Assembly (NCBI GenBank): GCA_031082125.1
Contig: JAVHLM010000001.1
Span: 124,001-188,000 of the forward strand
Origin: Candidatus Eremiobacterota bacterium
GTDB taxonomy: Bacteria > Vulcanimicrobiota > CADAWZ01 > Ess09-12
Direction: 5' to 3'
Length of the DNA stretch: 64,000 nucleotides
In this document: positions 1-64,000 of the stretch, piece after piece
How the letters are laid out: every line of letters begins with the position of its first letter
How positions within the stretch are numbered: the first letter of the stretch is position 1
Notes under the pieces: model-generated
What the model saw: the letters and a program-made list of their open reading frames with translations, nothing else
What the model was told of the DNA's origin: nothing
Database searches by the model: none
Program-made: the position numbers and the translations under genes

Positions 1-263
1 CCCTTCACTATGCCTGTGACGACGAGGCCGTAAGAGTCCTCGTCAAGGGGGGAGCCAGGGTGAATGCCCAGGACAGCTCCGGTCGCACTCCCCTCCATTA
101 CGCGGCATCTGAAGGTCACGGGAGCGCCGTGGAGGCCCTTATCGCCTTCGGTGCCTGGGTCAACGCAAGAGACTGGCATGGCAGAACGCCACTTTCTTTC
201 GCTCATAAAAACTCCCGGCGTTACTCAAGCGAGGTGCTCCGAAGAAGCGGGGGCAAGGAGTGA
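1..263 (+). CDS. Ankyrin-repeat protein, C-terminal fragment (cut by window edge)
   Basis: The reading frame is open from the left edge (first full codon at 3) to TGA at 261-263, so this is the 3' end of a longer gene. It encodes about 2.5 ankyrin repeats: a partial one (LHYAC...GGARVNAQD), a complete one beginning GRTPLHYAA and ending GAWVNARD, and a final GRTPLSFAH cap followed by a short basic tail. Ankyrin repeats are protein-binding scaffolds; no catalytic region is visible. The GTG at 60 is an internal codon, because the repeat continues upstream of it. The gene converges on the alpha/beta hydrolase, with only 9 bp between the stops. Three more ankyrin genes lie in the window. Confidence 0.85.
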   Translation, partial: LHYACDDEAVRVLVKGGARVNAQDSSGRTPLHYAASEGHGSAVEALIAFGAWVNARDWHGRTPLSFAHKNSRRYSSEVLRRSGGKE

Positions 264-272
264 AGGGTCACC

Positions 273-1067
273 TCAGCCGGAGTCATTACCGCTGTGCATG
301 CATCGCTCTTCAATCCAGTCGGCTACAGCAGCCGCAATGACTTCCCACCCGGGCTCGCCAAGCACCCAGTGGGCATTATGGGGAAACTCCCGGTACGTGG
401 CCAATTCGCCGTATTTTCCGGCAATTTTCCTCACCATCGATGCCGGGGTGATCCTGTCCTCAAGGCACCCCACGATAAATACCGGGCACTTCACCTTCGT
501 TTCATCGACCGATGACGCCCGCTTCCTGTCAAGATACCAGAGTCCTATCTCAAAGACGGCACGGCCCGATTCATAACCGAACCTGCCGTAGCCTTCCTGC
601 TGCTCCTCAGGGGTGAGGCGGCCCATGATGGACCGGGCTGCCTCAGCAAACGTCTGCCGCACCGGCTTTCTCCAGAAGCCCCACTTCGTAAAGATGCTGC
701 TGAAACTCGCTGCCACCTGCGGCGAGAAAACAAGGATCCCCGACGGAGGGGCGGGCGTGAGAAGCACGAGCGCCCTCCCGAGACCGCGGCTCGCCAGGAT
801 CTGGGCAAGCAGGCCTCCCATTGAATGGCCTATTATGACCGGCGCCTCACCAAGCCTCCTGATCTGTTCCTCAAGATCGGCGGCATAATCAAGAAGGCTC
901 GTGGTTCCAAGCCTCTCATCGGGGATGCCATGGGGATCACGGTCATGGTAACGCAAGGTGGGCGTCTCGCATGAAAACCCCCTTGCTTGAAAAACCTCAC
1001 GGTACCGGTCCCAGTGCCACCCTGCCCCCCACATGCCGTGGATCATGAAAAGCACCGGCATCGTCAT
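273..1067 (-). CDS. Alpha/beta hydrolase
   Basis: A 264-residue alpha/beta hydrolase with an early oxyanion-type HGMW (residues 10-13) and the nucleophile elbow GHSMGG with Ser82. The likely acid is Asp204 in the LEDRITP segment and the likely base is His233 in NAHW (His230 is an alternative). There is no signal peptide, so it is probably cytoplasmic. The substrate cannot be read from sequence; lipase/esterase or thioesterase-like activity is typical of the family. Its ATG overlaps the stop of the upstream phosphatase gene (ATGA at 1064-1067), so the two are translationally coupled and probably co-regulated. A second in-frame ATG lies two codons downstream. Confidence 0.88.
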   Translation of the reverse strand: MTMPVLFMIHGMWGAGWHWDRYREVFQARGFSCETPTLRYHDRDPHGIPDERLGTTSLLDYAADLEEQIRRLGEAPVIIGHSMGGLLAQILASRGLGRALVLLTPAPPSGILVFSPQVAASFSSIFTKWGFWRKPVRQTFAEAARSIMGRLTPEEQQEGYGRFGYESGRAVFEIGLWYLDRKRASSVDETKVKCPVFIVGCLEDRITPASMVRKIAGKYGELATYREFPHNAHWVLGEPGWEVIAAAVADWIEERCMHSGNDSG

Positions 1068-2887
1068 CGCTCCCGGGATGCTCCTTCCTGCTCCCCGTCA
1101 ATCCTCATCACAAGAAGGGTCCTGTCATCGTACTGGGCAGCCTTACCCTGGAATCCCTCGACCTTATTGAAAAGAGCCTTTGCCATTTCTTGCGCGGAAG
1201 CGCTCTGAAGCTCAAGGGCAGTCTCCCAGATGCCATTTTCGTCAACCTGTTCGCCCTTTTCATTCCACACATCGCTCACCCCGTCGGTATAAAGAATGAG
1301 AATGTCACCTGCCATGAGAGCGATTTCTCTTTTCTGATACACCGTATCATCCATGCACCCCAGGGGCATCTCGCTCCCCTCGAGCTCGGTGATTTTCCCG
1401 CCGCGGCAGAGGATTGGGTGGTTGTGGCCTGCATTGGCATAAGTGAATACTTTTCCCTCCAGGTCAAGAAAGCCAAGGAACACCGTCACGAAGAGGCCCG
1501 TATCCGAGATCCTGTGGATGGAGCGGTTCACCAGGGAGAGGACCTCGGAGGGATTGAATACCCGTTCCGCAATAAAGCTTATCAGTGTCTTCGTCATGGA
1601 CATCATCAGCGCGCTCGGCATGCCTTTGCCCGACACATCACCGATGCTGACTGCGATGGAATGCTCCCTTGCATCAATGAAGTCAAAAAAATCACCGCCC
1701 ACCTCCCTCGCAGGGACCGATTCCCCGTAAAAATCGCCGCCGGCGATTCTCACCTCGCCCTTGGGAAGAAAGGCCATCTGCATGTCATAGGCAAGCTTCA
1801 GCTCCTTCTCAATGGCTTTCATCTTCTCTTTTTCCAGGGAGTAATAGGCTCTCAGGATCATTATTATGGGGATGACCAGCAGCAGCACAAGCACCAGGGA
1901 AAACTCCACGACCTGCGTCGTGGTTCTCATAAGGCGGTTCTGCAGGAAGGATTTCGGCGAGACGAGGAGGAGCAGGAGCTCAGGTCCCTTCACCCGGCTT
2001 TTGCCGAGGGAGACCGAGAGGGGAAGAGGCCTTATGACATAGTAGAAGTTGCTCCCCTCGCCTATTCTTGTTTTCTTGAGAAGAAGGTTTTCCCGTGTGG
2101 AGAGAAAGCGCCTGGGAAATTCATGAGCTATCTCGGCGGGAAGCCTGCCTGCAGAAGAAAGATAACGGCTGCCTCCGCTTTTATAAAGCACTTTCTCATC
2201 ATCATTGAGAAGGAAGACCGAGGGCCTGCTGTAAGAAGATACATCAAAATTGCTTTCTGCAAAGTATTTTCTGCTTACATAGCGGAGATCAAGCCAGCTG
2301 CAGAATACGCCGATTACTTTCCTGCCCTGGCCGGGTGAAAAGACGGGAGAGGCATAGAGCAGATATTCTCCCAGAGGCGAGTCGGCGGGGCCTGTATAGA
2401 ACTGCCTGGTGACAATGTCTTTCCTCTCTCTCACCTCGGAAAACACCGGCTTGAGGTCATCGGCTCCCTGACACGGCGCCTTCAGGTTCATCGGGTAGTC
2501 AATGACCAGCTTTCCCTCGCTGCGGTAAAGCTGGAAAAGGTAAATCTTCCCGTAGAACTCATCTCTCAGCAGAGAGAAGCGCTCTGCCAGCACGGGGCTT
2601 ACCGAGATCTCCTCACCGGCTTTCCTCTCCTGGAGGAGCTCCTGTATCTGGGGCGACTCTGAGAGAAACCTGGAGTAAAGCACGATGTCCTCGGAGAGGT
2701 TGATGTACTTGTATGCCAGGTTATCCATCATCTCCCTGAATATTGCGCTTATATCGTCAAGCGAGTTCTCCTTCACCCTCTGATAATACTGATAACTCAG
2801 GAAGATAATGAACACGATGAGCACAAAGAAAGGCAGAATATAGAGAATGATCTTCGCTGTAAGGGAGAGATTCCGGTGTTTTTTCAT
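1064..2887 (-). CDS. Membrane-bound SpoIIE/RsbU-type PP2C serine phosphatase
   Basis: A 607-residue sensor phosphatase. A transmembrane helix (about 11-33) is followed by an extracytoplasmic sensor region (about 35-320, Cache-like by size and arrangement), a second membrane helix (about 326-347) and a short coiled segment. The cytoplasmic PP2C domain spans about 365-600. Metal-binding motifs are intact: GGDFFDF (397-403), GDVSGKG (416-422), the AGHN loop and YTDGV. Such phosphatases dephosphorylate a STAS anti-anti-sigma factor in response to an external signal. Its partner could be the STAS protein at 11007, but that is inference. Unlike the second phosphatase of the window (12405) I see no HAMP domain. 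It is translationally coupled to the downstream alpha/beta hydrolase. Confidence 0.9.
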   Translation of the reverse strand: MKKHRNLSLTAKIILYILPFFVLIVFIIFLSYQYYQRVKENSLDDISAIFREMMDNLAYKYINLSEDIVLYSRFLSESPQIQELLQERKAGEEISVSPVLAERFSLLRDEFYGKIYLFQLYRSEGKLVIDYPMNLKAPCQGADDLKPVFSEVRERKDIVTRQFYTGPADSPLGEYLLYASPVFSPGQGRKVIGVFCSWLDLRYVSRKYFAESNFDVSSYSRPSVFLLNDDEKVLYKSGGSRYLSSAGRLPAEIAHEFPRRFLSTRENLLLKKTRIGEGSNFYYVIRPLPLSVSLGKSRVKGPELLLLLVSPKSFLQNRLMRTTTQVVEFSLVLVLLLVIPIIMILRAYYSLEKEKMKAIEKELKLAYDMQMAFLPKGEVRIAGGDFYGESVPAREVGGDFFDFIDAREHSIAVSIGDVSGKGMPSALMMSMTKTLISFIAERVFNPSEVLSLVNRSIHRISDTGLFVTVFLGFLDLEGKVFTYANAGHNHPILCRGGKITELEGSEMPLGCMDDTVYQKREIALMAGDILILYTDGVSDVWNEKGEQVDENGIWETALELQSASAQEMAKALFNKVEGFQGKAAQYDDRTLLVMRIDGEQEGASRER

Positions 2888-3143
2888 AGGCGATATCTCT
2901 TTCTCTCATCAAGTGCATAACCACGACATCATTATGAACCTGAACTGACTGCAGGGAGCATCCGGTCCTCCCGGGTAAAACAGAATAACCTGATATGTTT
3001 TCTCCATTGAGCGCCTTACAGTCCTTCATGAAAGCCCCGCAGAATGGAAATTCAATAACCTGTGAGCGGGGATGACCCGGCAGGCATGGCAGGAGGGAAG
3101 ACTGCCGGCCCTGAAATTATATCTTAGAGGAGGAGCGAGCCTT

Positions 3144-3641
3144 ATGAACATTCCATGCCCTGCCTGCGAGACCATTATGCTGAAACCTGCAAAAGACCCC
3201 GCTACAGGGCTGCACCTTGAGGCCTGCCCCCGGTGCAGAGGCTGGTGGTTCGACGTGGGTGAACTTGAGCGCTTTCTGAGATCATCAGAGTTCCGCTGCC
3301 AGGTTGAGGACTTTGACAGGAAAAGCGCCGCGAGCCCCGAGGGCCGGGCCCCCATATCAGGCTACCGCCTCCTTGTCTGCTGCAAGTGCGGCACGGCCAT
3401 GCATGAAAGGGTTTTCAGGGGCATAAAAATCGATGTGTGCCAGAACTGCAGGAGCCTCTGGTTTGATGCAGGGGAGCTCACGGCGCTGATGGAGGGCAAC
3501 GCGTCAGGAATGCACGAGATCCTGATGCAGCGAGATCTCACTTCCGGCGCCAAGATGAGCGATGATGCCGCTGCCACCTTCATAAAAATCGGCGAATTTC
3601 TGAGTTTCTTCCTCGGTTCCCGCCATCATCACCACTGGTAG
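3144..3641 (+). CDS. Double TFIIB-type zinc-ribbon protein with His-rich C-terminus
   Basis: The start is ATG 3144, preceded by the AGGAGG-like stretch at 3128-3136; the longer frame from 3072 has no such signal. The 165-residue product has two zf-TFIIB-type ribbons. The first uses C5/C8 and C28/C31, followed by GWWFDVGEL. The second uses C79 or C80/C82 and C99/C102, followed by SLWFDAGEL. A helical tail ends in four histidines and a tryptophan, which could be an extra metal site. Proteins of this type are common in bacteria but of unknown function; nucleic-acid or protein binding is usually assumed. It is transcribed divergently from the phosphatase gene; I saw no convincing promoter in the 256 bp between them. 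Confidence 0.82.
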   Translation: MNIPCPACETIMLKPAKDPATGLHLEACPRCRGWWFDVGELERFLRSSEFRCQVEDFDRKSAASPEGRAPISGYRLLVCCKCGTAMHERVFRGIKIDVCQNCRSLWFDAGELTALMEGNASGMHEILMQRDLTSGAKMSDDAAATFIKIGEFLSFFLGSRHHHHW

Positions 3642-3724
3642 CGCACAAGCAGCCACCTTAAAATGTTTACATTATTTTAAGATTTATTTAACATTGCGGC
3701 AATGTCTGAGAAGCTTTTTCCTGC

Positions 3725-3730
3725 TATAAT
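3725..3730 (+). promoter_or_regulatory. Candidate -10 box (TATAAT)
   Basis: A TATAAT lies 37 bp before the GTG start at 3767, inside a locally AT-rich region. No good -35 hexamer sits at 16-18 bp, so this is only a probable promoter for the gene at 3767. Confidence 0.35.
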
Positions 3731-3766
3731 GGGGCTGAAAAGATCCAGTGAAGAGGAGATGATGCC

Positions 3767-4351
3767 GTGGCAGGAATTCATGATCCTCTCAAGGTGAATC
3801 TCGGCGTTGCTGATTACCTTAGAAATGCTTACCAGGTGGGCGCCCATAGGGAATCAAAGGAAAAGGCACCTGATGAGCGTGAAAACGCAGACAAGATAGA
3901 GCTCACGTCGGCAAGGGGCACAAAAGCCGCTTTCCAGAACGGGATAGCGCAGAACAATGCGAAGAAAAACACCACCGGCAATAAATGCGATGAATCCCCG
4001 CAGAGCAAGTCCTCGAATAAAACACTGCAATCACCTGCCTTAAAGCCCCAGTCCCCGGATGTAAACCTTCCGGGACCCGTGGCGCCGCCCTCTGACGGCC
4101 GGCAGGATTCCCTGTCGCAGAAGCTCACCATGGCGCAGATCGCCCAGAATGACGCCCTCAACGCAAATGAGACCCTCTGGCAGATGGCGGCAGAGCGCCA
4201 GAAGCATTCATGGAAGCTCATGGAGCTGATCCAGGACATGCAGAACGAGGTTATCAAAACCATTACCGACATAGCGGCGAAAAGAGACAAGGTCCTCACG
4301 GAAATCGCCACCCAGTGGGCCGCCGTGCTGGGAGGCTACGAGCTTAAATAG
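3767..4351 (+). CDS. Tagged orphan protein with helical C-terminus
   Basis: A 194-residue protein I do not recognise. It starts at GTG 3767, with a GAGGAGA Shine-Dalgarno at 3753-3759. There is no signal peptide or membrane helix. Residues 1-125 are charged and low-complexity (Lys, Ser, Pro, Asn) and carry the element ADKIELTS at 41-48, resembling the D-x-V-x-I element of neighbouring proteins. Residues 115-194 are predicted to be long amphipathic helix, rich in Gln, Met and Ala, and end in LGGYELK. It lies directly upstream of the clostripain-like and subtilisin genes on the same strand. A helical tail behind a disordered N-terminus resembles some secreted or needle-type proteins, but that is speculation. 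Confidence 0.7.
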   Translation: MAGIHDPLKVNLGVADYLRNAYQVGAHRESKEKAPDERENADKIELTSARGTKAAFQNGIAQNNAKKNTTGNKCDESPQSKSSNKTLQSPALKPQSPDVNLPGPVAPPSDGRQDSLSQKLTMAQIAQNDALNANETLWQMAAERQKHSWKLMELIQDMQNEVIKTITDIAAKRDKVLTEIATQWAAVLGGYELK

Positions 4352-4500
4352 GGTGCGTCACCGCACGTTCCTCCCGCCCTGAAGGGCCTTCCCTGAAGGG
4401 CCTCCCCACATGTTAACAATTTTGTAACATGAAATCTTGATCCAAAAAGCCTCCTTTCTGTTATTATAGTACCGGTTGAAAATGTCTTGAGACTCTCCCC

Positions 4501-6642
4501 ATGGCGGGACCAGAGAGGAGGATGGGCAGGTCTTATACCTGTCCAAAAAGCGTTATGTCGATAGACCGCATTGATTCATCCCCACAGGTGGCTTCTCTTG
4601 CACAGACAAGAAAGCCCGCGCAGGCAGGCGAGGCGGTGGCCAAGGAACAGGCACCGGCTGCAGCCCAGGACAGCGTGGAGATAGGGAAAAGCCCTCCTGC
4701 TGAAGGCACGCCTGCTGAAAGCCCCCCGCCTGAGGGGCCCCACAAGAAGAAGTGGACTGTCCTCGCTTACCTTGACGGGAAGGACAGCACCCTCCAGCGC
4801 CTTGCGCCGGGGAAGATGCGACAGCTCGAGGTTGCGGGGAGCGACGATAATGTCGATATCCTCGCGCAGCTCTCACGCTCAAGCTTCATCACCGACAGGT
4901 TCACCCACGACTGGAGCGGCACCAAGCGCTACCACGTGGAGAAGAACCCCAATCCTGCGCCTCTCATGGACGAAATGAAATCATGGTTCATCCCGCCATA
5001 TACCAAGAATATAATCTCACCGGTGGTAAAGGACATCGGCTCCGCTGATGCCGCCGATCCCCAGAACGTCAAGGATTTCATCAACTGGGGCATCCAGAAC
5101 TACCCCGCCGAGCACTACTGCATCATCTTCTACGGCCAGGGCGGAGGCTTCGCGGGCTCTCTCCACGATGCCGAGACGGGAAGCACCGTTGATAACAAGG
5201 AGCTTGGCGACATAATGCGCGAAGCAGCCAAGACCGCGGGACAGAAAATAGATGTGGTGGCCTTTGACGGGAGCCTCATGGCCCAGGCCGAGGTGGCCGG
5301 GGAGCTCAAGGACAGCGCCAAGGTCCTCGTGGGATCCCAGAGTGTCACAGGCCTCGGGAGCGTGCCCCTTGATGCCGTGATGAAGGACCTGAGGTTTGAG
5401 CTGCAGGACCGCGACATCACTCCCGAGGAGCTCGCAAAATTCTTCGTCTTCGAGGCTAAGTACCAGCCCGGCCCTACGGCGGAGATGATGGCGCCCACTT
5501 TTTCCGCCATCGATCTTGAAAAATACGAGGGCTTCAAGAATGCCTTCTCAGGTCTTGCAAAAGAGCTCCAGCACTGCATCTCTGTAAAGCCCGAGCTCAA
5601 GGAGGCTCTCAGGGAGGATCTCAAGAAAACACAGAGCTTCTTTGCCGGGGAGGGCGAGCCCTACCAGGACTACCGCGATGTCACTCATTTCGCCGAGACC
5701 ATCAAGGCCGACGAGCGCTTCAACAACTACAACTTCCCCGCCGTGAAGAAGGCTGCCGATTCCCTTATCAAGGCAGCAGGCGAGGCAGTCATTGACAACG
5801 CCCATGTGGGACAGGCCGTGAAAAACGCCAAGGGCATGTCGGCCTATATGCCCACCGATTACGGCTTCGATATGGCGCCCACTTTCTTCGACCCGCCCAG
5901 CTTCGATGCAAAACATGGCTATGACAAAGAAATATTCGCCATGGAAACGCAGTGGAACGATGTGCTTTCGGCCATTGCGAAGGACACCAAGATGCATGAG
6001 CTGATGAAAAAGATGGGCATGCCGGCCCATGCCATCAACAAGCTCGAAAAGATTGGGGAGAAGGGCGTAAAGCTCGGCAAGTTCGCCCTCCAGATAGCCA
6101 CCAATGCGGGCCACTATGAGGCCTACCAGGCGATGCGCAAGAAGCCGCCGGGAAAATTCTTCTTCATGCCTGCCGAGATAGCCACAAAAGTGGGTATCGC
6201 GGGAGGAGGCCGTCAGGCCTTCAACGGCGCGTACCAGGTCTTTGAAGGGATAAAGGACGACACCATCAAGAACAGGAAGACCATGGTCATCGACGGCGCC
6301 CTCGACACCGCCACCGGCGCCGCCGTCATGGCAACCTGCGTGGGCCTCTCCTTCGCCCAGTACGCGGGCATCGCCCAGCCTGCAGGCATTGCCGCTTTTG
6401 CCATCCCCTTCGCCAAGATGGCTTATGACATGTATAACCAGATGAAGGGGAACGTGAAGGGCCGCGCTGAAACCGATGAGCTCACGCCGAACCAGAAGCT
6501 GCAGCGCCTTGATCTGGACAGGCAGCTTGAAGCATCGAAGGTCGGCCAGGAAGAAGGCCCGACTTACATAAGCCCCATTGTGCGGGGTATCTCTGCCATG
6601 GGCTCATCAGGGCCCGTCGATCCCAAGGAGCTCCAGAAGTAA
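4501..6642 (+). CDS. Clostripain-fold (peptidase C11) protein with both catalytic residues replaced
   Basis: A 713-residue protein numbered here from ATG 4501. Initiation at ATG 4522 or 4555 is equally possible, because the GGAGG at 4517-4521 touches 4522 and no start is well placed. A disordered N-terminus contains QDSVEIGK (56-63). A C11-type domain follows from about 85: the family-opening strand LAYLDG, then YGQGGGF (211-217) where the catalytic His motif (typically DHGGGW) belongs, then FDGSLMAQAEVAGEL (255-269) where FDACLM with the catalytic Cys belongs. So His is Gln213 and Cys is Ser258. About 300 further residues include hydrophobic segments around 560-660. No signal peptide is present. 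The active subtilisin starts 30 bp downstream. Confidence 0.8.
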   Translation: MAGPERRMGRSYTCPKSVMSIDRIDSSPQVASLAQTRKPAQAGEAVAKEQAPAAAQDSVEIGKSPPAEGTPAESPPPEGPHKKKWTVLAYLDGKDSTLQRLAPGKMRQLEVAGSDDNVDILAQLSRSSFITDRFTHDWSGTKRYHVEKNPNPAPLMDEMKSWFIPPYTKNIISPVVKDIGSADAADPQNVKDFINWGIQNYPAEHYCIIFYGQGGGFAGSLHDAETGSTVDNKELGDIMREAAKTAGQKIDVVAFDGSLMAQAEVAGELKDSAKVLVGSQSVTGLGSVPLDAVMKDLRFELQDRDITPEELAKFFVFEAKYQPGPTAEMMAPTFSAIDLEKYEGFKNAFSGLAKELQHCISVKPELKEALREDLKKTQSFFAGEGEPYQDYRDVTHFAETIKADERFNNYNFPAVKKAADSLIKAAGEAVIDNAHVGQAVKNAKGMSAYMPTDYGFDMAPTFFDPPSFDAKHGYDKEIFAMETQWNDVLSAIAKDTKMHELMKKMGMPAHAINKLEKIGEKGVKLGKFALQIATNAGHYEAYQAMRKKPPGKFFFMPAEIATKVGIAGGGRQAFNGAYQVFEGIKDDTIKNRKTMVIDGALDTATGAAVMATCVGLSFAQYAGIAQPAGIAAFAIPFAKMAYDMYNQMKGNVKGRAETDELTPNQKLQRLDLDRQLEASKVGQEEGPTYISPIVRGISAMGSSGPVDPKELQK

Positions 6643-6672
6643 CGACACCATCAGGAAACGGAGGGAGAGAAT

Positions 6673-8022
6673 ATGTCAATCAACCCGAATATGAACACCA
6701 CCGGGATACAAGGGCAGAGCTATAGCGGCCCCGTGAGACAGCAGCAGTGCCCCGAGGATGACGGCACCTGCAAGCCCCTGGAGAACCCCGAGGACATGGT
6801 CTCCATTGAAAAAAAGGACAAGACCGACGAGGGGAAAATACCTATCATCATTACCTCGAAGAGCGGCCAGGCTCCCACGCTCCAGGGAGTGAAGAAGAAA
6901 GATGACCTTCCCCTGATCAACGGCTATACCACCGAGGTCACTGAAGAGCAGCTCTCGCAGCTTCTTCTTGCCAAGAGCGATGACATGAAAGTCTATGTTG
7001 ACGGCAAGCACAAAATGATTGAGGATCCCTCGGTGCTGATACCGAAGCCCGAGGAAATTCAGCCTTACAAGCTTGACGTGACTGTTCCGACTCTTGGCGT
7101 AGACAAGCTCTGGGAAAAGGGGTTCACGGGGAAGGACGTGACAATCGCCGTCATCGACACGGGCATCCACCCCCATCCCGACCTCAAGGGCAAGATAATA
7201 GGCTTCAAGGATTTCATCAATGGCCAGAAGGAGCCTTATGACGACCAGGGTCATGGCACCCACGTGTCAGGTGACTGCGCCGGCACCGGCGAGGCATCGC
7301 AGGGCAAGTACAAGGGCACGGCTCCTGACGCAAAGCTCGTGGGTATCAAGGTCCTCGCCAAGGACGGCTCAGGCCGCTTCTCCGACATCATCAAGGGCGT
7401 GCAGTGGGCCACGGAGAACAAGGAGAAATACAACATCAAGGTGATCAACATGTCCCTCGGCGGGCCGGCCTTCCAGTCATACAAGGACGACCCCATCTGC
7501 CAGGCTGTGGAAGCGGCTATGGAAAAGGGGATCATACCGGTCATTGCCGCCGGCAACTCGGGACCCAAGGCCAGCACCGTAGGCTCGCCGGGGATGGATC
7601 CCAACGTGCTCACCGTGGGAGCCCTCGATACAAAGCGCACTGTTGATCCCTCCGATGACGGGATCGCAAAGTTCTCGAGCCGGGGCCCCACTTACGACGG
7701 CCTCACAAAGCCTGACATCCTCTCACCGGGTGTTTACATCACGGCGGCGAACGCCCCCGGATCGCAGCTCGACCAGCTGCCCCAGATCCCCCACGTGGGA
7801 ACTGACTACATCAGCATCTCGGGCACTTCGATGGCAACGCCCGTGCTCGCGGGGATCGTGGCCGATATCATCCAGGCCAGGCCGGACCTCACGCCCCAGC
7901 AAATAAAAGAGGTCTTCACCTCCACGGCAAGCAGGCTCCCCGACCTGGACGCCAACCAGCAGGGGAACGGCGTGGTGCAGCCTGAAGCGGCCCTGGACAA
8001 GGCACTTGCCTTCGGCAACTGA
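6673..8022 (+). CDS. Subtilisin-family (S8) serine protease without signal peptide
   Basis: A 449-residue protease starting at ATG 6673 behind a GGAGGGA ribosome-binding site. Residues 1-55 are disordered and carry EDMVSIEK (40-47). Residues 56-123 look like an I9-type propeptide. The S8 catalytic domain follows with an intact triad: Asp162 in AVIDTGI, His194 in GHGTHVSG, oxyanion Asn295 in AAGNSGP and Ser386 in GTSMATP. The enzyme should cleave proteins after autoprocessing. S8 enzymes with propeptides are normally exported, yet there is no Sec or Tat signal, which suggests either intracellular use or another export route. It is the second gene of a likely operon with the pseudo-clostripain; a strong terminator follows. 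Confidence 0.93.
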   Translation: MSINPNMNTTGIQGQSYSGPVRQQQCPEDDGTCKPLENPEDMVSIEKKDKTDEGKIPIIITSKSGQAPTLQGVKKKDDLPLINGYTTEVTEEQLSQLLLAKSDDMKVYVDGKHKMIEDPSVLIPKPEEIQPYKLDVTVPTLGVDKLWEKGFTGKDVTIAVIDTGIHPHPDLKGKIIGFKDFINGQKEPYDDQGHGTHVSGDCAGTGEASQGKYKGTAPDAKLVGIKVLAKDGSGRFSDIIKGVQWATENKEKYNIKVINMSLGGPAFQSYKDDPICQAVEAAMEKGIIPVIAAGNSGPKASTVGSPGMDPNVLTVGALDTKRTVDPSDDGIAKFSSRGPTYDGLTKPDILSPGVYITAANAPGSQLDQLPQIPHVGTDYISISGTSMATPVLAGIVADIIQARPDLTPQQIKEVFTSTASRLPDLDANQQGNGVVQPEAALDKALAFGN

Positions 8023-8034
8023 TCTTTTACGATA

Positions 8035-8066
8035 AAAGAGGGGAAAGACGTGTCTTTCCCCTCTTT
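8035..8066. terminator. Bidirectional rho-independent terminator
   Basis: A perfect 15-bp inverted repeat (AAAGAGGGGAAAGAC at 8035-8049 and its complement at 8052-8066) has a tiny loop and is flanked by A and T runs on both sides. It lies between the convergent subtilisin gene and the knuckle-protein gene at 8091 and should terminate both. Confidence 0.85.
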
Positions 8067-8090
8067 TTACTTTTCGGGCAGTCTGCTCTT

Positions 8091-8846
8091 TTACCTGGTA
8101 TAGCTGCATCCGCCGGGCAGGTGATACTCCCCGCAGTAATGACAGAATGCCGGGTTTCCCCTCGGGACACCTGATGAAGGAGAAGGTGCCGGAGTCGCGG
8201 CAACAGGCTTCGGGGAGGGAGCAGGCGTCGGAGTCACGGCAACAGGCGTCGGCGAGGGAGCAGGCGTCGGAGTCGCGGCGACAGGCTTCGGGGAAGGCGC
8301 AGGTGCCGGAGTCACGGCAACAGGTGCCGGAGTCACGGCAACAGGTGCCGGGGTCGCGGCAACAGGCGTCGGAGAGGGAGAAGGCGTCGGAGCCACGGCG
8401 ACAGGCTTCGGGGAAAGCGCAGGCGTCGGAGTCACGGCAACAGGCGTCGGCGAGGGAGCAGGCGTCGGGCTCTCAACTGGAGCCACCGCCGCAATACTCT
8501 CTTCCCTCAGGAGATTTCCCGTGATCCCTGCAGATGACGGGGCATTCTCCTCAGACCAGCAGTACGCCCTGAATGTCCCCTGCGGGAGCTTTATGACCAT
8601 CCCCTTTACAGGCCTGCCGTCCCATATCACCTCGTTGTCAGCAGCATTGACAATCCTGAGCCTTTTTACCCCGGGGGCCACCGAGGCAATCCTCAGGCTC
8701 GAGCCTGTCCCCTCGCAGGTAAACTCCGAAAGGGAGCCCGGTGCCGATGAGTCGGCGCTGAATGTAAGCGTTTCAGCGCGGAGAGGGAGGCAGAACAATA
8801 ACAGCAAAAGAGCGGCACAGGCAGGAACAGATGCATCTTTTCTCAT
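8091..8846 (-). CDS. Exported Pro-rich protein with C-terminal CCHC knuckle (paralogue of 8897)
   Basis: A 251-residue exported protein of unknown function. A Sec signal peptide (about 1-24, ending LPLRA) is followed by a beta-rich domain of about 90 residues that contains [20 protein letters not shown] and FRAYCWS. Next comes a Pro/Thr/Ala linker of 13-residue repeats (about 120-225) and a C-terminal [17 protein letters not shown]. The spacing is C-x2-C-x3-H-x4-C, like a zinc knuckle. The head and tail match the upstream gene at 8897 closely, so the two are tandem duplicates that differ in the linker. They are 50 bp apart and probably co-transcribed. No family name comes to mind. Confidence 0.85.
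8168..8470. repeat. 39-bp tandem repeat encoding a Pro/Thr/Ala linker
   Basis: Imperfect 39-bp units, with some shorter 18-24 bp insertions, encode alternating blocks of the kind [13 protein letters not shown] and [13 protein letters not shown] inside the gene at 8091. The paralogue at 8897 lacks them, so the array expanded after the duplication. It is likely to be length-variable between strains. Confidence 0.8.
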
Positions 8847-8896
8847 TGAAGGCTCCTTTCACTCACACAGCAATGCCATGTGACAGTCCATCACCC

Positions 8897-9523
8897 TTAC
8901 TGGCCGGTATATGTGCAGCTCTTCACAGGATGATACCCGCCGCAGTAATGACAGAACTTCGATGAATTCGATGCGCCCTGGGGAAGGGGGTAATAAGAAG
9001 CCGGATACATGTTGTAATAGGGCTGGTTTGCCCGGTAATTGTCATAGTTGAGCGGCGAATCCCATGAGGTCCCGCTGTCGGCAGGGCTGTTCTTGAACTC
9101 CTCAGAGTAGCCCGGCACCGTTTCATCCTGGTCCTGGGGATATGGCGGGGGGGAAGGCGCCGAGTATTGCTGTGCCGCCCCAGGGACAAAGGCTGCCGCC
9201 ACCGAAGCACCGGAAGCTGATGCTTCCCCGCTCCAGCAATAGGCCCTGTAGTGTGCAGGGGGAAGATAGATCGAGGCGCCCGGGGTGGGAACATTGTCCC
9301 ACATCACGTCATTGTTGGCGGCATTCAGTATCCTGAGCCTGTTGATGCCGGGACCGACGCTGTTCAGTTGAAGAAACAGGCTGGGCCCCCTGCTGGCAAA
9401 CTCAGTCATTGCACCGCCAGGCGAGGAGTCCGAGCTGAAAGTGACAGCCTGCGCGTGAGCAGGCATCAGTGAGCCTGAAATAAAACTGGCTGCCAGAAGG
9501 AGAAATACAATGGTTTTTCGCAT
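8897..9523 (-). CDS. Exported protein with C-terminal CCHC knuckle
   Basis: The start is ATG 9523 (GGAGAGAGG ribosome-binding site), which opens directly with a signal peptide MRKTIVFLLLAAS..AHA. The frame can be read up to 9556, but that would bury the signal peptide. The 208-residue product has a beta-rich domain (FSSDSSPGG, INRLRILNAANNDVMWD, YRAYCWS), a Tyr/Pro/Ser-rich linker and the C-terminal CHYCGGYHPVKSCTYTGQ with C-x2-C-x3-H-x4-C spacing. The three Cys and one His are conserved in the paralogue 8091 while the linker is not, so the tail is under selection. It probably acts in the periplasm or on the surface. A minus-strand TATAAT at 9625-9630 could serve as its -10 box. Confidence 0.85.
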   Translation of the reverse strand: MRKTIVFLLLAASFISGSLMPAHAQAVTFSSDSSPGGAMTEFASRGPSLFLQLNSVGPGINRLRILNAANNDVMWDNVPTPGASIYLPPAHYRAYCWSGEASASGASVAAAFVPGAAQQYSAPSPPPYPQDQDETVPGYSEEFKNSPADSGTSWDSPLNYDNYRANQPYYNMYPASYYPLPQGASNSSKFCHYCGGYHPVKSCTYTGQ

Positions 9524-9695
9524 GGTGACCGCCTCTCTCCGGGAATATTCTGCCAATAAATTCTAGAGAAGAGAGAGCATCACCTTTTGCCGCAGAGACT
9601 CCCATATTTTAACCTTTCATTAACATTATATCCTTGATTTCAACTGCCCCGGCGTTGTAAAGTATAAAGAGGAACTAAAAAGGAGCAGAACCGCC

Positions 9696-10898
9696 ATGAC
9701 AGATTCATCAGCAATAGGCCGGACAGGCGCAGGACCTTATTATCCTTCTTCCCGTGAAGCCGGCAGGAGGGATGACAATGAGAAGGGCTCCGTCACACCG
9801 CAGGATACAGTCACCCTTGGCAAAGATCCCGGCGCCTCAGTGAAGCAGTCAGATATTCACAGAGCTTTTGAGAGCGCCATTGAAAGGGGGCCGGCCACCG
9901 AGAGCAAGAACACTGAAAAAAGCTCCTCAACAGAAGACGCAGAGGCGCTTTACCATGCCTTCCCCGTCGAGGGCGGCTACGAGGAGAGCTTCCTGGGCGG
10001 TGACAAAAAGGTCCCTTTCCCCAAAATGACTGATGACACTGCCGAAACGGTGCTCCACTTCGGCAGGGAAGGCGAGACCGTGAGGAATTATACCCATTTT
10101 TCGATTGTGATGAACAAGGACCGGAAGATGGCCCTCTTTACGGCAAACAACCTCGACGGGAAAAGCCTCAGGGATGATATCAAGCGGGGCAAATGGGAAA
10201 TCGACGAGATCATAGGCGCGGAAAACCAGCTTGGCGACTATATTTATTCCGGCAACAACCTCGACAGAGGCCACATGGTGAGACGCAGAGACGTAGTCTG
10301 GGGCGACAGGCAGGAAGCCACCAGAGCGAACAATGATACCTTCTTCTTCCCCAACGCCGTACCCCAGCATGGCTCCCTCAACCAGAACAACTGGCATGAC
10401 CTGGAAAACTGGCTCCTGCAGAGGGCGGACCAGCAGGAAAAACGTCTCAGCGTTTTCACGGGCCCCGTTTTCAGCAGCGATGACATCTCTTACCGCGGCT
10501 CACAGCTGCCGGGGGAGTTCTGGAAGATAGTCATCCTTGAGCGGGAAAGCGATCACAAGCTTGCCGCGGCGGCGTTCATGATGAGCCAGAAAGAACTCAT
10601 TCAGCACATCAATAATAAGAAGACGCCCCAGGGAAGAGGCGGCGGCGAGTCCCAGGACATGGTGGACACTTCAGCCGTGGCTCCCTACCAGGTCACCATT
10701 GATACCATTGAAAAAGCGACAGGCCTTGATTTTGGCGACCTCAAGGATATCGACGCCTATGCCCTCTTCCAGGAGGAACAGGGAAGGCGGGCCGGGAGCC
10801 GCCCCGCAGCAGCCACTTACCTGGAAAGCGACGCTGCCGCCCTGCTCCCCGAGCTCTCGCGGCATTTCATTGCATCGCCCGGCGATATCATAATCTGA
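9696..10898 (+). CDS. DNA/RNA non-specific endonuclease (NUC family) without signal peptide
   Basis: A 400-residue nuclease starting at ATG 9696 (AAAAGGAG ribosome-binding site). Residues 1-85 are disordered with the element QDTVTLGK (36-43). The NUC domain follows: HFSIVMNKDRKMALFTA, then the active-site motif LDRGHMVRRRD (189-199, catalytic His193), and FFFPNAVPQH with downstream Asn and Trp (217-233). These are the hallmarks of the Serratia/NucA-type betabeta-alpha-metal nucleases that degrade DNA and RNA. Such enzymes are usually secreted or held by an inhibitor. Here there is neither a Sec signal nor an obvious inhibitor gene beside it, while the N-terminal tag resembles those of the neighbouring proteases. 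Confidence 0.9.
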   Translation: MTDSSAIGRTGAGPYYPSSREAGRRDDNEKGSVTPQDTVTLGKDPGASVKQSDIHRAFESAIERGPATESKNTEKSSSTEDAEALYHAFPVEGGYEESFLGGDKKVPFPKMTDDTAETVLHFGREGETVRNYTHFSIVMNKDRKMALFTANNLDGKSLRDDIKRGKWEIDEIIGAENQLGDYIYSGNNLDRGHMVRRRDVVWGDRQEATRANNDTFFFPNAVPQHGSLNQNNWHDLENWLLQRADQQEKRLSVFTGPVFSSDDISYRGSQLPGEFWKIVILERESDHKLAAAAFMMSQKELIQHINNKKTPQGRGGGESQDMVDTSAVAPYQVTIDTIEKATGLDFGDLKDIDAYALFQEEQGRRAGSRPAAATYLESDAAALLPELSRHFIASPGDIII

Positions 10899-10905
10899 TC
10901 CTCTA

Positions 10906-10934
10906 TTGACTATCTCAATCCCGTAAGTTATAAT
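10906..10934 (+). promoter_or_regulatory. Sigma70-type promoter of the partner-switching operon
   Basis: TTGACT at 10906-10911 and TATAAT at 10929-10934, with a 17-bp spacer, is close to the housekeeping consensus. It lies 73 bp upstream of the STAS gene and 7 bp after the nuclease stop codon. It is the best promoter in the window. Confidence 0.75.
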
Positions 10935-11006
10935 GGGCAGAGCGCATGGAGTGCTCTGTTCTCATTTTCAGACCATGCCCTCAAGTCACGACCACAAGGA
11001 GGTTTT

Positions 11007-11387
11007 ATGTCCCTTAGCGTAGTTTCCTATGAAAAGTCACCGGGTGTCTTTGTTGTAGCACCGGAAGGCATTATTGACGCCTCCACCTATGAGGCCTTCG
11101 AGAAAAAGGTCGAGAGCGCCCTTGAGAATAAGCCCGGTATCCTGATCATGGACCTTGACAAGCTGAATTATATAAGCAGCATCGGCCTCCGCGTCATCGC
11201 CAAAGCCAAGAAGCACCTCAAGCAGACCGGCGGCACCGTGATGATGGTCAACCTGCAGCCCCAGATAAAAGAGGTGTTCGAGATTATCAAGGCCCTCCCC
11301 AAGGAGCAGATCTTCTCAAGCATCGCTGAGCTTGATGACTACCTCCTCACCATGCAGAGAAAATCCGTCGAGGAGAGAAAGGCTTGA
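11007..11387 (+). CDS. STAS-domain anti-sigma factor antagonist
   Basis: A 126-residue stand-alone STAS domain of the SpoIIAA/RsbV type with the usual beta-alpha order. The phosphorylatable loop is YISSIGLRVI (55-64), where Ser57 or Ser58 corresponds to the regulatory serine. Unphosphorylated, such proteins bind the anti-sigma kinase and free a sigma factor. Here the kinase-type protein (14444) and a matching PP2C phosphatase (12405) are in the same operon, which makes a partner-switching role very likely. The start at ATG 11007 has an AAGGAGG ribosome-binding site. No sigma-factor gene is visible nearby, so the output could be a sigma factor elsewhere or a non-sigma target. Confidence 0.92.
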   Translation: MSLSVVSYEKSPGVFVVAPEGIIDASTYEAFEKKVESALENKPGILIMDLDKLNYISSIGLRVIAKAKKHLKQTGGTVMMVNLQPQIKEVFEIIKALPKEQIFSSIAELDDYLLTMQRKSVEERKA

Positions 11388-12418
11388 TTGCACGGCTCGC
11401 CGCGGATGAGAGAAAAGATAGGCAACTTATGCAGAAGGCAGGTTGCCTTTTTATTGCCATTGCCTTCCTGATGGTCGTCACAAAGACCATTGCCGCGGCG
11501 GCGCCTCTGAAAAAGGTGGTCTATGCCCCCCAGTGGCTTCTCCAGGCCCAGTTCGCCGGCTATATAATGGCAAAGGAAAAGGGCTTTTACGAGAAAAGGG
11601 GGCTTGACGTGACCATTCTCCGCGGCGGCCCCAAGGCCTCGTCACTTGAGCTCCTTGAAAAAGGGAAAGCCCAGTTCGCCACTTTTCCGCTCACCACTGG
11701 AATTGTCAAAAGAGAGCAGGGCATCGCCCTTGTGAACATCGCACAGATCCTGCAGAAATCCGGCCTTATGTTTATCGCAAGAAAATCAAGCGGCATCAGT
11801 GAGCCCCGCGATATGATGCACCGGAAGGTGGGGATCTGGGATGATACCAACCTCCAGCTGGAAGCAAGGGCATTTTTCAGACGCCATGGCCTTTCAGTGG
11901 AAATGATCCCCCAGTCAGAAACCATGAATCTCTTCCTGCGGGGCTGCGTTGACGTGGCATCAGCGACCTATTACAACGAGTACGATGTCCTCATTAATAC
12001 GGGCCTCGACAGGGATGACCTCACCACCTTTTTTTTCGCCGACTATGGAATTGGCTTCCCCCAGGACGGCCTTTATACGCTTGAAAAGACCTTTACAAGT
12101 GATAATGGCGCACTCTGCAGGGATTTTGTCGCCGCATCCCTGGAAGGGTGGCGCTATGCTTTCGCCAACAAGAAGGAAACCATCCATGATCTCATAATCA
12201 TCATGCGCCAGCATCAGATCCCCGCCAGCCCGGTGCATCAGGAATGGATGCTCCGCCATATCGAGGATCTTGTCATGTATGGGAGGGAAGCCGTGGGTAA
12301 ACTCTCTTATGATGACTATATGAAAACCGCACAATGTCTCCAAAACGAGAAGATCATCAAGCACATCCCCCCCTGGAGCGCCTTTTACAAGGATTTAACT
12401 GCCCATGAGAAAAAATAG
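11384..12418 (+). CDS. NMT1/THI5-type periplasmic substrate-binding protein
   Basis: The TTG start at 11384 is preceded by GAGGAG and overlaps the STAS stop; ATG 11429, which opens the signal peptide more cleanly, is an alternative. The 344-residue product has a Sec signal (about 16-40) followed by an SsuA/ThiY/NMT1-like periplasmic fold. Family signatures include PQWLLQAQFAGYIMAKEKGFY and the GLDVTILRGG turn near residues 48-82. Members bind pyrimidine, thiamine-precursor, sulfonate or related ligands for ABC importers. No permease or ATPase gene is nearby. The gene sits between a STAS protein and the Cache-PP2C phosphatase that it overlaps, which suggests it delivers a ligand signal to the phosphatase sensor. 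That role is inference. Confidence 0.88.
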   Translation: MIARLAADERKDRQLMQKAGCLFIAIAFLMVVTKTIAAAAPLKKVVYAPQWLLQAQFAGYIMAKEKGFYEKRGLDVTILRGGPKASSLELLEKGKAQFATFPLTTGIVKREQGIALVNIAQILQKSGLMFIARKSSGISEPRDMMHRKVGIWDDTNLQLEARAFFRRHGLSVEMIPQSETMNLFLRGCVDVASATYYNEYDVLINTGLDRDDLTTFFFADYGIGFPQDGLYTLEKTFTSDNGALCRDFVAASLEGWRYAFANKKETIHDLIIIMRQHQIPASPVHQEWMLRHIEDLVMYGREAVGKLSYDDYMKTAQCLQNEKIIKHIPPWSAFYKDLTAHEKK

Positions 12419-14447
12419 AGGACTGGCCTTCCGCATGAGCCTCTCCATCCTTGCAAGCTGCACCCTTATCTTTGCAGGGATTATGGTCTATTACTATCTC
12501 TCCTCCATGCATCACCTCCGGAAGGAGATGGAGCGCCAGGCTATGCTCCTCACCACGCAGTCCCTGTACCATATGGACTCCATCCTGGAACCTATGGAGG
12601 AAGTGCCTGAGAATGTGGCCCATATCCTGGAAAAAAGGGCATTCCCCCAGGATAAGCTCATCTGGATTATTGAGACCATCATGGAGAACAACAGGAGCTT
12701 CTTTGCTTTTTCCGTCACTTATGCACCCTATGCTTACGACCGCGAAACAAGGCTCATGGACCTTTATTACTTCAGGAAAAACGGCGAGCTTACCCTCCGG
12801 ACAACAGAAGAGAAGCCTTTTAATTACCTCTATGAGGACTGGTTTATCATCCCGCAGATGCTCCACAGGCCCTGCTGGTCCGAGCCCTATTATGATGAGA
12901 ACGGGGGGGAGATCGTAATGGCCACTTACTCTGTTCCCTTCTACCGTCATGTGGAGGGGAAAGAGGTCTTTGCTGGCGTGGTGTCCGTTGATATTTCCCT
13001 CGAGTGGCTCCAGAATATGGTGGAGCAGATAATGTCCACCTTCAAGATGGAAGAGAAGCGCGGGAGTCTCGACCGGTTCTGGGATTCCATCCTGCTCCCC
13101 GCTCAAAGGCAAAGCGATACCCTGAATCCTATTGATTACAGCTTCCTTATCTCGAAAAACGGCACATTTCTCACTGTCCCGAGAAAAGAGCTCATCATGA
13201 ACGAGACAATCTTCAGCCTCGCGAGGAGCAAGAATGACGGGGAGCTTCGCAAGATAGGAAAAATGATGGTGGCAGGGGAAACAGGCTTCCTCAAGTATAT
13301 GAACCCTGACAGAGACAAGGAAAATATATTCAGCTTCGGGCCTCTCACCAGGAGCCGCTGGTCCCTGGGCATCGTCTGGAACACCGCGGTGATGGAGCAT
13401 GACATGAAGCAGCTCACTGCTTCAATGACAGTTCTCGGCATAATTGGTTTCCTCATTCTTCTCACGATGATAGTGAAAATCTCCAGGAGCATCACCAGGC
13501 CCCTCTCGCTGCTTTCAAAGGTCAGCGGCGAGATTGCCAAGGGAAATCTCGATGTGGTTCTCCCCGTTATCAGGGAACACGACGAGGTGGGAGATCTCGC
13601 GGTGAGCTTTTCCACGATGCGCGATTCCCTCAAGTCCTATATCAAAGAGCTCACCGAGACCACGACAGCCCGCGAAAGGATGAGGAGCGAGCTGGTCATT
13701 GCCCATGCCATTCAGATGGGCCTGGTACCCACAAAGTTCCCTCCCTTCCCCGACAGGTCGGAGCTCGACATTGATGCGGTGCTTCTCCCCGCCCGCGATA
13801 TAGGCGGCGACCTCTACAATTACTTTTTTATCGATGAGAATCATCTCTGCCTTGTCATCGGCGACGTGGCGGGGAAAGGCATCCCCGCAGCGCTCCTCAT
13901 GGCGAAGATGCAGACACTCATCAAGACTGCGGCAGGGGGCTGCCTGAAACCCGAAGAGATCGTGGCGGCGGCCAACAGGGAATTTTCCGTGAACAACGAG
14001 GAATGCATGTTTGTCACCCTCTTCTGCGCCATATTCGACACGGCAGGCGGTGAGCTTGCTTATTCCAACGCCGGCCACAACCCGCCGATACTGGTGAAGA
14101 ATGACGGGACAGTCACCTTTCTGCCAGATGCAGGAAACACTGCCGTGGGGCTGAATGAAGACGAGGTATTCCAGGAGCAGAGGATTTCTCTCTCAGCAGG
14201 CGAGTGCCTGGTCATGTACACCGACGGCGTCACTGAAGCCTTCAGCGTTGACGACAAGGAATTTTCCACTACGCGGCTGGCCGAGGTGGTGGGCAAAGTG
14301 GAGAAAGCCACGGCGACGCAGGTGAAAGAAGCGGTTCTCGGGGAGATCAGGGCCTTTACGCAGGGCGCCGAGCAGTCCGATGACATCACCATTATGGTCC
14401 TGAGATACCTGGGGGAAAAAGCAGCAAAGACCAAGGAGAGCCTATGA
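12405..14447 (+). CDS. Cache-HAMP-PP2C phosphatase (RsbU-like)
   Basis: A 680-residue sensor phosphatase. TM1 is at 13-33, a double-Cache-like periplasmic sensor at about 36-330, TM2 at 341-358, HAMP at about 358-412 (including SITRPLSLLSK), then a linker helix and a PP2C domain at 430-672. Metal ligands are present: DIGGDLYNY (465-473), IGDVAGKGIPAA (485-496), AGHNPP and YTDGVTEA. It should dephosphorylate the STAS protein encoded by the first gene of the operon when the sensor is activated. It begins inside the end of the binding-protein gene (14-bp overlap) and its stop overlaps the kinase start, so all four products are made together. Confidence 0.93.
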   Translation: MRKNRGLAFRMSLSILASCTLIFAGIMVYYYLSSMHHLRKEMERQAMLLTTQSLYHMDSILEPMEEVPENVAHILEKRAFPQDKLIWIIETIMENNRSFFAFSVTYAPYAYDRETRLMDLYYFRKNGELTLRTTEEKPFNYLYEDWFIIPQMLHRPCWSEPYYDENGGEIVMATYSVPFYRHVEGKEVFAGVVSVDISLEWLQNMVEQIMSTFKMEEKRGSLDRFWDSILLPAQRQSDTLNPIDYSFLISKNGTFLTVPRKELIMNETIFSLARSKNDGELRKIGKMMVAGETGFLKYMNPDRDKENIFSFGPLTRSRWSLGIVWNTAVMEHDMKQLTASMTVLGIIGFLILLTMIVKISRSITRPLSLLSKVSGEIAKGNLDVVLPVIREHDEVGDLAVSFSTMRDSLKSYIKELTETTTARERMRSELVIAHAIQMGLVPTKFPPFPDRSELDIDAVLLPARDIGGDLYNYFFIDENHLCLVIGDVAGKGIPAALLMAKMQTLIKTAAGGCLKPEEIVAAANREFSVNNEECMFVTLFCAIFDTAGGELAYSNAGHNPPILVKNDGTVTFLPDAGNTAVGLNEDEVFQEQRISLSAGECLVMYTDGVTEAFSVDDKEFSTTRLAEVVGKVEKATATQVKEAVLGEIRAFTQGAEQSDDITIMVLRYLGEKAAKTKESL

Positions 14448-14851
14448 AAATTACAGTAAATAACGACCTTCAGGAAATCAAGAGGCTCACGACGGAACTG
14501 GCAGACTTCGGATCGTCGGAGCGCCTTGCAAGCAAGGTGATCCATGACATCACCCTGGCTCTCGAGGAGATCGTGACAAATATCATCTCATACGGCTATG
14601 ATGATTTTGAATCCCACGAAATTGTCATCGATCTTCAAATGCTTGCCGATGAGCTCTCTGTAGAGATCTCCGATGACGGGACACCTTTCAATCCCCTCGA
14701 AATTCCCCCTCCCGACCTTAATGCCCCTCTTGATGAGAGGGAAATCGGGGGCCTTGGCATTTTCCTTGTGCGGCAGTTCATGGATGATGTGGCATACCGC
14801 CATGAAAACCAGAGGAATATCCTGACTCTCAGGAAAAAGCTGAGCCACTGA
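14444..14851 (+). CDS. RsbW/SpoIIAB-like anti-sigma-factor serine kinase (HATPase_c_2)
   Basis: A 135-residue GHKL ATPase domain. The N-box is EEIVTNIISYGY (41-52, Asn46), the G1 box ISDDGTPFNPL (76-86) and the G2 box GGLGIFLV (102-109), all intact. Proteins of this size and type phosphorylate a STAS partner and bind a sigma factor. The ATG overlaps the stop of the phosphatase gene (ATGA at 14444-14447). It is the last gene of the operon and converges on the metallopeptidase gene. It completes the set of antagonist, phosphatase and kinase. The target sigma factor is not encoded here. Confidence 0.92.
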   Translation: MKITVNNDLQEIKRLTTELADFGSSERLASKVIHDITLALEEIVTNIISYGYDDFESHEIVIDLQMLADELSVEISDDGTPFNPLEIPPPDLNAPLDEREIGGLGIFLVRQFMDDVAYRHENQRNILTLRKKLSH

Positions 14852-14855
14852 CGGC

Positions 14856-14872
14856 GGGGCGAGACGAGCCCC
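14856..14872. terminator. Weak hairpin between convergent genes
   Basis: GGGGC at 14856-14860 and GCCCC at 14868-14872 can pair across a 7-nt loop. On the + strand it is followed by a short pyrimidine run with several T residues. It fills the 21-bp gap between the convergent stops, so termination is plausible but weakly supported. Confidence 0.3.
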
Positions 14873-15994
14873 CTATTCTTTTCCCCCCTCGTAATAGGGC
14901 TTTTCCAGGATTCTCCCTGAGAAGATGAGATCCAGGTAGAGCCACATGAACTGGGGAAGCATGTGAGGGCCTGCCTTGTATTGCCCCATCGTCCAGCTTG
15001 AAAAGCCGGCAAAGATTTCCCAGTCAAGCACGCGCTTCTGAAAATCCTCATCACTCAGGTGATAGACATCCTTGACTTTCTCACCGCCGCCGGCGTACAT
15101 CCCCTTCCAGTCTCCTACCCCGTTCACATAGCCCCTTGCGAAGGTAATGGCCTCTTTGTATTCACCATGTTTTGCCGGGTCCATCTCGGAGAGCTTCACC
15201 ACGTCGCGGGCAAGCTTCCTTGCCATCCCTTCGTGGGTTTTCCTGTAATCATGCCAGAAGGCATGGGCAAGCTCATGGAGGCCCGCCTGTCGCCCCCACG
15301 CATCGACAATGACTATCCTGTCCCAGGGGTACCATCCGCCTGCACCTCCCGTTTTATCAGGGTCCTTTGTATAGAACGACGAGGTCCCCTTGATCAGGGC
15401 CGCCACGTGGGGCTTGAAGCCAAAGACGCGGAAAATCTCATCGCGCAGGGCACTGGAGCGCTCTATTCTTGTCATGATATTCTTTTCATTGAGGGCCTCG
15501 CGAGGCGCCGGGATCAAGGCGGCCCTTATGACAAGAGGGCTCCTGCCAGCCTCAGTGCTTCCGCGGTACGCGATGACCTGGGCATAATAGATATTCCCGC
15601 GCTTCATAGGGCCGAAGCCTACGGTGGTAGAAGCCTGCGGCACCAGGTCCTTCCTGAGATGGATTTCATCGGTGGCGCGGGGAAAACGGTATTCCCTGTC
15701 CACGTAATCTTCGCGGGCAACCCAGAGCTCAAGCCGGTCGGCAGCTCCGGTCCCGGGCACCTCGACGCTCACCGAGAGAGGAGAGTTCAAAGCACTGTCG
15801 CAGGTGCCGAATCCCATCTTCACTGTGATGGGAAGGGTGCCCTGCACTTCGATCTCATAGGTGGCGAGCTTGTCGCAGAGCTGGAGAAGCGCCGCAGGGA
15901 GCGTGGCTTTCGGGGCACCGAAGGCGCAGGCTCCGAGAATTATCATAAAACAGCCCAGCGGCAAAACAGAGCGGAGAGAGTAAAAACCTTTCAT
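14873..15994 (-). CDS. Exported HExxH metallopeptidase-like protein
   Basis: The start is ATG 15994, with an AGGGGGG ribosome-binding site, rather than the longer frame to 16030. The 373-residue product has an N-terminal hydrophobic signal (about 7-27) with LGAC at 20-23, which could be a lipobox. A beta-rich region of about 120 residues follows, and then a domain with HELAHAFWHDY (240-250). HExxH is the zinc-binding and catalytic motif of gluzincin-type peptidases; the third ligand may be among the acidic residues of DWEIFAGF near 330-340. It most likely acts in the periplasm or on the surface on proteins or peptidoglycan. I cannot name the family. It is convergent with the partner-switching operon. 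Confidence 0.75.
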   Translation of the reverse strand: MKGFYSLRSVLPLGCFMIILGACAFGAPKATLPAALLQLCDKLATYEIEVQGTLPITVKMGFGTCDSALNSPLSVSVEVPGTGAADRLELWVAREDYVDREYRFPRATDEIHLRKDLVPQASTTVGFGPMKRGNIYYAQVIAYRGSTEAGRSPLVIRAALIPAPREALNEKNIMTRIERSSALRDEIFRVFGFKPHVAALIKGTSSFYTKDPDKTGGAGGWYPWDRIVIVDAWGRQAGLHELAHAFWHDYRKTHEGMARKLARDVVKLSEMDPAKHGEYKEAITFARGYVNGVGDWKGMYAGGGEKVKDVYHLSDEDFQKRVLDWEIFAGFSSWTMGQYKAGPHMLPQFMWLYLDLIFSGRILEKPYYEGGKE

Positions 15995-16119
15995 GGTGCC
16001 CCCCCTTTCTTTATCCCTCACCTCTCCCAAGTTCTCTTCTCTCTTTCACCTCTCCTCTGTGCATGCTCCAGGGCATGGAAAGAGAGAGGCAATGCCGGGC
16101 TGTAGAATCGGACGAAGTG

Positions 16120-17211
16120 CTATTTCCCGAGGAGGTTGGGGAAAAGGACAGTCCGGTAGTAACTGGAGTGGAGAGCTGCCACTGCGGGCCTTGTGAAGCC
16201 AAGGGTGCCTATGGCCTTGTCGGTTATCCCCTCCATGGTCCTGCCGAGGGCGTCGCTGAGGGGGCTCGTGATGAAGCCCATGGGGGTGAGGCGGTAAAGA
16301 GATCTGCCAAGAGAGAACAGGGATTTGCCGGTTTTTGCAAGAGGCACGAAATCCGTGAGGTGATCGATATATTCCCTGGCGGCACGCGTCACGTAATAGC
16401 CTTCAATGGTCACGGAATCATCAGCATTCCTTGAAGCCCTGAAGCGGACGGCGCCTTCGGTGGTGCCGGGAAATGGCCCCGAGCGTTTGTCGGGATTGAG
16501 AAAATGGAGCGTCAGCTCGCTTTTATTTTCCCCGTGGATCGTCTGCCGTGTGTCCACGACCGCCTCAAAGGTCCCGGCGGGCAACACGGCCCCCAGGCTC
16601 TGGAGCGGTTTCACTCCGTCCATCTTCACGATCACCCTGGTGATCGAGGGGTCCTGAAAGGGGCTTTTCTTCGCGCCGGCAGCTGTATGGTCGTGCCGGG
16701 GGATCTCCTCCCAGCGGCCCTCTCTCTCCACAGCGAGGATCGCTGCTGTGGGACCGTTGTTTGTTTTTCCCGCGGAGCCGCCGCAGAATATGCCGTCAAG
16801 CAGAAGGGTGTCAAGCTGCCCCTGCACATCCCTGTAAGTGCACTTCTGGTCAACAGCCCATATGGCATTCCCCCTGGCATCCAGGCCTTCGGAGGCCTGG
16901 CTCCCGGGATCCACCTCGCTTGGAGCTTTGAGGGAAAACCCCTCGGGGCCGTTCCCTGGCACAAGTATGAAAGGATCGCTGTCGGCAGCCTTTACAAGCC
17001 GTTTCAATGCGGGAGACAGCTCTTTTCCGCTTCCGGCCGGGGAGGGACGGGACGCAGTGACGCCGCTGCTTGCTTTGCCGGGGCTTCTCTCAAAAGTATC
17101 GCCAGGCAGTGATGCCGCAGCAGACGACGGTTCGCCACATTTGTGAGAGCCGGCCTTGTGAAGAGGCGGGGTCCCATGCAATGAGCCTGCAGGCCTGTTT
17201 TCCGATATCAT
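16120..17211 (-). CDS. Tagged orphan protein, unknown function
   Basis: A 363-residue protein I do not recognise. There is no signal peptide. Residues 1-60 are Ser/Pro/Gly-rich and contain PGDTFERSPGK (36-46), similar in position and pattern to the D-x-V-x-I element of the protease and nuclease neighbours. The middle (about 110-285) looks like a compact alpha/beta or beta-sandwich domain with CGGSAGKTNNG, VIVKMDGVKP and VTIEGYYVTRAAREYIDH. The C-terminal 75 residues are helical and mildly hydrophobic (LAKTGKSLFSLGRSLYRL, then the TPMGFITSPL segment). The start at ATG 17211 has a GGAGC-type signal. It is isolated between the metallopeptidase and CYTH genes. Confidence 0.7.
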   Translation of the reverse strand: MISENRPAGSLHGTPPLHKAGSHKCGEPSSAAASLPGDTFERSPGKASSGVTASRPSPAGSGKELSPALKRLVKAADSDPFILVPGNGPEGFSLKAPSEVDPGSQASEGLDARGNAIWAVDQKCTYRDVQGQLDTLLLDGIFCGGSAGKTNNGPTAAILAVEREGRWEEIPRHDHTAAGAKKSPFQDPSITRVIVKMDGVKPLQSLGAVLPAGTFEAVVDTRQTIHGENKSELTLHFLNPDKRSGPFPGTTEGAVRFRASRNADDSVTIEGYYVTRAAREYIDHLTDFVPLAKTGKSLFSLGRSLYRLTPMGFITSPLSDALGRTMEGITDKAIGTLGFTRPAVAALHSSYYRTVLFPNLLGK

Positions 17212-17305
17212 AAGATGCTCCCTGCTTTGGATAAAAGCTCTTAATAAGAATAGCTTAAACCGGGCGCTTCGTCAATGAACACTTTGTTAAAATTCCGCAG
17301 CCCTG

Positions 17306-17833
17306 TCATTGCTGCCGCTTTTTTTCCAGCAGCAGGTCACTGTATGAGCAATGAACCAGATCGGCGTCCGGAATGCCGAAGAGACGCATATATTCATTGC
17401 ACTGCTTGACGAGGGTATCCCTGCCGATCTTCCCTTCCTCAGAAATTGCTTCAATCTCTACATATGAGCCCAGCTCCGCCACGCTGTCGATATGGAACTT
17501 CACGTTGTCGATGAAGTATATCTCCCTCTTCTTGTCCACCACGACTTTTATCCCCAGGGAGCTCGTGAGAATGTCCTTCAATGATGAGCCGGGCGTAGGG
17601 TTGTAGAGGATTATCCGCGACTCCTTCGGATCGCTTTTGTCGTCTCTTTCGTAATAGATGAGCTTGTTTTCAATTGTCCCCTCTCTGAGCTTGAGGCGCC
17701 CTTTCGGCACATTGAAATAAGTGTCCACCTGGTGATCCTCCCCTGCAAACCTTGCATTTCTCGAGAGGAGGAGCTTCCTTACCGAATCAGCATCCGATGA
17801 TTTCACCTTGATCTCAATGTTGAGCACTTTCAT
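17306..17833 (-). CDS. CYTH-domain protein (class IV adenylate cyclase/CyaB-like)
   Basis: A 175-residue single-domain CYTH protein. It begins MKVLNIEIKVK, the NxExK variant of the ExExK signature often seen in CyaB-like members. The characteristic tunnel strands follow: VDTYFNVPKGRLKLREG, KLIYYERDD, ESRIILYN, REIYFIDNVKFHID and GSYVEIEAI. CYTH enzymes bind triphosphates with divalent metal and act as adenylate cyclases, thiamine triphosphatases or tripolyphosphatases; the substrate cannot be told from this sequence. The gene starts 3 bp after the stop of the ankyrin gene 17837, so the two form an operon, although the ankyrin protein is exported and this one is cytoplasmic. Confidence 0.9.
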   Translation of the reverse strand: MKVLNIEIKVKSSDADSVRKLLLSRNARFAGEDHQVDTYFNVPKGRLKLREGTIENKLIYYERDDKSDPKESRIILYNPTPGSSLKDILTSSLGIKVVVDKKREIYFIDNVKFHIDSVAELGSYVEIEAISEEGKIGRDTLVKQCNEYMRLFGIPDADLVHCSYSDLLLEKKRQQ

Positions 17834-17836
17834 TGG

Positions 17837-19063
17837 TTACCGTCCTCCATGGGTCCGAATCACTTCCGCCAGCTTTTTATGCCTGTTCTTCGTGGCAGCC
17901 ATAAGGGGAGTAGTGCCATACCTGTCTTTCTCATTGAGAGGCGCGCCTTTCTCTATAAGAAAGGCCGCTGCCTGGCAGAGCTCATCTTCACTGATCCCGC
18001 GCCTCGCCATAACATCTAAGGTTGCAGCCACCTCGTGCAGCACCGTCTCGCCTTCCTTGGTCTTTGCCCCTATGTTGGCCCTCTTTGAGAGAAGAAGGGC
18101 CAGCATGTCCTTTTTTGCCCTGAAAGCGGCAATGTGGAGAGGAGTCCGCCCGAAAGTGTCCAGTGCAAATACCCTCGCTCCCTTTGAGATAAGGAGATCC
18201 GCCACTTCCACTGCCCCGTCAAATGCGGCACAGTGAAGGGGGGTAAAGCCTTCGGTGGAGAAATCACTGGTGGTGACGCCTGTCGCATTGACGTCGGCTC
18301 CCTTTTCTATGAGAAATTCTGCGATCTCACGATTCCCTCTTTCGGCGGCGAAATGCAGGGCCGTGAAGCCCTGGCCTCCCGGTATGCCTGCTTCCCTCGC
18401 TTTCACGAGTGCAGGGGTTTTCGCTGCCAGGGCCTTTACCTTGGTGACATCATTCCTGCAGAGGGCGTCAAAAAACTCGTTGACCTGCGAGGCAAGAAGG
18501 TAGGTTCCCTTCGTCCTCGAGAGGAGGCGCACCGCATCCTTGCTGCCATTGGAGGATGCCCAGTCAATGGGAGTCTTTCCCTCCTTATCTTTTGCCCGGG
18601 GATCGGCGCCAAGGAACATCAGCAGCCCTATGATTTCCGCCTGGCCCTTATCCTGGCTGGCATTGGCAGCCCAGTGAAGGGCAGTGGCTCCGTAGGTGCG
18701 ATCCTTCTCATCAACACGGGCGCCGTGCCTCAGCAGAGACTCCACGATCTTGACGTGGCCTTTGTAGGCCGCGTCCCGCAGGGGCGTGTAGCCGTCGTTA
18801 TTTTTCGCGTTCACGTCGGCTCCATAGGCCATGAGCTCCACAGCAGCGCTCATATGTCCCCGGTAGGCAGCCCAGTGCAGAGGGGTGTTGCCGTGGGCCT
18901 CATCCCTCGCGTTTACAAGCTTCCTGTCAGACTGCAGCAGCCTTACGACTTCCTCTCTGTCGCCGTTTTTGGCCGCATCGTGAATAGGCGCGGCCCTGAG
19001 AGGAAAGGCTGCGATGAGTACCAGCAGCGACAGGGCAAGAAGAGTCCGCAGAGCTCTTTTCAT
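17837..19063 (-). CDS. Exported ankyrin-repeat protein
   Basis: The start is ATG 19063 with a GGAGGTGGG ribosome-binding site; the frame extends to 19102, but that would displace the signal peptide. The 408-residue product has a Sec signal (about 1-24, ending FPLRA) and then ankyrin repeats over almost its whole length. These include repeats with GNTPLHWAAYRGH, GYTPLRDAAYKGH, GATALHWAAN, GFTALHFAAERGN, GFTPLHCAAFDGA and GRTPLHIAAF. It should lie in the periplasm or outside the cell and bind proteins there. It is followed at 3 bp by the CYTH gene. No lipobox or anchor was seen. Confidence 0.9.
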   Translation of the reverse strand: MKRALRTLLALSLLVLIAAFPLRAAPIHDAAKNGDREEVVRLLQSDRKLVNARDEAHGNTPLHWAAYRGHMSAAVELMAYGADVNAKNNDGYTPLRDAAYKGHVKIVESLLRHGARVDEKDRTYGATALHWAANASQDKGQAEIIGLLMFLGADPRAKDKEGKTPIDWASSNGSKDAVRLLSRTKGTYLLASQVNEFFDALCRNDVTKVKALAAKTPALVKAREAGIPGGQGFTALHFAAERGNREIAEFLIEKGADVNATGVTTSDFSTEGFTPLHCAAFDGAVEVADLLISKGARVFALDTFGRTPLHIAAFRAKKDMLALLLSKRANIGAKTKEGETVLHEVAATLDVMARRGISEDELCQAAAFLIEKGAPLNEKDRYGTTPLMAATKNRHKKLAEVIRTHGGR

Positions 19064-19208
19064 GGTTCCCACCTCCAGTGTCAATAACCAACTATTTGAC
19101 ACACGGGAGGCGAGAGCCTCTTTTGGGAAGAAGCCCCGGGCCGGCGCTCGAGATGACGGCAGTACCGCGCCTGCCTGGCAAAAGCTCTCAGACCTTATTG
19201 ATCCTCAC

Positions 19209-21227
19209 TCACTCTTTTCTCCCTGTGTTGAAGAGGTTCTGACGGAACTTGGGCCAGGGGCTCGTGGCCAGGGTGCCGGTGCCGAAAAGGGCGTAAAATC
19301 TCTGATTGCGCGAGCCGAAATAGATGGTGCCGTCGCTCCCTATGGAGGGCGATGAATAGATATCGTCTGTCGTTCCATAGCTCCACCGGAGCGAGCCTGA
19401 GGCATTGAGGGCATAAAGCTTGTTGCTGTTTGAGCCGAAATAGATGGTGCCGTCGCTTCCTATGGCAGGAGAGGAATTGATTTCGTCGCCCGGGGTATAA
19501 GACCACCGGAGCGAGCCTGAGGCGTTAAGGGCAAAAAGCCTGTTGGTAGGGGCGCGTGAGCCGAAATAGATGGTGCCGTCGCTCGCTACGGCAGGAGAGG
19601 ACATGCACCATTGTCCTATGCTTGCGGGATAACTCCACCGGAGTGAGCCTGAGGCATCTAGGGCATAAAAATTGCCGTCGCCTGAGCCGAAATACACAGT
19701 GCCGTCGCTTCCTATGGCAGGAGATGCATAGATTATATCACCCGTGGGATAGGTCCACCGGGGCGCGCCTGAGGCGTCAAGAGCATGAAGATTCCTATCG
19801 TTGGAGCCGAAATAAATAGTGCCATCACTCGCTATTGCCGGCGAAGAGTGGATTTCACCACCAGTCATGTAGATCCACCTGAGCGCGCCCGAAGCATTAA
19901 GGGCATAAAAATTCATATCATTCGAACCGAAATAGATGGTGCCGTCGCTTCCTATGGCAGGCGACAAAAAGATTTCACCTCCCGTCTGGTAACTCCATCG
20001 GGGCGAGCCTGAGGCATCTACCGCGTAGAATTTTTTATCGTCCGTGCCGAAATAAATGGTGCCATCGCTCCCTATGGCAGGAGAGCCTGTCTGCATGCAC
20101 CCGCCTGCGGTGTAACTCCAACGGGGTGAGCCTGAGGCTGAAAAGGCATAGAGTTTGTAATCATCGGAGCCGAAATATACCGTGCCGTCGCTCCCTATGG
20201 CAGGAGAGGAACTGATCGGCCCTGCATAAGAATAGGTAAAGCTCCACCGGAGAGTGCCCGCAGGGGTCGGTGAAGGTGACGGCGACGGTGACGGTGACGG
20301 CGACGGCACGCCTCCACCCCCACCTCCTCCGCCCCCACCGGGAGAGGTGGTGGGAGTCGGTGCTGTCGGGGAAGGCGTGGGCGTTGTCGGGGATGGCGTG
20401 GGTGTTGTCGGGGAAGCCGTAGGCGTGGGCGAAGTGGCGTAGATATTATAGTTCTGCACAACTCCTCCGCCGCCGGGCGATGACACGTTGAGAACCGGGA
20501 AGGTATAACCTGTCAGAGAGAAATTGATGGAGTACTGCGTTCCCGGGGTGAGACCGTAAAAGATGATCCTCCCGTTGGCGTATGTTCCTGTCGCGCTCCA
20601 GTCAATGGTGGGCGGCGTGCTGTCTGTGAAGTAGCCTATCTTTACTCCCGTTGAAGGGGTGATTGAGGCTGCGACTCCTGAAACTGCAGGCCTTGCGCTT
20701 TTGGAAGGGAGTGCGGCATCGACGATGACATAATCCTTCGTGGTATCGTAGGGATTATCGGGGCCGGCGATCTGGTTCCACTGCGAGACCTGCACCACCG
20801 TGCGGTCCACGCCTGCCGTGTCGCCTGTCACCGAGAGGCTGTTGAGCTCAGTGGTGACATAATCAGCCTTGCTGAAGGTGATTGTGTAAGTCCCCGACGG
20901 CACGCCGGTGAAGCGGTACTGACCGTTCTGGTCTGTCGTCGTAGAGCTGACAGTCACCGTCTCTTTCGGAATCCTGAGGAAGTCCTTGATAAAATTCCCG
21001 CCCCGGGCCTGCGAGAGGGTGCATGCGGCGCCCTGCACAGGAGTGCTCGTGATGGTGTCGCGGAGCGTGCCTGATACGGAATAGGCCTGGGAAGTCTCTC
21101 CTCCTCCACTTCCGCCCCAGTATGACGCGCCCGATTCGCCGCCGCCTCCCGCGCAGCCTCCCAGAATCAGGGCCATGGAAAGAATGACTGCCCAGAGAAA
21201 CGAGAAAATATTACTCATCTTATTCAT
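19209..21227 (-). CDS. Lipoprotein with carboxypeptidase-regulatory-like domain and PQQ-like beta-propeller
   Basis: A 672-residue lipoprotein. The signal ends at the lipobox LILGGC, followed by a Gly-rich spacer. Residues about 48-150 form a carboxypeptidase-regulatory-like Ig domain (VSGTLRD..., NGQYRFTGVPSGTYTITF). A second beta-rich stretch follows, then a Pro/Thr/Ser linker with a ten-glycine run (about 265-325). The C-terminal domain has eight 40-residue repeats of the PQQ-like type (SDGTIYFGSND...YALNASGSLRWSY), ending in WPKFRQNLFNTGR as typical propellers do. A repeat count of eight suggests an eight-bladed propeller. The role is probably extracytoplasmic ligand or protein binding; no enzymatic residues are evident. 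Confidence 0.9.
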   Translation of the reverse strand: MNKMSNIFSFLWAVILSMALILGGCAGGGGESGASYWGGSGGGETSQAYSVSGTLRDTITSTPVQGAACTLSQARGGNFIKDFLRIPKETVTVSSTTTDQNGQYRFTGVPSGTYTITFSKADYVTTELNSLSVTGDTAGVDRTVVQVSQWNQIAGPDNPYDTTKDYVIVDAALPSKSARPAVSGVAASITPSTGVKIGYFTDSTPPTIDWSATGTYANGRIIFYGLTPGTQYSINFSLTGYTFPVLNVSSPGGGGVVQNYNIYATSPTPTASPTTPTPSPTTPTPSPTAPTPTTSPGGGGGGGGGGVPSPSPSPSPSPSPTPAGTLRWSFTYSYAGPISSSPAIGSDGTVYFGSDDYKLYAFSASGSPRWSYTAGGCMQTGSPAIGSDGTIYFGTDDKKFYAVDASGSPRWSYQTGGEIFLSPAIGSDGTIYFGSNDMNFYALNASGALRWIYMTGGEIHSSPAIASDGTIYFGSNDRNLHALDASGAPRWTYPTGDIIYASPAIGSDGTVYFGSGDGNFYALDASGSLRWSYPASIGQWCMSSPAVASDGTIYFGSRAPTNRLFALNASGSLRWSYTPGDEINSSPAIGSDGTIYFGSNSNKLYALNASGSLRWSYGTTDDIYSSPSIGSDGTIYFGSRNQRFYALFGTGTLATSPWPKFRQNLFNTGRKE
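19270..20225. repeat. Eight 120-bp repeats encoding PQQ-like propeller blades
   Basis: Near-identical 120-bp units, each containing a 'ccgaaatagatggtgccgtc'-like core on the + strand, encode the eight blades of the lipoprotein at 19209. The high DNA identity between units points to recent amplification or gene conversion. Confidence 0.85.
20254..20440. repeat. Low-complexity Pro/Ser/Thr/Gly-coding region
   Basis: Short repeats (period 6 and 12 bp) encode alternating PT/PS dipeptides and a run of ten glycines between the Ig-like and propeller domains of the lipoprotein. Such tracts are prone to slippage. Confidence 0.8.
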
Positions 21228-21683
21228 TGGTCTTTGCTCCTTTCAATGCTGCAACAAAAACTCATATATTACCATGCTGAGGACCATGCGAGGGTGAAAA
21301 GAAACTGGAAATGGGAAGTATGACTCAATAAACGAAGTATAGCATAATAGTGAAAAATTGTCCATCGGATATGTTTCCCCCACCGGACCATATTTCCCCG
21401 GTATTGCATAGTAATGTTACCGCGGGCACTTTGAATGCCGCCTCATAAAATCTTTCCAACGAAAAGAAATTCCACCCGGCGACAGATCCGGTCTTACACG
21501 CATGAAAACCGGTCCAATCCTTCGCTGACTTACGCTCTATGGCCTTCAGGGTCATTTTTGACCTCTTCGACCCTTTCAGGCCCTCTGGAGGGCATCCTGC
21601 GATGGCCTTTTATCGTTGCAGTGATAAGGTTTTTAAAGGGTGCCTTATTTGATATTTCATCATCGTTATGATATCATATAATC
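21228..21683. other. 456-bp divergent intergenic region
   Basis: There is no convincing gene here. It separates the lipoprotein gene (minus) from the HNH gene (plus). The last 30 bp are AT-rich and contain a perfect 12-bp palindrome, TATGATATCATA (21667-21678), overlapping a TATAAT (21677-21682). That box lies so close to ATG 21684 that transcription from it would favour the in-frame ATG at 21717. A possible operator is all that can be said. Confidence 0.45.
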
Positions 21684-24155
21684 ATGGATACACATGAGAC
21701 CCATTCTATCTCCAATATGTTCCTCCCTGATGAAGAAGAGCTTCTTCACCTCGGTGATTCGCTTTCTTCACAGGACTGCGAGGATATGCTCCTCCTCCCG
21801 GAGCCTTATGAGCTTCCCGCGGAGGGGCCCTGCAGGCCTGAGCACCTCGTCAAAATCACCAGGGAAGGCCTCATCCCCGAAGCGGAAAGGCTCACCGGGG
21901 ACATCACCTTCGGCTCAATCGACAGGGATGAGCGGGCATCACGGATCGATTTCACCCTCTGTGAGGCAGTCCGCGGCCGCCAGGCGCTGGACATTGTGCT
22001 TGGGGGCCTTCTTGTCACTCTTAAAACGAAAGGGGTTGATCAGTTAGGATACCGCTCCATGGGAGTCTTCGCCACGGAGCATCTCTCGTTCTCGGGGCGC
22101 ACCGCGTCGGAGCTGATGCACAACTTCGAGCTTCTCAGGGCGCTCCCCCTCACGCGGGAGGCCTATCTTGAGGGCAGGATCGCAAAGAGCGCCCTCAGAC
22201 ATCTGTCGAGGGTCGCCACCCCTGAGAACGAGGCTGAATGGCTTGCCATTGCCAGTGGGCGCTCTCTGTGCGGCCTTGAGCGGGAAGTGAAGAAGGCTCT
22301 CGCAGAAGAGAAAGCCGATGGGGCGCCCGGTTCTGAAGAAAGTCTGCGCGCGGCGGGCGGAGCATACGATGATTCTCACGGCGACGGGGATGAAGGCACG
22401 ATGATGTATTTCACTGTGCCGCCCTCCCTTGCCCTCACCTGGGACTTCGCCCTCTCCCTCTTCAGGGACAAAGAGCACTATGACGGGCCCTCCGCCGGCT
22501 TCGTCGAGGCGATGCTGGCGAACTTCATGGCCTCGGGGCACGTTGCCCCAGAGCTTCAAGCCCTTGATGACAGGGGGAACCGCCCCATATTCTCCCGGGT
22601 ACCCCTCCTGAAGAGGCGGATGGGAAACCGCCGCGGGAGCGATCCTGATGAGGTCACCTGGAAAGACGGCGAGGGAGAGGCCGGTGAGACTCCGTGGTCT
22701 TCCCAGTGGAGCATCTTCTTCCCGTCGTGGCTGGAGGAGGCCCGGCCGGGAAGAGACGTCGGGGTCTCCGCCAAGGCGATTGCGAATCGCCTCCGGAAGG
22801 CCGCCTCCATCCGCCAGAGGCTCGACGTGGCCGCGGGAATGCTCCTTCGGGCGATGGATGAGCGGCAGCTCCACCGCCTTCTCGGCTTTGAGTTCATCGA
22901 GGATTATGCCGGTGAGCGCTGCGGCTTCTCGATGGCCCAGACCCGCCAGCTCATCAGGCTCGCCGAGGGCTTCCACCGCCACTCCCTTACCGAGGATGCC
23001 TTCAGGAAGGGCATCATCACCAGGGAGCAGGCTCGCCTCATTCTTCCCGTCGTGGACTCCAGGAATGAGTCACAGTGGATCGCTTATGCCGCGAGCGTGC
23101 CCACGGCGGACCTCAGGGAAGAGGCAGAGCGCTCTGCGAGGATCCTGGAGTATGACTGCCTGGTCTCCCATAATTACATACTTCTTCCCGGATTCCGCTA
23201 CGTCACTGACGAGAGGTTTCACAACCTGCCGGAGGAAGTGCAGGACATCATAAGGACCGGGTCCTGGTACACAGGCCCTTCCCTCAATCCTTCGTGGCCT
23301 CTCACGTCAGATGACGAGGAGCTTATTGCGAGCCGCGACAGGCACTTTGATGCGCCCTGGAGGTATTTCAGAGATGTGGAAGAGATGCTCGCCTCACAGG
23401 CCTCCATGAAAATTGAAAAAAAATCCACCCTGTGTGCGGGCCTCGAAAACCAGTCGGGGAGCGATCAACTGCATGCGGGGGTATGCAACGGGGAGGAGCA
23501 GGCACCCCATGGGCATGGATGCGAAAATGCCCTGTGCTCGTGTCATCAGTCACTGGAAAAAGCCCGGGAAGCCTGCACCATTCCCCGGGGTGAGAGCCCC
23601 GATGAGGCTTTCCTGGTGGACATCCTCTCGGCAGGAGATCCCTCGCAGGCAGCAGGGAGCGCCATGATGATCAAGTTCTTCCTCCCCCGGGAGCTTGAGG
23701 CGCTCTGGAACCTGGCAGCTCATGCCTTTCTCGGCCGCCTTGCCCTCGCAGAAGGCACCGAAAGCCCGATCCTGCCGGAAGAGAAATTCCTTGCAGCCCT
23801 CCTTGCAGACTACCTTGTCACCGAGGGAACCTTGAAAAAAGCGGCCCATCATCATACAATCATGAAGCGTGACCGCTTCCGCTGCCAGACCCCCGGCTGC
23901 CGATGCCGCAGAAACCTCCATGTGCACCACATCATCAGGCGCTCCCAGGGGGGCACCGATGACCCCTGGAACCTCATTGTGCTCTGCGAGGCCTGCCACC
24001 TCCACCTGCTCCACAATCTGCGTACCCTTACCGTGAGGGGCAGGGCACCTTACGAGCTCACCTTCACCTTCGGCTCCCTCTCGGAAGGTACCCCTTTCCT
24101 GGTCTATGAAAAGGGTCTCCTGGCAGAGCCTGGTGTTTTCATGAAATCTCGATAA
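21684..24155 (+). CDS. HNH endonuclease-family protein with internal tandem duplication
   Basis: An 823-residue protein ending in an HNH nuclease domain (about 727-776): CQTPGC, then LHVHHIIRRSQGGTDDPWNLIVLC with a second Cys pair (CEAC) and a final His, all intact. The preceding part resembles the helical DUF222-type region found before many HNH domains, and it is duplicated. A helical module (about 110-215) plus a segment starting MMYFTVPP (about 240-300) recurs as a second helical module (about 372-490) plus one starting MMIKFFLPRE (about 660). Only the second copy carries HNH. Initiation is uncertain, because neither ATG 21684 nor ATG 21717 has a good ribosome-binding site. The target is unknown. 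Confidence 0.85.
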   Translation: MDTHETHSISNMFLPDEEELLHLGDSLSSQDCEDMLLLPEPYELPAEGPCRPEHLVKITREGLIPEAERLTGDITFGSIDRDERASRIDFTLCEAVRGRQALDIVLGGLLVTLKTKGVDQLGYRSMGVFATEHLSFSGRTASELMHNFELLRALPLTREAYLEGRIAKSALRHLSRVATPENEAEWLAIASGRSLCGLEREVKKALAEEKADGAPGSEESLRAAGGAYDDSHGDGDEGTMMYFTVPPSLALTWDFALSLFRDKEHYDGPSAGFVEAMLANFMASGHVAPELQALDDRGNRPIFSRVPLLKRRMGNRRGSDPDEVTWKDGEGEAGETPWSSQWSIFFPSWLEEARPGRDVGVSAKAIANRLRKAASIRQRLDVAAGMLLRAMDERQLHRLLGFEFIEDYAGERCGFSMAQTRQLIRLAEGFHRHSLTEDAFRKGIITREQARLILPVVDSRNESQWIAYAASVPTADLREEAERSARILEYDCLVSHNYILLPGFRYVTDERFHNLPEEVQDIIRTGSWYTGPSLNPSWPLTSDDEELIASRDRHFDAPWRYFRDVEEMLASQASMKIEKKSTLCAGLENQSGSDQLHAGVCNGEEQAPHGHGCENALCSCHQSLEKAREACTIPRGESPDEAFLVDILSAGDPSQAAGSAMMIKFFLPRELEALWNLAAHAFLGRLALAEGTESPILPEEKFLAALLADYLVTEGTLKKAAHHHTIMKRDRFRCQTPGCRCRRNLHVHHIIRRSQGGTDDPWNLIVLCEACHLHLLHNLRTLTVRGRAPYELTFTFGSLSEGTPFLVYEKGLLAEPGVFMKSR

Positions 24156-24294
24156 GAAAGGCCGCAGATGTGGACACCGATCCTGAGCCGACAGCGGCCG
24201 GATATGGCAAGTGTCAACAAGGGTGTGTCTTGCCGCTTATCTTTTTGACGCTTAAGCTAGAGGTAATGAAAGACGCCGCTCCCGCTTGTGCATG

Positions 24295-24549
24295 TCAGTA
24301 ATACTCATAGTCTCTGTTTTCGCTGCTATTCTCTCCGGCACGCCACATGAGCGCCACAAATATCACGGAGGCAATGGTTGCCAGGGCTATCTCGAGAAAA
24401 TAGGTCTGCAGGTTCCTGATTAACAGCTGCATTACCGGACTCCTGAAGAAAGCCATGTAAAGGCCCGCCAGAATGACAAGAAGTATCAGCAGGCCATCTA
24501 TCTCGAATACCACATCTCCTTCAACCTTGGTTATCTTCACGAACTTCAT
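24295..24549 (-). CDS. Small membrane protein
   Basis: The start is ATG 24549 with a GGGAGG ribosome-binding site 8 bp upstream; the longer frame to 24627 has none. The 84-residue product has a short hydrophilic N-terminus (MKFVKITKVEGDVVFEID), two membrane helices (about 18-35 and 49-68) and a charged Asn/Glu/Tyr-rich tail. I do not recognise it. It stands alone between the HNH gene and the orphan at 24766, both on the other strand. Confidence 0.6.
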   Translation of the reverse strand: MKFVKITKVEGDVVFEIDGLLILLVILAGLYMAFFRSPVMQLLIRNLQTYFLEIALATIASVIFVALMWRAGENSSENRDYEYY

Positions 24550-24716
24550 CACCGCCGCCTCCCTTCTTATTCCTTCTGCCCTCATTCTAGCACATCGCCG
24601 GCACCCCGTCTGTGCTCTGCAGAACAATTGTGATTTCCCGTAAAGAATTCACAGGCCGTTCACAATGATTTTACAGAGGCTTCATATAAATGGAACACCT
24701 TTGAGAATTATTGAGA

Positions 24717-24722
24717 TATAAT
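24717..24722 (+). promoter_or_regulatory. Candidate -10 box (TATAAT)
   Basis: A TATAAT lies 43 bp upstream of the ATG at 24766 in an AT-rich region. The -35 is weak at best (GGAACA with a 19-bp spacer). Confidence 0.35.
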
Positions 24723-24765
24723 GAAGCTATAGACAAAGTAACAGCACAACAGGGGGGGAAAGTCC

Positions 24766-25872
24766 ATGGCTGAAGATTATGGCCTTGGTGGAGTGGGAAG
24801 CATAGGATGTGGATCTTACACGGAGAAAAACAAGGGGTCATCGCCCCTGCTGCTGAGTCCATCAAGCACAGCGCCCCTGCAGTCCAGAGGATACCGCAGT
24901 GCCGATTCAGATGAATTGCGCCGTCTCGTCACCACGCCTGCCGACAGCTCCACTCTCTCCACTGAGACTCTCGGCGGGCACCACGACGATGAAAGGGGAA
25001 AGTCTCACCTGAAAAATATTTCCGGGGCATTGAAGGGCACACCGGCATCCCAGGGCGCCGGTGACGATGGCGACGCCGGAAACGATAAGGCGCTGTCGTG
25101 GTTTAACGAGAAGCTGAAAAGCCTCGACGGTACTGAAATCCAGAAAAGTAAGGATAAGCATGGCACGCCCATTGTTGCCGGCGATGGCTCCACGAAGACC
25201 GCTGATACCCAGAGCACGGGCAGCGCTGCACAGAGCGGGCAGGCACAGAAAAAAAATTCACTTGACTCACTTGTCGAGATGTTCAAAGACCCGTCGCTCC
25301 CCGGGAAAACCGCCCGGGAGCGCCTGGAGCACGTGCTTAAGGAGACAAGCAGTGGCGACAGGGTCCACTTCAAAAAAAAGTTCGATGACAGCGGGTTCGA
25401 TAAGGACTTCCAGGACGGCAGGCTCCTGAAGAACCCGGAGCTCTCCAACAACCAGGTGGGCCACTTTCTCACTGCCGTTGACCTGGGCTCTACCAGAGGC
25501 CCTTTGTACAATATATACCAGAGAGCGGCCATAGGTCATGAAAAGACCGGCGACAACAATGGAGGCTATCTTTACGATGTGAATAAGACCCAGGCCTGGC
25601 AGACTGACCGGGCTGACGTGAAGGACTTCGAATCAGCCGTGGAGAGCGCGAAGTCCGGCAACAGGGCTGCGGTGAAGGACAGCGTAGGGAAAATCCTCAA
25701 GGATCTTCCCTACACCCATAAACCCTGGCCCAGCAGACATCCCCGAAGAGGAAACAGCCACCAGGATCTTGCTCTCACTGCCTATGGATACGCCCTGGCC
25801 CAGAAGATCAGCGACGGGTCACTGGCTTCTCACCAGGATGTGGCGCAGTGGCTTGAGAAGAATCTCAAATAA
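24766..25872 (+). CDS. Orphan protein with disordered N-terminus and C-terminal globular domain
   Basis: A 368-residue protein starting at ATG 24766 behind AGGGGGGGAAAG. There is no signal peptide. Residues 1-165 are Ser/Gly/Thr/Asp-rich and probably disordered. Residues 165-368 look globular and mainly helical, with NNQVGHFLTAVDLG (about 236-249), a following IGHEKTGDN and a basic, His-containing loop HKPWPSRHPRRGNSHQD near 320-337. The paired His-containing motifs could form a metal or catalytic site, but I know no family for this. Its architecture matches the other signal-less, disordered-N-terminus proteins of the window (tagged nuclease, proteases). It converges on the secretin N-domain gene. 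Confidence 0.7.
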   Translation: MAEDYGLGGVGSIGCGSYTEKNKGSSPLLLSPSSTAPLQSRGYRSADSDELRRLVTTPADSSTLSTETLGGHHDDERGKSHLKNISGALKGTPASQGAGDDGDAGNDKALSWFNEKLKSLDGTEIQKSKDKHGTPIVAGDGSTKTADTQSTGSAAQSGQAQKKNSLDSLVEMFKDPSLPGKTARERLEHVLKETSSGDRVHFKKKFDDSGFDKDFQDGRLLKNPELSNNQVGHFLTAVDLGSTRGPLYNIYQRAAIGHEKTGDNNGGYLYDVNKTQAWQTDRADVKDFESAVESAKSGNRAAVKDSVGKILKDLPYTHKPWPSRHPRRGNSHQDLALTAYGYALAQKISDGSLASHQDVAQWLEKNLK

Positions 25873-25926
25873 CAAAATAAATCCTTTTCCACCAGTGCAC
25901 TCCCAGAGACCTGAAGCATGGAAAGT

Positions 25927-26472
25927 TCACTCCTCAGGGCTCCCGTAGATGAGGGCCCTGATTTTCTTTATCGTGTCGCGATCGGCAGTGACTATGACTG
26001 CACGGAGGCGGGAATCCTCCTGAAGCGTCGCGTGGGGATAGAGCTTCTGCAGTATCCCGATGATCTCCCCGGGATCGGCATGGGCGAGGCGAAGGGCTTC
26101 TGTTACTTTTTCGGCTTGCATGGTCATGAGGTTCGAGGGGAGCTTCTGGAGCATCTCGTCGGTGCCTACCACGACGGTCCCGTCGAGAACCTTGTAATTA
26201 TAGCCGTTGGTTGTCACCACAAGATTGAGGGCCGAGAGGGCCGGCACGTTTTTCAGCTCCACCGTGACGGTCCCGGTCACCTTGGGATCAACGACGATGT
26301 TGAGCCCCATATCCCTGGCAAGCCTGTTGAGGACCGGGACAAGATCGGCCCTCACATAGCTCATGGAGACAAGCTTTTCGCTCTGGGCCCTGCTTTTTTG
26401 AGGCGAGGCGACCCCCTGGCCTGAGGATGTGGCAAGCATCACAAGAAGAAGTATCATTACAGGATAGCGCAT
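25927..26472 (-). CDS. Secretin N-domain (STN/N0-N1) protein without the pore
   Basis: The start is ATG 26472 with GGAGG 8 bp upstream. The 181-residue exported protein has a Sec signal (about 1-22). An STN/N0-like domain follows (about 33-105, with VSMSYVRADLVPVLNRLAR, GLNIVVDPKVTGTVTVEL and NVPALSALNLVV). A second short N1/secretin-N-like domain is at about 120-178 (VTEALRLAHADPGEIIGILQK, DSRLRAVIVTADRDTIKKI). These are the periplasmic domains found at the start of PilQ, GspD and type III secretins. The membrane pore domain is absent and the stop is clean, so this is a stand-alone periplasmic module or a truncated secretin. No pilus genes are nearby. Confidence 0.82.
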   Translation of the reverse strand: MRYPVMILLLVMLATSSGQGVASPQKSRAQSEKLVSMSYVRADLVPVLNRLARDMGLNIVVDPKVTGTVTVELKNVPALSALNLVVTTNGYNYKVLDGTVVVGTDEMLQKLPSNLMTMQAEKVTEALRLAHADPGEIIGILQKLYPHATLQEDSRLRAVIVTADRDTIKKIRALIYGSPEE

Positions 26473-26504
26473 CGCTTTTTCCTCCATGAACCGGGATATA
26501 ATCG

Positions 26505-26754
26505 TCAGAGCTTCTCTGCGATGACCAGCATCTCGAAGTCTTCCGGCGTAAGGACATGGTTCCTGCTTAAGGCTCCCAGCCTGGCGCCATATATGTCAAC
26601 ATTCTGAAAGCCGAGGCATGTGAGCTGCCACGTGATTTCCGAAGGGACATAGAACCTTTCGTTGGACCTTATGGATTTCACAGAGCCCCTGTCATCGGAA
26701 AAGCTCCTCATACCATTGCGGCGGGGCAGCTGTGCCGGGCGGTTTCTTTCCCAT
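26505..26754 (-). pseudogene. Internally deleted class I SAM methyltransferase remnant
   Basis: ATG 26754 opens a 20-codon frame reading MGKKPPGTAAPPQWYEELFR, like the N-terminus of many class I methyltransferases, and stops at once. In another frame from 26711 a 68-codon stretch reads through SNERFYVPSEITWQLTCLGF and ends EDFEMLVIAEKL, which matches the C-terminal beta-hairpin region of the same family. The whole SAM-binding core (roughly 150 residues) between them is missing and the junction is frameshifted. It therefore looks like a deletion remnant. A small independent protein starting at 26711 cannot be excluded, but it has no convincing ribosome-binding site. Confidence 0.6.
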
Positions 26755-26798
26755 GGTGTGATACCTCTTCTTTGCTGAGTCTTCTTGTCCGCCGCAGT

Positions 26799-26873
26799 CT
26801 AAATCTTCTCCAGGATCCGGGTATTTCCTTCAATCGCGGTGAGGCGGGGCAGCCCTTCTGAAGGCAGGAGCAT
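26799..26873 (-). CDS. Possible 24-residue ORF downstream of recQ
   Basis: ATG 26873, preceded by AAGGGGA, opens a 24-codon frame with the sequence MLLPSEGLPRLTAIEGNTRI followed by LEKI. It may be a small protein or the tail of a lost gene; it lies beside the methyltransferase remnant in the same degenerate stretch. I cannot assign it. Confidence 0.2.
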   Translation of the reverse strand: MLLPSEGLPRLTAIEGNTRILEKI

Positions 26874-26921
26874 AAGGCTGTCCCCTTTATATGTCAGAAT
26901 TTCAGCCTCAGCTCATTTCCG

Positions 26922-28778
26922 TCAACATAACACCTGCAGGAAAGCCTCTCCGTACGCCGCCAGCTTGCGCTCGCCCACGCCGCTCACCTGCCTCAGCTCG
27001 CTCAGTGTGGAAGGGCACATTGCAGCCATCTCCTGAAGAGTCTTATCCGAAAATATCATGAAGGGGGGGATGCCCCGCTTCCTCGCTATGGCAAGCCTGA
27101 GGGCCTTCAGTTTTCCCAGAAGGGTGCGGTCAACCTCTCGCTCGCCCGTGCGGGCACGCTGGATTTTCCTCTGTTCTGCGGTGAGGCGTGCGCTGGTAAG
27201 GGGTCTCCTGAGCAGTATCTCCTCCTTTGACCTGAGGAACTGTCTCCCTTTCTCGGTGATCCCGGCCACCTTGAACTTCTCGCCGGTAAGAGAGAGAAGC
27301 CCCAGCTTGATGAGCTCGTGTGCGTAAAAGAGCCACTCGGTCCGGCTGGTTTCCCTGCCGATGCCGTAAGTGCTCAGGTTGTGGTGCTCCCAGCGGCGGA
27401 TCTTCTCGGTGTCGGCTCCGCAGAGCACGTCCACTACGTGCTGGAGGCCCGTGGAGAACCCGCTCATCTGCCTGATGCGCACCACGCAGGAGAGGATTTT
27501 CTGCGCCTCAACACTGCCGTTGAAACTCTCCCGGGGAGTCAGGCAGTTGTCGCAGGCACCGCACTCATAAAGCACGTCTCCGTCGCCATTCCTGAATATT
27601 TCGCCAAAATAGCGCAGGAGCTCTATGCGCCTGCAGGTGCTGCTTTCTGCGAACCCGAGCATGCGGCCGAGCTGAATGCGGGCTATCTCCCGCTCATCCG
27701 GATCACTGACCTGGTCTATGAAGCTCATCTGTTTCGCATAGTCGCCGGCAGAGTAAAGGAGCACACATTCGCCGGGGAGGCCGTCGCGGCCTGCGCGCCC
27801 TGTCTCCTGGTAATAGCTCTCGAGATTTTTGGGCATATCGTGATGGACCACGAAGCGGACATCGGGCTTGTCGATGCCCATTCCGAAGGCAATGGTCGCC
27901 ACCATCACGGAGACCTCGTCATGGATGAACTGTTCCTGGCGCCTTGTGCGCTCTTCTGCTTCAAGGCCTGCATGGTAGGCCCGGGCCCGGATACCCCGGC
28001 GCTCAAGTGAAGCGGCGAGCTCCTCGGTCTGCTTGCGCGAAAGGCAGTAAATGATGCCGCTCTCATTTCTGTGGGATTCCAGGACCTGCAGCACCTGTTT
28101 CAATGGCTCGTGGCGGGCGATGACGCGGTATGAGAGGTTGGGGCGGTTGAAGCTGGCCACATACTGCGCAGGCTCCGATAAGGCGAGGAATCGCGCTATA
28201 TCCTCGCGCACTCTGGCGGTTGCAGTGGCAGTGAGAGCCATGAGAGGCACCTGGGGGAAGCTGCCGCGGAGAGCCGAGAGCTCCCTGTAATCAGGCCTGA
28301 AGTCATGGCCCCACTCGGAGATGCAGTGGGCTTCGTCTATTGCTGCAAAGGCGAGATTCCACTCTGCCAGGCGGGGAAGCATTCCTTTAAGGCGCTCAGG
28401 GGCAAGGTACAGTATTTTGAAGCGGCCCCGGTGGAGCTTTGCCCATCGCTTCCGGGACTCTTCAGCAGTAAGGGATGAGTTCAGGAATGTGGCAGGCACG
28501 CCGAGCTCGGTGAGGGCATCCACCTGGTCTTTCATCAGGGCGATGAGAGGCGAGATCACCACGGTAAGGCCCTCTGTGGCAAGCGCCCGAAGCTGGTAGC
28601 AGAGCGACTTGCCCCCGCCGGTGGGGAGAAGGGCGATGACATCGCGCCCGCCCAGGCTGTCGGTGATGATTTCACGCTGAAGCGGCCGGAAAACAGCAAA
28701 GCCGAAGGAGCGCCTGAGCAAAGCATCAAGGCCATGCTCCTCCTTGAGGACAGTGCTTGTTTCAAGTGGAGACGGCAT
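26922..28778 (-). CDS. recQ: ATP-dependent DNA helicase RecQ
   Basis: A 618-residue RecQ helicase with the full domain order. The SF2 helicase core has Walker A LPTGGGKS (51-58), DEAH (148-151) followed by CISEWGHDFRPDYREL, and the motif VI region QETGRAGRDG. The zinc-binding RQC region (CRRIELLRYFGE...CGACDNC) and winged helix follow. A C-terminal HRDC domain includes LKALRLAIARKRGIPPFMIF and GVGERKLAAYGEAFLQ. It unwinds DNA 3' to 5' in recombination and replication-fork repair. The length is normal for bacterial RecQ. The start at ATG 28778 follows GGGGAAGGGAA. It is probably monocistronic. Confidence 0.96.
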   Translation of the reverse strand: MPSPLETSTVLKEEHGLDALLRRSFGFAVFRPLQREIITDSLGGRDVIALLPTGGGKSLCYQLRALATEGLTVVISPLIALMKDQVDALTELGVPATFLNSSLTAEESRKRWAKLHRGRFKILYLAPERLKGMLPRLAEWNLAFAAIDEAHCISEWGHDFRPDYRELSALRGSFPQVPLMALTATATARVREDIARFLALSEPAQYVASFNRPNLSYRVIARHEPLKQVLQVLESHRNESGIIYCLSRKQTEELAASLERRGIRARAYHAGLEAEERTRRQEQFIHDEVSVMVATIAFGMGIDKPDVRFVVHHDMPKNLESYYQETGRAGRDGLPGECVLLYSAGDYAKQMSFIDQVSDPDEREIARIQLGRMLGFAESSTCRRIELLRYFGEIFRNGDGDVLYECGACDNCLTPRESFNGSVEAQKILSCVVRIRQMSGFSTGLQHVVDVLCGADTEKIRRWEHHNLSTYGIGRETSRTEWLFYAHELIKLGLLSLTGEKFKVAGITEKGRQFLRSKEEILLRRPLTSARLTAEQRKIQRARTGEREVDRTLLGKLKALRLAIARKRGIPPFMIFSDKTLQEMAAMCPSTLSELRQVSGVGERKLAAYGEAFLQVLC

Positions 28779-28998
28779 GGTATTTCCCTTCCCCGGCTAT
28801 CGAGAGCATTATGGATTTTTGCCACGCTGCCTGCAATCCAGGGTGGCATGCTCAATGAAGAGAAGCTGGCGGCAATGCACGGGAGCCGCTTACAGGTCAC
28901 AGGATCAAATATTGTATGCAAGATAAGGTTGTTCCTTCCTGGAACCAGAGATGCAGTCACTGAAAATAGGCGGCGCTTTCTTTTTGCGCAGGAGATCT

Positions 28999-29027
28999 CC
29001 CCTCCCTGAAAAAGTACTAGGGAGGGG
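28999..29027 (+). promoter_or_regulatory. Hairpin that sequesters a Shine-Dalgarno
   Basis: CCCCTCCCT (28999-29007) is perfectly complementary to AGGGAGGGG (29019-29027), with an 11-nt loop. The second arm is the Shine-Dalgarno of the ankyrin gene starting at 29038. Folding would hide the ribosome-binding site, so translation may need the hairpin to open. Confidence 0.55.
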
Positions 29028-29037
29028 GTGATATCAT

Positions 29038-30366
29038 ATGGGCTCCTTCTCACCTGCCTCGTGCCTTTCGATCCTCGGAGGGCTCCTTGTGATATATATT
29101 GCAAAAAAACTATGCTTGACCCCGATCTCGTGCCTCTCTGTTCTTGGTGTGCTCATTTTGCTGCTCGCGGCAGTCTTCGTTTATTCTTTTGTCATCCAGC
29201 CCCTCCTCTGGAAGAACAGCCCCCGATCAAAATTTCTTGATGCCCTCCACGACGATGACATGGAGATGCTGAAAAAGCTGGTGGAGCGCAATCCCGGCCT
29301 TGTGCGCCAGAAAGACGAGCTCGGCGTGCCTCTTATCCATTACACCGCATACTGGGGTAATTTTCCGGCCCTGGAGTATCTTGTGTCGCGCGGCGCCAAT
29401 ATCCACACCAAAGGAGTGGGCCGGGAGACGCTCCTCCATATAGCGTCAATGAAAGGGAACCTCCCCATGATCAAATTTCTCGTAGAGAGGGGCGCCGACA
29501 TCACAAAGCCCGATGAATTCGGCCAGACGGCAATTGAAAGGGCCGCCTTCGGGGGAAAAGAGTCCGTGGAATACCTGCTCTCCCGCGGCGCTTCAGTCAA
29601 CGAGAGGACCCGCTCGGGCAGAACGCCTTTACATAGCGCGATAAACAAGGGAGACATGGCAGCAGCGAGACTTCTCATCGCCCGGGGAGCCGATGTCAAT
29701 GCAAAGGATAATGAGGGCAGAACGCCTCTCCACCTCTCGAGCAACTTCGGGATATCGGGCTTTCTTGTCTCAATGGGCGCTGACGTCAATGCCTGCGACG
29801 GGAACGGTCATACCCCCCTCCACAGAGCTCTTGACATGAGACTTCTCAATATGGCGGATCTGCTCCTGAAAAGCGGCGCCTCCATCACTCCGGCGGAAGA
29901 GCTCCTTTACGCGGTAATGCGCGGTGACAAAGCGAAGACCGGGCAGCTGCTCAGTGAGCATCCCCGCCTTGCTGCATCTATGGGAAGAGGCACGAGAGGA
30001 TGGACGGTGCTCCACGAAGCGGCCTCCAGGGGGAATGCCGAGATAGCCGAGCTTATTATCGCCGGCGGTGCCGATGTGAATGCCCGCGACGACAACGGCC
30101 TCACCCCGCTCCATGAAGCCTCCAGCCGCAGGAACAGGGCACTGGTGGAGCTTCTGCTTGCTCACGGCTCCTTTATCAATGCAAGGACAGAAGTCTTTGA
30201 CGAGCGGGAGCACGGTATGCACGGGGGCGAGACAGCCCTCCATATGGCAGCGCTCAACGGAGACAGGGAGCTTTTCGATCTGCTTGCAGCCCGCGGGGCC
30301 GACACTTCTCTGAAGGACGCCAACGGGAACAGGGCGGAAGCATTGTTCAGGAAATGGTCGGGATGA
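29038..30366 (+). CDS. Membrane-anchored ankyrin-repeat protein
   Basis: A 442-residue protein. The N-terminus holds two hydrophobic segments (about 6-24 and 31-55) that anchor it in the membrane. The rest is ankyrin repeats, about ten by eye, with signatures such as GVPLIHYTAYWGN, GRTPLHSAINKGD, GRTPLHLSSN, GHTPLHRALD, GWTVLHEAASRGN, GLTPLHEASS and GETALHMAALNGD. One repeat (about 285-310, AEELLYAVMRGDKAKTGQLL) is degenerate and divides the array. The start at ATG 29038 is set by AGGGAGGGGG, which is also one arm of a stable hairpin. The downstream ATC-hydrolase-like gene follows at 20 bp, so the two may be co-transcribed. Confidence 0.9.
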   Translation: MGSFSPASCLSILGGLLVIYIAKKLCLTPISCLSVLGVLILLLAAVFVYSFVIQPLLWKNSPRSKFLDALHDDDMEMLKKLVERNPGLVRQKDELGVPLIHYTAYWGNFPALEYLVSRGANIHTKGVGRETLLHIASMKGNLPMIKFLVERGADITKPDEFGQTAIERAAFGGKESVEYLLSRGASVNERTRSGRTPLHSAINKGDMAAARLLIARGADVNAKDNEGRTPLHLSSNFGISGFLVSMGADVNACDGNGHTPLHRALDMRLLNMADLLLKSGASITPAEELLYAVMRGDKAKTGQLLSEHPRLAASMGRGTRGWTVLHEAASRGNAEIAELIIAGGADVNARDDNGLTPLHEASSRRNRALVELLLAHGSFINARTEVFDEREHGMHGGETALHMAALNGDRELFDLLAARGADTSLKDANGNRAEALFRKWSG

Positions 30367-30386
30367 TAAGAAAGGAGCACTTGCCG

Positions 30387-30869
30387 ATGAACATCGATGC
30401 TGCAAAGAAAGAGATACGGGAAGCCCACAAGCTGAGGGCGGTGATGTACCACTACCTGCTCGAGGAGATGGAAAGGGCCTTCGGCGCAGAGGAGGCCCGG
30501 GAAGTATTCAAAAAAGCCACTTTCCGCAAGGGAAGGGACGTGAGAAAGCAGTATGAGGACTTTCTCACCAGGGGCGATTTTCACGGCCTTGCAAGGCATT
30601 TCGTGAAAGCCTCGGCCGCCGAAGGGGAGCTCTTCTCTCCCGCCATCGAGTCTGCTGACGGCGAAAAAGCCGTGCTCACCATGGCAGGCTGCCCTCTTGT
30701 GGAAGCCTGGAAGGAGCTGGGACTCGCGCCGCCAAGGATCAAAGTCCTCTGCGAGGTGGCGGCGGCGATAGACTACGGCACCTTCGAGTCGGAGAAGACT
30801 TCGCTTTCTTTCAGCAGCAGGATAGGCGCAGGCGATCCATGCTGCCGCCTCACCGTGGCGAAGAAGTAA
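30387..30869 (+). CDS. L-2-amino-thiazoline-4-carboxylic acid hydrolase-like protein
   Basis: The start is ATG 30387 behind AAAGGAG; the frame extends upstream to 30354 without a signal. The 160-residue protein fits the ATC-hydrolase-like family. It has a helical N-terminal half, then MAGCPLVEAWKELGL (99-113), CEVAAAIDYGTFE (122-134) and a final IGAGDPCCRLTV (146-157). The conserved cysteines C102, C122 and C152/C153 match the family pattern. Founding members hydrolyse a cyclic thioamino compound on the route to L-cysteine, but most relatives are uncharacterised, so the substrate is unknown. It lies 20 bp after the ankyrin gene and 14 bp before the FlhA/SctV-like gene, in one probable transcription unit. 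Confidence 0.75.
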   Translation: MNIDAAKKEIREAHKLRAVMYHYLLEEMERAFGAEEAREVFKKATFRKGRDVRKQYEDFLTRGDFHGLARHFVKASAAEGELFSPAIESADGEKAVLTMAGCPLVEAWKELGLAPPRIKVLCEVAAAIDYGTFESEKTSLSFSSRIGAGDPCCRLTVAKK

Positions 30870-30883
30870 GAGGAGGACTGCTC

Positions 30884-33025
30884 TTGAAGGACACGCCCCG
30901 CGAGGATTCTGAGGCGAGGACATGGCACCCTCCGCCGAAATGGCTTGAGCTGCTCTCTCTCATTCTGTTCCTGTCTCCCTTCCTTTTCATGGTGCTCTAT
31001 TCCCTGCCCCCCGGGTGGATAGATATTCTGATTGGCTCAGCCCTGGGGATGTCTTTCCTGCTTTTCGTCGTCGCCTTTTTTGTCAAAGACAACCATTCTT
31101 TCGCAATCTTTCCCACCGCAGCGCTTATTCTGACCCTTTTCCGCATGGCCCTGTACATCGCCTCCCTGAGAGCCGTCATCTGGAAGGGGATGGCCGGCGC
31201 CTCACCGGGCGTCGTGATTTCAGCCTTCAGCGCTCCTGAGGCGGCCGCAGGTCTCCTCCCCGGCCTTATGGCGCTCGCCCTGCTCATTTTCATCGAGCTT
31301 TTCATCATTGCCCGCCTGAAAGATAAGCTCCCTCTCATAGAGGAATATATGAAATCCTTCCTCCCACCGGGCAAGCCGAATCCCCCGCCGGATTTCTGGC
31401 TTACCGAGGAGGAGCGCAGGCAGAAATACAGAGAGGTCGATTTTGCCGGCGCCCTTGACGGCACCGCGAGATTTATCACTTTCGACGCTTGGCTTACTGT
31501 TCTTCTCACCGCTGCGGCACTCCCGCTGGGATTTCATATCGGCAGGACCGCAGGCTTTGCGCCCGATGCCGCCCTCCTCAAGATAGTGAGCCTCTGTGCC
31601 GGCACCGGGCAGGCCGCCCTCTATTCAGCCCTCTTCGTGGGACTCGCCTGGGCGTCGGTCTTCACCAGGGCTCCCTACGGCAAAGACGAGGAGAACGGAA
31701 ATAACCGAAATATCTCCATAGCGGTCTATGCTCTGGCAGTCATGCTGTGCCTCTCCGGGGTAATCATGCTGTTAGTGAAGGGCTCCTTTCCATGGTTCCC
31801 CTTCTTTACCACCTCAGGGGCCCTTGTGCTCATGGGGAGGCTTTACCCTTTGAATCCTTTCGTCACCTTAAAGGAGCTTGCCGGCATACCGGCAAACCTT
31901 CGGAGGAAAAAAGACCTGAGAGAGCCCGAAAAACCCCTTCCTCCCCTTTCCCTTGAGCTGGGCAAAGGGAACCAGGCATGGTTTCGCAGGGATACCTTCA
32001 TGAAGTGCCTCGAGCCTTATGCCAGGGAGCTCGAAACCGAGCTGGGGTCCACGATGCCTCCTGTCTCGTTCAGCGAGGGCAGGTTCGGGGAAAAGGAATA
32101 CATCATCGCGGTTACCGACGGCAGGAAGCAGACTTTTGCGAGGGAGTTCTGGGAGGTCCTTCCCGGTCGCCTTCTCGCCACCGGCCGTGATTGTGATCTT
32201 GCCGGGCTTGAGGGAATTGAAGCCTGCGAGCCCTTATACTGCCGCCCGGCCCTCTGGATCGAGGAATCTGCGAGGGAAAAGGCGGAATCGCAGGGGTGCA
32301 TCGTCATGGATCCCCATGCCGTGATAGCGCAGCACCTTGCAGGACTGATAAGAAAGTCCTTTTCCTTCCTTCTCACCCTGAAAGAAGTGGAAGCCCGGTT
32401 AAAAAGGCTGCGCAGAGAGAAATACCCCGTCGGAGACCTCATACCGCGAAGACTGACCAGAGAAAAGCTTCATTCCATTCTTCAGGACCTGCTGAGGGAA
32501 AGGCTCCCCATCGGAGACCTCAAGGCCGTGCTGGCGGCGATAAAAGGTGCCGCCTCAGAGGGCCATGACCTGCCGGAGCTCACCGAGGCGTTGAGGGCGG
32601 AGCTGGCAGGACAGCTCTGCCTGAAGAGAAGTGACAGTGACGGGGCGCTGAAGGTTATCACCCTTGCGAGCGAGCTTGAGAAAAAGCTCCTTCTCGCCTC
32701 CACGGACTTCGCCGGCGAAAAAAAGGATGAGCTCTTCCAGGGAGTCTCCATGGGCATAAAACTGGTATATCTCGAGTGGCTCTCGGCGGGAGCAGCCCCT
32801 CTCCTGCTGGTATCTCCGCCGGTCAGGTCGCTGGTAAGAAAAATCACGGCGCAGCCTCCTGCCGATCCGCCGCTTTTCTGCTGCGTCAACCCGATGAGGC
32901 TCACCATAGCAGCGAAAAAAGCAGATCCTTGGTGCCCTGACCTCACTGTCATCTCCTCAAGCGACGTGCCCCGCGATGTGAAGCTCTCTGTCATCGCCGA
33001 TATGAACATTGAGGATCCTTCCTGA
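30884..33025 (+). CDS. Divergent FlhA/SctV-family type III export-gate protein
   Basis: The start is TTG 30884, 7 bp after AGGAGG (30871-30876); a frame from 30839 exists but runs through the preceding gene. The 713-residue product follows the FHIPEP family. Membrane helices begin at about 22-66. FPTAALILTLFRMALYIASL (76-95) corresponds to FlhA FPTILLFTTLLRLALNVAST, and EVDFAGALDGTARFI (184-198) to EADFYGSMDGASKFV. Further helices run to about 325. The cytoplasmic domain (about 355-713) includes PALWIEESAREKAESQG (455-471), MDPHAVIAQHL (475-485) and LLRERLPIGDLKAVL (536-550). The family forms the nonameric export gate of flagella and injectisomes. The pore segment is degenerate (VSLCAGTGQAALYSALFVGL), and no other type III gene is in the window. 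Confidence 0.9.
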   Translation: MKDTPREDSEARTWHPPPKWLELLSLILFLSPFLFMVLYSLPPGWIDILIGSALGMSFLLFVVAFFVKDNHSFAIFPTAALILTLFRMALYIASLRAVIWKGMAGASPGVVISAFSAPEAAAGLLPGLMALALLIFIELFIIARLKDKLPLIEEYMKSFLPPGKPNPPPDFWLTEEERRQKYREVDFAGALDGTARFITFDAWLTVLLTAAALPLGFHIGRTAGFAPDAALLKIVSLCAGTGQAALYSALFVGLAWASVFTRAPYGKDEENGNNRNISIAVYALAVMLCLSGVIMLLVKGSFPWFPFFTTSGALVLMGRLYPLNPFVTLKELAGIPANLRRKKDLREPEKPLPPLSLELGKGNQAWFRRDTFMKCLEPYARELETELGSTMPPVSFSEGRFGEKEYIIAVTDGRKQTFAREFWEVLPGRLLATGRDCDLAGLEGIEACEPLYCRPALWIEESAREKAESQGCIVMDPHAVIAQHLAGLIRKSFSFLLTLKEVEARLKRLRREKYPVGDLIPRRLTREKLHSILQDLLRERLPIGDLKAVLAAIKGAASEGHDLPELTEALRAELAGQLCLKRSDSDGALKVITLASELEKKLLLASTDFAGEKKDELFQGVSMGIKLVYLEWLSAGAAPLLLVSPPVRSLVRKITAQPPADPPLFCCVNPMRLTIAAKKADPWCPDLTVISSSDVPRDVKLSVIADMNIEDPS

Positions 33026-33218
33026 GACTCGCGGGAGGATTCCTGAAGGCATCACTGGAGCCAGGCGAGACTTCATTTCAATGAATGGAACCGGCATTCT
33101 GAGTGAAACCTCACGATCACGGGGAATATATGGGCATGATATGCGCCTGTGAAGAGGGAGGGAGCGGCGGAGAAAGGCCGAAAGATACCTTATCAGATAT
33201 CAGGCAGGGGGTACTCTC

Positions 33219-36200
33219 ATGAAAAACAAGCTTTCCCTTTTTTTCATCCTTGTGATTGCAGCAGTGATCGTGGGATATCCGGCCTTTCATCACTACCGAC
33301 TGGCCCGCACCGACACCACCCCGATGTGGGATGCCGTCAAGGCGGCGCAGGACAAGGGCCTTCCTCAGACGGCAATAGCGGAGCTCAAGAAAATCTATCC
33401 CATAGAGCTTGCAAAAAAGCAGTACGGCAAAGCTCTCAAGGCCATCACGCTGCAGATCTTCCTGGAATCCAACATCGCGGGAAACAAGCCCGAAGTCAAG
33501 GTAAACAGGATGAAGGAGGAGCTGACGAAGGCGAACCGGCAGATGAAGCCCCTGATGAACACGGTCCTCGCCCAGTGGTACTGGCATTATTACAACCAGA
33601 ACCGCTGGCGGTTCCTCAACAGGACAGAGACTTCCGGGCTCAAGGAAGATGACTTCACCACGTGGGATCTTCCCAAGCTCTTCAGGGAGATTGACGGCAT
33701 CTACCAGTCCCTCCTCAAGGACGAGGGCACCCTCAAGAGAATGAAGACCGCAGATTTCACCGAGGTGATAAGCCCGGGGAATGTCCCGGCGCTCCGTCCC
33801 ACCCTCTTTGACTTCGTAGCTTACCAGGCCCTGGAATTTTACACCTCAGCGGAGCAGCACGCCGCGCAGCCCGAGGATTCCTTCGAGGTCACCGCGGACT
33901 CGGGAGCCTTCGACGAGGCTCAAAAATTCACCAGGTTCTCGCCGGAGACCACCGACACTGATTCCCCGGTGCTCAAAGCCCTCAGGATATACCAGAGACT
34001 CCTGTTGCTCCACCAGAACGACAGCGACAAGGATGCCTTCCTTGACGCCGACATCAGCCGCCTCAACTATATCTTCAATATCGCCTCGGGAGAGAACAGG
34101 GAGGCTGTCTTTGCAAAGAGGCTTGAGGAAATTATCACGAAATATCCTTCCTCGGATCTCTCGAGCCTTGCATCCTATCATCTCGCGATGCAGGCATACA
34201 ATAAAAAAGAGTATGTCAAGGCATACTCCCTCGCTGAAAAAGGGAAAAACGCCTATCCCTCGTCGTACGGGGGCCAGAAATGCGAGCAGCTCCAGAGCTC
34301 CATCAAGGAAAAAAGCCTGGCCCTCAAAATCGAGGGCATAGTGCCGCCGGGCATTCCTTCAAAGCTCCTCGTGCACTACAGGAACATAGACTCCCTCACT
34401 CTCAGGGTGCTGAAAGATGACTGGAAGCGCTATCTTGACATTAACAGGTCGATACAGTATATCAACGATTCTGATTTAGAGGCCTTTCTCAGCAAAAAGC
34501 CCGCGGCCGAGCTCACCGTGCCCCTCAAGCCCACATCGGATTACAGGCAGAAAGAGGCACTCATTGACCTGCCTGCCCTCCCGCCTGGCTTTTACAGGGT
34601 CCTCGCGAGCAACCGGAAGGACTTTGCAAGGAGCGAAAACTGCATAGAGCACTGCCCTGTCTGGGTAAGCAACGTGGCGGCAGTTATCCGCGAGCGGAAC
34701 GGCGCCGTGGAAGGCATTGTTGTCGAGGGAACAAGCGGTGCTCCCGTCGGAGGAGCCGTGGTGAAAGCCTATACCCTCAAGGACTACAACGAAAAATTTT
34801 ATAAAGTCACCTCTTCCACGACCACCGACGGGGGAGGCTCCTTTTCACTCCCCTCCCCTTCAGGTGATTTCGAGAGAAGAAGCAGAATCTACGTGAATGA
34901 CGGCAGGGGCTCGGAGTTCCTGGAGTCCAATGAGTCCTATTACTATTCTGAAGGGGAGAGGGAAAAGGCTTTTCAAAGCATGGTGTTCTTCACTGATCGG
35001 TCCATTTACCGCCCCGGCCAGGCGATCCATTTCAAAGGCATTGCGCTTGACATCGATCAGCAGCGCCAGAACTACAAAGTGACAGCCGCGAGAAAGGTCA
35101 CGGTACGGTTCACCGACACCAACGGGCAGGAAATAGCGAAGTCTGGCTTTACCACCAATGACTTCGGCTCCTTCAGCGGCACCTTCACCGCGCCAAAAGA
35201 CCGCCTTCCGGGGAGAATGACAATTGCCTCCGCCGATCCCGAAGGGTCATGCACCGTCTCTGTAGAGGAATACAAACGCCCTAAATTCTCGGTGAAGATA
35301 GTCACCCCCAAAAAAGCCTTTACCCTCGGCGAGGAAGTGACCATTGAGGGCGGCGCGGAATCTTACAGCGGCGCTCCCATTGACGGAGCCAAGGTGGCTT
35401 ACAAGGTCAACAGGCAGGTAATGATGCCGCCATGGGAGCGCTTTTTCGGAGGGGGCGGCGTCTCATACGGTGACCAGGAGCTGGCCCATGGCACTCTTGT
35501 AACGGATAAAGAGGGAAAATTCAGGATCATCTTCCAGGCAAAGCCCGATGCCAGGGTGAAAAAATCAGGGGAGCCCACCTTTCTCTTCCGGATTGCCGCC
35601 GACGTGACCGACAGCACAGGCGAGACAAGAAGCGACGAGAAGTCCATAAGGCTTGGCTATACGTCAATGGAAGCTACGATAAGTGCAGATTCCTGGCAGG
35701 TGGCTGACAGGCCCGTCACCCTCTCGATCCATACGGCCACCCTCGACGGCGAGCCCCAGAAAGCATCGGGAGAGGTGGAGCTCTTCTGCCTGCGCCAGCC
35801 GAAAAAGCCGGTCAGGCCGGGATTGGATGCCGCCCGGGAGCCGTCGAACTCTTCCGGTGACGAGGAGGAAGAGGATGCCGGGCCAGGTGAGGTGCAGGAG
35901 GATGCCGGACCAAACGATGAGGGTATCCCGGCGCCATCAACGGACTACCAGTCGTGGCCCCGGGGCGGCCTTGTCAAGAAAATGCCCTTTACCACCGATG
36001 ACAAAGGCAGCGGCGTGCTTTCGGTGCCCCTCGGGGAAGGCTCCTACAGGGCACGCCTTACTACGAAGGATCCCTCAGGCAACAAAGTCACTGCAATGGT
36101 GGCCTTGCTGGTGGTGAACAGCCGCCTTGAAAAATTCCCCGTGAGCGTCCCTTCGTACTTCGTGAGCAAATCCCAGAGCGTCGAGGCGGGAGAGACCTTC

Positions 36201-39200
36201 GAAGCCTTCTGGGGCACCGGGTACGGAACAGGACAGGCATGCGTAGAGATTTACCGGGAAGAGAGCCTTCTGAGAAGATACTGGACCCCCGCCCATGCCA
36301 CGCAGAGTATCATCAGCTTTCCCGTCACGGCCTCCCTGCGGGGGGGATTTACCGTGATGGTGACCTATGTGAGGGAGAACAAGCTCTACACCCACCGCTC
36401 AGATGTCGATGTGCCCTGGAGCGACAGGGAGCTCAAGGTCTCCCTCGAGACGTTCCGCTCGAAGCTCCTCCCCGGCGGGAAGGAGACCTGGACTCTGAAA
36501 GTGAGAGGCCCGGGAGCCGAGAAGAGAGCCGCCGAGCTCGTGGCCACCCTTTACGACGAGTCGCTTGACGCCTATCTGCCCCACCAGTGGCAGACCCTCC
36601 TCGCCTTCTTTTTCCGCAACTACACCACCATAAGGGAGCGCTTCAGCAACAGGGACAAGCAGTTCCATGCCTGGCTCTCTGACTGGAACCAATACCCCTC
36701 CGTGACGGAGAGAGCGTACCCTGCATTCATCGCTGAGATTGCAGAAAGCCTTTCAGGGTATGAATACATGAAATGCAAAGCCACGGGGCCCGGCGCAGGC
36801 GGTGGCGGGAGGGGCTTCATGGAGAAAGATGATGCGTCGGCCGGGATTGCCCCGAGCGCACCGGCCCCCCAGGAGGCAGAGTTCAAGAAAGCTGTCGAGA
36901 GAGCGCCAAAGACGACGAATGATGCTCTTGGCGGCGTCCCGGCCCACAATGCTCAGGAAGGAAAGAAAAGCTCCGCTGACGGGAGCTCTGTCAGGAAGAA
37001 CCTTAACGAAACCGCCTTTTTCTTCCCCCATCTGCTTTCGGGGAGTGACGGCACCGTGAGGATCGTCTTTACGATCCCCGAAGCCCTCACGAAGTGGCAC
37101 TTCCTGGCCATGGCCCATGGAAAGGCAATGGAGAGCGGCGTCACCGAGGGGCACACGGTGACGCAGAAAGATCTCATGGTGGTGCCCAACGCCCCGAGGT
37201 TTCTCCGCGAGGGTGATGAGCTTGAGTTCACCGCGAAAGTGATCAGCATGGCAGAAAAAGAGATAGAAGGAACAGTGACCCTCACCTTCTTTGATCCCTC
37301 AAGCGGACAGTCACTCGACAGGCTTCTCGGCAACAGCGAACTGACGAGGGAGTTCACCATCCCTCCCAAGCAGTCCAAGGGCTTCTCATGGAAGATCAAG
37401 GTCCCCGACGGCCTCTGCGCTGCGGGCTACAGGGCAACCGCCGAGACCGGGAGCCACCGCGATGGCGAAGAAGGCGTGACTCCCGTGCTCCCGAGGAGGG
37501 TCTTCGTCTCTGAGTCAATCCCTCTCTGGATAAGGGGGCCCGGGGAGAAAAGCTTTACTTTTGAGAAGCTGAAAAAGAGCGGATCATCAAAAACCCTCGT
37601 AAACCAGGGCTTCACAGTGCAGATAGCATCAAATCCTTCCTGGTATGCCGTGCAGGCCCTGCCGTACCTGATGGAGTTTCCCCATGAGTGCTCCGAGCAG
37701 GTCTTCAACAGGCTTTATGCCAATACCCTTGCAAGGCACATCGCCACCTCGAATCCAAGGATAGCAAGAGTATTCAGGACATGGAAAGAGCAGCAGCCCT
37801 CGGCGCTGGACTCGCAGCTCGAAAAAAACGATGAGCTCAAGAGCGTGCTGCTTCTGGAGTCACCATGGGTCCTCGAGGCGAAAAAAGAAAGCGAGGCGAA
37901 GCGGAACATAGGGGTGCTCTTTGATGAGAAGCGGCTTGGAGGCGAGATAGCATCGGCTCAGCAGAAGCTCTCGAAGATGCAGCTTGACAGCGGGGGCTGG
38001 CCCTGGTTCCCCGGCGGAAGGCCCGATCCCTTCATCACCCTCTATATCGCCACGGGCTTCGGCAGGCTCCAGCAGATGCAGGCGGGAAACCTTGACATGA
38101 GCTGCGCGCTGCGGTCCATTGACTTCCTCGACCGCTGGATAGCCGAGGAATACCAGCAGATAGTAACCCACGGGCGTGAGAAGGACAACAACCTCTCGAG
38201 CACCATCGCACTCTATATTTACTGCCGGGGCTTCTATGCAAAAGCGAAGCCCGTTCCGCAGCAGTCGAAAGCCGCCGTGGACTACTTCCTCGGTCAGGCG
38301 CGGAAGCACTGGCTCGATCTCGGTGTGAGGATGAGCCAGGCCCATATTGCCATGGGCCTCTGGAAGCTCGGAGACCAGGGGACGCCGAAGGACATCATGG
38401 CATCCATCAAGGAACGGAGCCAGTCGAGCGAGGAGCTGGGCATGTTCTGGGGGGAAGATGAGCAGGCCTGGTGGTGGTACAGGGCTCCCATAGAGACGCA
38501 GGCCCTTATGATCGAGGCCTTCGGCGCCGTCATGAACGATGAAAAAGCCGTGGAAGACTGTAAAGTCTGGCTTCTCAAGCAGAAGGAGACCCAGGACTGG
38601 AAGACCACGAAAGCCACGGCAGACGCGATTTACTCCCTTCTCTGCAAGGGCGGGAACCTCCTTGCAGGGAGCCAGCCCGTGGAGGTCACCGTAGGTGGCG
38701 CCATGGTCGATCCCGGCCGCATCGAGGAAGGAACGGGATTCTACGAGAAGCGCTGGGACGGCCCCTCGGTGAAAGCCGACTTTGGCACCATCGTACTGAA
38801 AAAGCAGGACAAGGGCATTGCCTGGGGCGGTGCCCACTGGCAGTACATGGAAGATATCTCGAAGCTCACCCCCTCGGCGCAGAACCCCCTGAAGCTTAAC
38901 AAATCGGTCTTTCTTCAGAAAAACACCAAGAAAGGCCCTGTGATAGAGCCCGTTTCCCGGGCGCTTGCGCCCGGCGACCTGCTGAAGATAAGGATTGAGC
39001 TCCGCTCGGACCGCGATATGGAGTATGTCCACATGTGGGATCACCGGGGAAGCGGGCTTGAGCCGGTGAATGTGCTCTCGGGCTACAAGTACCAGGACGG
39101 CCTTTATTACTACGAGGCCACCAAGGACACGGCATCGCATTTTTTCATAGATTATCTTCCTAAGGGGACCTATGTCTTTGAGTATCCTTTGAGAGTGGTG

Positions 39201-39299
39201 CACTGCGGCGCTTACCAGAACGGGGCGGCCCACGTGGAATGCATGTATGCCCCGCAGTTCTCAAGCCACTCGGGGAGCGTGGAGCTCCATGTAAAGTAG
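33219..39299 (+). CDS. Bacterial alpha-2-macroglobulin with thioester
   Basis: A 2026-residue protein. An N-terminal hydrophobic segment (about 5-24) without a lipobox cysteine probably anchors it to the inner membrane. About 450 residues of helical, repeat-like sequence follow, then macroglobulin domains (for example IYRPGQAIHFKGIAL near 594). A Pro/Glu-rich acidic stretch (about 870-915) may be the bait region. The A2M core has TAFFFPHLLSGSDGTVRIVF near 1266, the thioester CSEQ with Cys1491, an alpha-helical thioester domain and a receptor-binding-like C-terminus. Such proteins trap invading proteases, often beside PBP1C; here no pbpC is adjacent. The start follows CAGGGGG. The product is longer than typical bacterial A2Ms (about 1550-1900 residues). 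Confidence 0.94.
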   Translation: MKNKLSLFFILVIAAVIVGYPAFHHYRLARTDTTPMWDAVKAAQDKGLPQTAIAELKKIYPIELAKKQYGKALKAITLQIFLESNIAGNKPEVKVNRMKEELTKANRQMKPLMNTVLAQWYWHYYNQNRWRFLNRTETSGLKEDDFTTWDLPKLFREIDGIYQSLLKDEGTLKRMKTADFTEVISPGNVPALRPTLFDFVAYQALEFYTSAEQHAAQPEDSFEVTADSGAFDEAQKFTRFSPETTDTDSPVLKALRIYQRLLLLHQNDSDKDAFLDADISRLNYIFNIASGENREAVFAKRLEEIITKYPSSDLSSLASYHLAMQAYNKKEYVKAYSLAEKGKNAYPSSYGGQKCEQLQSSIKEKSLALKIEGIVPPGIPSKLLVHYRNIDSLTLRVLKDDWKRYLDINRSIQYINDSDLEAFLSKKPAAELTVPLKPTSDYRQKEALIDLPALPPGFYRVLASNRKDFARSENCIEHCPVWVSNVAAVIRERNGAVEGIVVEGTSGAPVGGAVVKAYTLKDYNEKFYKVTSSTTTDGGGSFSLPSPSGDFERRSRIYVNDGRGSEFLESNESYYYSEGEREKAFQSMVFFTDRSIYRPGQAIHFKGIALDIDQQRQNYKVTAARKVTVRFTDTNGQEIAKSGFTTNDFGSFSGTFTAPKDRLPGRMTIASADPEGSCTVSVEEYKRPKFSVKIVTPKKAFTLGEEVTIEGGAESYSGAPIDGAKVAYKVNRQVMMPPWERFFGGGGVSYGDQELAHGTLVTDKEGKFRIIFQAKPDARVKKSGEPTFLFRIAADVTDSTGETRSDEKSIRLGYTSMEATISADSWQVADRPVTLSIHTATLDGEPQKASGEVELFCLRQPKKPVRPGLDAAREPSNSSGDEEEEDAGPGEVQEDAGPNDEGIPAPSTDYQSWPRGGLVKKMPFTTDDKGSGVLSVPLGEGSYRARLTTKDPSGNKVTAMVALLVVNSRLEKFPVSVPSYFVSKSQSVEAGETFEAFWGTGYGTGQACVEIYREESLLRRYWTPAHATQSIISFPVTASLRGGFTVMVTYVRENKLYTHRSDVDVPWSDRELKVSLETFRSKLLPGGKETWTLKVRGPGAEKRAAELVATLYDESLDAYLPHQWQTLLAFFFRNYTTIRERFSNRDKQFHAWLSDWNQYPSVTERAYPAFIAEIAESLSGYEYMKCKATGPGAGGGGRGFMEKDDASAGIAPSAPAPQEAEFKKAVERAPKTTNDALGGVPAHNAQEGKKSSADGSSVRKNLNETAFFFPHLLSGSDGTVRIVFTIPEALTKWHFLAMAHGKAMESGVTEGHTVTQKDLMVVPNAPRFLREGDELEFTAKVISMAEKEIEGTVTLTFFDPSSGQSLDRLLGNSELTREFTIPPKQSKGFSWKIKVPDGLCAAGYRATAETGSHRDGEEGVTPVLPRRVFVSESIPLWIRGPGEKSFTFEKLKKSGSSKTLVNQGFTVQIASNPSWYAVQALPYLMEFPHECSEQVFNRLYANTLARHIATSNPRIARVFRTWKEQQPSALDSQLEKNDELKSVLLLESPWVLEAKKESEAKRNIGVLFDEKRLGGEIASAQQKLSKMQLDSGGWPWFPGGRPDPFITLYIATGFGRLQQMQAGNLDMSCALRSIDFLDRWIAEEYQQIVTHGREKDNNLSSTIALYIYCRGFYAKAKPVPQQSKAAVDYFLGQARKHWLDLGVRMSQAHIAMGLWKLGDQGTPKDIMASIKERSQSSEELGMFWGEDEQAWWWYRAPIETQALMIEAFGAVMNDEKAVEDCKVWLLKQKETQDWKTTKATADAIYSLLCKGGNLLAGSQPVEVTVGGAMVDPGRIEEGTGFYEKRWDGPSVKADFGTIVLKKQDKGIAWGGAHWQYMEDISKLTPSAQNPLKLNKSVFLQKNTKKGPVIEPVSRALAPGDLLKIRIELRSDRDMEYVHMWDHRGSGLEPVNVLSGYKYQDGLYYYEATKDTASHFFIDYLPKGTYVFEYPLRVVHCGAYQNGAAHVECMYAPQFSSHSGSVELHVK

Positions 39300-39374
39300 G
39301 GATGGAGAAAGCATGCAACTTGTCACTCTTTTTGGACCTCTCAGGGGGATTCCCTTCCCCTGGCGGTGAAACCA

Positions 39375-39383
39375 TGGTATAAT
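39375..39383 (+). promoter_or_regulatory. Candidate extended -10 promoter (TGGTATAAT)
   Basis: The TGGTATAAT at 39375-39383 matches an extended -10 element and lies 50 bp before ATG 39434. No -35 is evident, which extended -10 promoters can tolerate. The same nonamer occurs upstream of genes at 53171 and 61117. Confidence 0.5.
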
Positions 39384-39433
39384 CTGGGCATCAGGTAATT
39401 CCGGCCGGAAGCCGGGGAAACCGGGGAGCGACC

Positions 39434-40666
39434 ATGGATCCAGCAGCGCTTTCTTCATCTCAGGCGCCTTCGCTGAGCTACAGCGAAAAAGGCGTCTCCC
39501 TGGCAAAATCTCTCGTGGGAAAGGCCGATCTGCAGGCTCAGCCGGAAAAATCCGATGAGCTTCTTCTCTCGGGCCTTGCAGAGATAGAGAAGAGCCCCGA
39601 GACCACTGCCGATGAGAAATTACTTGCGCGCCTCGTCACCACCATCGACAAGGGGTCGATAAAACCTGCTGATGCCGCCAAAGCGGGGCTCTCAATCCTC
39701 AATGCCATTGCATCTTCAATGGCCGGACCTGCCACGGCGGCAATCGCGAATACCGCCGTTCTGTGCTCCCGGGACTTTGAATCACCTTACGAGAAAAATG
39801 CCATCACGTCGAGGGCGCTTACCGCCATAAGCCAGCACGGAGACTCCACACCTGTTGAGCAGGCTTTTGCAGCCTTTGCGGGGGGCTTTTCAACGGGGGC
39901 CTTCTCCGGCACCACAGTGGACAGGATCCACAGGGAAGCCCTCGGCGCCCTGGCATCATCGGCGATGACAGGCCCTGCCGCCGCCCTCTGCGGCAGCTTC
40001 GCCCTGAAAATCGCCTCTGACCCGTCTCTTGCCGGCAATGCCTACGGAGAATCAGCCTTGCACAGCGGGCTCAAATACATTTACAAGGACGAAAGCTGCA
40101 CGGCCGGCCAGAGGTCTCTCGCCTACCATGGGCTGGTAGCCCACCTTGATCCTGAAATCCCCTACGTCATCAAGAACACTTACCTTGAGGTCCTCACTTC
40201 TACCCCGCCCGGCGAGCTCCCCAGGGCCCTCGCAAAGGCATCCCTCGCCGGGCTGAACAGGCTGGAGGACGAGTTGGGCAAGAATTTCTTCCTTTACTGG
40301 GGCCTCAAGACCATCAGCGAAAACCCCGACGCCCCCACCATCCAGAAGTCCCTCGCCGCTGACGGGACCGCGCTTTTCAGCACCGTAAAAGAGGGCCGGC
40401 AGCTTATGGGTATGCAGTCCGCCGTGCTTGAGACAATCGCGGCACTGGACCCGGACGCAGAAAAAGGCGCGGGACTTGAAGCCCTGAGGGCTCTGAAGGA
40501 AAAGCTGGGAGGCTCACACCATTTCAAATCCCTCGATATGCTCGTCGATCTTGAGGCAGAGAGCCAGGGTACTCAGGGTCAGCCCGCAGGCGGCATCTCA
40601 TCGGACGATGACTTTGTCACCATCGGCGGCGTCAAGCTCAAGGTGCAGCGCTTCCTCGCGCTCTAA
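39434..40666 (+). CDS. Helical-repeat orphan protein with D-x-V-x-I-G element at C-terminus
   Basis: A 410-residue protein without a signal peptide, starting at ATG 39434 after GGGGAG. Almost the whole length is Ala/Leu-rich helix pairs resembling HEAT/ARM-like solenoid repeats (for example VTTIDKGSIKPADAAKAGLS, or ALGALASSAMTGPAAALCGS). I cannot assign a family. The C-terminus is SDDDFVTIGGVKLKVQRFLAL (391-410 and the residue before). Its DDFVTIGG is like the QDSVEIGK and QDTVTLGK elements found near the N-termini of the signal-less protease and nuclease proteins. It has its own promoter candidate and is followed 28 bp later by the HAD gene. Confidence 0.75.
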   Translation: MDPAALSSSQAPSLSYSEKGVSLAKSLVGKADLQAQPEKSDELLLSGLAEIEKSPETTADEKLLARLVTTIDKGSIKPADAAKAGLSILNAIASSMAGPATAAIANTAVLCSRDFESPYEKNAITSRALTAISQHGDSTPVEQAFAAFAGGFSTGAFSGTTVDRIHREALGALASSAMTGPAAALCGSFALKIASDPSLAGNAYGESALHSGLKYIYKDESCTAGQRSLAYHGLVAHLDPEIPYVIKNTYLEVLTSTPPGELPRALAKASLAGLNRLEDELGKNFFLYWGLKTISENPDAPTIQKSLAADGTALFSTVKEGRQLMGMQSAVLETIAALDPDAEKGAGLEALRALKEKLGGSHHFKSLDMLVDLEAESQGTQGQPAGGISSDDDFVTIGGVKLKVQRFLAL

Positions 40667-40694
40667 ACGCAATTTTTCAGAAAGGAGCTTTTTT

Positions 40695-41456
40695 ATGATT
40701 CTCCACATATGGACCGCCCAGGACCAGAAAAACCAGAACGACCGCCTCAACGAGGTGGTAGAGCGCATCAGAGCCAAAACCGAGAGCAATGTCTCAACGC
40801 TTGCCATTTTTGATCTTGACGGCACCCTGCTGGACAACAGGCCGCGGACCATCTTCATCCTCCGCGAGATATCGGAAAAATTCGAAGAGCGGCTCCCCCA
40901 GCTCGTCGAGGCCTTTGACCGCTTTTACGAGCTCTCGGCGATTGAATACTCCATCGAGGAGACGCTGAAAAAGTTCAATATCAGGGACGAAAACGAGATA
41001 ACCTTCATTAAGAGCGAGTGGGAAAAGCGTTTTTTCACCGATGAGTACCAGAAGTTCGACATCCCCCTCCCCGGCGCGAAATCTTACGTGAACCGCATCT
41101 ATGATGCAGGGGCCACGGTAATCTACCTCACGGGGAGAGATGTGGGGAGAATGCTTGTAGGCACGACGGACAGCCTGCGCCTCTTCGGCTTCCCCGTGGG
41201 CGTCGTGGGGACCATGACCATCGTGAAAAAGGAATTCGCGGAGAAGGACGAGGTCTTTAAAAAGGATGTGGTCACGTACCTGAAGAGACTCGGGAAGGTG
41301 GAGGCTGTCTTTGAAAACGAGCCTGTGAACAGCAACATCCTCCGCCGCGAGTTTCCCGAAGCCTCTTCATTCCTGGTGCTCACGCAGCACCGTCCCGATG
41401 CCCCGCAGCTTGAGCAGGGCATCCATGCCATCAGGGATTTCAGGATCCGTCAGTAG
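40695..41456 (+). CDS. HAD-superfamily phosphatase
   Basis: The start is ATG 40695 with AAAGGAG at 40681-40687. The frame also reads through from 40551, but that overlaps the preceding gene. The 253-residue product has HAD motif I DLDGTLLDN (40-48, nucleophile Asp40 and Asp42), a helical cap (about 50-130), motif II in the strand VIYLTGRDVG, motif III Lys in the VVKK/KKEF region and a motif IV-like VFENEPVN. It should be a magnesium-dependent phosphohydrolase in the cytoplasm; the substrate is unknown. It overlaps the convergent M23 gene by 7 bp at the stop codons. Confidence 0.85.
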   Translation: MILHIWTAQDQKNQNDRLNEVVERIRAKTESNVSTLAIFDLDGTLLDNRPRTIFILREISEKFEERLPQLVEAFDRFYELSAIEYSIEETLKKFNIRDENEITFIKSEWEKRFFTDEYQKFDIPLPGAKSYVNRIYDAGATVIYLTGRDVGRMLVGTTDSLRLFGFPVGVVGTMTIVKKEFAEKDEVFKKDVVTYLKRLGKVEAVFENEPVNSNILRREFPEASSFLVLTQHRPDAPQLEQGIHAIRDFRIRQ

Positions 41457-42940
41457 TTGTACACCACAGTCTGCCAGGGATTGACAAGCTTTCCAGGCGT
41501 GGCAAAAGGCCCCACGTAGCTGTAGTAGCCGTGATAAATGGTGAAGTGCAGGTGGGGCACCCTGTTGGCCGTGCCTATGTTTCCCATCCACTCCCCCTGG
41601 GCCACGCGCTGGCCTGCCTTAAGGGCGGCATTTCTTCCCGAGAGGTGGGCATAAAATGTATCAGTGCCATCAGGGTGGCGCACACGCATCGCACCCTGAT
41701 CATCGCTCGGCCCCGTCTGCCTCACATGGCCTGAAGGGGCGGTGTAGAGGAGTATGCCGCCTTTTGATGCATAAATGGGATAGCCCCGGGGAGCCACTAT
41801 ATCAAGTCCCGTATCAGAGGCATAGGGTGCATACCTTCCTCCGGGGACAGGATTAAGATAGCTTGAGTAAAAGTCATTTCCTACGGGGAGATCCTCCCAG
41901 GCCCTGTTCCTGGCGGCGGGGGGGCCGGCACAGGTAAGGACGCCGTTTGCAGGCACCGTGGAGAGGGTGAGAGCGCCGGAAGCCTTTTTCTTTCCCGCCT
42001 TATTCCTGGGTGCTTCCTTTCCGGCAGTGGCTGAAGGGCCAGGGGCCTTCTCTGTGGAGGCTTTCTGAGACGCTACCTTCTGGTGCTCTTCAGGAGATGG
42101 GGTATATTTAGGGATAGGCACGGTGGAGACTTTATCGCCGCTCCCCTCATAACGGGGTATGGGAATGGCTTTCACCTTCTCCATGCCGGTATCAGTGTAT
42201 TTTGGGATAGGGATTGCCTTTATCCGCTCAGCCTGAGACGCTTTTGACAGCCCGTCCCGGGTTCCCGCCGCAGTTCCAGGCGAGAGCCCGCTGCCGGGAA
42301 AAAAAGATGTCGATCCTCCGGGGATAAGGAGGGGTGCATAATCTGAAGCCTTGATGACGCTTTCCAGGAACTTGCTGTCGATGGGAATCGTCTCAGGCAT
42401 GGCATTGGCGCTCCCGGCGCCAGTTTCCTGCCAGATGAGAAGGGGCTCAAGCTGCCTGAGGAGATTCTGGAGGCCTGCCTGATCACTGGTGGCAGCCTTG
42501 GCATCAACGGCCTTGAGAAGGTACTCGAGGGCTTTGGAGTTATCTCCTTTCTGCTTGAAAAACAGGCCGATCTCGCTGAGGGCATCATCGAGAGACTTGC
42601 TCCCCGAGCCCCTTGAGAGCTGCTGGAGGGCCTTTCTGAAGATGTCCATCGAGCCATCCCTGTTCCCGCTGTTGTACTGCTCCTCTGCGAGCCTCAGAAT
42701 GGATGAGTATGAATCGGTCCCGTTGCCCGCAGAAGGATTGCCTATTGTGGTGAGAACCTTGATGGCCTGCTGAGTGCCTGGTGAAGCTCCCTGGCCATTA
42801 TTGACAATCCTTTCCAGGTTCTGAATCACGAGGGGCTTGAGGGAATCAAAGAGATCATTTGCAAGGGCGGGAACAGAGAGTATCACCACGGCAAGAAGAG
42901 TGATGATGAGGATTTTAGGTTTAAGCATTCTTGTGTTCAT
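41450..42940 (-). CDS. Exported TPR-linker-M23 (LytM-like) protein with altered metal ligand
   Basis: A 496-residue protein with a Sec signal (about 9-28). A TPR-like helical domain (about 70-170) is followed by a linker with three short repeats of the kind IKAIPIPKYT (about 245-285) and a basic Pro/Ala stretch. The C-terminal M23 domain (about 365-490) has YAPYASDTGLDIVAPRG, FYAHLSG and VPHLHFTIYHG. Functional M23 enzymes use HxxxD as first metal site; here the position of the His is Asp (DTGLD), while the HLH pair is intact. It may therefore be a non-catalytic, EnvC/NlpD-like peptidoglycan-binding or amidase-activating protein. The ATG at 42940 follows AAAGGAG. Confidence 0.87.
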   Translation of the reverse strand: MNTRMLKPKILIITLLAVVILSVPALANDLFDSLKPLVIQNLERIVNNGQGASPGTQQAIKVLTTIGNPSAGNGTDSYSSILRLAEEQYNSGNRDGSMDIFRKALQQLSRGSGSKSLDDALSEIGLFFKQKGDNSKALEYLLKAVDAKAATSDQAGLQNLLRQLEPLLIWQETGAGSANAMPETIPIDSKFLESVIKASDYAPLLIPGGSTSFFPGSGLSPGTAAGTRDGLSKASQAERIKAIPIPKYTDTGMEKVKAIPIPRYEGSGDKVSTVPIPKYTPSPEEHQKVASQKASTEKAPGPSATAGKEAPRNKAGKKKASGALTLSTVPANGVLTCAGPPAARNRAWEDLPVGNDFYSSYLNPVPGGRYAPYASDTGLDIVAPRGYPIYASKGGILLYTAPSGHVRQTGPSDDQGAMRVRHPDGTDTFYAHLSGRNAALKAGQRVAQGEWMGNIGTANRVPHLHFTIYHGYYSYVGPFATPGKLVNPWQTVVYNY

Positions 42941-43166
42941 GGCGGTTTCTCCTTTCTCTTTCTCGTTACAGGGCGTTTTACTTTTTCACCCCTTTCCTTT
43001 GAGGTCTTTCTCTGCCTTGTATACCTCGGCCTCATCGCCCTTATTCCCGCTTTCCGTGTATTGATTTTTATTCAATTATAGTGCTGGCAGGGGAACCGGT
43101 GTCTCGTGGGGGAAGGATTCCCAAGCCCTCCCAGGGAATAAGGGGAGATTCAGCGAGGGGGCGATT

Positions 43167-44816
43167 GTGGAAGATTTCTCTATTATAGCTTATGCCTTTG
43201 GGTTTCTTGTCTTTGTCTATTGTGCCATGCTTGTGGCCACTCTTCAGGCGCTTATGAGGGTAAGGCTCAAGCGGGGGACCTGCTCCATGGGCGATCCCGC
43301 CGTTATCCCCCCGCCAGTTGCCTCGGTATTCGCTCCCTATGGAGAAAAGCTCCTGAACTGGGGATTTGTGCACTCCCACTTCATCCTTGTGGACAGCCCC
43401 TTCGTGAACCGCTTCTCGGAAAAGTGGGGAAGCGTATATCTCCATCATGGTGAGCAGAGCGCCGCGTTCCTTTACCCTTCCGATCTCCCCGACAGGAACG
43501 CTCCCTGCAGCGTGGAATTCACCACGCTTTTTGAGAACCGGGAGCGCCTTGTGACGGTAAACGGGTCATCCCACAGGATGATCGGGACAATGCCCCTCAC
43601 TGTCATCAGGGATCCATGGGCAGATACGCTCCGCGCACAATGGGATGCCCATCAGGAGGAGCTGCGGAAAAAGCCCGGGATGCCCAGGGAGGAGGCACCT
43701 GAGGAATCAGTGGTCAGCTATGGCGAGTTTCTCAGTGAATACATCGATCACCTTCTCCAGATCAGATGGATCATTCCGGCAGAAGACGGCTCGTTCCGCC
43801 TGAGTTTCATGGCAGCCCTCAGAACAGCCTTCACCATGATGGCCGGCGAGGGGAAGGCGGCGCAGATGAGAAAAGCCATGAAGCTCTGTAAAAAAGAGGA
43901 TCTCATCGATATTGACGTTCCCGTGGAGCTTGAAGTCGAGGCTTACCGGCGCATGAATGACTTCTCCGAGGGAAAGTCAATGGGGCGCCTCACGAAGCTC
44001 ATTCTCCTTGTGGTTTCCGTAGCATTCTTCGGTCTTTCATTCCACTACTCGCTCTCGCTGCTGAGCCTTCTTATTCTCATCGGCGTCCTTTTTGTCCATG
44101 AGATGGGCCATTACGTGGCGATGCGCCTCTTTCATTACCGCGATGTGAAGGTCTTCTTCATCCCCTTCCTGGGAGCAGTCACCATGGGAATGCAGAAAGA
44201 GCCAAAGCCCATGGAGAAAATCGTGGTAAGCTTCATGGGACCTGTGCCGGGCATCATCGCAGGCCTGCTCCTCTGCGCCGTCCCCTCACCGCCGGAGCTG
44301 ATGAAAGAGACGGTCCTGATGCTCCTTGTCATTAACTACCTGAACCTTCTTCCCCTCATGCCCCTTGACGGAGGCCAGATCTTCAACCTGATGATGGCGC
44401 GCTTCCCCTATCTCCAGGCCATCTTCCAGATAGTGAGCGCCGTTATCCTCTCCGTGGTCTTCGGGATTCTCCTCAAGACACCGCTCCTGCTCATCATAGG
44501 AGCTGTTCTGGCGATGAACGGCTTCTTACGCATCCCTGCATGCACGCTCCTCAAAAAGCTCCGCGCCAATGTGGCCCAGTACGGCGGCGATCTCAAAGAG
44601 AGCGGGCTTGTGAAGGAAATATTCCTGCTGATGAAGGAAAAGCCTTATGATTCCATGCTCTTTCAGCGAAAATACCAGACCGTGAAAGGAATCGCCGACA
44701 CCTATATCAATGAGCTCCCCGGGGTGCTCCTGATCTGCCTCACACTGCTCTTTTACCTCTTCCTTTTCGCTCTTCCCGTGGTGATCCTGATGATGAAGAT
44801 CTTCCTCAGGCACTAG
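43167..44816 (+). CDS. M50 (site-2 protease-type) membrane metalloprotease
   Basis: A 549-residue protein starting at GTG 43167 after GAGGGGG. One N-terminal membrane helix (about 6-28) is followed by a cytoplasmic or periplasmic domain of about 240 residues. The M50 core comes next: TM helices with HEMGHY (311-316, zinc ligands His311 and His315, catalytic Glu312), then further helices and LLPLMPLDGGQ (394-404), where Asp401 is the third ligand. Two more helices close the protein (about 420-460 and 520-547). M50 enzymes cleave membrane-anchored substrates such as anti-sigma factors within the membrane. No partner is obvious. It is divergent from the M23 gene and ends 3 bp from the convergent glutamine synthetase-like gene. 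Confidence 0.9.
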   Translation: MEDFSIIAYAFGFLVFVYCAMLVATLQALMRVRLKRGTCSMGDPAVIPPPVASVFAPYGEKLLNWGFVHSHFILVDSPFVNRFSEKWGSVYLHHGEQSAAFLYPSDLPDRNAPCSVEFTTLFENRERLVTVNGSSHRMIGTMPLTVIRDPWADTLRAQWDAHQEELRKKPGMPREEAPEESVVSYGEFLSEYIDHLLQIRWIIPAEDGSFRLSFMAALRTAFTMMAGEGKAAQMRKAMKLCKKEDLIDIDVPVELEVEAYRRMNDFSEGKSMGRLTKLILLVVSVAFFGLSFHYSLSLLSLLILIGVLFVHEMGHYVAMRLFHYRDVKVFFIPFLGAVTMGMQKEPKPMEKIVVSFMGPVPGIIAGLLLCAVPSPPELMKETVLMLLVINYLNLLPLMPLDGGQIFNLMMARFPYLQAIFQIVSAVILSVVFGILLKTPLLLIIGAVLAMNGFLRIPACTLLKKLRANVAQYGGDLKESGLVKEIFLLMKEKPYDSMLFQRKYQTVKGIADTYINELPGVLLICLTLLFYLFLFALPVVILMMKIFLRH

Positions 44817-44819
44817 CCC

Positions 44820-46154
44820 TCAGTACTTGTCGGCGAGCATCTCCACTTCCTCGACATGCTTGAAATTCTTCATGGCGGCGCATTCAGCTTTTCTCACGGC
44901 TATAAAGGCTTTCGCCAGGCGCTCGCCCATGGCATTGAGGAGAACCTCGTCCTTCTCGAGGTGTCCGATGGACACGTCAGGATGCTCAGGCAGCCTCTCG
45001 ATGCCGAGATCCATCATCTCCTTGACACTGAGGCTCCCGGGGTCGGACAGGGCAGGGCTTGCCAGGGCAATGTTTCTTTTCACGCCGTCAAGCCCCGCGG
45101 CGATGACAGCGGCCATCGCGATATAAGGATTCGATGCTGCGTCAATGGTCTTGAATTCAAAGCTCCACACCCTTTTCCCGACGGGATCGCTTATGGTCCG
45201 CACGGCAGCTTCCCTGTTATCGGGCCCCCAGCAGCGGAAAGCGCCGCTCCAGCAATGAGGCTTGAGTCTCTTGTACGAGTTGGGCACAGGCACCGTGATA
45301 GCCATAAGGGCGGGGAGGTGCTCAAGGAGCCCCGCGATAAAGCTCCTGGTCGCTTTCGAGATTCCATGAGGGTCCTCGCCGTCGGCCGTGATATTCTGCC
45401 CTTTCTGCCAGAGGCTCATATGGATGTGGCAGCCGCTTCCCGCCTTGTCGCCGAAAAGCTTGGGCATGAATGAGGCTCTCATGCCATGATGAAGGGCGGT
45501 GGCATGGACCGTCTCGCGGAAGGCGATCTGGTTGTCTGCGGCCTGCATCGGCGTAGTATAGTGCATGGTTATCTCGGCCTGGCCGGGGCCCGATTCCGGG
45601 TAGTACTGCTCCACGGTGATTCCCTGTGCAATAAGGGCTCTGGTGATATCCTCTATGACGTTTTTCGAGAAGTCCATCGCATAGGTGGCGGCGAAGGGGG
45701 TATAGTCCAGAGGCACCGGTGAGTCAACAAGCTCCTTCAGCAGATAGAACTCATTTTCAAAGGAGCATTTTATCTCAAGGTCCTCATTTTCGGCGGCGGC
45801 CACTATCTTCCTCAGGAAACCCCTGGGGCAGAGAGGCCAGGGCTCGCCTTTCTTCATCATGTCTCCCATGACCCGGGCGTGGCCCTGAGCGTAAGGGAGA
45901 GACGTGCAGCTCGCCCAGTCCGGCATGAGGTGCACCTCCCCCGCCGGTGAGAGGCCGCTTCCTTCAACAAGGGCGTCGTACATCACCGGGACGCCCATCT
46001 GGGCCTCCGAGATGCCCACGCCGGTTCCATACCACTGCTGAAAGGACTTCGCGTACACCGCCTTGCCTCTGATGATGTTGGCGTTGTCACACCAAAGGAC
46101 CCTGATAAACTCTACTCCCGACGATTCAAGCGACTGAATAATCTCCTCGTTCAT
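44820..46154 (-). CDS. Glutamine synthetase-family enzyme (GlnA/PuuA/GlnT-like)
   Basis: A 444-residue GS-family protein. The N-terminal beta-grasp domain is at about 10-100 (VEFIRVLWCDNANIIRGKAV). The catalytic domain follows: CSFENEFYLL (metal-binding Glu residues), QAEITMHYTTPMQAAD, KLFGDKAGSGCHIHMSLW with the conserved His, and NSYKRLKPHCWSG. The near C-terminal region has WSFEFKTIDAASNPYIAMAA. It should ligate ammonia or an amine to glutamate with ATP. The sequence is not the canonical GlnA form (no adenylylation-loop match seen), and gamma-glutamyl-amine ligases of polyamine metabolism are similar. The ATG at 46154 follows AGGAGGAACGAGG. It is alone between convergent and co-directional neighbours. 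Confidence 0.88.
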   Translation of the reverse strand: MNEEIIQSLESSGVEFIRVLWCDNANIIRGKAVYAKSFQQWYGTGVGISEAQMGVPVMYDALVEGSGLSPAGEVHLMPDWASCTSLPYAQGHARVMGDMMKKGEPWPLCPRGFLRKIVAAAENEDLEIKCSFENEFYLLKELVDSPVPLDYTPFAATYAMDFSKNVIEDITRALIAQGITVEQYYPESGPGQAEITMHYTTPMQAADNQIAFRETVHATALHHGMRASFMPKLFGDKAGSGCHIHMSLWQKGQNITADGEDPHGISKATRSFIAGLLEHLPALMAITVPVPNSYKRLKPHCWSGAFRCWGPDNREAAVRTISDPVGKRVWSFEFKTIDAASNPYIAMAAVIAAGLDGVKRNIALASPALSDPGSLSVKEMMDLGIERLPEHPDVSIGHLEKDEVLLNAMGERLAKAFIAVRKAECAAMKNFKHVEEVEMLADKY

Positions 46155-46217
46155 CCTCGTTCCTCCTTTTCCTGATCACTCACTACTCTTATCACAAGCG
46201 CCCCGTCCCGGGGAGCA

Positions 46218-48587
46218 TCAGTATCCCAGTATGGTGACCCCTCCCGGAGGGAGCACCATGGCGCCGTCACGCCCTGCTTCCGGCGAAACAGCCGGCTTGC
46301 GGTAATAATACCTTTTCACCGTGTCACTGAAGGTATAACGACAGTCCCTCTCAAGATCAAGATTCACAAGCACCGCGGCTTTCTCGGCCGATCTATCTCC
46401 CGACTGGAGCGACAGGAAAAGGAGGGGCTCGGGAGCCTCCTTTACCACGAGGTGCTGGTTCTTTGCAAGAAGAGACTTCATTTTCTCAAGGGCCTTGTTG
46501 AGGGCCACAATGTCGCCGATAAAGTGCCTGGCACTGGTCCATTCCTCGCCCTGCCTGTCTGGCTTGCAGAAAAGAAGGAGCTTGGGCGCATCGGGGTGTG
46601 CTTTGCGCTCCTCAGGCGTCATATAGTCGTAAAACTGCCGGGCCTCCTTGATATGGGTCGAGAGGCCCACGTTGATAGTTGATGAGGGCACAAACTCGCT
46701 GGCAAAAACGGCGTTGAACAGAAATGGCGATCCCTCACGGGCCGCCATTACCCTGAAGAGCTCGTAGTACATGAGGGCAATCCTCCGTGCCTTCACCGGG
46801 TCAACAGGAGCGCAGGTGAAATCCCTCACGGCAGTATCCCCGAGGAAGGGCGCCCTTGCAAGAATCCTCGCAGCCGGCGTCTGGCCTATCCTTTTCGTGT
46901 TGTAGTTCTCAGGGAAACCGAACATCCTGCCTTTGTAACGGGGTGACGAAGCCACTTCCCTGCACATCTTCACCGTGTGCTCCCTGTAGAATGAAAGAGC
47001 ATCCCGGGGGCTGTCCTCGTACTTCTTCATCTCCGAGGAATCGCTGTATGAGGGCATACAGTAGGAAAAAGCCTTGCCCGTGATAATCATGGGCGACCTG
47101 GCAAGATCGGCGAAGGAGGCCCCCAGGTTCTCTTCCCAGACAAGGGGCAGCACTTTCCTGATATCCTTCTTGAGATCGTCAGGAAGGGCGTGGCCCATAT
47201 CAAGGACAAAGCCGTCAACACCCATGGCCTTGAATTTTCCGAAATACCCCGTGATCATCTTCCACACGGGCTCGTTCCGGTAGCGGCGCTCCACCGAGGG
47301 CTCCACATCCTTGAAAAACTTTGCCGTCACGAAAGAGAGCGCGTTGAGCATGGGGAGCTTTCCGTCGTTATTTGCATAGAGGCGGAGGTACGTCACATCC
47401 TGCCAGAAAGGCTGGATCTCGAAGGGGGTATCACAGAAGGCAGGGAATACCTCTGCCCTGAGGCTTTCATCGAGGGCTCCTTTTTCCTTGCCGGCGGCTC
47501 CCCTTGCATAGTAATATCCTGTGAGCCTCCCGTCAGCCTCGCGCTTCACCACATCGGGCGATGCCAGGAACCACGAGGCAAATTCCGGGTCAGTTTTCGT
47601 GACATCGATGAGATCGTCCAGGGTATAGGTCCCTCCATATATCTTTTTCTTGTAATCATTATAAAACCACTTCTCAAAAGAGGGGCGGTCGCGGAAGGTC
47701 TTCTTCCCCCCGTCAGTGGGATATTGATAAGAGGGGCTGTAGTATTCAGGCATTCTCCTGGGAGTCCCTGCCTTGACCCAGTAGCCGTACTGGGGATGCT
47801 TCTCCAGGATCGTGGAGTCTATCGAGAGGGTCCGGGGGATCACCTCCTGGACTACTTTCATGCCCATGGCGTGGGCCGCCTCGATGAAAGCCCGGTACTG
47901 CTCGGCGGCGCTCTGGGGGAAGAGAGGATCGGCAAGGTTCGGATCAATGGTGAAAGGATCCCTGATAGCGAAAGGGGAGCCCAGGTTGCCCTTGCGGCCG
48001 TATACGCCTATCTCCGTGATAGGCTGGAAATGGATCGTCGTGTATCCCAGGGCTTTCAAATAGGGCAATACAAGGATGTTCCTGGCAAAAGTTCCTGTTT
48101 CACGGGTCCCCTGGGCATTGAGAGTGATATCGGCCCCGCCGGCTGAGCCGATAAGGCCGTCACCATCCAGATCATACATCGACATGAGCCTTGGAAGGGC
48201 ATTGACTGCCACTATGCCCTTCCCTGTCAAAAGATTGCACTCATGCGCATCTGTGGAGCCTTTTTCTTCAGCGGCAAAAATTTTCTTGATGACCTCGGCA
48301 TAGAGCACATAAGGCCTCTCGACCTTCGCGGCCCCGGTAACCTGGCCCTGGGCAAGAAGCTTTTCCAGGTGGCCCCGGGGATCAAGGGGGCTCACCATCC
48401 AGGCACGGGGGATGACGAAATCCCCCCGGGGTTCATCGCCGCGGTGCTGCTCGCAGGTGGCAAGCATCGATTCAAGGGCAGGGCAGCTCTTTTCGGGAGA
48501 GGAGGGCTGTCCCCACGAATACCCTGCCATGAAGAATATCATGAGGCACAGGAGAACGGCAGCGCACACAGTATGGCTTCTCACCAA
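46218..48587 (-). CDS. Exported GH13 (alpha-amylase)-like protein with degenerate active site
   Basis: A 789-residue protein with a Sec signal (about 1-26). An EF-hand-like loop, YDLDGDGLIG, lies near 139-148. A (beta/alpha)8 GH13-like barrel follows: YLKALGYTTIHFQPITEIG, GMKVVQEVIPRTLS (region I), GVDGFVLDMGHALP (region II, the nucleophile Asp appears present but GFR has become GFV), LVWEENLG (region III area) and FGFPENYNTKRIG (region IV). In region IV the invariant NHD of active enzymes reads NYN. A C-terminal beta domain ends at PPGGVTILGY. It probably binds or processes alpha-glucans outside the cytoplasm, with weak or no catalysis. It has no neighbours in carbohydrate metabolism. Confidence 0.8.
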   Translation of the reverse strand: MVRSHTVCAAVLLCLMIFFMAGYSWGQPSSPEKSCPALESMLATCEQHRGDEPRGDFVIPRAWMVSPLDPRGHLEKLLAQGQVTGAAKVERPYVLYAEVIKKIFAAEEKGSTDAHECNLLTGKGIVAVNALPRLMSMYDLDGDGLIGSAGGADITLNAQGTRETGTFARNILVLPYLKALGYTTIHFQPITEIGVYGRKGNLGSPFAIRDPFTIDPNLADPLFPQSAAEQYRAFIEAAHAMGMKVVQEVIPRTLSIDSTILEKHPQYGYWVKAGTPRRMPEYYSPSYQYPTDGGKKTFRDRPSFEKWFYNDYKKKIYGGTYTLDDLIDVTKTDPEFASWFLASPDVVKREADGRLTGYYYARGAAGKEKGALDESLRAEVFPAFCDTPFEIQPFWQDVTYLRLYANNDGKLPMLNALSFVTAKFFKDVEPSVERRYRNEPVWKMITGYFGKFKAMGVDGFVLDMGHALPDDLKKDIRKVLPLVWEENLGASFADLARSPMIITGKAFSYCMPSYSDSSEMKKYEDSPRDALSFYREHTVKMCREVASSPRYKGRMFGFPENYNTKRIGQTPAARILARAPFLGDTAVRDFTCAPVDPVKARRIALMYYELFRVMAAREGSPFLFNAVFASEFVPSSTINVGLSTHIKEARQFYDYMTPEERKAHPDAPKLLLFCKPDRQGEEWTSARHFIGDIVALNKALEKMKSLLAKNQHLVVKEAPEPLLFLSLQSGDRSAEKAAVLVNLDLERDCRYTFSDTVKRYYYRKPAVSPEAGRDGAMVLPPGGVTILGY

Positions 48588-48806
48588 GGCAACCTCCTTA
48601 CCGGGGACTGGCTGAAGAGGCCCCTCTCCATGCTTTTTTCTCCAGGATTATCTGTCTTGAGGTGCTCACCCCGTAATGATGCGAGGACTATGCACTTCCT
48701 TATAGTATTTGGTGCCAGGAAGAAACTTCCTTCTTGGTGGAGTGGAGACAATGGCACCACTGCCTGAAGGTATTTCACCGGGAGCCCTCTAATAATCACT
48801 GGAAGA

Positions 48807-49748
48807 GTGAAAGGTGGTGCCTCCATCGTTACCGGTGTCATTCTGTATCTTTTTACCGGTGCACTGCTGGGGATTATTATCTCCGCAGGCCTTTACTGGC
48901 TCTTCCTTTCAGACCTCATTGCCAGACAGCGCCGCTTTGAATATGAGATAAATCTGACCACGGAGAGCGGATGCCTCGAAAAGAACAGCCTCCTGGAGCT
49001 CTCCTTCCTGCTCCACGGCCTCCAGGGGGCACGGGATGCGGCCCTTTACCGCCTGATAGAGGAGCGTTTTCTTATCATCCAGGAATACACCTCAAGGGAA
49101 AAGCGCAGCGAATGGCGCACCATCACCGCGGCGCCTGACATAGAGGAGCTTCTCTCAGACGATGAAAAAAACCGCTCCCTCCACCCCATAGAGCTTATCA
49201 TTGCGAAGGGACTCATCGGGAAGAAGACGACATACGGGAAATTTCAACAGGAGCTTGTTGATGACTGGCCGGCGCGGCTCTCAAAGGAGCTCTCGGCCTT
49301 CAGGGAGAGCATGGTCAGGCACTATACGGAAATGGGCTTTCTCCTTTCGGACAGGTACAAGGAGTATGTCAGGACAATGAGCCTCCCCGCAACAGGCCGC
49401 GGCACGACACTTCTTTTCTCCGCCTCCGCCCTGCTCTCGACTGCGGCACTTGGCATCCTTCTTGTCGAAGGCCTCTCGCCGTTCACAAAAGATGGTATTT
49501 CTCTGCGCCTCATGGCGCTCCTTGTCTCCAGCGCCATCGCATCTTTTGCTTCAGCCTTTCACTTCTCATCGCTTTTGAGGAGCTATTATGACACTTTCCC
49601 CTCTTCGTGGCTCACTCTCAAGGGGAAAGAGGCCCTGAAGGCTTTCATGAAAACCCATCCTTCCCTCAGGATGCTTTTTGAAAGGTCGATTCCCGCCGTG
49701 AGGGAGAAACTTTCGGCAGGTCCCGGGGAGCAGGCTCATGGAGAGTGA
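48807..49748 (+). CDS. TIGR04222-like membrane protein
   Basis: A 313-residue protein, start uncertain (GTG 48807, with a poorly placed GGAAGA before it). One membrane helix at about 8-34, a cytoplasmic-type helical domain (about 45-185) and two more helices (about 203-225 and 232-255). The segment NSLLELSFLLHGLQGARDAA (residues 60-79) followed by LYRLIEERFLIIQEY resembles the ELAfLaGG...AL..L motif of TIGR04222 proteins, and LHPIELIIAKGL fits the second family helix. The function of that family is unknown. It is divergent from the GH13 gene, and 3 bp separate its stop from that of the convergent TPR/ankyrin gene. Confidence 0.65.
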   Translation: MKGGASIVTGVILYLFTGALLGIIISAGLYWLFLSDLIARQRRFEYEINLTTESGCLEKNSLLELSFLLHGLQGARDAALYRLIEERFLIIQEYTSREKRSEWRTITAAPDIEELLSDDEKNRSLHPIELIIAKGLIGKKTTYGKFQQELVDDWPARLSKELSAFRESMVRHYTEMGFLLSDRYKEYVRTMSLPATGRGTTLLFSASALLSTAALGILLVEGLSPFTKDGISLRLMALLVSSAIASFASAFHFSSLLRSYYDTFPSSWLTLKGKEALKAFMKTHPSLRMLFERSIPAVREKLSAGPGEQAHGE

Positions 49749-49751
49749 GAG

Positions 49752-51047
49752 CTACCGCCCCTGCTTCCAGCCATGGGCACGAAGGATCTCTGCAGCGCTC
49801 TCATGGCCTTTGGCCATGGCCCAGTGAAGGGGCGTCCTGTTGCCTCCATCGCGGGCATTTACCATGGCCCCCGCCGCGATTAGGACCTTTATCACTTCCC
49901 CATGGCCCTCGTGGGCAGCAAGGTGAAGGGGGGTAAGGTGCTTGTGGTCACGGGCATCTATATCGGCACCTTTTGCGATAAGAAATCCCGCCACATCGGC
50001 AAGGCCGTTGTACGCCGCCAGGTGAAGGGGGGTCTGCCCCTTGTCGTTCCATGCATTGATGCCTGTGCCTGCCGATATAAGCCTTGAGAGCGTCTCGTGG
50101 TCCTTGTTTTTTATAGCCTCGGAGAACCTGGAGAGGACCTCGAGAAAATACCGCCTCGCATCACCCGTGGAGACATTCCTGAAGATCCCGAAGATATCAT
50201 CAGAACACTCGTAGGAAACGAGGCGCTCGAGACCGAGCTTCTCGCCTATGTGCTCCTCGCCTCCCCTGTCCACAAAACGCTTCAGGGCCGCAAGGTCCAT
50301 CCTCTCAATGGCATCGGAGAAGGATATCTCACGGGACTCCGCTGCGGGCTTTTTAGGCTCCTTTCCCAGCTCGCGCCGGCACACCTGCTGGAGATATTCA
50401 TTCTTCTTGGAGGGGGGGAGCCTCATGAGCACCGCGAGAGCCTGCTCAAAATAGGGGGAGGCCCGCCGGGGCTCATGTGCGGCCTTGAGCCTTCTCGCGG
50501 CGGCGATGAGATAATCAGCCATCATGTCATCATCTCCGAAAGAGCGCTGATACAGTGAAAAGCCCTCACGGTAATGAGTTTCGGCCTTCTCGATGTCTCC
50601 CTGCCGCAGGATGGCATCGGCATAGTAGAGATGACAGAGGGCATGATCACCGGGATGGAGATCCATCGGCGGGAGTGATGCGAAGAGCTCAAGGGCTTCA
50701 TGGAGGGAGGCTTCCGCCTCTTTTGGCCTGTGCAGATCATTGTGAACCCTGCCTATGTAAAAGTGGCAGAGAGCCACCTCTGCCAAGGCATTGACGGATT
50801 TAAAGAGTGACAGGGCGCTTAGGAAAGAGCTTCCTGCTTCCTCGAGCTCGGTGGAGGAACTGCTTGCAAGGACCACGCCTATGTTGAGAAGGCAGTATGC
50901 CTGGTGCCTCTCCGTCCCGGGAAGCTTTTTGGAAATCTCCAGAGACCTGTCGAAGCACTCCCGGGCTTCCCAGAACTCGCCGGCCTTCAGATGCTCAAGG
51001 CCCCTGTCAAACTCCCCGTGAGCCTTATCAAGATAATTATCGCTCAC
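49752..51047 (-). CDS. TPR-ankyrin fusion protein
   Basis: A 431-residue cytoplasmic protein beginning at GTG 51047 behind AAGGGGG. The N-terminal half holds about five TPR-like helix pairs (residues 5-225). A linker of about 85 residues follows (EISFSDAIERMDLAALKRFVDRGG resembles a degenerate ankyrin unit). Three canonical ankyrin repeats close the protein: GQTPLHLAAYNGL, HLTPLHLAAHEGH and NRTPLHWAMAKGH. Both halves are protein-interaction scaffolds and no enzyme domain is present. It is the third gene of a probable operon after two lipoproteins (DUF4253 and a propeller). The gap to the propeller gene is 9 bp. Confidence 0.9.
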   Translation of the reverse strand: MSDNYLDKAHGEFDRGLEHLKAGEFWEARECFDRSLEISKKLPGTERHQAYCLLNIGVVLASSSSTELEEAGSSFLSALSLFKSVNALAEVALCHFYIGRVHNDLHRPKEAEASLHEALELFASLPPMDLHPGDHALCHLYYADAILRQGDIEKAETHYREGFSLYQRSFGDDDMMADYLIAAARRLKAAHEPRRASPYFEQALAVLMRLPPSKKNEYLQQVCRRELGKEPKKPAAESREISFSDAIERMDLAALKRFVDRGGEEHIGEKLGLERLVSYECSDDIFGIFRNVSTGDARRYFLEVLSRFSEAIKNKDHETLSRLISAGTGINAWNDKGQTPLHLAAYNGLADVAGFLIAKGADIDARDHKHLTPLHLAAHEGHGEVIKVLIAAGAMVNARDGGNRTPLHWAMAKGHESAAEILRAHGWKQGR

Positions 51048-51056
51048 TTGGCCCCC

Positions 51057-52184
51057 TTACTGCCATCTGTCGTATCTCATAACCCGCGCCTTCCCATCAT
51101 ATCCATCATCCCTGAACCCTGCAAAGACATAGCCGTCCTGAACGAGAAGATTGACTGAGCGCACTTCTCCCGAGGAGAACCCCTTCTTTCCCAGGGCCTC
51201 CCAGCCCCACCCGCTGTAGTACATCACCGTAGCCTTATTCTCATGGTCACTGTCTTTGAAAGCCACATAGACGCCCCCCCCCGTCACAAAGCACGAAGTG
51301 TACTCGACGGGGCCGTCGGAAAATCCCGCCGAGCCCACACTTTCCCATGATCCCGTGTACTTCATCACCGTAGCCCTTGCGCTGTAGCCGCCGTCGCGGT
51401 AAGCCACGTAGGGCACACCGCTGTAAATAAAGAGCGAAGTATACTGCGCGGTATCAGAGGAAAAACCGGGACTCCCCATGAACTGCCAGGCGCCGTTTAC
51501 GAAATGAGACACCGTCGCCCTGTTCCCCCGCGTCCCGTCCATATAAGCGATTCCAGGCACAGAATTATAGACTGAAAGGGATATGTCACCGGCAGTTCCC
51601 TCGGTAAAGCCGGCATTTCCCACAGGAAGCCAGGAACCTTCGTGATAGCGCATGACTGTCGCTTTGTTGCCGTTACCCCCGTCCATGTAAGCCACATAGG
51701 GCACCCCGCCGTATACTTTGAGCGATATAAATGCCGCTTCACCTGCAGAAAAGCCCGACCTTCCGACATAGCTCCATTGCCCGCCGTCAAACCGCATCAC
51801 CGTTACGCCGTTCCCGTTTACATGGTCGCGGAATGCCACATAAGGGATTGCATCGCTCAAAGAAAGGGAGAGAGAATCCATGGTGCCTGGTGAAAACCCG
51901 GCATTGCCAACATTGGACCACGACCATCCGTCATATTTCATTACCGTGGCCCTGTTGCCGTTGGCAATATCGCGGTAGCCCATGTAGTATCCGCTCCCGT
52001 TGGCATCAAACGAGAGATAATCGACTTCACCTGCCGAAAAACCTGAGTAACCCAGCGATCCCCAGAGATCCTCATCAGACGTGGAGCTGTTGCCGGAGGT
52101 ACCGGTCCAGCCGCCGTTGTCATCCTTTGAGCAGCCCGTCACAAAAAATACGAGAAGAATGATAAATGCACTTATGTACCGCAT
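51057..52184 (-). CDS. Lipoprotein with seven-repeat beta-propeller
   Basis: A 375-residue lipoprotein (lipobox FFVTGC, Cys18). After a short Gly/Ser linker the mature protein is made of seven repeats of 47-50 residues with the consensus GFSxG...(I/L)SL......VPYVAYxDG..G.(R/K)ATVMxY.....W..VG. Seven repeats of this size suggest a seven-bladed propeller. I know similar 'PYVAY' repeats only from uncharacterised surface proteins. It is anchored on the outer face of a membrane, perhaps for protein or glycan binding. Its ATG is one base after the stop of the DUF4253 lipoprotein (TGACATG), and 9 bp separate it from the TPR-ankyrin gene. Confidence 0.87.
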   Translation of the reverse strand: MRYISAFIILLVFFVTGCSKDDNGGWTGTSGNSSTSDEDLWGSLGYSGFSAGEVDYLSFDANGSGYYMGYRDIANGNRATVMKYDGWSWSNVGNAGFSPGTMDSLSLSLSDAIPYVAFRDHVNGNGVTVMRFDGGQWSYVGRSGFSAGEAAFISLKVYGGVPYVAYMDGGNGNKATVMRYHEGSWLPVGNAGFTEGTAGDISLSVYNSVPGIAYMDGTRGNRATVSHFVNGAWQFMGSPGFSSDTAQYTSLFIYSGVPYVAYRDGGYSARATVMKYTGSWESVGSAGFSDGPVEYTSCFVTGGGVYVAFKDSDHENKATVMYYSGWGWEALGKKGFSSGEVRSVNLLVQDGYVFAGFRDDGYDGKARVMRYDRWQ

Positions 52185-52185
52185 G

Positions 52186-52908
52186 TCAGTCCCACCACAG
52201 GAAAAGTTTTCCCGTTTTCTTTATCTCACAGGCCAGGGCCTCTACCGATCCGCAGCCCTGATCCACGCAGTCGGGGCAGAATTCGTATACTTCCTTCGCA
52301 AAGGCATCCATCGATGAAGGAAGCTTTCTGAACTTTACCTCCACCCAGTCCTGCCCGGCGCCCAGGATGACCATGGGGAAGCGCACCTGCCATGCCATAA
52401 GCTTCTCTGTTATCTTTTCATTTGTGATATCGCAGTTGACGCCGTTGGTCTGCATTATCCCCAGTATTGCATAAGGATCAGTATCTTTCACAAGGGTGAG
52501 GCATTTTACCTTTTCACCTGCCACATCAGTGATATATGGCTGATAGCCCTTTTTCTGAAGGGGCTCGCGCATCTTCTCCACAAGCTGCTCCACGTCCTGA
52601 CCCTCTATGGGGAGGATGACACCGGGCGCCTCAACCTGCTCCCCGTCAGGGCTCCAGCCATTGAGAGGAGAAAAGGGCTCCCTGGATTCCTTTCTGATCA
52701 TGGCAAGCACATCTCTGTCAAGGGATATCCTTTTTACTGCTTCCTCGTCACTGAGAACCGGCGCCGCTTTGGAAGGAGCATTCAGGGACGGCGCCACTAC
52801 CGGGGGTGGAGCTTTCCGCCCGCAGCAGAGGCCAATGATGCTGAGAATGAAAAGAAGCGCCCCCAGTCCCGGTGAAAAAAAAATTTTTCTGTCAGCTCTC
52901 ATAAGCAT
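52186..52908 (-). CDS. DUF4253-domain lipoprotein
   Basis: The start is ATG 52908 (or 52902), after GAAAGGTG; a frame runs up to 53049, but the signal peptide begins here. The 240-residue product has a hydrophobic signal ending GLCC (probable lipobox) and a Pro/Ala-rich spacer. A domain matching the DUF4253 pattern at the C-terminus follows: MAWQVRFPMVILGAGQDWVEVKF, then FAKEVYEFCPDCVDQGCGSV and the terminal LFLWWD. DUF4253 proteins have no known function and are usually cytoplasmic, so a lipoprotein version is uncommon. It is the first gene of the three-gene operon with the propeller lipoprotein and the TPR-ankyrin protein. Confidence 0.82.
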   Translation of the reverse strand: MLMRADRKIFFSPGLGALLFILSIIGLCCGRKAPPPVVAPSLNAPSKAAPVLSDEEAVKRISLDRDVLAMIRKESREPFSPLNGWSPDGEQVEAPGVILPIEGQDVEQLVEKMREPLQKKGYQPYITDVAGEKVKCLTLVKDTDPYAILGIMQTNGVNCDITNEKITEKLMAWQVRFPMVILGAGQDWVEVKFRKLPSSMDAFAKEVYEFCPDCVDQGCGSVEALACEIKKTGKLFLWWD

Positions 52909-53000
52909 GGGGCACCTTTCCCAGAAAATTTGATACTGAAGGCTTGTCCTCCACTTGAGGACAGTGTACCAGAAAAAAGTTTTTTTTTCAAGGCAATTTA

Positions 53001-53030
53001 TTGCACGTACTTGCCAAACCATGGTATAAT
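53001..53030 (+). promoter_or_regulatory. Promoter of the RRM gene (TTGCAC, 18 bp, TGG-TATAAT)
   Basis: TTGCAC at 53001-53006 and TATAAT at 53025-53030, with an upstream TGG making it an extended -10. It predicts a leader of about 135 nt before ATG 53171, long enough for a cold-shock-type 5' UTR. Confidence 0.6.
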
Positions 53031-53170
53031 AATCAACGCAGTTGTTCAATAGAGAATTAGGCTTCCCTGAGGCTCCTGTTTTGTGTGCCGGCGGGTCCTG
53101 AATTTTATAGTGAATGACAGCCGGTATGTACCGATATTATTCCAGCAAATCTGGAGAAGGAGCTTCAGGA

Positions 53171-53476
53171 ATGAGTAAAAAAGTGTATGTGGGGAACCTT
53201 GCCTACCGCACCACGGAGGACAACCTTCGCGAGCTCTTCGCCCCCTTCGGCGCCGTGGAATCGGTGAGCATCATCACTGACCGTGACACGGGGAGGTCCA
53301 AAGGGTTCGGCTTTGTAGAGATGAGCAGCGAGGAAGAGGCCAAGGCGGCCATCGCGGGTCTTGACAAGAAGGAGATTGACGGGAGAGCCCTTACCGTGAA
53401 CGAGGCAAGGGACAGGAAAGATTCAGGTGGCGGCGGAGCAAGGGGCGGCGGCGGCTTCAAGAAGAACCGTTACTAA
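53171..53476 (+). CDS. RRM-type RNA-binding protein (glycine-rich tail)
   Basis: The start is ATG 53171 behind GGAGAAGGAG. The 101-residue protein is a single RRM domain with RNP2 KVYVGNLAY (4-12) and RNP1 KGFGFVEM (44-51), then a Gly/Arg-rich tail GGGGARGGGG ending in a basic KKNRY. It belongs to the small bacterial RNA-binding proteins related to the cyanobacterial Rbp family, many of which are cold-induced RNA chaperones. The long predicted leader fits post-transcriptional control. It is probably monocistronic; the tiny lipoprotein gene starts 66 bp downstream. Confidence 0.95.
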   Translation: MSKKVYVGNLAYRTTEDNLRELFAPFGAVESVSIITDRDTGRSKGFGFVEMSSEEEAKAAIAGLDKKEIDGRALTVNEARDRKDSGGGGARGGGGFKKNRY

Positions 53477-53542
53477 AAACCAGGGAGGCCTTCTGCTTCC
53501 CTCTTAAGGCATAAATCGGCAAAAACTTCCCAAGGAGGCGAA

Positions 53543-53626
53543 ATGAAGGGGTTGAAGATGCTCTTTCTTTCGGCCCTAATAGGGGTTCTGCTTTTCTCCG
53601 GCGGCTGCAGGAATACCGGTGGATGA
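53543..53626 (+). CDS. 27-residue mini-lipoprotein
   Basis: A perfect AAGGAGG (53531-53538) precedes ATG 53543. The peptide is MKGLKMLFLSALIGVLLFSG followed by GCRNTGG: a basic start, a hydrophobic core, the lipobox FSGGC (lipid-attachment Cys22) and only six mature residues. Size and layout resemble entericidin-type lipopeptides. Alternatively it is a truncated lipoprotein, since reading past the TGA gives 18 more codons (GTSFGTGTVPEG...). It lies between the RRM gene and the two-gene radical SAM unit, so it could also be a small precursor for that enzyme, which is speculative. Confidence 0.55.
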   Translation: MKGLKMLFLSALIGVLLFSGGCRNTGG

Positions 53627-53708
53627 GGGACATCATTCGGGACCGGGACGGTCCCCGAGGGAGTCTTCTGCCGGGTTTGGTGAGGCGACCTGACTGAGGG
53701 AGAAGCCC

Positions 53709-54146
53709 ATGGATACCAGCAGGTTCTACGACAAGTATAAATCCGTCTATTGCCGGCATGGCGCTGAAAAGACCGTTATGCTCGCCTTCTGCGAGCTTTT
53801 TACCGCCAACTGCCTCGAAGTCAAAAAATGGGACAGGGCGGGAGAGCCCTCGTACCTCTACAGATTGAGGTCCGAAGCTTCTCCTGCCCTTCTTCACAAG
53901 GTCGAGAGGCTTGTGGCAGAGGAGCTCATGGAGTTCAGGGGCTTCCCCCAGATGCTTGCAGCAGCAAAAAGTAAAGTGAAGAAGACCCTGGGCCGCCGTG
54001 AACCTGGAGCCGATATGCTCGACCAGAGATTGTTCGGCCGGGTCATGAACAGCCCTGTTGACGGCAACCCCGCTTTTAAAGAGATAATCACCCGGGCACT
54101 CGAGCAGAATGCCGTACAATACCACATTGAGCCCACAGGCTGTTAG
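53709..54146 (+). CDS. Orphan protein paired with a radical SAM enzyme, C-terminal Cys
   Basis: A 145-residue cytoplasmic protein I do not recognise. The start ATG 53709 follows GAGGGAGAAG. It is mostly helical and rich in Arg, Glu and Leu, with cysteines at 15, 28 and 35 in the N-terminal half and a final EPTGC. It ends 12 bp before the radical SAM/SPASM gene and is surely co-transcribed with it. Small proteins in this position are often peptide precursors, recognition elements or partner subunits of such enzymes. It does not look like a PqqD-type recognition domain. A substrate role for the C-terminal Cys is a guess. Confidence 0.75.
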   Translation: MDTSRFYDKYKSVYCRHGAEKTVMLAFCELFTANCLEVKKWDRAGEPSYLYRLRSEASPALLHKVERLVAEELMEFRGFPQMLAAAKSKVKKTLGRREPGADMLDQRLFGRVMNSPVDGNPAFKEIITRALEQNAVQYHIEPTGC

Positions 54147-54158
54147 GCAGGCACGCCG

Positions 54159-55217
54159 ATGAGCACTTGCCGCCTCCCATCACGGCTCTACCTCGATGTG
54201 ACCAATGCCTGCCCGCTCAGGTGCCTGCACTGCTGCTCCTCCTCTGGCGAGCCTTTTGCCAGGGAGCTCACCGGTGAGGAGCTCTTGGGTATCGTTGACC
54301 AGTGCCATGCCATGGGGGTGAAAAACCTTGTCATCTCTGGCGGCGAGCCCATGCTCCGCGAGGATCTCATGGATATCCTCGCCAGGGCCGGGGCTCTCGG
54401 CCTTGGAGTCACCCTTCTCACAAGCGGTGTGCTCATGACGGAAGAAGCCGCTGCCTGCCTCGCCAGGCAGGGAGTCAGGGTGAAGATAAGCCTGGACGGC
54501 GTAAAGGCTTCAAGCCATGATTCCCTCAGGGGGAACGGCGCTTTCAGGGCTGCCCTCAAGGCCCTCGAGCTCCTTCAATCCTCGGGCCTCAAGGCCCTCT
54601 CGGTGCACTTCACCGTGCACAGGGGAAACTTTACCGAGATGACGGAGCTTCCAGGGCTCCTCTCCCGCCTGGCGGTGAGAAATATCGTCGTGGGCACCAT
54701 AAAGCCCTCGGGAAGAGCTGCAGCCCATGGAGAGCTTCTCATCCCCCCCGCAATGATCCCTTACCTCAAGCAGAAGATCAGGGACCTCTCAGACCATGGG
54801 GGCCTCCACCTGGAGAACTTTACCGACAGGGGATGGGATGGCTTCGGCTGCCCGGCGAAATGCAGCAAGTTCGGGATAAATGCCTATGGGAAAGCCACTA
54901 CCTGCGCCTTCTTCAGCACGGAATTCCTGGGCGGGAGCGTGCGGGAGTCAAGCCTTATGGAGCTATGGGAGCAGTACCAGGCCCGCAGCGGGATGTTCGT
55001 GCCGTCAAAGCAATGCGCGTCCTGCCCGGCCCTTGCCGATTCGGGGGGAGGATGCAGGGCAAGGGCTTACTATTACTCAGGGGACATCAACGGGCCCGAT
55101 CCCCATTGCTGCGCCCTGTATGAAAAGATGCGCTTCATTGAGGCCCACCGCCCCCTCGTTCTGGAGGCCGCCCGCGATGCCTGGGCCGCTTTCATGGGCC
55201 TCCGCTGCGAGGTGTGA
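54159..55217 (+). CDS. Radical SAM/SPASM-type enzyme
   Basis: A 352-residue radical SAM protein. The 4Fe-4S/SAM motif CPLRCLHC (C18, C22, C25) follows LYLDVTNA, then SGGEPMLREDL as the GGEP motif, LLTSGVLM and VRVKISLDG. The C-terminal part has the SPASM-like cysteine set: FGCPAKCSKFGINAYGKATT with the next Cys, an LGGSVRESSLMELW turn, then CASCPALADSGGGCRARAYY and a final HCC. Such enzymes (PqqE, AnSME, mycofactocin and RiPP maturases) modify peptides or proteins by radical chemistry using auxiliary Fe-S clusters, so the cell is at least tolerant of low-oxygen life. The partner is likely the 145-residue protein just upstream. Confidence 0.93.
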   Translation: MSTCRLPSRLYLDVTNACPLRCLHCCSSSGEPFARELTGEELLGIVDQCHAMGVKNLVISGGEPMLREDLMDILARAGALGLGVTLLTSGVLMTEEAAACLARQGVRVKISLDGVKASSHDSLRGNGAFRAALKALELLQSSGLKALSVHFTVHRGNFTEMTELPGLLSRLAVRNIVVGTIKPSGRAAAHGELLIPPAMIPYLKQKIRDLSDHGGLHLENFTDRGWDGFGCPAKCSKFGINAYGKATTCAFFSTEFLGGSVRESSLMELWEQYQARSGMFVPSKQCASCPALADSGGGCRARAYYYSGDINGPDPHCCALYEKMRFIEAHRPLVLEAARDAWAAFMGLRCEV

Positions 55218-55223
55218 AGCGGT

Positions 55224-56861
55224 TTACCTGTATCTGCCGCCCAGGGCCTGGTAGAGGCTCCCGAGGACGTCATAGGTCATGTTTCCCACTTGCGCCAGGT
55301 TATGCATCTCCTGCTGGGTGATGCCGTTCTCCGGGCTCAAGGTTTTCATGAGGGGCTTTACGGCATTCTGGAGCATCTGGTGCATGGCATCCTGGTCGCT
55401 TGATCCCTGGGGGCACTGCATCGAACCCATGCCCATGTTCTGTGCGCGGCGGGCCGCGTCGGCGAGGCCCTTGATCTCCTGCTCCGTGAAGCTCCGCGGT
55501 ACCGTGCTGTCAGGGAGGCCCACTGAGCCAAGGACATTCTGCCGGGCCTTGGCCTCACTGGCGATGCGCTCCGGTGTCGCCTGGTTCCTTGCAAAGTTGA
55601 GGCGCCGTTCCACTCTGTTCGGGTTCTTCAGCTCCCTCCCCAGGATGCCGTGAGTGATGAGCGGCACGTTCTGCAGCAGCATCTGGTCGCGGAGCTGCTG
55701 GCCCGTCCCGGTGTTGAGGGCGCCTCTGGCGATCTCCTTGAAGTCCTCCGTCGAAAGGGTCTTGTCGCCGCCGCCGAGCTTGGAAGGATCACCGATCATT
55801 CTGTCAAGCATGTTGAGGGTCCCCTCGCCCCCGGCGGTCCTTACCCAGGGCTCAAGCTGGCTCATCGTGGAGGCCATCTTTTCCTTTGTGAGATTCTGCT
55901 GAAGGTTCCCCAGGTTCTGCTTGAACTTGTCGAGGTTCCCTGAATTAAGCTTCTCAGCGAGCTTGGGAAACTTCTCCTGCATCTCCTTCATCACTTCAGG
56001 GGTGAACACCTTGTCCAGCGTCTCAGGCTTGAGGTCCTTGAATGCCTGCATATTTTCAGGCGTGATGACGCCCTTGAGATCAGGCGCAATCTCCTTGAGC
56101 TTCTCCACGCTTTCCTTGGTGAAGCCCTTCTCCTTTATCTCATCGCCTATTTTCCTGAGCTCCGGGACATGGAGGCCAAGCTTGGCAAGATTCACGGCCC
56201 TCTCCAGGGGTGTTTCCTTGGGCTTCCCCGCGCCATCGGCGGCAGCACCGGTTTCCTCCGCCTTCTTTGCCTGCCCGTCCATCACTTTTTGCACATCCTC
56301 ACCGATGCTTTTCACATTCCCCTCGGTGAGGACCGTATCTTTTACCGCTTTCCCCAGGCCGCCCATGCCGGCAAGGTCCATGCCCTTCTCTACGTATTCA
56401 CCGGCGCTCTGGAGCGGGCTTTTGGAGGTCTCGCCGGTATATTTCGGGGGCTCCTTCGGATCCTTGGCGCTTGATGGCTCACCGGTAAATTTCGGGGGCT
56501 CCTTCGGATCCTTGGCGCTTGACGTCTCGCCGGTATATTTCGGGGGCTCCTTCGGCTCAGACTTCGAAGGCTCCCCGAACTCCTTCTTTCCATTGACCGC
56601 AACCGACCAGGCGTCCCTGAAGGAGGACACCGAGGAGGATGGCTGCTCCCCGGGAACCTGAGGCTTTTCAGCCTCCCTGCTCAGGGATGTCTGTGACTCA
56701 CTCTGCTTTTTTACCGGGTCAGAGGCCTCCTTCTCTGCTGAAGGGGCTGAAGATGCAGCGGCCTGGGCAGGCGGGGGCGTTGACGGTGGCGGCTGAACAG
56801 GGGCACTCTGGCTCCTGGAAGAGGTTTCCTCTATTTCGGTTATGGTGTTGTCATCTGACAT
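55224..56861 (-). CDS. Repeat-rich orphan protein with helical C-terminal half
   Basis: A 545-residue protein with no signal peptide, starting at ATG 56861 after AAAGGAGG. Residues 1-100 are disordered, Pro/Ser/Ala/Gln-rich. Residues about 96-143 contain three 16-residue repeats of the type KEPPKYTGETSSAKDP. The remainder is mostly charged helix (Lys/Glu/Leu/Met), for example FPKLAEKLNSGNLDKFKQNL near 296, and ends in helices around SPENGITQQEMHNLAQVGN and LGGRYR. No family was recognised. Its layout, disordered start plus helical body, matches the other signal-less orphans of the window. It converges on the radical SAM gene. Confidence 0.75.
   Translation of the reverse strand: MSDDNTITEIEETSSRSQSAPVQPPPSTPPPAQAAASSAPSAEKEASDPVKKQSESQTSLSREAEKPQVPGEQPSSSVSSFRDAWSVAVNGKKEFGEPSKSEPKEPPKYTGETSSAKDPKEPPKFTGEPSSAKDPKEPPKYTGETSKSPLQSAGEYVEKGMDLAGMGGLGKAVKDTVLTEGNVKSIGEDVQKVMDGQAKKAEETGAAADGAGKPKETPLERAVNLAKLGLHVPELRKIGDEIKEKGFTKESVEKLKEIAPDLKGVITPENMQAFKDLKPETLDKVFTPEVMKEMQEKFPKLAEKLNSGNLDKFKQNLGNLQQNLTKEKMASTMSQLEPWVRTAGGEGTLNMLDRMIGDPSKLGGGDKTLSTEDFKEIARGALNTGTGQQLRDQMLLQNVPLITHGILGRELKNPNRVERRLNFARNQATPERIASEAKARQNVLGSVGLPDSTVPRSFTEQEIKGLADAARRAQNMGMGSMQCPQGSSDQDAMHQMLQNAVKPLMKTLSPENGITQQEMHNLAQVGNMTYDVLGSLYQALGGRYR
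56426..56573. repeat. Three 48-bp tandem repeats
   Basis: Units anchored on TTCGGGGG at 56443, 56491 and 56539 are exactly 48 bp apart and nearly identical. They encode the 16-residue Pro/Lys/Glu repeats of the orphan at 55224. The high identity suggests recent expansion; there are no unique spacers, so this is not a CRISPR. Confidence 0.9.
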
Positions 56862-57037
56862 GGCGCATCCTCCTTTTTGTTGGACAGCTCATGGTATTGA
56901 AACAAGGCACGGACGAAAGAGTTCCTGTAATTACTATTATCAGGCAGAAACGGAGAAAGGAAAGGCTTGTAAAGTAAATTTTCTGTAAACAGCGTTAAAA
57001 ATATGTAACAAAACTATTGCAGGATCATCTCAGAACG

Positions 57038-58327
57038 TCATCCCATGTCTGATATGTCCGCAACCATGACCACGATACCCCTTATGAGATTGTCGCCGTT
57101 CAGGAGGGCTACTGCGGTGACCCTTCCGACGCGGGCCCTTCCCTCAGCGTCAGTGAAATCGATCCTGTAGGGGGCGATTATCTCTCCCTTCATCCTCCGG
57201 GAAAAGGCTTCAATGACCATATCCTTGCTCTTCTCAGTAAGTCTCCGAATCTCCTTGAAATGCTTTCCCTTCAGCTCATCGATTGATGAACAGAACATGG
57301 CGGCGCCCCGGACATTGATATCCCTGATGATTCCCCCGTCGTCCAGCACCAAGATTGCATCGGGAGATGACTCGAAAAGGGCCCGGTATTTCTGCTCGCT
57401 CTCCTTCAGTTTTTCCTCAATAAGCTTCTGTTCCGAACTATCCCTTATAATCCCCACAATGGACATGGTACCGGAGCTGTCCTTGTAAAGGGTCTTTTTC
57501 GTGATAATCGTGTGGGTTTTTCCGCCCCTGTCAGTGAATTGCTCTTCATTGACATTCTCCACGCCTGTCCTGAAAACTTCCTCATCCTTTTCCCAGAATA
57601 CCTTGGCTTCTTTATGGGGAAAGAAATCAAAGTCGGTTTTTCCGAGAAGCTCCTCCCTTGTATATCCCATGAAAGCGCAGTATGCGTCATTGAGCAGCAC
57701 CCACCGGTGTCGCTTGTCTTTGACAAAAATTGGATCAGCAATGGTATTGATCATTTTATCCAGGTAATTTCTGGAGTCTCTGAGGGCCTTTTCAGCATCA
57801 ATACGCTCCGCTATCTCCTCTACAAGCTTCTTGTTGATGGCTTCAATCACCTCGGTGCGCAGCTCAACGCGCTGGGCGAGGTCGGCATTGAGCTTCCTTA
57901 TCTTCTCTTCATCCACTCTCCGCTCGGTGATATCGATTATTATCCCCACAATGAATTTTCTGCCTGAACTGTCAATGTAAAGGGATTTCCTGGTCCTTAT
58001 CACATGGTATCTCCCGCTCCTGTCGGTAAAATCTTCTTCATTCACTTTCACTTTTCCCGTGGAGAGCATCTCGCTGTCGTTCTTCCAGAATACATCTGCC
58101 TCTCTTTTAAGGTAGAAATCATAATCAGACTTGCCTAGCAGCTCTTCCCGCGAGTATCCCACAAGCTCACAATAAGCTTCATTGATGAGAATCCAGCGGT
58201 GCTGGTCGTCCTTGACAAAGACGGGCTCGGCCATCGAGTTGATGATGCTGTGGAGAAAATCTTCCGTGTGGGGAAAATCGCCGGTGAACAGGGGTTTCTT
58301 GTTTCTTGCTGCTTTATGTGCGGGCAT
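57038..58327 (-). CDS. Triple-PAS protein without output domain
   Basis: The start is ATG 58327 with AGGAGGG upstream; a frame extends to 58372. The 429-residue protein has three PAS domains. PAS1 (about 25-140) and PAS2 (about 195-310) are clear internal duplicates (FVKDDQHRWILINEAYCELV against FVKDKRHRWVLLNDAYCAFM, both ending in a PAC SSGRKFIVGIIIDI-type segment). They are joined by a coiled-coil (about 145-195). PAS3 (about 325-425) begins YRALFESSPDAILVLDDGG. No kinase, cyclase or DNA-binding domain follows, and the stop is clean. It may sense a small molecule or redox state and act by protein contact. The next gene downstream is the convergence with 55224. Confidence 0.9.
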   Translation of the reverse strand: MPAHKAARNKKPLFTGDFPHTEDFLHSIINSMAEPVFVKDDQHRWILINEAYCELVGYSREELLGKSDYDFYLKREADVFWKNDSEMLSTGKVKVNEEDFTDRSGRYHVIRTRKSLYIDSSGRKFIVGIIIDITERRVDEEKIRKLNADLAQRVELRTEVIEAINKKLVEEIAERIDAEKALRDSRNYLDKMINTIADPIFVKDKRHRWVLLNDAYCAFMGYTREELLGKTDFDFFPHKEAKVFWEKDEEVFRTGVENVNEEQFTDRGGKTHTIITKKTLYKDSSGTMSIVGIIRDSSEQKLIEEKLKESEQKYRALFESSPDAILVLDDGGIIRDINVRGAAMFCSSIDELKGKHFKEIRRLTEKSKDMVIEAFSRRMKGEIIAPYRIDFTDAEGRARVGRVTAVALLNGDNLIRGIVVMVADISDMG

Positions 58328-58495
58328 GTGAGCCCTCCTGAGTGAGATAATTAGTATGATCGGTGCTGGCAATCTTTTTTACGGGGATTTGTCTTATTTC
58401 GCAGAAAACACTGCTCCCCATTCAATAACTAGTATTCTTTCCCCTTTCTCTTTCACCTTCTCATGGTATTTCAATCAGAACGTGAGAAACCATGG

Positions 58496-59551
58496 TCACT
58501 CAAACCTGGACTCGGTAATCTTCCGCCCCAGGAAACGCGCTGAGAGGCAGCCCTTCCGGGGGCATATCTCGACGCACCTGAGGCACATGATGCAGCCGCC
58601 CTGGTTGTAGATGACATTCCTCTCCTCTTCGTACATTGCCGTGAGGCCCATGGGGCAGGCATCGGCGCATGAGCCGCATTTGTTGCATTTCAGGGGATCC
58701 TTTACCAGTTCCATGGCGCTCCCCCTGTTGAACCAGGAGTTGATGAGCCCCACGGGGCAGAGATGGCACCATACGCGGCGGCCCCAGTAGAAGGCCGCCA
58801 CAAAAAGCCCCAGAACCACCCAGGCAAGCAGGGTGAATATCGTGGTGGTGAGGGAGGTGAAATCCTTCCAGCTGGGCCTGATGAGTCCGAAGAGAGGGCA
58901 TATGATCCGGGCCGGGCAGACCTGGCAGTAAGGGAGGAAAAGGTTGCACTGGAACCTGGCATACTTCGGGATCCCGATGAAAGCCGAGATTGCAGTGGTG
59001 AGAGCAAGGAGGCCGTAAGAGGAGAATACGAGGCCATGCCTGAAGGGGACAGAAAAGCGCCGCATGGGGATATTCATCTTTCTCCTGAGCCACGTAAGAA
59101 AGTCGCCCACGGTGCCGATGGGGCAGGTCCAGCCGCACCAGGCGCGGCCGAGAAGAAAGCACAGCAGCATGAAAAGCGTGATATGGGGCAGCATGAATTT
59201 CACGGCCGTCCTCCATGTGAGGTTCTCGGAAATGAAGTGGAGGAAGCAGGCCTTGAACATGCCCCCTTTGGGATTGAACCTGCAGATAAGGCCGGGAGGG
59301 TAGTTCTCCAGGACCGGCGTGGCCCCCGAGGGCCACAGGATGCTCCCCTGCTGGAACTGCGTCGTCGAGATGGCGCCCTGGGGAGCCTTGAGGGAAGGAA
59401 AGAACTGCCCCTGGCCGCTGGCCAATGATGGCCCCTCTATGGACTCCTTGAAGAGATATCCGCCGTACACGAGCAGAATAAGGGAAAGAACCTGCACTAT
59501 TCTCCGGATCATGGAGATCCGGCATCTGAAAATGCTTTTCTTCCCTGGCAT
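58496..59551 (-). CDS. NapH/MauN-type membrane polyferredoxin
   Basis: A 351-residue membrane protein. ATG 59551 is chosen because it overlaps the upstream stop (TGATG) and has GGGGAGG 8 bp before it; GTG 59554 is possible. It has a signal-anchor (about 18-36), then several membrane helices with two Cys clusters in the CxxxCP style (WCGWTCPIG and WCHLCPVG). A third set lies near CNLFLPYCQVCPARIIC, and a C-terminal pair of 4Fe-4S motifs reads CNKCGSCADACP and CIMCLRCVEICP. NapH/RdxA-like proteins pass electrons across the membrane to periplasmic enzymes. Here it is the last gene of an operon with two exported proteins, its possible partners. Confidence 0.92.
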   Translation of the reverse strand: MPGKKSIFRCRISMIRRIVQVLSLILLVYGGYLFKESIEGPSLASGQGQFFPSLKAPQGAISTTQFQQGSILWPSGATPVLENYPPGLICRFNPKGGMFKACFLHFISENLTWRTAVKFMLPHITLFMLLCFLLGRAWCGWTCPIGTVGDFLTWLRRKMNIPMRRFSVPFRHGLVFSSYGLLALTTAISAFIGIPKYARFQCNLFLPYCQVCPARIICPLFGLIRPSWKDFTSLTTTIFTLLAWVVLGLFVAAFYWGRRVWCHLCPVGLINSWFNRGSAMELVKDPLKCNKCGSCADACPMGLTAMYEEERNVIYNQGGCIMCLRCVEICPRKGCLSARFLGRKITESRFE

Positions 59552-60093
59552 CACCGCGGCCTCCCCGCGCGCCTGCCGCGGATCACGACAATGACAGTGA
59601 GGAGCATTATGGGAATGACATGCCAGTAATAGAAAACGGCGGGGCTCCTGTCCACCATCACATTAAGCTGCCCCACGTCCATGTTGACGTTTTCAGAGGT
59701 CCTGGGAGCTCCGCCGGTAAAAAATGAAATAGTGGGAAGGACCGCCGTCTCGGTGAGAACCCTGGTCCCCCTGACTTCCGGCCCGAAGCGGAGCACGTAG
59801 CTCTCCTTCCTTCCCGAGTTGGCCGCGAAGGTGACCTCGCATGAGAGGAGAGAGCCGTCGGGCCAGGTTTCCTCGCCTGAGACCTTCACGGGCTGCTCGC
59901 CCGAGCCCCCGCTGCCGAATACAGTGATATTCCGGGGAGTTTTCACGGCGCCGGGAGGAAACGATACGGTCCCTGAAGCATAGAAATCACCGGGATATGA
60001 GGGCCAGGTGAAATCAATGCCAAGCTCTGCGGCCCGCGAAGGGCCCGTTGAGAGAAGCAGCACCACTGCAACGAAAAGGAGAGGATGTTTCAT
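59551..60093 (-). CDS. Exported protein with C-terminal membrane anchor
   Basis: The start is ATG 60093, three bases into the intergenic junction with the upstream gene (stop TGA at 60095-60097). The 180-residue product has a Sec signal (about 1-22, ending PSRAA), a beta-rich domain of about 120 residues with FTWPSYPGDFYASGTVSFPP and ETWPDGSLLSCEVTF, and a C-terminal helix YYWHVIPIMLLTVIVVIRG followed by an Arg-rich tail. So the domain faces the periplasm. There is no known family by eye. It is coupled on both sides (upstream CBM9-like gene, downstream ferredoxin) and is therefore likely to work in the same redox complex. Confidence 0.8.
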   Translation of the reverse strand: MKHPLLFVAVVLLLSTGPSRAAELGIDFTWPSYPGDFYASGTVSFPPGAVKTPRNITVFGSGGSGEQPVKVSGEETWPDGSLLSCEVTFAANSGRKESYVLRFGPEVRGTRVLTETAVLPTISFFTGGAPRTSENVNMDVGQLNVMVDRSPAVFYYWHVIPIMLLTVIVVIRGRRAGRPR

Positions 60094-60094
60094 G

Positions 60095-61117
60095 TCACGG
60101 GTTGATGATAATCTGCCCAAAGCCCTTGTCGTTGTTATAACCTGATGCATCGGCTGCCCAGAAGCTTTTTTCCTTTTTCCCGCTGGCCTTGGTCCTCTCT
60201 ATCCTGATGGACCACTTCTGGGGAGCCGTCGGGCAGGCAGTCCCGAAGGCGGCAAAGGGTATGGAGAGCTCGGCAAACCATGTTTTCTTCATCTTCGAGG
60301 TGCGGCACCTGGCATTTCCGACATTCCACGGTGCCGGGGCGCCGCCGTGTGCCTGGGTGTCAAAGGTCGTCTTCCCATCGGGTGAGACGCTCACATGATA
60401 CTTGAGCTTGCCAGGTTCTTTCGGGGAGAGATAGAGGTCCACCCTGTCCTCGGGCGAAAGGGCCTCGGCACTCTCATCGGAGCAACGGATGCCGAAATTG
60501 AGGCACTCCCTGTTAAAGCTCACGAGCACCACGGACTGGTAGAGGGCCTTGCTCCCCGCCGAAGAGGAGAAATTCGACAAAACCGCCGAAGAGGACCACA
60601 CGCTGTCATCGATGACCCCATCGATTTTAATACCTCCCCGGGACTGCGGTACAATGAGGAGATTGGCAGGGCCCGAGGACATTGCCGCGGCACCAGGTGC
60701 CGCCGAGCCTCCCCCGCCCTGGGTGCTGAGACTGAAGCTCTTGAATTCCCTGCCGCCCCCCACAAGCTTGAAATTCACGGGATAGTTCCCCGTGTTCATC
60801 CCCTTTTTCACCGTCATGGAGACCTCAAAAAAGACACGCTGGTCCTTGGGTATGGCCATCTTTGAGGGGGTGACGACAAAATCAAAGGCGGGGCTTGAGG
60901 CCAGGAGGCTGATCTCGGCAATGCCGCGGTCCATGTTGTTCTGCAGAAAGACCTTGAAGGAGGCTTTGTCCTGCACCACCAGGTTGTAAGTCTCAGGCTT
61001 CACGATAAGCATATCGGCCTGGCGGAAGACATTGTCGCAGAGATGGGGCCACACCGTGCCGGTAAGCATCACCAGAGCCGTCATTACAAGAACCGGGAGG
61101 GATCGTCCATGTGCCAT
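60095..61117 (-). CDS. Exported protein with Ig-like and CBM9-like domains
   Basis: The start is ATG 61117: the frame extends to 61156, but that ATG lies inside a TATAAT promoter box. The 340-residue product has a signal peptide (about 1-25) and an Ig-like domain (about 35-130, VVQDKASFKVFLQNNMDRG and GNYPVNFKLVGG), similar in style to the C-terminal Ig domain of CcoG/FixG or NEW3 domains. A Gly/Ala linker follows, then a family 9 carbohydrate-binding/DOMON-like domain (about 160-340) with IKIDGVIDDSVWSSS at its start and conserved Trp. Such domains bind sugars, haem or other cofactors. First gene of the three-gene redox operon. Confidence 0.82.
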   Translation of the reverse strand: MAHGRSLPVLVMTALVMLTGTVWPHLCDNVFRQADMLIVKPETYNLVVQDKASFKVFLQNNMDRGIAEISLLASSPAFDFVVTPSKMAIPKDQRVFFEVSMTVKKGMNTGNYPVNFKLVGGGREFKSFSLSTQGGGGSAAPGAAAMSSGPANLLIVPQSRGGIKIDGVIDDSVWSSSAVLSNFSSSAGSKALYQSVVLVSFNRECLNFGIRCSDESAEALSPEDRVDLYLSPKEPGKLKYHVSVSPDGKTTFDTQAHGGAPAPWNVGNARCRTSKMKKTWFAELSIPFAAFGTACPTAPQKWSIRIERTKASGKKEKSFWAADASGYNNDKGFGQIIINP

Positions 61118-61154
61118 CTTCGCACCGCCTTCGCCTTTTGGTGTATCGCTTTTC

Positions 61155-61163
61155 ATTATACCA
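61155..61163 (-). promoter_or_regulatory. Extended -10 promoter of the redox operon (TGGTATAAT)
   Basis: On the minus strand TGGTATAAT (61163 down to 61155) gives a leader of about 30 nt before ATG 61117. The -35 at 17 bp is weak (TGGAGA). It lies in the gap behind the HgdB-like gene. Confidence 0.5.
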
Positions 61164-61166
61164 TAT

Positions 61167-62396
61167 TCAGGGAATCATCTCCATAAAAGCTTCTACCCTT
61201 GTGCGGAGCTGCTCCTTATCTCCAGGGGCAAAATCGGCCTGGAGGGAAAGAAAGGGCATGGCCCTCTCCTTGAGCACCTGCCTTACAAGGGACGACTGCA
61301 TCTCAAAGACCTGGCAGAGGTGCAGGCTGTGATAGACGACGCCATCCAGGCGGTATTCACCCGTCAGGTCGATGATGCGGTCCAGGAGCTTGCTCACGCC
61401 TATGAGGCAGGGGCACATGCTCGCCGCAATGTGCTTGAGGGCCAGGGATCGGAGAATCCCAAGCTCCGTCTCCTCGTCAACCTGCACGGGGTCGTAGAGC
61501 CTTCCATAGGTGCTGCAGATCGTATCGGCTGCCACATGACACCGGGCTTCCTCGAGGACCTCAAGGACCTTGAAGCTCGGGAAGAGTACAGGCGACCCTG
61601 CGAGCACTATCCTTTTACCCTTCTCTTCCTCCCTGCCGGCCCCGAGGGCCTCTTCAAGGAGGGCCCCGGCCTTCTCGCTCCAGAGGAGCGGATCGACATG
61701 GAAGGAAGCCTGGGCCATGATGAAATAGTCGAAGGTGCTCACGGCACCCGCCTGAGATGCCCTGAGGCGGTAAATCTTCCTGAAGACTGATGTCCTTTTG
61801 TTGACCGCATCACAGGCCCGCAGCAGATCTTTCCTTCCCGCCTTCACCTGGTATCTCTTCCTGAGGAAGCCGAAAAGCGCCCGGTAACGCTCTTCCCAAT
61901 GGCCGGCACTCGCCAGGTAATCACTGTCCCTGGGGATGTCAAGGAAACATATCTCCACAAATGGTGAGAGAAGCTCTGCAAGCTTTGCTTTCCCGTCACA
62001 TGCGGCAGGCACGATGAGAAGGTCCAGGTCGCCGACTGCTTTCCCGGCGAATTCGCCTGCCGTGGATTTCAGGGCCGGGCAGAGGTCGGGAGAGAGAAGG
62101 GCTTCCCCGCACTTCGCCCAGCAGGGATCGTGACTGCAGAGCCTCACAGGGAGGGCGCCGCAGGCAATGATCAGCTCATCGGGCACAAGGTTGCAGAAGT
62201 ATCCCACGCGCTTCCGGCTGTCATGAATCCCCCCTGCAAGGACTTCATAGAAGAAAGCTGAGCTCTTGAGACGGGACTTTTCCCTGTAATGCTCCAGCAG
62301 CTCGCCAAGGCCACGCGCCTCAGGCGGGGAGGCAAGCTCACCAAGGGATTTCAGTGCCTGCGCGTACTTGTCGCCGGGTTTTTCCTGAGAGGCCAT
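61167..62396 (-). CDS. 2-hydroxyacyl-CoA dehydratase/benzoyl-CoA reductase D-type (HgdB/BcrC-like) protein
   Basis: A 409-residue protein with the family pattern. ATG 62396 is preferred over GTG 62402 because GGAG is 8 bp upstream. Features include KRVGYFCNLVPDELIIACGALPVRL (near 62-85), with the conserved Cys and Pro around a 4Fe-4S site, then the second Cys group HDPCWAKCGE, LCPALKS near 108, the motif LIVPAACDGKAKLAEL, and C-terminal CPCLIG with a further YHSLHLCQ. Members bind a 4Fe-4S cluster and dehydrate 2-hydroxyacyl-CoAs, or reduce aromatics in anaerobes, with an ATP-dependent activator. No activase or second subunit is beside it, so it may be a stand-alone YjiM-like protein. Confidence 0.87.
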   Translation of the reverse strand: MASQEKPGDKYAQALKSLGELASPPEARGLGELLEHYREKSRLKSSAFFYEVLAGGIHDSRKRVGYFCNLVPDELIIACGALPVRLCSHDPCWAKCGEALLSPDLCPALKSTAGEFAGKAVGDLDLLIVPAACDGKAKLAELLSPFVEICFLDIPRDSDYLASAGHWEERYRALFGFLRKRYQVKAGRKDLLRACDAVNKRTSVFRKIYRLRASQAGAVSTFDYFIMAQASFHVDPLLWSEKAGALLEEALGAGREEEKGKRIVLAGSPVLFPSFKVLEVLEEARCHVAADTICSTYGRLYDPVQVDEETELGILRSLALKHIAASMCPCLIGVSKLLDRIIDLTGEYRLDGVVYHSLHLCQVFEMQSSLVRQVLKERAMPFLSLQADFAPGDKEQLRTRVEAFMEMIP

Positions 62397-62705
62397 ATTC
62401 ACTGCTCCAGGGCAATGGTGTCGAGTACTTTGTTTTGATTCTCAGCTCAGTCCACGCGTGCCCGTTTATGCTCACGGATATTCTTAACGATTCTTACTTT
62501 TATCCCTGTTTCCCTCTCACGGGGCAGCTACATTTTCAGAGATCCCCCTGCCTTGCCATGGAAAAGTTCCCTCTCCCGCATTTTCTCAAAGGCCGGGAAT
62601 ACGGCCGGCCTCTGTGGAGGAGATCGTCTGCCACAGGATAATTCATTAAGGATCGGCCCTGCCGGGAGCCTGAGAAAAGAATCCCTGCATGAAAAATGAA
62701 GTGAA
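62397..62705. other. 309-bp divergent intergenic region
   Basis: This region separates the HgdB-like gene (minus) and the PHP gene (plus). Only short, stop-broken frames occur and no clear promoter, RNA or terminator was seen. Confidence 0.4.
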
Positions 62706-63527
62706 ATGGAGAGGATGAAAGTCTTGAAAACATCGTATCATGTCCATACCCGCTGGAGTGATGGCTCGGGGGAAATGGGCGATTACTCACGGATGGCGGC
62801 GCTTCATAAACTCCGGGATCTTGGCTTTTCAGACCACCTGGTCCTCGATCCCTCAGGAGCAAGCCATACCTGGAGCATGCCCGTCGAAAAGCTTGAAGAG
62901 TATGTGAAATCCGTGCTTGAAGAGAAGGAGCGCCTCCAGGGGAGTCTTAACATCAGGCTCGGCATCGAGGCGGACTTCTTCCCCGGCACCGCGGGCCGCC
63001 TGAAAAGCATGCTGGAGGCCTTTCCCTTTGATTATGTGATAGGCTCGGTCCATATCGTTGACGGCTTTTGCGTTGATGCCCATCCGTGCACCTGGGAGGC
63101 GCTCTCGGAAAACGAGCGCAACGAGGTTATCGTCCTTTACTGGCGCCGCATCAGGGAGCTTGCCGAAAGCGGCCTCTGCGACATCATAGCCCACATGGAT
63201 CTCACCAAGAAGTTCGGTTACTATGCCACCGTTGATATCAACGGCCCCGTCTCGGAAGCCCTGGATGCCATGGTCTCCCATGGCCTTGCCTTTGAGCTCA
63301 ACACCGCCGGGGCATACAAGCCCGTCGGAGAATTCTATCCATCGCCTTCCCTCATCAATGAGTGCGCACTCAGAAAAATACCCGTGGTGATAACTGCTGA
63401 CGCCCACGACCCCTCCCATATCACAAGGAGTTTCGATAAGGCAGCAGGACTTCTGCGGGAGTCGGGCTACGGGAGCACGGCCCTTTTCGAGGGGAGGCGG
63501 CGCTCGTCACTGAGCCTTACGCCGTGA
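62706..63527 (+). CDS. PHP-domain phosphoesterase (histidinol-phosphatase-like)
   Basis: A 273-residue PHP-family metalloenzyme. Motifs occur in the usual order: HVHTRWSDGSG (first metal ligands), GFSDHL, IRLGIEADFF, VIGSVH, IIAHMDLTKKF and VITADAHD. The length is normal for HisJ-type histidinol phosphatases (the last or second-last histidine step), but the genes around it are not his genes, so another phosphate ester is possible. Initiation is uncertain: ATG 62706 is used here; ATG 62715 and TTG 62724 (with GGAGAGG 9 bp upstream) are also in frame. It converges on the partial methyltransferase. Confidence 0.9.
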   Translation: MERMKVLKTSYHVHTRWSDGSGEMGDYSRMAALHKLRDLGFSDHLVLDPSGASHTWSMPVEKLEEYVKSVLEEKERLQGSLNIRLGIEADFFPGTAGRLKSMLEAFPFDYVIGSVHIVDGFCVDAHPCTWEALSENERNEVIVLYWRRIRELAESGLCDIIAHMDLTKKFGYYATVDINGPVSEALDAMVSHGLAFELNTAGAYKPVGEFYPSPSLINECALRKIPVVITADAHDPSHITRSFDKAAGLLRESGYGSTALFEGRRRSSLSLTP

Positions 63528-63593
63528 TCTTTGCCTCCGGTCTCATCGTGGGCTCCCCGGGAGGGGACCCGCGGCAGAAGTGACGGTGGTCTC

Positions 63594-64000
63594 CTAAACC
63601 GTCATGACGGCCAGCTTTCTTCTCCTGTAGAAATCCCTGGCCCTTTCTTTTTCGCCCTCACTTTCATTTTTGAACAACTCATCATTGTGAAGGCAGCTTA
63701 TATCAGGGACCAGTGTCCCGGTATCAACGAACTCGATTGAGCGGTATCCGTTGCCCTGAAATATCTCCCTGAAATGATTGACGTTGTCAAGCATGGTGGC
63801 ATAATAATCAACGCCACGCTTTGCGACGGTGAGCTCCTGCACTATCCTGGGGTCAAGGGTTGCGGCGGGATCGTGAAGATCTGCCTTGGTGAAGGTATCG
63901 CAGGTGATGCATATCCCCCCTTTTCCCAGCAGAGCCGAAGTCTGCCTCGCCACCTGGGCCTTCTGCTCATGGGTGAGATAGCGCAGCAGCCCCGCAATCA
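63594..64000 (-). CDS. SAM-dependent methyltransferase, 3' part (cut by window edge)
   Basis: The frame is open to the right edge, so the gene starts outside the window. The visible 135 or so residues begin IAGLLRYLTHEQKAQVARQT and continue with GKGGICITCDTF, a small-molecule methyltransferase beta-strand 5 region, ADLHDPAATLDPRIVQELT and NVNHFREIFQGNGYRSIEFV, and end with a basic RRRKLAVMTV. The pattern fits the C-terminal half of a class I methyltransferase; the glycine-rich SAM motif would lie beyond the edge. The substrate is unknown. The GTG at 63953 is an internal codon. Confidence 0.7.
   Translation of the reverse strand, partial: IAGLLRYLTHEQKAQVARQTSALLGKGGICITCDTFTKADLHDPAATLDPRIVQELTVAKRGVDYYATMLDNVNHFREIFQGNGYRSIEFVDTGTLVPDISCLHNDELFKNESEGEKERARDFYRRRKLAVMTV

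Follow-up and report, generated by a model that had tools for sequence, protein, structure and literature searches.

Many unrelated proteins encoded by this Eremiobacterota genome share a short tag that lies about 30-45 residues into a disordered, signal-less N-terminus, and the tag is likely to form half of a bipartite N-terminal signal directing them into flagellar-type (type III) export. The tag takes one of two interchangeable forms, D-x-V-x-[IL]-[GS] (V-type) or D-x-[FY]-x-[RKP]-[GS] (F-type). We read it as a type III export signal because the clostripain (C11) family has lost its Sec signals here, because tagged genes share an upstream element with the flagellar operons of seven genomes, and because tagged genes lie in flagellar or FlhA-like loci. 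Type III export signals are notorious for their degeneracy, and sequence alone does not normally reveal them. If our reading is correct, the tag and the promoter element together would predict substrates across an uncultured phylum from the genome alone, and the flagellar-type machine would be a general secretion route for enzymes.

The window analysed is a stretch of 64,000 nucleotides (C1:124001-188000) from a genome of 7.43 Mb in 69 contigs (G000). Genome searches spanned 38 genomes of the phylum, this one included, and gene calls came from a simple method based on codons.

The tagged genes of the window

The first-pass annotation of the window had pointed to a similar short element near the N-termini of the proteins encoded at 3767, 4501, 6673, 9696 and 16120. 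All five elements are present in those genes (Table 1), and a Sec-like hydrophobic stretch is found in none of the five N-termini. Four of the five genes lie in the block 3767-10898; the pair at 8091-9556 within its bounds is Sec-secreted and does not belong to it. A further element proposed for the orphan at 39434 (DDFVTIGG) is probably a chance match, since it sits near the C-terminal end, at residue 392 of 410, in a gene without the regulon element described below.

Table 1. Tagged genes, tags, upstream elements and related features of the window (scores are held-out PWM scores of the element unless otherwise stated).
Feature	Coordinates	Strand	Remarks
Regulon element TGTTTACATTATTTTAA	3664..3680	+	upstream of gene 3767; score 21.1
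Tagged 194-aa protein (gene 3767)	3767..4351	+	C-terminal helix 113-189
Tag DKIELT of gene 3767	3890..3907	+	residue 42
Regulon element TGTTAACAATTTTGTAA	4411..4427	+	upstream of gene 4501; score 21.0
Tagged clostripain-family (C11) protein (gene 4501)	4501..6642	+	PF03415 E=8.4e-18; no Sec signal
Tag DSVEIG of gene 4501	4669..4686	+	residue 57 of longest ORF
Tagged subtilisin-family (S8) protein (gene 6673)	6673..8022	+	PF00082 E=4.1e-60; no Sec signal
Tag DMVSIE of gene 6673	6793..6810	+	residue 41; weak form, E replaces G/S
Regulon element TTTTAACCTTTCATTAA	9607..9623	+	common to gene 9696 and divergent Sec gene 8897-9556
Tagged DNA/RNA non-specific endonuclease (gene 9696)	9696..10898	+	PF01223 E=3.2e-47; no Sec signal
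Tag DTVTLG of gene 9696	9804..9821	+	residue 37
Tagged orphan (gene 16120)	16120..17211	-	aromatic form of tag
Tag DTFERS of gene 16120	17083..17100	-	residue 38
Regulon element TTTTAACAAAGTGTTCA	17276..17292	-	upstream of gene 16120; score 15.3
Divergent FlhA-type (FHIPEP) gate protein	30839..33025	+	PF00771 E=7e-76; regulon element absent upstream
Regulon member without clear tag (gene 55224)	55224..56861	-	element score 19.2
Regulon element TTGTTACATATTTTTAA	56995..57011	-	upstream of gene 55224

The clostripain and subtilisin genes, which are separated by a gap of 30 bp, possibly form one operon. The clostripain gene likely starts at codon 20 (MSIDRI), about 38 residues from which its tag is found. 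A Pfam search gave no accepted family for genes 3767 and 16120. Residues 116-176 of the former are homologous to a small helical protein encoded beside flhA (HMM E=4.4e-9), and its AF2 model has a long confident helix (pLDDT about 85-97 for residues 121-190) and low confidence at the N-terminus; TATAAT lies at -42 from its start, downstream of the element. The predicted fold of orphan 16120 is unusable (pLDDT 43), and its one relative, in G006, has no tag, which counts against type III export. Gene 55224 encodes a disordered N-terminus in which TSLSREAEK resembles the tag.

The Sec-secreted proteins at 8091-9556 are two tandem paralogs with a C-terminal FCHYCG.YH....C.YT pattern. The nearer paralog (8897) and the tagged nuclease gene form a divergent pair with one element in common (held-out scores 12.7 / 12.0). 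Adjoining the tagged block, at 11007-14851, is a cluster that on reading of the sequence resembles a partner-switching module: its products look like an anti-sigma antagonist of STAS type, an anti-sigma kinase, a periplasmic binding protein and a SpoIIE-type phosphatase carrying a membrane sensor.

Form and position of the tag

Across 41 tagged proteins of the genome, a list curated by judgement with start codons assigned partly by eye or by ribosome-site score, the tag Asp has a median position of residue 36 (interquartile 33-41, minimum 30). An Ile within positions 3-7 is found in 30 of these 41 leaders and in 23 of 134 untagged disordered N-termini. Codons that would encode D[ST]VxxGK are present at five sites in the genome, four of them 34-57 residues into an ORF.

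A proteome scan with the motif had been suggested as a check. The bare pattern D.[VI].[IL] is common anywhere and therefore fails as a genome-wide marker, with 14.0 occurrences per 10,000 residues in N-termini against 11.9 in the rest; the enrichment lies in disordered, signal-less N-termini. This can be seen in a blind sample of sixty 20-kb stretches (1.2 Mb, 956 genes) picked irrespective of the motif, where such N-termini contain 7 V-type tags against 1.8 (p=0.005) and 8 F-type tags against 2.0 (p=0.01). Ordered signal-less N-termini have only a slight V-type excess (14 against 7.7, p=0.025), and enrichment is absent from Sec or transmembrane N-termini. Inside proteins the tag is rare. Its signal comes from position and context and not from the five residues themselves.

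Within the clostripains even the bare pattern stands out, although paralogs of common ancestry are not fully independent: it occurs in 7 of 16 paralogs of this genome that had not been seen at first pass against 0.22 in shuffled sequences, and in 11 of 19 N-termini from relatives against 0.47 (p<=0.0002 for each). Unsupervised de novo motif discovery in clostripain N-termini returned [PA]-[KGQ]-D-x-V-x-[LI]-[SG].

Cargo range and the two tag forms

The genome has 22 C11 matches, and the family is matched in 20 of the 38 genomes (this one included). Nearly all of the 17 clostripain paralogs inspected here bear some form of the tag directly before the catalytic domain, in V-type (QDSVEIG) or F-type (GDTFEKS, EDTFERK) versions and in variants such as DTFEKS, DAYEPG, DRYVPS, DTAEIS and EIFEQG. 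The nuclease of the window has QDTVTLG, and its relatives from other families within the phylum have TDHLELG, GDVFVRS, KDVFVRG, GDMFVRD, RDVFTRG or QDVYVPD at the same place. Since the two forms alternate within both families, the PGDTFERS of orphan 16120, earlier grouped with the V-type elements, is a genuine second form.

Clostripains, orthologs of the nuclease and proteins with a dozen unrelated domains all have the tag at the same place. Besides C11 members, tagged proteins include a subtilisin, a nuclease, an esterase, two C92 permuted-papain amidases, a glutaminase (Gln_deamidase_2), 5'-nucleotidases, two beta-propellers, an MGDG synthase-like glycosyltransferase and orphans, with a DUF885 protein in the relative G018. 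The C11, S8, nuclease, esterase and 5'-nucleotidase families are typically extracellular. MGDG synthase-like proteins are normally intracellular, and the tagged one counts against type III export.

Replacement of the Sec signal

To set the tagged leader against the usual secretion signal of the family we used 80 clostripain loci of named genomes, 70 from outside the phylum group and 10 from inside. The ten inside loci were assigned by record titles, by identity of contigs and by similarity. The C11 domain is preceded by a lipobox or hydrophobic signal in 62 of the 70 outside loci and in 0 of the 10 inside (Fisher p=2.7e-8), whereas the V-type tag is found in 0 of 70 and 5 of 10 (Fisher p=1e-5). 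A single-sequence search of named genomes with the clostripain of the window gave no close relatives, while an alignment query gave matches. One clostripain of this genome (L090:5706-7415) retains a lipoprotein-type Sec signal and has no leader tag, and so serves as an internal control. Other C11 proteins (L063, L083, L085, L224, L231) have neither a Sec signal nor a recognisable tag, a point against type III export.

Sec or lipoprotein secretion of the tagged proteins was considered and rejected, as they have no hydrophobic signal peptide or lipobox. What they do have in common with type III substrates is the lack of a Sec signal, a disordered leader and an export apparatus encoded in the same genome.

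A promoter element shared with flagellar operons

A motif search of upstream regions revealed a 17-bp palindrome, TGTTAACAATTTGTTAA, before most tagged genes, in many cases with TATAAT some 37 bp downstream; TTAACA is present upstream of 18 of 40 tagged genes and 42 of 919 random genes. The TTAACA palindrome was exposed by a search for a sigma-28-type promoter (GCCGATAA), which was itself unconvincing (6/40 against 57/919). A PWM was trained on 21 tagged genes lying outside the window, outside the blind sample and outside the FlhA loci, and at a cut-off score of >=12 the element precedes 13 of 20 held-out tagged genes against 39 of 908 others (p=6.6e-13). About a third of the held-out tagged genes lack it, which weighs against type III export. 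In the window the score of 12 is reached by genes 3767, 4501, 9696, 16120 and 55224 and, through the site it has in common with 9696, by that gene's divergent neighbour; strong sites precede clostripain genes of several relatives (e.g. L059, L062, L064, L075).

Disordered N-termini are found in 21 of the 39 untagged genes with the element (p=2e-9), which suggests that other leader types may exist besides the tagged one. Untagged regulon members with disordered leaders include L189:14305, L204:10832 (3010 aa), L103:5144 and L183:3380.

The element also heads the flgB operon of this genome (flgB, flgC, fliE, fliF through to a fliI-type ATPase) and precedes an FlgE/F/G-type gene leading fliM, fliP, fliQ, fliR, flhB and flhA, the genes of both being Pfam-confirmed. 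In G001, G002, G003, G005, G008 and G012 a strong site precedes the orthologous leader gene at -88 to -116. Judged by sequence, then, tagged genes and export operons have an upstream element in common, and a common regulator may co-express cargo and machine.

The candidate export machine

This genome encodes FlhA, FlhB, FliP, a FliI-type ATPase, FliF and FliM. In G007 a tagged gene (EDKVSLG) adjoins flhA, in G001 and G002 tagged genes (NDAVNIS and GDEVSIK) lie upstream of the fliM-flhA operon, and in G002 another (DKTEISDEA) adjoins a second FliP, while on contig C38 of this genome an FlhA-like gene stands between tagged genes with KDTFERQ and GDSFVAS. Three independent lines, Sec loss, the shared element and this context, favour the suggestion in the first-pass annotation of an export or docking signal tied to type III secretion. 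That suggestion had drawn on the divergent FlhA-like gate of the window, and here it needs revision: the gate is the less probable machine because the element is absent upstream, and contig C6, with its complete flagellar apparatus, probably encodes the relevant one. Most of the non-flagellar FlhA-like genes are without the element, which counts against type III export.

The FlhA family is expanded in this genome, with 15 FHIPEP matches although there are just 2 FliP and a single full FlhB. FlhA cytoplasmic domains that lack the membrane part are encoded at C31:75182, C6:58989, C56:11984, C9:115001 and 116549, C2:222441 and C41:27116-28342 (L155-L161). One soluble product joins FlhB_C to FlhA_C (428 aa, L158:5093-6379), and two FlhA_C matches fall in a protein of 1941 aa. 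A similar FlhA_C expansion is present in G018, G032, G007 and G026. Orphan genes for a second FliP/SctR, with no other gate genes around them, occur in this genome (C2:208589, L160), on C2 of G001 and on C57 of G002, in the first two near glycyl-tRNA synthetase-like genes. Near flhA there is also a conserved small helical protein of 84-112 aa, comparable in size to needle or filament subunits (L152:9227-9481 in this genome; L336:3793 in G001; L337:14571 in G002; L338:123 in G003; L344:15027 in G026), whose gene has the regulon element in this genome and G001.

Proposed mechanism

In the mechanism we propose, the tag would dock the unfolded leader onto the cytoplasmic face of the gate, at FlhB_C or an FlhA_C-type domain. 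The docked tag would position a hydrophobic residue at the N-terminus to open the gate, in the manner of the gate recognition motif (GRM) and N-terminal signal of early flagellar subunits (PMC8983047). The hydrolases would leave the cell unfolded, fold outside and act there on prey, neighbours or polymers. More broadly, and tentatively, the phylum may use a flagellar-type machine as general secretion for co-regulated hydrolases that bear a new two-form N-terminal tag, possibly read by soluble FlhA_C or FlhB_C-FlhA_C proteins. The expanded set of soluble FlhA cytoplasmic domains, so far unaccounted for, would then have a possible role, and the tag offers testable material on recognition by the export gate. 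Our literature searches on type III secretion by Eremiobacterota, on clostripain in connection with type III secretion, on FlhA-FlhB fusions and on FlhA-domain paralogs bearing N-terminal motifs found no description of such a system.

Alternative explanations

Export by some other, undescribed non-Sec route, with the flagellar regulator shared only since secretion and motility are co-expressed, is in our view unlikely. The Sec contrast and the regulon point to export and co-regulation, not to a channel, and the scattered FlhA/FliP-like genes suggest that further machines exist, but tagged genes adjoin flhA, FlhA-like or FliP genes and the leader is shaped like a type III signal. Moreover, neither the encapsulin shell family (PF04454) nor the phage-type contractile sheath (PF04984, the sole sheath family covered) was found in this genome, and among all 38 genomes each is matched in no more than one or two.

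The tag could instead be a cytoplasmic docking motif, by which an FlhA_C-type or other partner holds the hydrolases in storage, inhibits them or fixes their location within the cell. The expansion of soluble FlhA_C and FlhB_C-FlhA_C proteins would suit such a role, as would the divergent arrangement of one soluble FlhA_C gene and a tagged 5'-nucleotidase gene. A cell would pay dearly for free cytoplasmic proteases and nucleases, however, and with cargo families that are typically extracellular, and C11 proteins Sec-exported elsewhere, we think this distinctly unlikely.

It is very improbable that the tag is a dual-use, FlgM-like element that makes a protein's activity depend on whether it has been exported (regulation by secretion). 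In the phylum's own FlgM a motif in the same place looks tag-like by eye, including TDSFERS (G027) and DAAEIS (G031), and a solved FlgM has ESVQIS, but scores with the tag matrix are mostly insignificant, the exceptions being two FlgM windows at p about 0.03, and most FlgM of the phylum lack the tag Asp.

That the tag is an inherited linker of clostripain paralogs, matched by chance in other proteins, draws some support from the ubiquity of the bare pattern and the dominance of C11 members in the set; it is made extremely improbable by the unrelated domains with the tag at a fixed position, by the enrichment in the blind sample and by the held-out promoter element, which contradicts it. Loading of cargo into an encapsulin shell or contractile injection system, which a short motif on a disordered terminus recalls in form (cargo-loading peptides being similar), is scarcely credible in a genome with no PF04454 or PF04984 match.

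Comparison with known systems

Type III export through the flagellar apparatus, the explanation we prefer, finds partial parallels in several known systems. C11 (PF03415) is the catalytic family of the largest cargo group, but its members elsewhere have Sec or lipoprotein signals. The anti-sigma-28 factor FlgM, the closest look-alike, is exported by the flagellar apparatus and can be used as an export moiety (PMC3595227). Like the tagged proteins it has a short disordered N-terminus starting M-x-I, and around residues 30-50 there is a motif that looks similar by eye, either [D/E]-x-V-x-[IL]-S or DSFERS-like. The tagged proteins differ in their large catalytic bodies and in the tag Asp, which is nearly invariant in them and not in FlgM of the phylum. 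As FlgM homologs they were rejected, 0 of 10 tagged N-termini matching the FlgM model PF04316.

In early flagellar subunits the GRM docks on FlhB_C and the N-terminal hydrophobic signal acts next; the GRM lies at least 30 residues from the N-terminus and has the form F-x-x-x-hydrophobic in rod and hook subunits (PMC8983047). The arrangement is alike here, with a hydrophobic element near the start and a second element at least 30 residues in. The difference is that D-x-[VF]-x-x-[GS] does not have the F-x-x-x-hydrophobic form and is carried by non-structural enzymes. A further parallel is with Campylobacter, where non-flagellar, effector-like proteins are exported by the flagellar apparatus via an amino-terminal signal (PMC2764114). 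The abstract of that source describes no short conserved tag or shared regulatory element, whereas in the genome studied here both are common to dozens of hydrolases.

Follow-up and report, generated by a model that had tools for sequence, protein, structure and literature searches.

A radical SAM/SPASM enzyme and a distantly TIGR04222-like neighbour: a rare conserved gene pair and possible protein-maturation unit

The window (the whole stretch of 64,000 nucleotides that was analysed) belongs to a Candidatus Eremiobacterota genome of 7.43 Mb in 69 contigs. The locus under study contains the following features.

53171-53476: gene for a small RRM-domain RNA-binding protein (above the cut-off of NCBIfam Rbp_regulator), separated by 66 nt from the 27-codon ORF downstream
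53543..53626, + strand: ORF of 27 codons with a lipobox-like FSGGC and an AAGGAGG ribosome-binding site upstream
53709..54146, + strand: partner protein, 145 aa, with a homologue in genome G006 in the same arrangement
54159..55217, + strand: radical SAM/SPASM enzyme, 352 aa, with Pfam Radical_SAM and SPASM over cut-off
55224-56861, - strand: convergent gene 3' of the enzyme

The stop codon of the partner gene lies 12 nt before the ATG of the enzyme gene. The original prediction for this DNA had described the enzyme, the 12-bp gap, the partner and the 27-codon ORF, and its coordinates and sequence features hold. A 222-aa antisense ORF at 53457-54125 was rejected as a true gene, as the partner homologue found elsewhere in the same arrangement settles the strand. 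No Rfam element matched across 52900-55400. Further upstream, a DUF4253-domain protein is encoded at 52186-52938 on the minus strand (Pfam E=3.5e-27).

The enzyme matched the Pfam profiles Radical_SAM (E=1.6e-24, 87.4 bits against a cut-off of 29.5) and SPASM (E=5.9e-6, 26.9 bits against a cut-off of 21.5). Its radical SAM motif CxxxCxxC is C18-x3-C22-x2-C25, and its SPASM cysteine set is C231-x12-G244-x4-C249, C286-x2-C289-x5-[S295]-x3-C299 and C317/C318. In PMC5715301 the seven-cysteine SPASM motif is given as CX9-15GX4CXnCX2CX5CX3CXnC. The window enzyme has six of these seven canonical cysteines and hence an incomplete motif; Ser295 stands at an Aux II ligand position, that of the third cysteine in the second SPASM block (the cysteine after CX2CX5). 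The CxxxCxxC motif and the SPASM-type cysteines that had been read from the sequence were thus borne out, with both Pfam profiles over cut-off. According to PMC5715301, anSME has Cys326 at the matching position, while in PqqE the position is held by Asp319, which is assigned as a ligand of the Aux II cluster. The full seven-cysteine motif is not universal, since PqqE deviates from it too. When the position was compared in the 22 rows of an enzyme alignment, it was readable in 14, with cysteine in 13 and serine in the window enzyme only; the G006 enzyme is outside these 14 rows, as its contig ends before the Ser295 region.

The top NCBIfam models for the enzyme were MftC (TIGR03962, 152.3 bits), NirJ2 (136), AhbD (133) and StsB (131). 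Since all of these best scores are far under their cut-offs (265 for TIGR03962), the enzyme fits no named NCBIfam subfamily. Among solved structures, PqqE (6c8v, E=1.3e-19) is the closest in sequence. Identity with viperin was rejected, as the PADLOC pVip matches (best E=8.6e-14) span the radical SAM core only. In the window's own genome (G000), SPASM matched 27 times at E<=0.001, and at another locus there (L039:3708-6788, contig C17) a row of genes, three of radical-SAM type and one methyltransferase-like, was recognised by eye.

We then searched for the enzyme and its partner in other genomes. The partner gene was found in 2 of the 38 relatives searched, G000 itself and G006, and a two-sequence profile again found it in these two genomes only among the 149 of the phylum. 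In both, the closest relative of the enzyme lies directly downstream of the partner, in the same order and on the same strand, and in G006 the partner gene overlaps the start of the enzyme gene by 13 bp. The G006 locus is on contig C59 (JACPDT010000286.1) of a groundwater MAG labelled Armatimonadetes. Between the window and G006 the enzymes are 46% identical and the partners 37%. At E<=1e-48 the enzyme was found in 3 of the 149 phylum genomes, namely G000, G006 and G008, the last with a longer homologue; besides the window, the 46%-identical form is present in G006 only.

The enzyme tree was built on 21 loci, from which L002 and L005 were dropped (no BLAST match at 1e-3) and to which the window enzyme, the G006 enzyme and one MftC were added to give 22 rows. 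The window and G006 enzymes form a starred clade (100/99), and the tree does not resolve their deeper placement. A profile scan of genome contigs with the enzyme alignment, using two strict peptide patterns, returned only JACPDT010000286.1. In a set of 388 genomes reaching outside the phylum, the enzyme profile matched 24 genomes at E<=1e-45, and every one of these belongs to the same phylum. Viral contigs gave no match to the enzyme or to the partner, and plasmids gave only other SPASM enzymes (best MftC, 33%) and no partner.

The genes around the pair differ between G000 and G006, and the adjacency is therefore not simple synteny. The enzyme and its partner form a conserved but rare unit, and the evidence for their linkage is good at two genomes, though this evidence does not extend to function. 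The original prediction had also seen the two genes as one unit, a claim that stands with their adjacency in both partner-bearing genomes of the 149. It had further turned on whether relatives of the enzyme occur together with the partner, and the pair is adjacent in both G000 and G006.

It could be proposed that the enzyme serves to make or insert a cofactor and that the partner is merely co-transcribed. AhbD, NirJ and metalloenzyme maturases make or insert cofactors, and the best NCBIfam matches of the window enzyme do mix peptide maturases with haem d1/b enzymes, all far under cut-off. However, a distant genome with different surrounding genes keeps the partner in the same position, and we consider a cofactor role distinctly improbable.

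Another candidate substrate is the 27-codon ORF (MKGLKMLFLSALIGVLLFSGGCRNTGG), which the original prediction had placed in the set as a lipopeptide. Using a lipobox pattern, we analyzed 150 first-order shuffles of the window. Eight contained any ORF of fewer than 60 codons with a ribosome-binding site, a basic N-terminus, a hydrophobic run and a lipobox, and none (0/150) had an ORF as hydrophobic as the 27-codon one. The real window holds exactly one such ORF under 60 codons, the 27-codon ORF itself, which from these sequence features is probably a genuine gene for a mini-lipoprotein. If a lipopeptide were modified and the 145-aa protein were an accessory, this would fit an ORF that lies directly upstream, is unlikely to arise by chance and combines a lipobox with a strong ribosome-binding site. 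However, the G006 contig has no counterpart with a lipobox and carries a gene for a 226-aa membrane protein in its place, and no second DNA copy of the ORF was found in the window's own genome. In addition, cleavage at the lipobox would leave a mature peptide of CRNTGG only, whose sole cysteine would carry the lipid. The ORF is more plausibly a neighbour than a substrate; its place in the set was not supported, and the lipopeptide as the substrate of the enzyme is very unlikely.

In the other 148 genomes the 226-aa gene of G006 gave two matches (E 0.002-0.007), neither of them a convincing homologue, and for that reason it is not counted in the unit. It sits between the G006 unit and genes of arsenic type, an arsenic methyltransferase-like gene (L031:2825-3643) and an ArsR-like gene (L030:2407-2757), which were recognised by eye divergently upstream of the unit. 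No conserved peptide gene other than the pair was found at both loci.

The partner was then analyzed. The window protein ends in EPTGC, with a Thr-Gly-Cys end, and has no transmembrane segment (maximum 19-residue hydropathy 0.91). The 275-aa partner in G006 is a membrane protein with two hydrophobic segments over the threshold, at 20-38 and 190-208, and ends in GCSV. The two are 37% identical over the 100 positions aligned by BLASTP. In the pairwise alignment they have in common Cys28, Cys35 and a Gly-Cys, which stands at the C-terminus or two residues before it. The advice to look for conserved C-terminal residues in the partner was thus fruitful, as Gly-Cys is kept in both proteins, at the very end in one and followed by Ser-Val in the other. 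AlphaFold2 models from the two-sequence alignment were of low confidence (mean pLDDT 48.8 and 50.6), with block means of 60-82 in the G006 partner across roughly residues 71-150. In both low-confidence models the predicted core has a helix-helix-hairpin-helix-helix layout, and the fold is probably winged-helix-like by these models. Foldseek with the models gave no match at E<=0.001; some of the weaker matches are to winged-helix regulators.

This layout bears on the strongest rival explanation, in which the partner would serve in recognition or as a chaperone, with an RRE-like role, and the substrate of the enzyme would be a peptide encoded elsewhere. MftB serves MftC and PqqD serves PqqE in this way, and in Thermomicrobium roseum the chaperone gene of mftA-mftB-mftC lies directly before the maturase gene. 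The predicted layout would fit a winged helix. Furthermore, the nearest relatives of the enzyme have a fused N-terminal domain of about 95 aa, RRE-like by eye, and no N-terminal RRE-like domain is present in the window enzyme; since that fused domain is absent here, a separate partner could supply its role. On the other hand, neither partner matched an NCBIfam chaperone model up to E=10, a membrane protein such as the G006 partner would be an unusual RRE, and the two loci share no further peptide gene that could serve as the substrate. We consider a recognition role rather unlikely.

We had suspected a kinship of the partner with TIGR04222 before the NCBIfam scan was run. Against 18,950 NCBIfam models, the G006 partner matched TIGR04222 alone (E=0.0011, 18.7 bits against a cut-off of 43), collinear over profile positions 4-176 of 229; the window partner did not match TIGR04222 in the NCBIfam scan. 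When a profile of seven TIGR04222 sequences from the phylum (alignment A3) was compared with the partners by hhalign, the score was 36-37 and the probability 50-55, mostly over the soluble region, while the maximum was 20.1 in 60 column shuffles and the reversed profile scored 16.1. A small HMM from the same seven proteins separated neither partner from shuffled decoys. Whole-genome scans also gave weak TIGR04222 matches (E 1e-4 to 1e-2) in genomes without any pair; two weak candidates in the window's own genome had no radical SAM or MNIO neighbour recognised by eye. The N-terminal and central transmembrane segments of TIGR04222 are absent from the window partner. The Gly/Ser-rich multi-cysteine tail of the MNIO-linked subset is also absent, and both partners have a single terminal Gly-Cys. 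Because of the sub-cut-off score, the failure of the small HMM to separate the partners and the weak matches in unrelated genomes, we call the partner a distant TIGR04222-like protein by weak sequence similarity, and not a member.

TIGR04222 is an abundant, functionally blank family that has so far been tied to MNIO enzymes. In PMC12452194, cysteine-containing TIGR04222 membrane proteins are proposed as substrates of MNIO (DUF692) enzymes, their low-complexity cysteine tails are predicted to be periplasmic, and many TIGR04222 loci are without MNIO. The term 'radical SAM' occurs twice in that paper, once in the reference list, and a table footnote has 'SAM radical' for ChrH. In the open-access literature searched, two papers name TIGR04222, and we found no description of a radical SAM enzyme paired with a TIGR04222-type protein.

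Across the phylum, TIGR04222 matched 25 of the 149 genomes at E<=0.01, over the cut-off in 10. The best 14 of 28 loci were inspected. In eight of them (L076, L077, L079, L080, L082, L083, L084 and L085) the TIGR04222 match is adjoined or overlapped by an MNIO gene, and none of the 14 has a radical SAM gene; six of the MNIO genes were confirmed by Pfam PF05114. Several of these eight loci have Ser/Gly-rich tails with many cysteines. Two of the six loci without MNIO (L081 and L088) are at a contig end. At L088:313-1119, in G008, a TIGR04222-like membrane protein (E=4e-8) ends in SGYGF with no cysteine tail, and its downstream region is cut by the contig end. At L075 and L078, Cys-Gly-tailed TIGR04222 proteins are encoded directly behind a protein of 246-262 aa, with no MNIO or radical SAM gene nearby; the L075 copy of this protein had no Pfam match. 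No MNIO (PF05114) was detected in either pair-bearing genome, G000 or G006 (0/2), an absence that in two genomes is weak evidence.

We propose that the two genes encode a protein-maturation unit in which the radical SAM/SPASM enzyme would act on its TIGR04222-like neighbour, most likely at a cysteine, and we give this reading a probability of about 0.4. The target would be one or more of the conserved cysteines (Cys28, Cys35 and that of the C-terminal Gly-Cys). The chemistry would employ a 5'-deoxyadenosyl radical and auxiliary iron-sulfur clusters, one of them with an atypical serine at a ligand position. According to PMC5682303, MftC carries out oxidative decarboxylation of the C-terminal tyrosine of its substrate. 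Because of this action of MftC at a substrate C-terminus, the C-terminal cysteine is by analogy an attractive but unproven target, although a single terminal cysteine is thin evidence.

The radical SAM enzyme may fill the slot that MNIO holds beside TIGR04222 proteins in related loci of the phylum, a replacement suggested by the MNIO genes at those loci and the lack of any in the pair-bearing genomes. We infer that the partner may be the substrate, that cysteine may be the target and that radical SAM and MNIO enzymes may be functional substitutes. Taken further, a radical SAM/SPASM enzyme standing in for MNIO would modify a whole TIGR04222-type protein, and no short peptide. Two unrelated oxidative superfamilies would then have been interchanged on one substrate family, and in the lineage of the window the substrate would have shed its membrane anchors, leaving a soluble core with a cysteine at the C-terminus. 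We consider this extended account possible but doubtful. The original prediction had spoken of a modification unit of 'unknown type'; the unit of enzyme and partner is supported, and the type can be narrowed to a TIGR04222-like partner with an enzyme that may occupy the MNIO slot, while the modification itself is still an interpretation. If the proposal is true, modification, and not one enzyme family, is what counts at TIGR04222 loci, and the pair would show a radical SAM/SPASM enzyme working on a structured protein instead of a short peptide. The soluble 145-aa substrate would also be a tractable system for finding what is modified.

Among known systems, the phylum-specific radical SAM/SPASM enzymes of 430-460 aa are the best-scoring relatives after the G006 orthologue, at 26-33% identity. 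Unlike the window enzyme, they have a fused N-terminal RRE-like domain and all seven SPASM cysteines where the motif is readable, and at some loci a precursor-like protein of about 100 aa. The family is represented at L036:3813-5132 (own genome, contig C24) and also at L014, L015 and L038, with a motif around EYFGSLIYDR...DYIPFD. In three genomes a protein of 97-101 aa precedes the enzyme (L036 3350-3643), with a shared DGFE and an aromatic C-terminus (ELLWMGI, EFFYLNI or SFFYLGI); these DGFE proteins are a candidate new precursor family.

PqqE is the best solved structure for the window enzyme by sequence, and both have a residue other than cysteine at the position of the Aux II ligand (Asp319 and Ser295, respectively). 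However, the window enzyme scores 123 for TIGR02109 against a cut-off of 381, and no PqqA or PqqD was seen at the locus. The mycofactocin system MftA-MftB-MftC is similar in that MftC is the best NCBIfam model for the enzyme and that a small protein gene lies immediately upstream. It differs in that the enzyme scores under the TIGR03962 cut-off, no MftA or MftB is at the locus, and the partner, at 145-275 aa, has Cys or Cys-Ser-Val at its end.

The TIGR04222 and MNIO (DUF692/PF05114) systems differ from the pair in the enzyme, which here is radical SAM/SPASM, and in the partner, which is under the TIGR04222 cut-off and in the window is soluble with a single terminal cysteine. They resemble it in that the partner has no evident Sec signal peptide and has a C-terminal cysteine, and in that a TIGR04222-type gene adjoins a RiPP- or protein-modifying enzyme.
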